Positions 1-20,036 of a DNA stretch of 20,036 nt are shown here, one piece after another. The translations under genes and the position numbers were made by a program. Numbering within the stretch: the stretch's first letter is position 1; each line of letters begins with the position of its first letter. This stretch comes from a virus, in IMG/VR virus record IMGVR_UViG_3300027733_001684, positions 1 to 20,036 of that record; one strand, given 5' to 3'. The notes beneath the pieces are model-generated. The model was given only the letters and a program-made list of their open reading frames with translations. It had not been told where the DNA came from and did not search any database.

Positions 1-25
1 ATATTTCATAGTTAATTTCTGACAT
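1..25 (-). CDS. Start of a partial unknown gene, cut by the window edge
   Basis: Only the first eight codons are in the window (MSEINYEI). The case for a real gene is its position. It follows a strong terminator on the same strand (71-90), and an exact Bacteroidota-type promoter (TTTG, 20 bases, TATATTTG) ends six bases before its ATG. The transcript would therefore have almost no leader. Nothing can be said about function from eight residues. Confidence 0.5.
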
Positions 26-30
26 AATAG

Positions 31-62
31 CAAATATAAGTAATATTCTAGAATATACCAAA
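31..62 (-). promoter_or_regulatory. Host-type (Bacteroidota) promoter for the partial gene at the left edge
   Basis: On the minus strand, TTTG (62-59) is followed after exactly 20 bases by TATATTTG (38-31), which fits the known Bacteroides/Flavobacterium consensus (-33 TTTG or TTG, -7 TAnnTTTG). It lies immediately downstream of the terminator of the 108-residue gene, partly within its T-rich tail, so one unit ends and the next begins within about 60 bases. Confidence 0.7.
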
Positions 63-90
63 AATAAAAAACCCCCGTAATTGGGGGTTT
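61..90 (-). terminator. Intrinsic terminator after the 108-residue gene
   Basis: Read on the minus strand, a seven-pair stem (AACCCCC with GGGGGTT, arms 84-90 and 71-77, six-base loop) is followed by a T-rich run opposite 61-70. The stop codon is three bases upstream. Confidence 0.9.
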
Positions 91-93
91 AAA

Positions 94-420
94 TTATTTT
101 ACCACTGTAAACATACCCATTGTCGAATTACCTTGTATTGTTCCGGGTGAAACCGAATATAATTCAAGACCCGATATTCCGTTTTTTAATGATTGTTTAT
201 CATAATTTCCTGGTCCGGTAATTGTACCAACCATATATGATGGTGTGGCTTGAGTTATTTTAATTGTATACATTTGACCATCAACGTCTCTTTTAGCATT
301 TACCACTTGACCTGTGGTAAAGTTTGCTGGTTGATGTGTATTTTGTTCTTTTAATAATGATTTATTTAACCTTTGGTTAGCTTCCATTATATTTTGTAAT
401 TTTGCGATTCTTTTGTTCAT
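94..420 (-). CDS. Unknown 108-residue protein downstream of the major capsid gene
   Basis: No family is recognised. Residues 1-27 are charged and helical with regular leucine/isoleucine spacing. The rest is rich in Gly, Thr, Ser and Val, with short alternating hydrophobic stretches, and looks like a small beta domain. The gene forms a transcription unit of its own: a double copy of the TATTTATA element lies 12 bases upstream of the ATG and a strong terminator directly follows the stop. Independent late-type control immediately after the capsid gene would suit a small abundant virion protein such as a head decoration protein. T4 places gene 24, a vertex protein, here, but this protein is far too short for that. 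The head role is inference from position only. Confidence 0.8.
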   Translation of the reverse strand: MNKRIAKLQNIMEANQRLNKSLLKEQNTHQPANFTTGQVVNAKRDVDGQMYTIKITQATPSYMVGTITGPGNYDKQSLKNGISGLELYSVSPGTIQGNSTMGMFTVVK

Positions 421-432
421 TTTCTAATTGTT

Positions 433-446
433 TATAAATATAAATA
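433..446 (-). promoter_or_regulatory. Candidate late-promoter element, double copy
   Basis: Two overlapping TATTTATA octamers on the minus strand (440-433 and 446-439) lie 12 bases before the ATG at 420 and just past the capsid-gene terminator. They match the recurrent element found before several other minus-strand genes, but lack the preceding G seen elsewhere. Confidence 0.5.
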
Positions 447-460
447 TTTCATTTTAAATA

Positions 461-486
461 AAAAACCCCCGTATTTCTACGAGGGT
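461..486 (-). terminator. Intrinsic terminator of the major capsid gene
   Basis: On the minus strand a nine-pair stem (arms 486-478 and 473-465, one G-T pair) closes on a GAAA tetraloop and is followed by TTTTTT. It lies 24 bases after the stop codon of the capsid gene. The very stable loop suits the end of a highly expressed transcript. Confidence 0.93.
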
Positions 487-509
487 CTTTTGTATTGTGA
501 ATCCTAAGA

Positions 510-2249
510 TTATCTTAATGTATTCATATCAAATGTTGCGATACCTTGTACATCGATGATACCAAAGTAACGGTTGTTCACCATTTTCTTTGCGTAACGA
601 GTCATGATACCTTTGATAGGAGTCATTGTGAAAGGATTGTACATTGTTGGAGTCAATTGTAATGGCACATATGGTGCGTATACATAACCTGCATCCAATA
701 AAGATTTTCCTTTATGACCAATCAAGATTTTGTTAGCTGGGAAGTAAGGATCACGGTATACTTGGTAGCGACCTGCCAAAGAACCGATTTTCTCAATACC
801 CATGTTGTAAGAATCTTGCTCAGGAGCTGCGTTTGATACGTGGAAATATTCCAAATCATCAAATACTGCAGAAACTTCAGAAGAAACTACAATCCAGTTA
901 GCACCACCTCTTAAGGTTGTTTTATGGATTTGAGCTGAAATTTGGTTAACTTTAGTAACTAAAGTTTGGTTCCAGTCTTTTTGTGTGTAACCTTGTAAAG
1001 TTGCACCACCAGTTCCACCGTATTTCCACTCATTGTAATCCCATTTAGATTTCCATGCTGCACCTTTACGTAAATCACGTAAGATTTCACGGTCAACTTC
1101 AGCTGCAATTTGCTCTGATAATAAAGCTGTTAATTCAGCTTCAGCATCAATGTTGTGGAATGCACTAACGTCTTGAGCCAATTCAGGAGACCAGCTAGCT
1201 CTTAATTTTCTTTCAGTTACAGAAACTGTTACTGATTCTAAATCAAAAGAAACCTCACCAATTTGATCTTCAAATTCTAAAGTTGCATAACGACGATAAG
1301 TCGCTGTAAAGTCATCACCTTGTAATGTTGTAACTGTAATTTCCGTATCTGCAAAACCTTCAGTTGAACTGTAAGTTTGTAAATCAACATTTAAGTAGAT
1401 TGTACCAGCTTCATCGCAAATATCATTGAATAAGTTACCGTTTGTACCTGCAGATTTTTGTCCGTAAGATACGATACCTTTACCATATTTTTGAGTTACA
1501 ACGTTGAAAGGTAAGAAAGTTCTACCACTTAACGCATTTGCACGAGGTGCAGTGATTGTTAATGAAGCTAAAAACTCTTCTGTATCCATTTCGTTACCGT
1601 CTGGACCAGCTAATTTACCTTGACCTAATCTAGAGAAACCTGTTAACTTTAAGATAACTGATGAAACATCGGTACCTGTAGCGATAGTTACTGCGTTACT
1701 TTCAACACCATTTGCAAAAGTTACAATAGATGTACCAGTTAAAGAAACATCAGTGAATGAACCTTTTGAATAATCAAAAAGACCTTCACCTACTGCGTCA
1801 CTACCTTCGTAGAAACGATCGTAAAGATTCTTAGCACCTGTGTCATAACCTTGACTTGTTGCACCTGTATTTGGATATCCATAAGGAGAATAGTGATTAT
1901 TACTATTATCTCTTTCTTGGATTTTAGGTACGAAGAAGAACAATTTACCAATTGGTAAGTTCATTGCTTGTACTGATACGATGTCATTCGCTAATAATTT
2001 AGAGAATACACGACGGATGATAGGGAAAACTACAGTTTCAAAAGAACCTGAAGAATCTGCTACTGCCGCTTCGTTAATCAAATATGACGCTTGGTTTTCA
2101 TACAATTGCGCGATATTATCTTTTTGGTGACCTTCTAAGTTTTCTAAGAAACCTAATTCGTCCCATTTTTTAATGGTATCTTCCTTGATAACACGTAAAT
2201 GTTTTAATCCGATGTTACCAACCATACCTGATTCTAATAATGCTCCCAT
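510..2249 (-). CDS. 23: Major capsid protein, T4 gp23 family
   Basis: The 579-residue protein is the main shell subunit of the head. Recognisable T4 gp23 segments include, after the N-terminal propeptide, VVFPIIRRVF with VQAMNLPIGK, then the ELAQDVSAFHNIDAEAEL helix region near the middle, and the YAPYVPL and KGIMTRYAKK regions near the C terminus. Residues 1-60 look like the scaffold-binding propeptide. Residues 58-60 (INE, followed by AAVAD) match the (I/L)xE site cut by the T4 prohead protease, and T4 gp23 is cut at the equivalent place (LTE, after residue 65). This would leave about 519 residues. The region from about 115 to 280 is rich in Thr, Gly and Val and unlike T4, consistent with a divergent surface insertion. 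It lies 25 bases after the scaffold gene, with an A-rich leader and no Shine-Dalgarno sequence, and is probably co-transcribed with it. Confidence 0.97.
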   Translation of the reverse strand: MGALLESGMVGNIGLKHLRVIKEDTIKKWDELGFLENLEGHQKDNIAQLYENQASYLINEAAVADSSGSFETVVFPIIRRVFSKLLANDIVSVQAMNLPIGKLFFFVPKIQERDNSNNHYSPYGYPNTGATSQGYDTGAKNLYDRFYEGSDAVGEGLFDYSKGSFTDVSLTGTSIVTFANGVESNAVTIATGTDVSSVILKLTGFSRLGQGKLAGPDGNEMDTEEFLASLTITAPRANALSGRTFLPFNVVTQKYGKGIVSYGQKSAGTNGNLFNDICDEAGTIYLNVDLQTYSSTEGFADTEITVTTLQGDDFTATYRRYATLEFEDQIGEVSFDLESVTVSVTERKLRASWSPELAQDVSAFHNIDAEAELTALLSEQIAAEVDREILRDLRKGAAWKSKWDYNEWKYGGTGGATLQGYTQKDWNQTLVTKVNQISAQIHKTTLRGGANWIVVSSEVSAVFDDLEYFHVSNAAPEQDSYNMGIEKIGSLAGRYQVYRDPYFPANKILIGHKGKSLLDAGYVYAPYVPLQLTPTMYNPFTMTPIKGIMTRYAKKMVNNRYFGIIDVQGIATFDMNTLR

Positions 2250-2274
2250 TTTTAAAATATTTTGTTTTTTTAGT

Positions 2275-3507
2275 TTATTTTATTTTTGTCATCAAATCTT
2301 TCATTCTTTTGAACTGTGGATTTTCGTAAGCTTTTGACTCAGCTAAAACCTCAGTAGAAGTAGATGTTGATGGCATGTTAGTGATTTTTTCAGCCACTGA
2401 TTCAGTTACAGTTGTTTTAGTACCTAATTCAGTTTTTATTGTGTTGAATAAAGTTTTAGCTTCATTCATAGAGGAAATAGAATCAAATCTCTTTAAAATA
2501 TTCAATTTCTCTTGTTTTGTTGTAGAATGTTCAGTGAATAAACGAGTAGCGTAAGCTAAGTTTGCGTTGAATACAGCAACTTCATTAAGCTTGTCTTTGA
2601 AAAGAATTAAAGCTTTCTTGTATTCAGAATTTTGTTTCTTCAACTTTTCAACTTCTTCGTTCATTTCATGACGACCTGCTTTATATTTTTTACCTTGGTC
2701 AGCTGGCTTTCTAACATCGTTACCCAATGTTCTTGCCGCTTCACCAACTTCAACTTCTTTAGCTTCACCTTCAGAAGCTTCTACTTCCTTAACTTCATCT
2801 TCGTCTTCACCTAACTCAATTTCATATAAAGTTTCATCCATATCTGTTTCGTCAGAAGTTTCGTCAGTTTCAGTATCTAAATCTGCGTCCATTTCAGAAC
2901 CCATATCAGTATCTAAATCTGTGTCCATATCTGCATCAACATCAGGAGTTTCCTCACTATCAAGTTTGATGATATACTCATCTTGACCGTCAGCAAATTC
3001 AACGTTATTACCATCTTTCTTAACTACAATACCATCTTCTGGTTTCATAGCCTTGAAAACTTTAAGAACCTCATCATCTGAAGCTCCTGTCATGTCCATA
3101 ACGTCTTCGTCATCCATACCTTCTTCTGGAGATGGTTCAGTACCTAAATCATCCATAGATGTGTCGGTATCGTCACCAGCTTCAGAATCTAAGTCATCGA
3201 TTCCTTTACTTGGTTCATTATCGAGGTCTGTGTCATCATCTTCAACATCAGTGTCAGCATCTTCACCATCGGTGTCAGCTTCATCATCTGTTGTTACATC
3301 ATCTTCCTCTTCGTCAGGTTTAGTTTCGTCTTCAGGTTGTTCACCCATTGGATCTAACTTCTCCTCTTCTTCTAACGATTCTTTAAGCAAGTCGCTTAGT
3401 TCTTGTTTCATTGTTGAAGCAAGTATACCTTTTGCATTTTGCTTAACAGCTTCTTCAAGGTTTTGCACTTGAAGTAACGCTTGTTCTAAAATAGATTTTT
3501 CGCTCAT
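2275..3507 (-). CDS. 22: Prohead core scaffold protein, T4 gp22-like
   Basis: The 410-residue, strongly acidic protein sits between protease and capsid genes exactly where T4 carries gene 22. Residues 1-48 form a helical N terminus. Residues 49-260 are dominated by Asp, Glu, Thr and Ser, interrupted at about 143-186 by a compact, Lys- and Val-containing stretch that may fold by itself. Residues from about 270 to 350 form a charged coiled coil, the part most like known T4-type core proteins. The family forms the internal scaffold and is destroyed by the prohead protease; (I/L)xE-type sites such as ILE at residues 6-8 fit this. T4 gp22 is shorter (about 270 residues), and the excess here is the acidic repeat region. 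A GTATTTATA element lies 26 bases upstream. Assignment rests on position, composition and coiled coil, less on direct similarity. Confidence 0.85.
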   Translation of the reverse strand: MSEKSILEQALLQVQNLEEAVKQNAKGILASTMKQELSDLLKESLEEEEKLDPMGEQPEDETKPDEEEDDVTTDDEADTDGEDADTDVEDDDTDLDNEPSKGIDDLDSEAGDDTDTSMDDLGTEPSPEEGMDDEDVMDMTGASDDEVLKVFKAMKPEDGIVVKKDGNNVEFADGQDEYIIKLDSEETPDVDADMDTDLDTDMGSEMDADLDTETDETSDETDMDETLYEIELGEDEDEVKEVEASEGEAKEVEVGEAARTLGNDVRKPADQGKKYKAGRHEMNEEVEKLKKQNSEYKKALILFKDKLNEVAVFNANLAYATRLFTEHSTTKQEKLNILKRFDSISSMNEAKTLFNTIKTELGTKTTVTESVAEKITNMPSTSTSTEVLAESKAYENPQFKRMKDLMTKIK

Positions 3508-3533
3508 TTGTAAAATTTGTTGTTTTATTACCT

Positions 3534-3542
3534 TATAAATAC
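3534..3542 (-). promoter_or_regulatory. Candidate late promoter GTATTTATA before the scaffold gene
   Basis: The minus strand reads GTATTTATAAGG, ending 26 bases before the scaffold ATG. It is an exact copy of the element seen before the protease, portal, terminase and 324-residue genes. No -33 TTG-type box is apparent upstream. The gap 3508-3595 holds otherwise only a weak five-pair hairpin with a T run (3559-3573 region) that may slow transcription from the protease gene. Confidence 0.6.
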
Positions 3543-3595
3543 TTGGAAATTTGGAAAAATTGACTATTTCAATATTCCCACCCCTAATAAATTAA

Positions 3596-4279
3596 TTATT
3601 TAGATAGAAATGTATCTAATCTACCCATTAGTTTTTTCATTCTGTCTTCAACTACGGGTTTTTCAATTGTAGATTCTTGATATTGGTCTCTTTCAGATGG
3701 GTCACTAAAAACATATGCACCAGGTGTAGATGGAGATGAAACTAAATCAAAACAAACTAATTCAAAGTCGTCTTGTACAATGTTCTCACCTTTAACTTGT
3801 TTAAGTGAACCTACTCCACGTGAAGAGATACCCAAAGTTGCTCCGTTCATTAATAACATAGCCGCTTGGTCTCCTTTGGTAGAAACAATACCCATCTTCT
3901 TCCAACCTGGCGAAGTGAATAGTTTTATCTTACCCATAAGGATTTTACCATCCCACCATGTTTCTAGAATTGAATGTGAAATTCTATCTAAATCGATAAG
4001 TGAAGATGTTGGGTGATTTAATTCATTTAAAGCTCCACCCTTCTTAATAATTGTTTGGTATTTTTCGTTTTCTCTCTTAAGTAACATCTCAGGATAAATC
4101 CTTCCGTTCTTATTCGGAGTGTCGTATTTTTGTAAAACAGCATAAAGAATCATGTCCTGTGAAAAGTCCATGTTCTTCATTTCTGAAATTATTTTTTTAT
4201 TCTCTTCTGGAGATACGTGACCAGCATCATACTCAATTAATAATCCTCTGCCGGTTTCTTTTGGTCCTAATACCTTCAT
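3596..4279 (-). CDS. 21: Prohead maturation protease, T4 gp21 family (peptidase S77)
   Basis: The 227-residue protein matches the T4 gp21 serine protease that cleaves scaffold, capsid and internal proteins during head maturation. Family marks visible are the early YAVLQKYDTPNKNGRIYP region, the His of ELNHP (H89), the Asp in TWWDGK (D110) and the Ser-rich LGISSRGVGS segment (S152/S153), where the nucleophile is expected. The length is close to T4 gp21 (about 212). It precedes the scaffold gene as in T4. A GTATTTATA element lies 16 bases before its ATG. The final 30 residues are charged and may be a self-cleaved tail, which is inference. Function is secure; the exact catalytic serine is not. 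Confidence 0.95.
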   Translation of the reverse strand: MKVLGPKETGRGLLIEYDAGHVSPEENKKIISEMKNMDFSQDMILYAVLQKYDTPNKNGRIYPEMLLKRENEKYQTIIKKGGALNELNHPTSSLIDLDRISHSILETWWDGKILMGKIKLFTSPGWKKMGIVSTKGDQAAMLLMNGATLGISSRGVGSLKQVKGENIVQDDFELVCFDLVSSPSTPGAYVFSDPSERDQYQESTIEKPVVEDRMKKLMGRLDTFLSK

Positions 4280-4295
4280 TTATAGTTTTTATTAC

Positions 4296-4304
4296 TATAA
4301 ATAC
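4296..4304 (-). promoter_or_regulatory. Candidate late promoter GTATTTATA before the protease gene
   Basis: An exact minus-strand GTATTTATA, ending 16 bases before the protease ATG, in the 38-base gap after the 141-residue gene. Confidence 0.6.
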
Positions 4305-4317
4305 ATCAATATCTAAC

Positions 4318-4743
4318 TTATTTCTTTGTTTTGTAAAAATTGAATAGTTTTTTATCAGATAACCCTTCATCTATGATATGTTCGAATAAATCATTAATGA
4401 TTATTTTAACATCTTTTGATTTAATGTCGAATTGATTGTTAACATATAATGTTACCTCCAAATTCATAAAGGACCTCTTTTCTAACTTAATCCCTTTAGT
4501 TCTAACATCTAAATCTACAATAGATTGGTCTTTAAAATACGGACTTTTTAAGTTGTAAATTATTTCTTTAATCTTTCTTCTTGATTTTCCAATCAAATGG
4601 TTGAAGTCGTCCGTTTCGTTTTCGGGTTGTAACCACGAATTTAATTTAAGATATATGGTTTTCAGATTTTTAAAATCTACGGTACCATAACCGATTTTTA
4701 CTTCATTGTACGTTCCCAATGGAATATACTTACCAATTTTCAT
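4318..4743 (-). CDS. Unknown 141-residue protein between portal and protease genes
   Basis: No domain is recognised. The sequence is basic and alternates short beta-like and helical stretches. It shows no signal peptide, membrane segment or metal-binding motif. With the 245-residue gene it fills the slot between genes 20 and 21 that T4 uses for the small prohead core proteins gp67 and gp68, so a minor core or head-shape role is plausible but unproven. Its upstream region (4744-4848) is shared with the divergent bS21 gene. A TATTTTTG box on the minus strand (4816-4809) fits the -7 half of a host promoter, but no -33 partner is visible, and an imperfect TATTTATT lies at 4792-4785. How the gene is transcribed is therefore unclear. 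Confidence 0.8.
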   Translation of the reverse strand: MKIGKYIPLGTYNEVKIGYGTVDFKNLKTIYLKLNSWLQPENETDDFNHLIGKSRRKIKEIIYNLKSPYFKDQSIVDLDVRTKGIKLEKRSFMNLEVTLYVNNQFDIKSKDVKIIINDLFEHIIDEGLSDKKLFNFYKTKK

Positions 4744-4797
4744 TATAATTTCATATTATTTTTATTTTATGGTGTTTTATAAAAAATAAATAAAATA

Positions 4798-4830
4798 TTT
4801 GATTATTCCAAAAATACTTTCATATATTTG
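4798..4830 (+). promoter_or_regulatory. Host-type promoter of the bS21 gene
   Basis: TTTG (4798-4801), a 21-base spacer and TATATTTG (4823-4830) fit the Bacteroidota consensus exactly. The expected start would leave a leader of roughly ten to fifteen bases, all A and T, with no Shine-Dalgarno sequence. A TATTTATA octamer at 4840-4847 overlaps this leader one base before the ATG, too close to act as a promoter for the gene. Confidence 0.75.
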
Positions 4831-4848
4831 TAATATATTTATTTATAT

Positions 4849-5040
4849 ATGATTATAATTGATTTACAAAAAGAGAAAAGTATTGAGACTGCGTTAAGAA
4901 CTTATAAACAAAAAGTTCAGAAAACAAAACAAGTTCAAAAATTAAGGGAGAGACAACAGTTTGTTAAACCTTCTGTTAAGAAAAGAACTGAAAAATTGAA
5001 AGCGGTATATCTACAACAAAAAAGAAATGGACTTAGTTAA
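4849..5040 (+). CDS. rpsU: Ribosomal protein bS21, phage-encoded, Bacteroidota type
   Basis: This 63-residue basic protein matches bS21 of the small ribosomal subunit over its whole length: an N-terminal strand, then SIETALRTYKQKV, the KLRERQQFVKPS block, and a C-terminal helix with KAVYLQQ. The LRxRQxFxKPS and KAxYxQ patterns are those of Bacteroidota bS21. In Flavobacterium johnsoniae bS21, with bS18 and bS6, hides the anti-Shine-Dalgarno end of 16S rRNA, and a C-terminal tyrosine takes part; this protein has a tyrosine at position 54. Host bS21 genes in that group usually carry a strong Shine-Dalgarno sequence thought to serve autoregulation; none is present here. It is the only plus-strand gene among the head genes, has its own host-type promoter, and overlaps the convergent gene by eight bases. 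Replacement of host bS21 to alter translation is inference. Confidence 0.93.
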   Translation: MIIIDLQKEKSIETALRTYKQKVQKTKQVQKLRERQQFVKPSVKKRTEKLKAVYLQQKRNGLS

Positions 5041-5051
5041 GTCCATTTTTT
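5025..5051. terminator. Bidirectional terminator shared by two convergent, overlapping genes
   Basis: A ten-pair stem (5025-5034 with 5039-5048, loop AGTT) is followed by a T run on the plus strand (to 5051) and by a T-rich run on the minus strand. The stop codons of both genes, TAA at 5038-5040 on plus and TAA at 5035-5033 on minus, lie inside the hairpin. Confidence 0.88.
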
Positions 5052-5770
5052 AATTCTGTTAATCTGTAATAATTTAATTTGGATGGGAACATTTCGTTAA
5101 CCTCATCTTTCACTTTCTTTAATTTAGTTGATAAATCAGTTTCATTTGATTCACTTATAAGTGTAGATACTTGATTGATAATAGATTCCTTTAATTCAGT
5201 TGTTTTAGTTAATACATCTTCATGAGATAAAGAAAGGATGTTCTTTAACTCTTCTTTTTGTTGTTCCGATAATGTATTAGAATAAAGAACATTAAAGTTA
5301 TTTGTTAAAACGGCATTTAATAAATTTTCATTTGGTATTAATGTTGAATCTTTAGATTCTTTAATTTCCTTTTTAGTTGTTAAATGTTCTACTAATTTCT
5401 TCTTTGCAATTACTTTCTTTTCAATATTAGATAATTTATCGTTTTCTATTAATACGTCTAAAGAACTATAAATTTCATTTTCATTAATTGTCTCTACATT
5501 AATCATTTTATTTAATGATGTACAAAATGTTGTTAAATCTTCCATTTGTTGTTTTAAGATTCCAATAACCCCCTCGACATATAATTTTGCAGTTTCTTTA
5601 TCTTCAATATATTTGTTTTCAATTTCTTCATAGAACAAATACATTTCTTTAAAATCTTTGTTTTCTTTAATTGTAGTTAGTATATCCTTTATCTCGGCTT
5701 TATTTTCATTAGCGTAAGACTCAGTTAATTTAGTTAATAATTTACTTTTTATTGTTCCGAATTTGTTCAT
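5033..5770 (-). CDS. Unknown helical protein after the portal gene, possible prohead core protein
   Basis: The 245-residue protein is rich in Lys, Glu, Leu, Asn and Ile and appears almost wholly helical, with coiled-coil-like heptads. No enzymatic motif is seen. It begins two bases after the portal stop, so it is almost certainly translated from the portal transcript. The position between genes 20 and 21 corresponds to the T4 core genes 67 and 68. Its first 17 residues (basic, ending LTE) resemble the short capsid-targeting leaders of T4 internal proteins, which the prohead protease removes after (I/L)xE. A prohead core or internal head role is inferred from these two points. It could equally be an unrelated structural protein. 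Confidence 0.82.
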   Translation of the reverse strand: MNKFGTIKSKLLTKLTESYANENKAEIKDILTTIKENKDFKEMYLFYEEIENKYIEDKETAKLYVEGVIGILKQQMEDLTTFCTSLNKMINVETINENEIYSSLDVLIENDKLSNIEKKVIAKKKLVEHLTTKKEIKESKDSTLIPNENLLNAVLTNNFNVLYSNTLSEQQKEELKNILSLSHEDVLTKTTELKESIINQVSTLISESNETDLSTKLKKVKDEVNEMFPSKLNYYRLTELKNGLN

Positions 5771-5772
5771 TT

Positions 5773-7596
5773 TTAGTCATTTAAAATATCCTTCAATTTA
5801 TTCTCTATCTCATAAATATTCTGTTGTGCGCGTTTCATATCAAATAGTGAGCTAAAATCTTCTTTCTCTTCACCTAACATACCTAATATTTTAGATTTCT
5901 TTGATTTAGATTCACTTAACGGTGGTTCTCCTCCACCTGCTGCTGGTGGTTCAGGTGCTCCACCGCCACCCATATCCATACCACCTCCTTCAGGATTTTC
6001 ACCACCCAATGCACCGGCAGCTTCAAGTTTTTCTCTCTCTTCTTCAGGGATTCCGTATTTGGAATCAACCTCATCGAACACACCTGATCGTTTAATAATA
6101 TTCTGTGTATTAGTTAATTCAAAACCTATAGCTCTTTCTAAACGTTGTTGTTGTAAATCAAGTACGACTTCACTGTCACTAAACCCTAAAATATTCTTCT
6201 TTGCCCATGTATGCGACACCGGCAAGATACCAACTTGTGACTGGTCGGAAGTCGCATCTTTGTAAAGTGTTACCTTTTCCTTCCACTGCTCAAGCCTTAA
6301 CAAATCAGATTGTGCTGATGGGTTAGTTAATGATAAAGTAAAATTATTCAATTCATCTTCCATACCTAAAAGATATAAATGAATTAATGCAACTTTATTT
6401 AACTCTTGTATTAATGATTTTTGTATTTTATTAATTGTTCTTGCAAAACGGATATCCATTAATGCAAGATTCTTTCCGTCACCAACTACTTCTTCAAATC
6501 CTAAAAATGCTTTAGGAATACGAAGTGCTGCTAACATTTTCTTTTGAATATATTCAATGTCAGCAATTTCACCTAAGTTTTGTGCACCAGGTAAAGTTTC
6601 AATTGGCATTGTTTGAGATGCATCACGAACAGGAACAAAATAATCTTGGTCAACTGCCATTTGATTATATCTCATATCCACCTGACCATTACGTGGGTCG
6701 GCTATTGGACTACGTTTAAATTTATTTGCAACTTTTTGTACGTAAGATTCAATATCTTTATCGTCCATATTACCAACAAATATTTTAAACACACGTCTTT
6801 CGGGTGCTCTTGATGTTCTATAGATTAACATTGCATCTTCAGCAAGTAAAAGTTGTTTCCAAATTCTTCTAATTTTATCTAACATAGAAGTTCCATAAGG
6901 AAGTTTTCTATCATCACCTAATAATCTAAAGTGAGCGACTTCCCATGCTTGAAATTCCAAATCTTTATTCTTCCATTGAAATCTTAATTCACGTGTTGGA
7001 ACTTTAATATCATGAGGTCCTGCGGTTTTTGTTCCAGCACCTTCGATTCTTTCAATTTCAATATTTGGTAATTGTTGAACTCCAACAATACCTTTTTCAG
7101 GGTCAATCTTTAAATAAACAAAATCATCACCGTACTTAGACATACCACGAGCCCACATTTGTAGGTTAGTATTGATATCCATTTTTGTGTGGAATAAATC
7201 TTGAAGTATTGATTTAATTCTATCTGATTCAGAATATATTGTAAGGATTTCACCCTTCTCTGACATTGTAGTTGATTCTTCAGCGTATATATCTAACGCT
7301 GCTGAAACTTCAGGAGTAAACTCCATAGATTCATAGTCGTAGTATGCTGCCATTCTATTCGGTTCATAATAAACCGATTGATTATAAAGAGATTGATCTA
7401 ATTTTGTCCACTTGTCAGCAATGTATTGACTCTGTTGAGCCTGTAACATTGCCTTTTCATAATCTTCTTTACTATCCGTTTTTAATAATTCATCTTTGTT
7501 GAAATTAAATGATGGTGCCTGATCAGCTTTAATTTGACCCGGAAAACCAAACATTCTTGTTAGTTTCTGAAAGACGGTAGGATTTTGATTTGCCAT
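5773..7596 (-). CDS. 20: Portal vertex protein, T4 gp20 family
   Basis: The 607-residue protein forms the dodecameric ring through which DNA is packaged and ejected and which nucleates head assembly. T4 gp20 family segments are clear: RMAAYYDYESMEFTPEVSAA near residue 85, the ALDIYAEES region, the SKYGDDFVYLKID strand, GTSMLDKIRRIWKQLLLAEDAML and the RAPERRVFKI region in the clip/stem part, then LAALRIPKAFLGFEE. It is longer than T4 gp20 (524). The excess is mostly a C-terminal tail with a glycine/proline-rich linker near residues 530-560 and a final helical segment. The ATG lies only four bases after a GTATTTATA element, so a leaderless or nearly leaderless message is possible. Terminase is directly upstream, without the tail genes 18 and 19 that T4 places between. 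Confidence 0.97.
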   Translation of the reverse strand: MANQNPTVFQKLTRMFGFPGQIKADQAPSFNFNKDELLKTDSKEDYEKAMLQAQQSQYIADKWTKLDQSLYNQSVYYEPNRMAAYYDYESMEFTPEVSAALDIYAEESTTMSEKGEILTIYSESDRIKSILQDLFHTKMDINTNLQMWARGMSKYGDDFVYLKIDPEKGIVGVQQLPNIEIERIEGAGTKTAGPHDIKVPTRELRFQWKNKDLEFQAWEVAHFRLLGDDRKLPYGTSMLDKIRRIWKQLLLAEDAMLIYRTSRAPERRVFKIFVGNMDDKDIESYVQKVANKFKRSPIADPRNGQVDMRYNQMAVDQDYFVPVRDASQTMPIETLPGAQNLGEIADIEYIQKKMLAALRIPKAFLGFEEVVGDGKNLALMDIRFARTINKIQKSLIQELNKVALIHLYLLGMEDELNNFTLSLTNPSAQSDLLRLEQWKEKVTLYKDATSDQSQVGILPVSHTWAKKNILGFSDSEVVLDLQQQRLERAIGFELTNTQNIIKRSGVFDEVDSKYGIPEEEREKLEAAGALGGENPEGGGMDMGGGGAPEPPAAGGGEPPLSESKSKKSKILGMLGEEKEDFSSLFDMKRAQQNIYEIENKLKDILND

Positions 7597-7600
7597 TCTA

Positions 7601-7609
7601 TATAAATAC
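7601..7609 (-). promoter_or_regulatory. Candidate late promoter GTATTTATA before the portal gene
   Basis: An exact minus-strand GTATTTATA ends four bases before the portal ATG. If it works like the T4 late element, whose start lies about five or six bases downstream, transcription would begin at or next to the start codon. The gap 7610-7650 also contains a direct repeat, CCAAATA twice, of unknown meaning. Confidence 0.6.
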
Positions 7610-7650
7610 TTTTCTTTATAATATAAACTAAATATTTGGTATTTGGAATA

Positions 7651-9426
7651 TTATTTAGATTTCCCAAATAACCACATATGTTCTTTATATGCGTCTTTAG
7701 GTACGTTTGTTGGGTTGTCTTTGTGATAAATGTCGTTAGTGTCCATACCCATAGCCCCTATTTGGTCAAAAGATGAACCATAAGAATAATGAGTTTTGGC
7801 CGGTTCGTAAGTTCTTTCAGACATAACCCATGAATCTATCATTGCTTTATTTTTGGAATCATTTTTTTGTAATTGATTGAATGAAATATCACCAGCATAT
7901 AATGCCATAGACATACTCATAATTGAGTCATCGTGCATTCCTTTCATATGGTCAGGTCTTCCATTCAGATAAACAAACGTATTGAGTTCATTTAATAATC
8001 TACTAGACCTTACTAAAAATCCTTTTCTAAGTTGTTCTTCAAAGGCCGCCACGATTTGGGTTCTTTTATTGTTAAAACTAATTCCTGGTATTTTATCTAA
8101 AGCCTTTTTATTGTATTCCCAAATGTTCTGTGTGTTAATACCATCAATGAATAAACTTTTATAATTCATTTCTTGTAACTTTCTAGATGTTGCAACTCCC
8201 ATACCACCTGTGATATCAATTACAATGAAAGCGTCATATAAAATACCCCATTTGTATGCTATATTCGCCAAATCATCTGGAGGTATTTTACCAATATATT
8301 CAACAACTTGTTCTCTATCGTCAAAATCAATAATATTAATTGATGAAAAGTCCTCACTATCCCCTCTACTAACATCCACACCCATAATATAACGATGACC
8401 TTCAATTGGTTCTTTCCATTGCCAGAAAGTACCTTGCATGTATTTTTCTTTAGGAATACGAATCATATTTTTTGCTATGTTCTCTTGAATATCAGTAGGT
8501 ATAACCCCATCACCTGAACCTAAGAAATCACATTCCAACTCCTGAGCAATTTTACGTCTATCGTATTTGAATTTTTTAGACATTGATTCAAACCAAGATG
8601 AAAATGGTTTATAACCATCCTCAATTAGTTTATTGTACTCTTTCATATCAAAATCATGTAGAACAACTTCATCATCATTATATTGTTCTCTATTCAACAT
8701 GTAGTGACAGATGTCTTGACATTTAACCCAACGTAAATCTTTGGTGTAACGAGGGTCTTTAAACCATCTTAAATCAGTTATATGGAAATCATTGATTCCA
8801 CGTAATGCTTGGTCGTAAACACCGTAATAGATAGCATCATAACCATTTGGTGTGGAGATAAGAATAATCTTACCACCCGTTGATAGGGATGCCATAGATG
8901 CCGCCCAAAAATCATCACCCGCTTCAATATATGCAGCCTCATCAAATACAAGTATGGTAGGTGTATAACCACGAAGGGCATCCGCCGATGTTGCAACCGC
9001 CTTAACCTCACAACCATTATTTAATCTAAATCTACTTTCTGAGTTTTTATCAGGTGAGAACCCAACATTAATCCAATCAGGCCATTGTTCTATGAAATGT
9101 CTAACCTTATTAGCCATCTCCACCGCGGTATCACGTTTGTTCGCGATAAGTAGAACCCTTTCAGGATTATCAGGTTTTGCTAATTGTAATTTTTTTGATA
9201 ACCATGCTGCAGTTACAGTTGTAACTCCAGCTTGTCTATACTTTCTTGTAATGTTTTCGTTGTAATTTTCGTAATCGTTAATTAATTGAATTTGGTCCTC
9301 AAACAAATCCATCGGGACATACTTCTTCTGTGTATTGTCAAACGTTTGAAGGTATGTTCTAAGGGCGTATGGGGTATCTTTAATAATCTTAGCATACTCC
9401 ATTAATTGTTCTGCTCTGGTATTCAT
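7651..9426 (-). CDS. 17: Terminase large subunit, T4 gp17 family
   Basis: The 591-residue protein is the packaging motor ATPase and nuclease. The N-terminal ATPase has an adenine-motif-like FEDQIQL (42-48), a Walker A equivalent at 63-70, Walker B ILVFDEA (catalytic E163) and the coupling motif ISTPNG (190-195). The C-terminal RNase H-type nuclease shows D351 (MGVDVSRGD), D404 (IVIDITGG) and D500 (HDDSI), equivalent to the T4 acidic triad. The Walker A segment reads YRQAGVTT where T4 has SRQLGKTT: the usual lysine is valine, as in terminases with a deviant motif in which an upstream basic residue (here R64 or K62) takes over. The length is close to T4 gp17 (610). The gene has its own GTATTTATA five bases before the ATG, directly after a terminator. 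Confidence 0.97.
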   Translation of the reverse strand: MNTRAEQLMEYAKIIKDTPYALRTYLQTFDNTQKKYVPMDLFEDQIQLINDYENYNENITRKYRQAGVTTVTAAWLSKKLQLAKPDNPERVLLIANKRDTAVEMANKVRHFIEQWPDWINVGFSPDKNSESRFRLNNGCEVKAVATSADALRGYTPTILVFDEAAYIEAGDDFWAASMASLSTGGKIILISTPNGYDAIYYGVYDQALRGINDFHITDLRWFKDPRYTKDLRWVKCQDICHYMLNREQYNDDEVVLHDFDMKEYNKLIEDGYKPFSSWFESMSKKFKYDRRKIAQELECDFLGSGDGVIPTDIQENIAKNMIRIPKEKYMQGTFWQWKEPIEGHRYIMGVDVSRGDSEDFSSINIIDFDDREQVVEYIGKIPPDDLANIAYKWGILYDAFIVIDITGGMGVATSRKLQEMNYKSLFIDGINTQNIWEYNKKALDKIPGISFNNKRTQIVAAFEEQLRKGFLVRSSRLLNELNTFVYLNGRPDHMKGMHDDSIMSMSMALYAGDISFNQLQKNDSKNKAMIDSWVMSERTYEPAKTHYSYGSSFDQIGAMGMDTNDIYHKDNPTNVPKDAYKEHMWLFGKSK

Positions 9427-9431
9427 ATATG

Positions 9432-9440
9432 TATAAATAC
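9432..9440 (-). promoter_or_regulatory. Candidate late promoter GTATTTATA before the terminase gene
   Basis: An exact minus-strand GTATTTATA abuts the T run of the preceding terminator and ends five bases before the ATG. The terminase unit therefore appears to be insulated from upstream transcription and started afresh. Confidence 0.65.
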
Positions 9441-9470
9441 AAAAAAAGGTGGTTATTGTAAACCACCTTT
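9441..9470 (-). terminator. Intrinsic terminator of the four-gene unit 13422-9474
   Basis: On the minus strand, AAAGGTGGTT (9470-9461) pairs with AACCACCTTT (9454-9445) over ten pairs with a six-base loop, and TTTTTTT follows. It begins three bases after the stop codon of the 465-residue gene. Confidence 0.93.
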
Positions 9471-9473
9471 GTA

Positions 9474-10871
9474 TTATTTCGTAGGTCTATCTAAACCTAA
9501 CTCTTTAAAGAGGTCATCATCGTCATCCTCTTCGTCATTATCATTAGATAAACTAATACCAGGTATTCCTGATATAAAATCTTTTAATTCATTGTTATCT
9601 GTTTCATCGGAAACATTATTTAAATCCTCATCAAATTCCGCCATTGTCTGTTCGTAATCGTAATTGTTAATGTCTTCTTCAATTGCTCTTACTAAAGTTT
9701 CCATTAAACGATTTCCACTTTCAGAGTTAGAAACAACTTCCTTCATAAACACTAAAAACTCTTTTGCTGGTTTTTTGAAAATATGTTGGAAAACCATTAA
9801 TTGAATAATTGATTTTGTTTCGTCAGTTAATACATCTTCAGGAAATTTAGACCTAATTCTATCCCAAATTACAGGTCCTAAACGTAAATCCCACATTTCT
9901 TTTTCTAATGTATCTTCACTATCTTCAATTGCTGTAAAATCTTCTTCATTACCTTCTTCATCTCTTTTTCTACCGTGTAATGCAACCAACTCTAATGTTC
10001 CTTTAATTAATTCATGTATTAAAACTGGAAAGTTTACCGCTCTTGCTTTAACCGTTGGTGGGTCTGTTTGTCTATCAACATCTTCTCTACCTGCAATCGC
10101 ACCCGCCTGTCCCATTGATTTCATAGTTTCATCAGGTAATTGCCAATATAATGCGTCATTTACTGACATCATAATACCGTACAATCCAATGATTCTATCA
10201 TTACCCACAATTTCTCTAACTCTATCTTCAACATAATGATACATATAGTGACCTCTTTTAGATGCCCCCTGTATAATTGTATTAATAAATCTTCTTTTTG
10301 CTTTCTCTAAATTAAGATTTTCTAAATCATTAACGATTTCAATTTCATTACCAAAATTCATTTCCTCTTCACCACCCTCTTCGTCACCACCTTGTTCTTC
10401 CTCATCATGACCAAAATCTTCAGGGTTAAATTCACCCATACCAATAATTCTTGCATCATATTGAACTGAACCTTCTGGAATACCTAATTCTTTTTTAACT
10501 AAATCTACCGCTAACGCTTCCAATTCTCTTCTATGATTTTGTTCAAACGATAAAATTTGATTATGAGCACTCATCATTTGTTGCATCAATGGGCTCATAC
10601 CTTGCATACCACTTATAGTTGAATTGGTACCCGTATATTGTCTCATTTTCTCAACAACTTGTTTATATCTTTCTGAAGCTAAAAGTTCTTGGAAGTTCTT
10701 ATTAGGTTCATTTCCCGTCTGTGGTAATGGTATTTTTTTCAACGGAGTTTCTCCCGATGATAATTTATCTTGTACCCCTTGGTCAGGTCTATCTTGTGAA
10801 TCAAAGTCCATCGGCATTTCGTTCAAATTTTCTTTGATTAAAGATAAGAGTTTTTTCTTAGATATTCTCAT
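9474..10871 (-). CDS. Unknown 465-residue protein, probable virion or head-assembly protein
   Basis: No family is recognised with confidence. The N terminus is basic (residues 1-14, ending LIKE). Residues 90-140 are Met/Gln-rich and helical, 155-175 form an acidic Glu/Gly-rich linker, and 180-400 look like a folded, mostly helical domain with several Trp/Tyr motifs such as GHYMYHYVEDRV. The last 60 residues are very acidic, including a run of aspartates. The leader resembles capsid-targeting peptides of T4 internal proteins, removed after (I/L)xE, and a similar leader starts the neighbouring 391-residue protein. It is the last gene of a four-gene unit and begins two bases after the previous stop, which implies translational coupling. 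Being next to terminase and portal suggests a structural role; this is inference. Confidence 0.85.
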   Translation of the reverse strand: MRISKKKLLSLIKENLNEMPMDFDSQDRPDQGVQDKLSSGETPLKKIPLPQTGNEPNKNFQELLASERYKQVVEKMRQYTGTNSTISGMQGMSPLMQQMMSAHNQILSFEQNHRRELEALAVDLVKKELGIPEGSVQYDARIIGMGEFNPEDFGHDEEEQGGDEEGGEEEMNFGNEIEIVNDLENLNLEKAKRRFINTIIQGASKRGHYMYHYVEDRVREIVGNDRIIGLYGIMMSVNDALYWQLPDETMKSMGQAGAIAGREDVDRQTDPPTVKARAVNFPVLIHELIKGTLELVALHGRKRDEEGNEEDFTAIEDSEDTLEKEMWDLRLGPVIWDRIRSKFPEDVLTDETKSIIQLMVFQHIFKKPAKEFLVFMKEVVSNSESGNRLMETLVRAIEEDINNYDYEQTMAEFDEDLNNVSDETDNNELKDFISGIPGISLSNDNDEEDDDDDLFKELGLDRPTK

Positions 10872-10873
10872 TA

Positions 10874-12049
10874 TTAGTTAACTTTTTTTTCTTCCGCCAT
10901 TTTAGCCTTTGGTTTTGGGTTTGGTCCCGGGCCAGGTTGTTTAAAAGGAGTTTTTCTTGGGTCTTCTCTTCTTGTCGGTGTAGGTCTTGTACCTGGTTTT
11001 GTTTGTGGTGCAGGTTTACTTGGTGCTGTTTTTGGTTCAGCATCTACAATTGCATCATATGACATAAACTCAGGAATACCGTTGTGTCCCTTTTTAACTT
11101 TAGGTCCGTGTTGAACCATTGTATTTGACTCGGTAAGTTTAGTTTGGATAAGTTCCATAATTTCGCTTTTAGACGTAAAACTATGAAATTCTTTATTCTC
11201 TACCAAACCTTTAACCCAATTTTTTACTTCTTTAATATCTTCTTTTTTACACTTACATTTAGATTCCACCTTTCCACAATCATCACATTTTTTAATATTT
11301 TTAAGTTGTGGAAAATCTTCTTTAGATTTCTCTAACGCCTTTTCACTTCTTTCATTGTGATAATCACCTTCTTCCACATCTTCTTCTTTTTTCTTTTTAT
11401 GACCGTTAAAATTTGGACTAGGTCGTTTTTCTGGTTTATAAGGATTTTTTTTCATTCTTTCTTTTGATTCGTTGTCTTTTTTCCAACTATTGACAAAATC
11501 TTCATGTGCTTTATCGATTTCGTGGTCCTCAGGTTCTCTACCTAAATCTTTACTTAATTTATCTTTAATTACACCAAGCATAAGACCATTTAATGATTCA
11601 TCCACTTCTCCCTCTTCAGTTTCACCTTCTTCTTTTTTCTTTGGTGTAGATTTCTTTTTAGGAGAACTTGATTTTTTAGGTGTTCCTCCAAATAGAGAGG
11701 TACTACTTGATTTTGAACCTTTTACGGTTAAACCCATATCAGCCTCATTTACATCTTCTTTAGCTTCACCTTTCTTTTCTTTGTTTAAAATTGCAAAGTC
11801 CTCAGCATCAATTTCACCGTTATGGTTTTTATCAATGTTCTTTTGTTTACCCTTTAATTCCTCTTCAACCTCAACCTCAGTATTTGGGTCATTTGCCAAA
11901 TCTTTTAATTTTTGATCTGTTTTTAATTTGTCAGCATCAATAACAATTCTTTCATGTAAATCTGAAAGTTGTTTATCACTAAATCTAACCAATGTTTTTT
12001 CAGAAAATCCTTCTTTGATTAACTGACTAACTATAACGTCTCTTTTCAT
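10874..12049 (-). CDS. Unknown 391-residue protein with an EF-hand-like loop and a Cys cluster
   Basis: The N-terminal 13 residues end in LIKE, as in the next gene. Residues 73-84 (DKNHNGEIDAED) match a calcium-binding EF-hand loop with acidic or amide residues at positions 1, 3, 5, 9 and 12, in a single copy. Residues 255-267 hold CxxC-x6-CxC, which could bind zinc. In between and at the C terminus (from about 325) the protein is low-complexity, rich in Lys, Ser, Pro and Glu, and probably disordered. Single EF-hand-like loops occur in structural proteins of T4-type marine phages. The ATG overlaps the preceding stop (ATGA), so translation is coupled. A metal-stabilised virion or internal protein is the likeliest reading; the function is unknown. 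Confidence 0.83.
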   Translation of the reverse strand: MKRDVIVSQLIKEGFSEKTLVRFSDKQLSDLHERIVIDADKLKTDQKLKDLANDPNTEVEVEEELKGKQKNIDKNHNGEIDAEDFAILNKEKKGEAKEDVNEADMGLTVKGSKSSSTSLFGGTPKKSSSPKKKSTPKKKEEGETEEGEVDESLNGLMLGVIKDKLSKDLGREPEDHEIDKAHEDFVNSWKKDNESKERMKKNPYKPEKRPSPNFNGHKKKKEEDVEEGDYHNERSEKALEKSKEDFPQLKNIKKCDDCGKVESKCKCKKEDIKEVKNWVKGLVENKEFHSFTSKSEIMELIQTKLTESNTMVQHGPKVKKGHNGIPEFMSYDAIVDAEPKTAPSKPAPQTKPGTRPTPTRREDPRKTPFKQPGPGPNPKPKAKMAEEKKVN

Positions 12050-12447
12050 AATTCTTTGATTTTAATTTCTTCGTTTAATAAACTATAATTCCTATTTTTT
12101 AATTTTTTTGTGACAGATTCAATTGGTTCCCCGAATTTAAATGTTAATCTTTCAAATTCGTTATCAAAATCGAACTTTTCCCATGCCAATGATATTACAC
12201 CATCTACGGCATCAATAACTCCGAAAAAATCGGAGTTTTGTATAAGTTCTAATTGTAAATCTGTATCTTTTAATAATCCAACTACATCAACATATTCGAC
12301 GTCAGGTGATTTAGACCTTGAGACAGACGATGCAGGTATTGCAAACCAATCTCCCATGTCAATTTCGGTACTTTCACTAAATACGAATTCGTACTGTTTT
12401 TGACCTTTGTAATCCGAACCGATTTCATTGACATATATAAGATGCAT
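12046..12447 (-). CDS. Unknown 133-residue protein
   Basis: No domain is recognised. The sequence alternates beta-like and acidic stretches with several aromatic residues (YEFVFSES, DMGDWFAIPAS, LAWEKFDFD) and a Lys-rich end. It lacks a signal peptide or membrane segment. It starts directly at the stop of the 324-residue gene with no spacing and overlaps the next gene by four bases (ATGA), so it belongs to the same tightly coupled unit. Small beta-rich proteins of this type in T4-like phages are often virion components, but nothing in the sequence proves it. Confidence 0.8.
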   Translation of the reverse strand: MHLIYVNEIGSDYKGQKQYEFVFSESTEIDMGDWFAIPASSVSRSKSPDVEYVDVVGLLKDTDLQLELIQNSDFFGVIDAVDGVISLAWEKFDFDNEFERLTFKFGEPIESVTKKLKNRNYSLLNEEIKIKEL

Positions 12448-13422
12448 TTATTTAAAGTATTTGTGTAAAGTTTGACTAATACTACTATTGATTTCATTCT
12501 TGATTTCATCTAAATCAAGTTCTTGAATATTATCTTCGTTATATTCGTCACCTGTTTCTTTAATTGAGTATTTTGATAAATCAATTTCATCTGTGTCCAT
12601 TGGGGTTTCAACAAATTCTTCTAATGAACCCATAGCATCGTATTCACCCATTTCAGCTTCAGGTTCTACTGCTGGTTCCTCAGAAGGAACTTCCGCACTT
12701 GGTTCTTCTGAACCCATTCCACCTTCTTCTTCCTCTCTTTCAAATTTCTTAGCAACATCTTCAATATCTTCATCAGATAATTTATCCAAATCAACCGCCG
12801 AAATAATCATATTTAAAATATATTTGATATCGTCACTTTCCATTCTATCATGTAAATCTCTTAATTCTTGACCTAATTTACCCGCATATTTTTGAGCTTC
12901 AGCCATATAACTTGAACGTTTTCCCATATCTTCTCCACCATCTGTTGGAGGTGTTTCTGAAGGTACAGAACCGCCATCTGTTGGTGCAGCATCGGGTGCT
13001 GGTTGAGTTGACATATCGTCCACAGGTGCCTCAGGAGCATCCATAGATGGTTCTGGCATTGGCATTTCTTCTTGTGGTTTGTTTTGTTTTAAAACATACT
13101 TTGTTGCTTCTTGTAATTCGTCTTGACCTTTTAACAATTCAAGTCTCTTAAAAGCATCACCATAAGATGAAAATTTGTTTTTGTTTTTCATAAACATTCC
13201 ACCGATATAATCAAGCGATTGCTCATTTAAACCTCTTTTAACATAGTATGCGTCTTTCTCTCTCACAATACCATATACACCACCTGTTTTTGATTCCTGA
13301 ACTAATTCAGCCTTCATAGATGATGATTTCTTATTATTGTTGTAGTATGTTAACTCAAGAATCCTTTTTAATTTCTCATCTGAGTTAAGTTTTTCACTAC
13401 CAAGTGGTTTTATTTCTGCCAT
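12448..13422 (-). CDS. Unknown 324-residue acidic protein, first gene of the four-gene unit
   Basis: No family is recognised. Residues 1-115 look folded (helical with YYVKRGLNEQSLDYIGGMF). Residues 118-168 are a Pro/Ala/Asp/Gly-rich linker with near repeats such as PTDGG twice. Residues 170-230 are helical and charged, and the remainder is highly acidic, rich in Glu, Met and Ser, ending in a short helix (ISQTLHKYFK). The architecture, a small domain plus long acidic linkers, resembles the scaffold protein nearby and suggests an assembly or internal head role. That is inference from composition. The gene is preceded at 33 bases by an exact GTATTTATA element. Confidence 0.83.
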   Translation of the reverse strand: MAEIKPLGSEKLNSDEKLKRILELTYYNNNKKSSSMKAELVQESKTGGVYGIVREKDAYYVKRGLNEQSLDYIGGMFMKNKNKFSSYGDAFKRLELLKGQDELQEATKYVLKQNKPQEEMPMPEPSMDAPEAPVDDMSTQPAPDAAPTDGGSVPSETPPTDGGEDMGKRSSYMAEAQKYAGKLGQELRDLHDRMESDDIKYILNMIISAVDLDKLSDEDIEDVAKKFEREEEEGGMGSEEPSAEVPSEEPAVEPEAEMGEYDAMGSLEEFVETPMDTDEIDLSKYSIKETGDEYNEDNIQELDLDEIKNEINSSISQTLHKYFK

Positions 13423-13455
13423 TTTATAAATTGTTAGATATACTTATTCTTATCC

Positions 13456-13464
13456 TATAAATAC
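13456..13464 (-). promoter_or_regulatory. Candidate late promoter GTATTTATA for the four-gene unit
   Basis: An exact minus-strand GTATTTATA lies 33 bases before the ATG at 13422 and 28 bases past the nucleotidyltransferase stop. Together with the terminator at 9441-9470 it defines a unit of about 4 kb. No stem-loop is visible in the gap, only a T run opposite 13479-13485. Confidence 0.6.
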
Positions 13465-13492
13465 ATAGATATATAGAAAAAAATAGGTATAG

Positions 13493-14251
13493 TTATTGTT
13501 CTACAGACAATTTTTTATCTGTTAGTGTTATTTTAAGTTTTAATAATTTCCCAATGTATCCGTTTCGTCTTAATAATTTGAATGTTAGATTCTCGTAAGA
13601 GTACTCCCCACCTGAATCTAATCCACTTTGTCTAAACGATTTAATCTTAGCTCTGATGTTCTCAATATCATTTAATACGTCCACACCCTTATTCCCCTTT
13701 TCAACGATTTTATCTATTTTCTTTATATACTCCTCTCCCTTTTGAAGAATCATTCTATCATCAATATTAGGGTTCTTTTGTTCAGGTTCAATAATCCATT
13801 TGTTATGTAAGATAGAATAAACGCCAGATGAAACGTGTTCTTCATTGACGTCTTGTACGTATAATTCAACGTCATATCCTTTAATTACGATATCATGTTT
13901 TTCATTCCAAATATTCTTTTTAGCATCAAAAAACTCTTTAAGAATTTCAGAATTGTATTTAGATTCTTTATAATCAATTACAATATGTAGGTCAACATCG
14001 GAAAAATTTGACCAATTGTAATTAGCCAATGAACCAGTTAAAACAATATCGTGTATGAAAAATTCAACTCCAAGGGATTCAATAAAGTCATCCGAAATTT
14101 TTAATAATGCGATTTTAATATCATCACGCATCAAAAATTTACCTTTATCCCCCTCAAAAATTTGATTAGATAAGGTATCTTTAGATTTAAAAGATTTGAT
14201 AATTTTCTTATCACCTTTTTTATCTTCAATTAATTCTTCAAATAAACTCAT
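13493..14251 (-). CDS. Nucleotidyltransferase-fold protein (Pol beta superfamily)
   Basis: The 252-residue protein carries the minimal nucleotidyltransferase signature: G73-S74, ten residues, then D85-x-D87 (LTGSLANYNWSNFSDVDLH), with a third acidic candidate at D127 (YDVELYVQD). These residues bind two metals and a nucleotide triphosphate. The C-terminal half (about 150-240) is helical and basic. Members of this superfamily add nucleotides to RNA, small molecules or proteins; the substrate cannot be read from the sequence. The N terminus (residues 1-9, ending LIE) resembles the packaging leaders of T4 internal proteins such as Alt, so delivery with the DNA is possible but speculative. The gene overlaps the upstream KTSC gene by four bases (ATGA), showing coupling. 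Confidence 0.88.
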   Translation of the reverse strand: MSLFEELIEDKKGDKKIIKSFKSKDTLSNQIFEGDKGKFLMRDDIKIALLKISDDFIESLGVEFFIHDIVLTGSLANYNWSNFSDVDLHIVIDYKESKYNSEILKEFFDAKKNIWNEKHDIVIKGYDVELYVQDVNEEHVSSGVYSILHNKWIIEPEQKNPNIDDRMILQKGEEYIKKIDKIVEKGNKGVDVLNDIENIRAKIKSFRQSGLDSGGEYSYENLTFKLLRRNGYIGKLLKLKITLTDKKLSVEQ

Positions 14252-14493
14252 CCTTGTTTTGTATACTTATGACTTTTGGCGATATTCTCGTTGAAGTATT
14301 TTCCGTGGGATTCGGCTAACCTAAATTTGGTGAACTTCTGCCAAGGAACTTTATTGTATACATAAATACTTCCGTTGTTAAAAACGACGGTTAAGTCCTC
14401 TGTTTCTGTATTGTATGTTGATTCTTTAAGGTTGGAAGATTGGATAGTAACTGTAATAAGTTTACCCTCAATTTTTTCTGATATGATACCCAT
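14248..14493 (-). CDS. KTSC-domain protein, copy 1
   Basis: The 81-residue protein fits the KTSC domain along most of its length: SSNLKESTYNTETEDLTVVF, NGSIYVYNKVP, and a C-terminal AESHGKYFNENI block. The family is a small beta-rich domain common in phages and bacteria, sometimes fused to other domains. Its molecular role is not established, although association with RNA-related proteins has been suggested. It is a paralog of the gene at 14567-14818, separated by a terminator, and its stop overlaps the start of the nucleotidyltransferase. The arrangement suggests that the KTSC protein and the nucleotidyltransferase are made together. Confidence 0.88.
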   Translation of the reverse strand: MGIISEKIEGKLITVTIQSSNLKESTYNTETEDLTVVFNNGSIYVYNKVPWQKFTKFRLAESHGKYFNENIAKSHKYTKQG

Positions 14494-14518
14494 AGTATAT
14501 TGTTTATATATTATAGAT

Positions 14519-14527
14519 AATAAATAT
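14519..14527 (-). promoter_or_regulatory. Imperfect late-type element before KTSC copy 1
   Basis: The minus strand reads ATATTTATT, two changes from GTATTTATA, 25 bases before the ATG at 14493 and directly after the terminator of KTSC copy 2. Its position after a terminator supports it more than its sequence does. Confidence 0.35.
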
Positions 14528-14530
14528 CAA

Positions 14531-14558
14531 AAAATAAACCCCTCATTTAGAGGGGTTT
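14531..14558 (-). terminator. Intrinsic terminator between the two KTSC genes
   Basis: On the minus strand AAACCCCTC (14558-14550) pairs with GAGGGGTTT (14544-14536), five-base loop, followed by ATTTTTTG. It lies eight bases after the stop of KTSC copy 2. Confidence 0.92.
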
Positions 14559-14566
14559 AAATTTAA

Positions 14567-14818
14567 TTAGATACTTTTTACTTTTTTATAAGTAAAGTTG
14601 TTTGAAATGTTCTGATTAAAGAACTTTCCTTGTGACTTAGCCAATCTAAACTTAGTAAATGTTGTTGATGGTACATTTTGGTACTCATAGGCAACTCCAC
14701 TGTTGAACAAAACTCGTAAGTTTTCTTTTAAAGTGTCGTAAGACGCAGATTTAAGACTAGTTGATTTAATTGAGGCATAAATCATTTTTCCGTTGATTTT
14801 TTCTTTTTTTACTGACAT
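14567..14818 (-). CDS. KTSC-domain protein, copy 2
   Basis: The 83-residue protein shares with copy 1 the same layout and many residues: KSTSLKSASYDT, LRVLFNSGVAYEYQNVP, TKFRLAKSQGKFFNQNI. The TKFRLA-S-GK-FN-NI block is almost identical, so the two arose by duplication. The KTSC family has no settled function. The gene stands between the Hsp20 gene and a strong terminator. No clear promoter of either type is visible in the 51 bases upstream, so read-through from the Hsp20 gene is the simplest explanation. Confidence 0.88.
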   Translation of the reverse strand: MSVKKEKINGKMIYASIKSTSLKSASYDTLKENLRVLFNSGVAYEYQNVPSTTFTKFRLAKSQGKFFNQNISNNFTYKKVKSI

Positions 14819-14869
14819 GGTGTATAATTTTATATTACTAATTTAAGAAATAAAATTGATAAAAAAAAA

Positions 14870-15226
14870 TTAATTCAAAGAAATTTGTCTTTCTAATGAT
14901 TTTTTCCTGTCAATCGGTAAAACCAACTCTAATACTCCGTTCTCAACTTTACCTAAAATATCTTTTTCTCTCACATCATCAGGTATGTTATAAGATTTAA
15001 TGAAACTACCAATAAAGTGACGTGTTTTATCACCTTCAATTTTTTCATACGAAATCTTTAGTATACCATCTTTTGTTGTGATTTTTATGTCTTCCTTGGT
15101 CAAACCTGGAACACATATTGAAACTTTATATTCAGTTTCATTTTTGGCGATGTTAGTTTCAGGTGTAGATAAGAATCTGTTGTTATCTAATCCTGTAAAA
15201 AATGGGTCTTTAAATAATGTAATCAT
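14870..15226 (-). CDS. Small heat-shock protein, Hsp20/alpha-crystallin family
   Basis: The frame is open further upstream, but the start chosen is MITLFKDPFF at 15226: only from there does the protein resemble the family, and the extra 33 codons would cover the control region. The 118-residue product has the alpha-crystallin domain (about 25-110), with YKVSICVPGLTKEDIKI, the hallmark segment KVENGVLELVLP, and a C-terminal I-x-L (ISL) oligomerisation motif. These holdase chaperones bind unfolding proteins without ATP. T4-type phages of aquatic bacteria often carry Hsp20 genes. It is short because the N-terminal arm is minimal. It is divergent from the ClpC gene, with two palindromes in between. 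A GTTG box and an AGTATTTG box 21 bases apart, partly inside the first palindrome, may form its promoter. Confidence 0.93.
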   Translation of the reverse strand: MITLFKDPFFTGLDNNRFLSTPETNIAKNETEYKVSICVPGLTKEDIKITTKDGILKISYEKIEGDKTRHFIGSFIKSYNIPDDVREKDILGKVENGVLELVLPIDRKKSLERQISLN

Positions 15227-15279
15227 AGTTATATGTTTTTTTATTTTAATAACAAATACTTTACCAACATATATTTTTG

Positions 15280-15290
15280 GACAACTTGTC
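15280..15290. promoter_or_regulatory. Palindrome GACAACTTGTC, candidate operator 1
   Basis: A perfect five-base inverted repeat with a single central base. Its centre (15285) is 31 bp from the centre of operator 2, about three helical turns, placing both on the same DNA face. On the Hsp20 side it overlaps the only TTG box that could serve as -33 element, a position suited to repression. Confidence 0.5.
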
Positions 15291-15310
15291 ATTATATTTA
15301 AAAACTTTTT

Positions 15311-15321
15311 GACAATTTGTC
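15311..15321. promoter_or_regulatory. Palindrome GACAATTTGTC, candidate operator 2
   Basis: Identical to operator 1 except for the central base and sharing the upstream T run. It ends five bases before the TTTG -33 box of the ClpC promoter. The half-site does not match CIRCE, HAIR or CtsR operators. The binding protein is unknown and could be host or phage encoded. Confidence 0.5.
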
Positions 15322-15326
15322 TCACG

Positions 15327-15358
15327 TTTGTTTTTTAGTATTATTTGTGTTATGTTTG
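15327..15358 (+). promoter_or_regulatory. Host-type promoter of the ClpC-like gene
   Basis: TTTG (15327-15330), exactly 20 bases, TATGTTTG (15351-15358): a full match to the Bacteroidota consensus. It leaves a leader of about 15 bases before the ATG at 15381, and rules out the earlier in-frame ATG at 15345, which would lie inside the promoter. Confidence 0.78.
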
Positions 15359-15380
15359 TATTGAATTAAACTTATATCAT

Positions 15381-17393
15381 ATGTCAGTAGATTTTTTTGA
15401 AGATGGTCCAACCACAAACCCAAAGAAAGTTAGAAAAGGTTCTAACACCCCAATTTTAGATAACTTCTCTCGTGATCTTATTAAGATGGCCGAGGAAGGT
15501 AAGATTGACCCTATTGTTGGTAGGGACGTTGAAGTAAAAAGAATTGCACAAATTCTATCTCGTAAAAAGAAAAACAACGCAGTTATTGTTGGTGACGCTG
15601 GTGTCGGTAAATCTGCATTAGTTGAGAAACTTGCGTTAATGATTCACAAAGGTGATTGCCCAACAAATCTTTTAGATAAAAGAATTATGTCTTTGGATTT
15701 AACATCACTTGTTGCTGGAACAAAATATCGTGGTCAATTTGAAGAAAGAATTAAGGCAATTTTAAATGAGTTGGTTGAAGCACCGAACGTAATTGTTTTT
15801 ATTGATGAACTTCATACCATGGTTGGTGCAGGAAATGCGAGTGGTTCTATGGATGCCGCAAATATTCTTAAACCAGCATTAGCAAGAGGTGAAATACAAT
15901 GTATTGGTGCAACAACTTTTGATGAATTTAAAAAACACATTGAAAAAGACAGTGCGCTCGTTAGAAGATTTCAAAAAATAATCCTAAAGGAACCAACAGA
16001 GTTAGAGACAATTGAAATTTTAAAAAATCTAACAACATCATATCAAGATTTTCATAAAGTAACGTATGAGGATGGTGTAATTGAAGTAATTGTAAGGTTA
16101 GCAGGAAGATACATAACCGAAAGACAATTTCCCGATAAGGCAATTGACGTATTAGATGAATTGGGTTCTGAAAAAAGAATATCAACAAGAATTCCTGAAT
16201 CAATTGAAAAATTAAAATTTCAAATTGATGAAATCAAAGAGAAAAAAATACAAGTTGTTAAAAGTCAGAATTACGAACAAGCGGCAAAATTGAGAGACGA
16301 AGAAAAGAAAGTAGTTACTAAACTTGAAGATGAGAAATATAAATGGTCTGAAAAACAAAAAGACAATAAGATACCAATTACTATTGATAATGTTTATGAA
16401 ATCATTTCTCAAATGACAGGGGTTCCAATTAGTAAACTTGATGCAAAAGAAACTCAAAAGTTATTACAACTCGAGGATTTGTTATCTGAAAAAGTTATTG
16501 GTCAACCTGAAGCGATTTCTACAATATCAAGGTCAATCAGAAGAAATAGAGTAGGTATTAAAGACGCGAATAAACCTATTGGTTCATTCATATTCTTAGG
16601 TTCAACTGGTGTAGGTAAAACTTATCTTGCTAAAACATTAGCACAATACTTGTTTGGTGATGAAGATAAAATCATTCGTGTTGATATGAGTGAATATATG
16701 GATAGACACAACGTATCAAAATTAATTGGTTCTCCCCCAGGTTTTGTTGGGTATGATGAAGGAGGTCAGTTAACCGAGAAAGTTAAAAATAACCCCTTCT
16801 CTGTCATTTTATTTGATGAAATTGAGAAAGCACATAAAGACGTGTTCAACATACTATTACAAATTTTAGATGAAGGTCATTTAACTGATTCATTTGGTAG
16901 AAAAGTTAATTTTACAAATTGTTTGGTTATTATGACATCTAACATTGGGGCGAAACGTGTTTCTGAATTTGGTGGTGGTGTTGGATTTAGTACATCATCA
17001 AGCGAAGTTCAAAAATATGAAGTTAGAAAAACAATGATACAAAAAGCGTTGAAACAACATTTTAATCCTGAGTTTTTAAATCGTATTGATGACATAATCT
17101 TATTTAATGCACTGAACGAAGAAACATTGAAAAAAATTATTGACCTTGAAATTAATAGATTGTCGAATAGATTAAAAGATAAAGGATATAAAGTTAATTT
17201 TGATAAAACAGTCACCAATAGAGTATTTGAATTAAATTCGCAAGAAGAATATGGAGCTAGACCAGTAAAAAGAATTATTCAAAATCTTTGTGAGGATTTT
17301 TTAAGTGAAGAAATTTTAAAAGGTAATATTGTTGAGGGTAAATTAATAAATCTCAAATATAAAGACGAAAAATTAACAATCTCAAAAAAATAA
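15381..17393 (+). CDS. clpC: ClpC-type AAA+ unfoldase lacking the N-terminal domain
   Basis: The 670-residue protein is a double-ring Hsp100 unfoldase. D1 has Walker A GDAGVGKS (71-78) and Walker B VFIDE (139-143). Residues about 275-330 form a ClpC-type middle domain with a UVR-like SQNYEQAAKLRDEE segment. D2 has Walker A GSTGVGKT (407-414), Walker B VILFDE (475-480), the VGF loop (534-536) that docks ClpP in ClpC/ClpA proteins, and sensor-2 GARP (625-628). Bacterial ClpC is about 820-850 residues; the missing part is exactly the N-terminal Clp_N repeat domain that binds adaptors and substrates. The start at 15381 is set by the promoter at 15327-15358. It probably shares a transcript with the SGNH hydrolase gene 11 bases downstream. 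Cooperation with host ClpP is inference from the VGF loop. Confidence 0.95.
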   Translation: MSVDFFEDGPTTNPKKVRKGSNTPILDNFSRDLIKMAEEGKIDPIVGRDVEVKRIAQILSRKKKNNAVIVGDAGVGKSALVEKLALMIHKGDCPTNLLDKRIMSLDLTSLVAGTKYRGQFEERIKAILNELVEAPNVIVFIDELHTMVGAGNASGSMDAANILKPALARGEIQCIGATTFDEFKKHIEKDSALVRRFQKIILKEPTELETIEILKNLTTSYQDFHKVTYEDGVIEVIVRLAGRYITERQFPDKAIDVLDELGSEKRISTRIPESIEKLKFQIDEIKEKKIQVVKSQNYEQAAKLRDEEKKVVTKLEDEKYKWSEKQKDNKIPITIDNVYEIISQMTGVPISKLDAKETQKLLQLEDLLSEKVIGQPEAISTISRSIRRNRVGIKDANKPIGSFIFLGSTGVGKTYLAKTLAQYLFGDEDKIIRVDMSEYMDRHNVSKLIGSPPGFVGYDEGGQLTEKVKNNPFSVILFDEIEKAHKDVFNILLQILDEGHLTDSFGRKVNFTNCLVIMTSNIGAKRVSEFGGGVGFSTSSSEVQKYEVRKTMIQKALKQHFNPEFLNRIDDIILFNALNEETLKKIIDLEINRLSNRLKDKGYKVNFDKTVTNRVFELNSQEEYGARPVKRIIQNLCEDFLSEEILKGNIVEGKLINLKYKDEKLTISKK

Positions 17394-17404
17394 TTTTAAG
17401 TTTT

Positions 17405-18094
17405 ATGGATAAAAATTTATGGGTTTTTGGTGATTCGTTTACTTCATCGTTTAAATTACAAAAAGAAGGTAAAGTTTCGTATGATTATGTAAAATACAAA
17501 GGGTACCCACCGAAAGTTTTTTCTGAAATTATAAGTGAAACCATCAATATAAACTTAATTGATAAATCTATTGCGGGAACATGTAATCAAACAATATTTC
17601 ATTGGTTTGTTGATAATATAAATCGAATAAATGATGGTGATATTGTTATTTTTGGTTGGACCCAAAATATGAGATTTAATGCTGCAACAAAAGATAATAG
17701 ACTTTTTCCTATTTTAATTGGCGGTGCAAATGAAAAAGTTTACAATTTTATTGATGTTTCATTTGAATCATTAGTTGATTTATCAATGAATAGATTAAAA
17801 TATTCAGTTTTTTGGACTGAGGTTACCGACTACATTAAGGTCATTAATCATATTTTAAAAAATAATTTGGTTTACCATTGGACATGGGTCGACCCATCTA
17901 ACGATTATCAATTAGATAATGATGATTACCAAAAAGAATTTTATGATTTTTTAATTCCGTTTAAAAAACGTCCTTCTATTACAATTGAAACCAATAATCT
18001 TGTTGATGATTTTCATTGGGGGGAAGAGGCTCATAAAGATTTTGCGATTGAAATTTTAAAATATATCGAATTAAATAAAAATTTTAATAAATAG
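17405..18094 (+). CDS. SGNH/GDSL-family hydrolase
   Basis: The 229-residue protein shows the SGNH blocks: block I VFGDSFT with the nucleophile S11, a block with G58 and N61 (SIAGTCNQT), and block V D202-x-H204 (DDFHWGEEAH) supplying Asp and His. The length is typical of a single catalytic domain, and there is no signal peptide, so it acts in the cytoplasm or on the virion. The family removes acyl groups from sugars, lipids or cell-surface polymers; the substrate is unknown. Being a phage protein next to a lipoprotein cassette, trimming of host surface polysaccharide or virion glycan is conceivable, but nothing in the sequence proves it. It follows the ClpC gene with an 11-base gap and no promoter, so it is probably co-transcribed. 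The 179 bases after it carry the small-RNA cassette. Confidence 0.85.
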   Translation: MDKNLWVFGDSFTSSFKLQKEGKVSYDYVKYKGYPPKVFSEIISETININLIDKSIAGTCNQTIFHWFVDNINRINDGDIVIFGWTQNMRFNAATKDNRLFPILIGGANEKVYNFIDVSFESLVDLSMNRLKYSVFWTEVTDYIKVINHILKNNLVYHWTWVDPSNDYQLDNDDYQKEFYDFLIPFKKRPSITIETNNLVDDFHWGEEAHKDFAIEILKYIELNKNFNK

Positions 18095-18124
18095 TTGACT
18101 TTTTAGTAAAGTTATATATATTTA
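18095..18124 (+). promoter_or_regulatory. Host-type promoter of the small-RNA cassette
   Basis: TTG (18095-18097) begins directly after the SGNH hydrolase stop. After 19 bases follows TATATTTA (18117-18124), one change from TAnnTTTG. Transcription would start near 18130. Confidence 0.5.
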
Positions 18125-18129
18125 TATCA

Positions 18130-18230
18130 CTATAGGTTCTCTTTGTCGATAACCTTTTCGTTTCTTAAATTAAGTGGGGTTGAACCCACCGAAAGACCTT
18201 AAACCCCGACATCTCGTTGGGGTTTTTTTA
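18130..18230 (+). ncRNA. Candidate structured small RNA, about 100 nt, unknown class
   Basis: The stretch lies between a promoter-like sequence and a strong terminator and has no convincing reading frame. Three hairpins can be drawn. The first is AGGTT (18134-18138) with AACCT (18151-18155). The second is GTGGG (18174-18178) with CCCAC (18185-18189), extendable by TTAA below it with a bulge on the 3' side. The third is the terminator (18201-18225). The first loop contains TCTTT, which could pair with AAAGA in the bulge (18192-18196) as a pseudoknot. GGGGTT at 18175-18180 could instead pair with AACCCC of the terminator stem, which would make this a switchable leader rather than a free small RNA. 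It matches no riboswitch or small RNA family I recognise. Confidence 0.45.
18201..18230 (+). terminator. Intrinsic terminator of the small-RNA cassette
   Basis: A ten-pair stem (18201-18210 with 18216-18225, one G-T pair, loop ATCTC) followed by a T run. Confidence 0.92.
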
Positions 18231-18235
18231 TGGAA

Positions 18236-18267
18236 TTTGGTTTTATCGTTAAACTTTCGTATATTTA
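18236..18267 (+). promoter_or_regulatory. Host-type promoter of the lipoprotein gene
   Basis: TTTG (18236-18239), exactly 20 bases, TATATTTA (18260-18267), one change from the consensus. It starts just after the preceding terminator and leaves a leader of at most a few bases before the ATG at 18274. Confidence 0.6.
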
Positions 18268-18273
18268 CTATAT

Positions 18274-18465
18274 ATGAAAAAATTAACATTTATCTTAGCT
18301 CTTGGTGTAGCACTTACACTAACAGCATGTGGTTCAGGGTCAGCCGCAACAGAAACAACGGACTCTACAATGGCTCCTGTTGCAGATACAACTGCAGTAG
18401 TTGCTGATTCAACAGTGGCACCTGTAACAGGTGGTGAAGTAAAAACTGAAATACCACAAAAATAA
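18274..18465 (+). CDS. Small secreted lipoprotein in its own promoter-terminator cassette
   Basis: The 63-residue protein has a lipoprotein signal: MKK, a hydrophobic stretch (4-15) and the lipobox LTAC with the acylated cysteine at position 19. The 44-residue mature part is rich in Thr, Ala, Val, Asp and Ser, with an imperfect internal repeat (DSTMAPV and DSTVAPV), and looks disordered. It contains no enzyme motif. It would be anchored in an envelope membrane of the host. Small phage lipoproteins are known to block receptors and exclude competing phages, as T5 Llp does; that role is a hypothesis here. The gene has a host-type promoter seven bases upstream and a terminator just after it, with another terminator before it, so it is an independent moron-like unit likely to be expressed by the uninstructed host polymerase. 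Confidence 0.85.
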   Translation: MKKLTFILALGVALTLTACGSGSAATETTDSTMAPVADTTAVVADSTVAPVTGGEVKTEIPQK

Positions 18466-18471
18466 GAAATC

Positions 18472-18502
18472 GGGGTTGGTTTCATACTGACCCCAATTTT
18501 TT
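18472..18502 (+). terminator. Terminator after the lipoprotein gene
   Basis: GGGGTTGGT (18472-18480) pairs with ACTGACCCC (18486-18494), including two G-T pairs, with a five-base loop and AATTTTTTAA following. The next gene starts 17 bases further on without a visible promoter, so some read-through is likely. Confidence 0.82.
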
Positions 18503-18519
18503 AATTCTAAATCTCTCCT

Positions 18520-18948
18520 ATGGATAGTGTAAACGAAGCTCAGGGCGAATTAATATTATTAAGAGGGTTACCTGGTTCTGGTAAATCAACGTTAGCTAAA
18601 ATCATATTACAACTTAGAAGTACAGATGAACCTGAGGTTTTATCGGCTGATGATTTTTTTATCAACGAAAATAGTGAATACGATTTTGATTCACAAAAAA
18701 TAAAAGAAGCGCATAACTATTGTCAATTTAGATGTTCAGAAAGGATGAGACAACAAAAGGCAAGGATAGTTGTTGCAAATACTTTTACTCAAGAATGGGA
18801 AATGGACGAATATTTTAAAATGGCAGAAAGGTACAATTATCGTGTTCATACGGTGGTTGTTGAAAATAGACATGGTAATGAAAATGTTCACGGAGTTCCC
18901 GAAGATAAACTTCAACAAATGAAGAATAGATTTCAAGTTAAACTTTAA
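18520..18948 (+). CDS. P-loop kinase of the polynucleotide kinase/N4BP2-like type
   Basis: The 142-residue protein has a Walker A motif GLPGSGKST (16-24), an ADD motif (SADDFF, near 43) in the place of the substrate-binding acid, a VVANTFTQEWEM strand-loop, and the C-terminal HGVPEDKLQQMKNRFQ segment typical of the AAA_33/NEDD4-binding-protein-2 group, which is close to the 5' kinase domain of polynucleotide kinases. The likely reaction is phosphate transfer from ATP to a nucleic acid 5' end. No phosphatase domain follows, unlike T4 Pnk, which has about 300 residues. It is coupled (TAATG) to an 80-residue gene and then to an RNA ligase gene, which supports an RNA-repair role. A nucleotide or other small-molecule kinase is possible. 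Confidence 0.88.
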   Translation: MDSVNEAQGELILLRGLPGSGKSTLAKIILQLRSTDEPEVLSADDFFINENSEYDFDSQKIKEAHNYCQFRCSERMRQQKARIVVANTFTQEWEMDEYFKMAERYNYRVHTVVVENRHGNENVHGVPEDKLQQMKNRFQVKL

Positions 18949-19190
18949 TGAGTCAATTTATTTCTTCTTATGTTAAAACAATTAACCCAAAACCAAAGAT
19001 GAAATTTCACGCTAACTTACATAGAAACCAATGGTTAATATATCCATTACCTTTTGTTTATTTTTATTTTGAAACATGTCAACCCGATTCTCATGTATCA
19101 ATTTGGAAAAACAAAATGTGTGGAGTATATTTGTCCTTTAATTGGTTGAAACATACCTACAACATCGGATTTCACAAAACAATAAACTAA
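18948..19190 (+). CDS. Unknown 80-residue aromatic-rich protein between kinase and ligase
   Basis: Start and stop each overlap the neighbours by one base (TAATG on both sides), so translation is coupled to the kinase upstream and the RNA ligase downstream. The sequence is unusually rich in Tyr, Phe, Trp, His and Lys, with NRNQW-like and IYPLPFVYFYF segments, and has two cysteines. It lacks a clear signal peptide. No family is recognised. The tight coupling makes a role with the RNA-repair pair plausible. Confidence 0.75.
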   Translation: MSQFISSYVKTINPKPKMKFHANLHRNQWLIYPLPFVYFYFETCQPDSHVSIWKNKMCGVYLSFNWLKHTYNIGFHKTIN

Positions 19191-20036
19191 TGTTAGAAAT
19201 TTTAGAGAAATATTATACTGATGGTTTGTTGCATAAACAAACACATCCTACTAAAGATTTGACTATATGGAATTATTCTCCTAAAGTTCAATATGAGCGT
19301 CTTTGGGATGAAATAACTATTATGTGCCGTGGATTGGTTACCAATTCAAAAGGTGAGATTGTTGCAAGACCATTTAAGAAATTTTTTAACTACGAAGAAC
19401 ATAAACCAGAAGAAATACCTAATGAAGATTATGTGGTCTATGAAAAGATGGATGGATCGTTAGGTATTCTTTTTAATTATGAAAATGAATGGATATTATC
19501 AACACGCGGATCCTTCACATCACAACAGGCAATTAAGGGTAAAGAAATTCTTGATAAGAAATATGATGTTAGTTCATTAAGAAAAGACAACACATATTTG
19601 TTTGAAATAATTTTCAAAGAAAACCGAATAGTAGTAAATTACGGTGATGAAGAAAAGTTAGTTTTACTTGGTGCCATTCATACTGAAAGTGGAAATGAAG
19701 TTCCTGACAGTTCTTTATTCTTTATGCAAGAAGGTGGTTGGGAATTAGTAATGACATATAAAACATGGGGAGAAGGATATGATTTACTTAAAGAAGAAAT
19801 ACAAAAGGATAGAGAGGGATATGTAATTAAATTTAAGAATGGTTTTCGTATGAAAATCAAAGGGGAAGAGTATAAAAGATTACATAAAATATTAACCAAT
19901 TTTTCATCCAAAGATATTTGGGAATTATTGAGGGATGGAAAACCTATGGATGAATTTTTAGATAGGGTACCTGATGAATTTTACAAGTGGGTTAAACAAC
20001 AAGTGAGTTCTTTTGAATATGCCAAATACAGAATTG
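19190..20036 (+). CDS. rnlA: RNA ligase, T4 Rnl1 family, truncated by the window end
   Basis: The first 282 residues are present; T4 Rnl1 has 374, so about 90 are missing. The nucleotidyltransferase motifs are in order: motif I KMDGS with the AMP-accepting lysine K86, motif III-like YLFEIIFKENRIV (136-148), motif IV EGYVIK (209-214) and motif V MKIK (221-224). The upstream RGLV segment (47-50) and the ARPFKKFFNYEE segment (59-70) are also typical of Rnl1-type ligases. The enzyme seals 5'-phosphate and 3'-hydroxyl RNA ends with ATP; T4 uses it with Pnk to mend tRNA cut by host anticodon nucleases. Here it is coupled through TAATG to an 80-residue gene and the kinase gene. Ligase assignment is firm; tRNA as substrate is by analogy. 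Confidence 0.93.
   Translation, partial: MLEILEKYYTDGLLHKQTHPTKDLTIWNYSPKVQYERLWDEITIMCRGLVTNSKGEIVARPFKKFFNYEEHKPEEIPNEDYVVYEKMDGSLGILFNYENEWILSTRGSFTSQQAIKGKEILDKKYDVSSLRKDNTYLFEIIFKENRIVVNYGDEEKLVLLGAIHTESGNEVPDSSLFFMQEGGWELVMTYKTWGEGYDLLKEEIQKDREGYVIKFKNGFRMKIKGEEYKRLHKILTNFSSKDIWELLRDGKPMDEFLDRVPDEFYKWVKQQVSSFEYAKYRI

Follow-up and report, generated by a model that had tools for sequence, protein, structure and literature searches.

bS21 turns up in phages more often than any other ribosomal protein. The question raised by the locus studied here, a bS21 gene lying among the head genes of a virus record, is how the phage's copy might prevail over the host's own; "the window" denotes the whole 20,036-nt stretch of that record that was analyzed. 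In Flavobacterium johnsoniae, the host gene rpsU carries an extended Shine-Dalgarno sequence (SD) and is autoregulated via ribosomes without bS21 (PMC9976891, 2023). In this species, rpsU translation goes up when Tyr54 is replaced (Y54A) or the C-terminal region of bS21 is lost, and phage bS21 has been discussed in light of this autoregulation, with a host 'counter-defence' proposed (PMC9976891). Replacement of host bS21 by the phage protein late in infection was proposed by Chen et al. 2022 (PMC9723584) and is discussed in PMC9976891. We combined analyses of the bS21 protein, its leader and the flanking signals across related loci to examine whether the phage gene could stand outside the host loop.

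The bS21 protein and its genomic setting

The left two thirds of the 20-kb window are taken up by a T4-like, minus-strand head cluster (Table 1). Its genes span 94 to 13422 and are all on the minus strand except bS21, which confirms the statement of an earlier note, made from the DNA letters, that bS21 is the sole plus-strand gene among the head genes. The probable scaffold ORF had a weak match in the locus of Microcystis phage Mel-JY01. The 245-aa convergent ORF matched no significant Pfam or PHROG family. The 141-aa divergent ORF, with 80% mean column identity across the clade, had no confident family; its predicted fold is alpha/beta and fairly confident (pLDDT 83) without a solved relative, as the predicted-structure search returned no PDB fold match below E 0.001 and its sole good match was an uncharacterised myophage protein (BFVD). 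Neither flanking ORF had a convincing homologue in Flavobacterium phage immuto or Mel-JY01.

Table 1. Features of the bS21 locus and neighbouring head genes (positions are those of the window)
Feature	Position	Strand	Basis
gp23-like major capsid protein	510..2249	-	Profile match; without its own TATTTATA
Probable scaffold	2275..3507	-	Position between protease and major capsid gene; TATTTATA at 3541-3534
gp21-like prohead protease	3596..4279	-	Profile match; TATTTATA at 4303-4296
Divergent ORF, 141 aa	4318..4743	-	Strongly conserved in clade
TTATGGTG, conserved 8-mer between divergent genes	4767..4774	.	Upstream-region alignment
TTTG, possible -33 box, not conserved	4798..4801	+	Perfect spacing in the window alone
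CCAAAAA box, conserved upstream element	4808..4814	+	Alignment of 42 distinct upstream regions
TATATTTG, sigma-A type -7 box (TAHHTTTG)	4823..4830	+	Consensus of PMC6847099; conserved in relatives
Predicted leader, 14 nt, A/T only, no SD	4835..4848	+	F. johnsoniae TSS rule; SD energy -0.6 kcal/mol
TATTTATA 8-mer overlapping bS21 leader	4840..4847	+	Exact in only 10/40 relatives
bS21 (ribosomal protein S21), 63 aa	4849..5040	+	PF01165, E 1e-11
Palindromic bidirectional intrinsic terminator (predicted)	5022..5051	.	Scan, folding, covariation
Convergent ORF, 245 aa, ends NGLN*	5033..5770	-	ORF list
gp20-like portal protein	5773..7596	-	Profile match; TATTTATA at 7608-7601
Large terminase (TerL)	7651..9426	-	Profile matches; TATTTATA at 9439-9432

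Further genes of note lie to the right of the cluster. A ClpC/ClpA-type ATPase of 682 aa (15345-17393, plus strand) has a VGF loop resembling ClpP-contacting ones; in PMC9976891 it is speculated that bS21 phages could carry a protease directed at host bS21. An Hsp20-like gene occupies 14870-15325 (minus strand), and such genes are reported as frequent neighbours of phage bS21 (PMC9723584). Two small proteins encoded side by side, 81 and 83 aa long (14248-14493 and 14567-14818, minus strand), resemble each other and are apparently tandem paralogues.

The identity of the protein is clear. Against PF01165 it scores 44.8 bits, above the curated cut-off of 27, and it matches phrog_21469 'ribosomal protein S21'. 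Among solved structures it lies closest to F. johnsoniae bS21 (7jil_z, E 8.8e-11), with a gap-free alignment over residues 1-62. This ungapped alignment and the presence of Tyr54, the residue for stacking on A1534, bear out the earlier assignment to the Bacteroidota type, as do the sequence features named with it: KPS is kept at residues 40-42, KAVYLQ fits KAxYxQ and residue 54 is Tyr. As relatives we used 80 IMG/VR loci, each encoding a 63-aa protein, with protein counts taken over 40 distinct sequences. Tyr54 occurs in all 40, and a dN/dS of ~0.12 among the relatives indicates that phage bS21 is under strong purifying selection.

Fixed or nearly fixed differences between phage and host proteins fall at positions 5, 9, 10, 17, 18, 23, 24, 27, and 30. 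From host to phage, the changes include P5 to D, G9 to E, E10 to K, R18 to T, F23 to V, G27 to K, and R/K30 to Q. Judged by these positions, phage bS21 is consistently different from the host protein in its first (N-terminal, mRNA-side) half. Tyr54 and the C-terminal helix, predicted to occlude the anti-SD, are both retained.

A leader without a Shine-Dalgarno sequence

As a measure of SD strength we used the energy with which the 25 nt ahead of the start codon pair with the 16S tail ACACCUCCUUUCU, which we take to be the Flavobacterium 16S end. The earlier note had described a phage bS21 gene with no SD and an A/T-only leader. Both points hold: pairing between the tail and these 25 nt of the window's bS21 gene amounts to only -0.6 kcal/mol, and the 14 nt predicted from 4835 onwards are exclusively A/T and fold weakly. 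No strong SD was found in any of the 81 loci (32 distinct leaders, median -0.6, best -7.1 kcal/mol), so that neither the window nor the clade reaches the extended SD of autoregulated rpsU (below -13 kcal/mol). The strong host SD to which the phage gene had been contrasted is characteristic of Flavobacterium, where rpsU ranged from -19.9 to -21.9 kcal/mol in all 24 records so titled. It does not extend to Bacteroidota at large: among 80 rpsU genes of the phylum, 45% reached -13 kcal/mol or lower, many Prolixibacteraceae and certain other lineages had energies close to zero, and genes without an SD included several from Prolixibacteraceae, Chryseobacterium, and Cryomorphaceae.

A lack of SD is common to most genes around phage bS21. 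None of the 13 ORFs of at least 150 aa in the window reaches -7 kcal/mol, and only 2 of 205 distinct leaders in the relatives reach -10 kcal/mol; by these energies, the SD-less leader is the default for genes of this phage. An absent SD before bS21 requires no special purpose, because SD-less leaders are the default. The gene may have been acquired without the host leader and put behind another promoter, lacking an SD since no gene of the phage has one, with a regulatory effect possible and no purpose behind it. This account, which also finds support in the Bacteroidota host rpsU genes that likewise lack an SD, falls in our judgement a little short of even odds. What speaks against it is that retention is possible. 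Among Bacteroidota-type phage bS21 outside the clade, 62 of 65 distinct proteins are encoded without a strong SD, and the three remaining lineages retain one (-9.6 to -12.1 kcal/mol). The clearest exception is the bS21 at 6001 of LR756501.1, a 735-kb phage, with the strong SD AAAGGAGGATAA (-12.1 kcal/mol); no ORF of at least 150 aa in the same 12-kb stretch reaches -10 kcal/mol.

Whatever its origin, the leader is SD-less and conserved, and therefore should not respond to bS21-free ribosomes. Its missing SD, though a default, would still remove the phage gene from feedback of the Flavobacterium type.

The specialised ribosome of Chen et al. 2022 offers another view: late replacement of host bS21, with a changed N-terminal helix that selects phage mRNAs. 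The concentration of phage-host differences in the first half of the protein, with Tyr54 and KPS kept, suits this view, as does late co-expression, since phage bS21 was highly transcribed together with late genes in metatranscriptomes (PMC9723584). The absence of an SD, however, is no mark of phage mRNAs when host mRNAs are SD-less too, no further leader trait specific to phage mRNAs emerged from the analysis, and the promoter class of bS21 is unlike that of the late genes (see below). We regard such selection as possible and lean, not strongly, against it.

Promoter class and terminator

The sigma-A consensus of F. johnsoniae comprises TTTG and TAHHTTTG, the -7 box having T at -12 and G at -5, and its -33 element is weak in F. 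johnsoniae too (PMC6847099). The earlier note had proposed a host-type promoter for bS21. In the window, a perfect TTTG-N21-TATATTTG stands at 4798-4801/4823-4830, and the F. johnsoniae spacing rule applied to 4823-4830 places +1 at 4835. When the last 45 nt were scanned, TAHHTTTG preceded bS21 in 34/40 distinct relatives, 16–19 nt from the ATG, where chance would give about 4% per 45 nt; it was found in none of 198 distinct regions upstream of TerL, portal, protease, scaffold, capsid, and the 245-aa ORF. The upstream half of the proposal fared less well: the TTTG at 4798 is not conserved, with TTG at 17–23 nt in only 11 of the 34 relatives that have the -7 box. As a match to the F. johnsoniae consensus, the conserved sequence points to a promoter of the sigma-A class.

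The other head genes carry a different element. TATTTATA lies upstream of TerL in 26/26, portal in 38/39, protease in 37/37, and scaffold in 27/27 distinct regions (128/129 in total), at a gene-specific distance to the start. In a relative of 335 kb, GTATTTATA has 27 genome-wide sites vs 9 control hits; of the sites that could be read, nearly all immediately precede an ORF and point the same way as it. TATTTATA/GTATTTATA is probably a phage-wide late promoter, and by these motifs the promoter class of bS21 is different from that of the late head genes.

Could bS21 nevertheless be an ordinary late gene, with the TATTTATA-like element before its ATG as the real promoter and TATATTTG incidental? 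The window has the exact 8-mer at 4840-4847, TAYTTATW stands directly before the bS21 ATG in 31/40 relatives, and expression is late in PMC9723584. But exact TATTTATA is kept in 10/40 relatives at bS21 vs 128/129 at TerL, portal, protease, and scaffold, and TAHHTTTG is kept in 34/40 at a nearly constant distance. We consider this reading unlikely.

Other candidate signals were evaluated around the gene. On the plus strand, the CCAAAAA box reads CAAAAATA, which is TATTTTTG on the minus strand, where TAHHTTTG is kept in 23/41. The box may also serve the divergent ORF (4318-4743) as a minus-strand -7 box; CCAAAAATA purely as that gene's -7 box was rejected, as TA is kept in only those 23/41. CCAAAAA combined with TAHHTTTG as a phage-wide promoter class was also rejected (15 sites vs 16 control hits in the 335-kb relative, no enrichment), and sigma-70 promoters (TTGACA/TATAAT) showed no excess over shuffles in the window. 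Genome-wide, TAHHTTTG near ATGs was mildly above control (120 vs 98). The 335-kb relative also contains recurring TAYCTTTGTGTCCTAAA-like elements before ATGs (e.g. 30886, 33575, 39183, 59648, and 60755). These join a sigma-A-type -7 box to a common downstream stretch, some precede small secreted-looking proteins, and they possibly form an early or accessory phage promoter class.

At its 3' end, bS21 meets the convergent 245-aa gene in a palindrome (5022..5051) that covers the last codons and the stop of both genes. U-tracts occur on both strands, and folding energies of -13.9 and -10.8 kcal/mol on the two strands correspond to z values of -5.5 and -4.5. Among 46 distinct sequences, the Gly codon GGA/GGT in the palindrome is always matched by TCC/ACC in the opposite arm (A-T in 29, T-A in 16, one shifted variant, no breaks), and these changes are synonymous in both convergent genes. 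This covariation supports a bidirectional intrinsic terminator at this site. The same simple scan found no terminator overlapping the stop in 80 host rpsU genes.

The terminator also bears on the protein. bS21 and the 245-aa protein both end in NGL(S/N/D) because the palindrome spans both gene ends. In codons 59–64 of bS21, synonymous variation is nearly absent except at the palindrome Gly, and Leu62 is CTT in 52/53 distinct sequences, while CTT accounts for 16% of Leu codons in the head genes. C-terminal conservation in phage bS21 was read by Chen et al. 2022 as possible ribosome adaptation (PMC9723584). Where this clade's last four residues are concerned, selection acting on the predicted terminator would suffice as an explanation, and the conserved C-terminus of phage bS21 may partly reflect DNA or RNA structure, not ribosome adaptation. 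Chen et al. 2022 also raised the idea that virions contain bS21 and bring it into the cell at infection, which would account for its place among the head genes. We consider this very improbable: the gene's own transcription unit and its different promoter speak against bS21 simply being co-expressed with the structural genes.

A proposed escape from host feedback and its relation to known systems

The best explanation, to which we assign a probability of about 0.5, is that the phage encodes a functional Bacteroidota-type bS21 that is made outside host feedback and replaces host bS21. Under this explanation, bS21 would be a separately transcribed single-gene unit within the late head cluster, bounded by its own sigma-A-type promoter and a bidirectional terminator. 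Its very short SD-less leader would be translated by ordinary bS21-replete ribosomes, and the phage gene would escape feedback because these ribosomes can translate its mRNA. Flavobacterium rpsU, by contrast, is made mainly by bS21-free ribosomes via its extended SD. Accumulating phage bS21 would fill bS21-free 30S subunits so that the anti-SD stays hidden, which would also hold down translation of host rpsU; with host rpsU kept repressed, replacement of host bS21 would therefore be one-way. The escape applies only if the host rpsU has an SD, which some Bacteroidota rpsU genes lack. We infer the timing of phage bS21 and that it enters ribosomes, displaces the host protein, represses host rpsU, and benefits the phage; the ribosome saturation, enforced anti-SD concealment, and deliberate replacement suggested in the earlier note stand on the same footing. 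The earlier note also suggested that the protein could be made constantly; published transcripts put its expression beside that of late genes (PMC9723584).

A feedback-regulated host gene facing an SD-less, separately promoted phage gene would provide a concrete mechanism for the phage copy winning, and the model predicts repression of host rpsU by phage bS21. We further hypothesize, tentatively and as a rather unlikely extension, that the phage exploits the host loop itself: an SD-independent bS21 that occludes the anti-SD, expressed from a host-type promoter and not from TATTTATA, would shut off host bS21 synthesis and neutralize the 'counter-defence'. If true, the ribosome pool would be converted one-way.

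Much of this locus has precedents. Chen et al. 2022 described jumbo phages of freshwater Bacteroidetes with bS21 (clades a–e), in which the protein retains an aromatic residue, Tyr54 in most cases, and groups apart from host bS21 (PMC9723584). As in those phages, bS21 here runs in the opposite direction to TerL, portal, prohead protease, and capsid, lies between two hypothetical genes, keeps Tyr54 and is distinct from the host protein; the relatives reach 335 kb, and no difference in kind was found. According to a report cited in PMC9723584, bS21 of phage HTVC008M enters E. coli ribosomes. Judged by the portal, the closest relative in the phage collection is Mel-JY01, which likewise carries an S21 gene (rpsU) near the prohead protease, but on the same strand as the head genes and downstream of the protease, whereas bS21 in the window is on the opposite strand. 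The bS21 of LR756501 is likewise of Bacteroidota type with Tyr54; unlike the window clade it retains an SD, and its 3' end has no such convergent palindrome. Compared with F. johnsoniae rpsU, the phage gene encodes a homologous protein with the same Tyr54 for anti-SD occlusion, yet the host gene has an extended SD and the phage gene none, with a predicted leader of ~14 nt. The protein and its head-gene placement were thus already known (Chen et al. 2022), and the core of the finding is not new. The main text of PMC9723584 makes no mention of a promoter or terminator and does not treat the SD contrast. New here are the clade-wide lack of an SD vs Flavobacterium, the predicted split in promoter class, and a covarying putative terminator that encodes the C-terminus of the protein.
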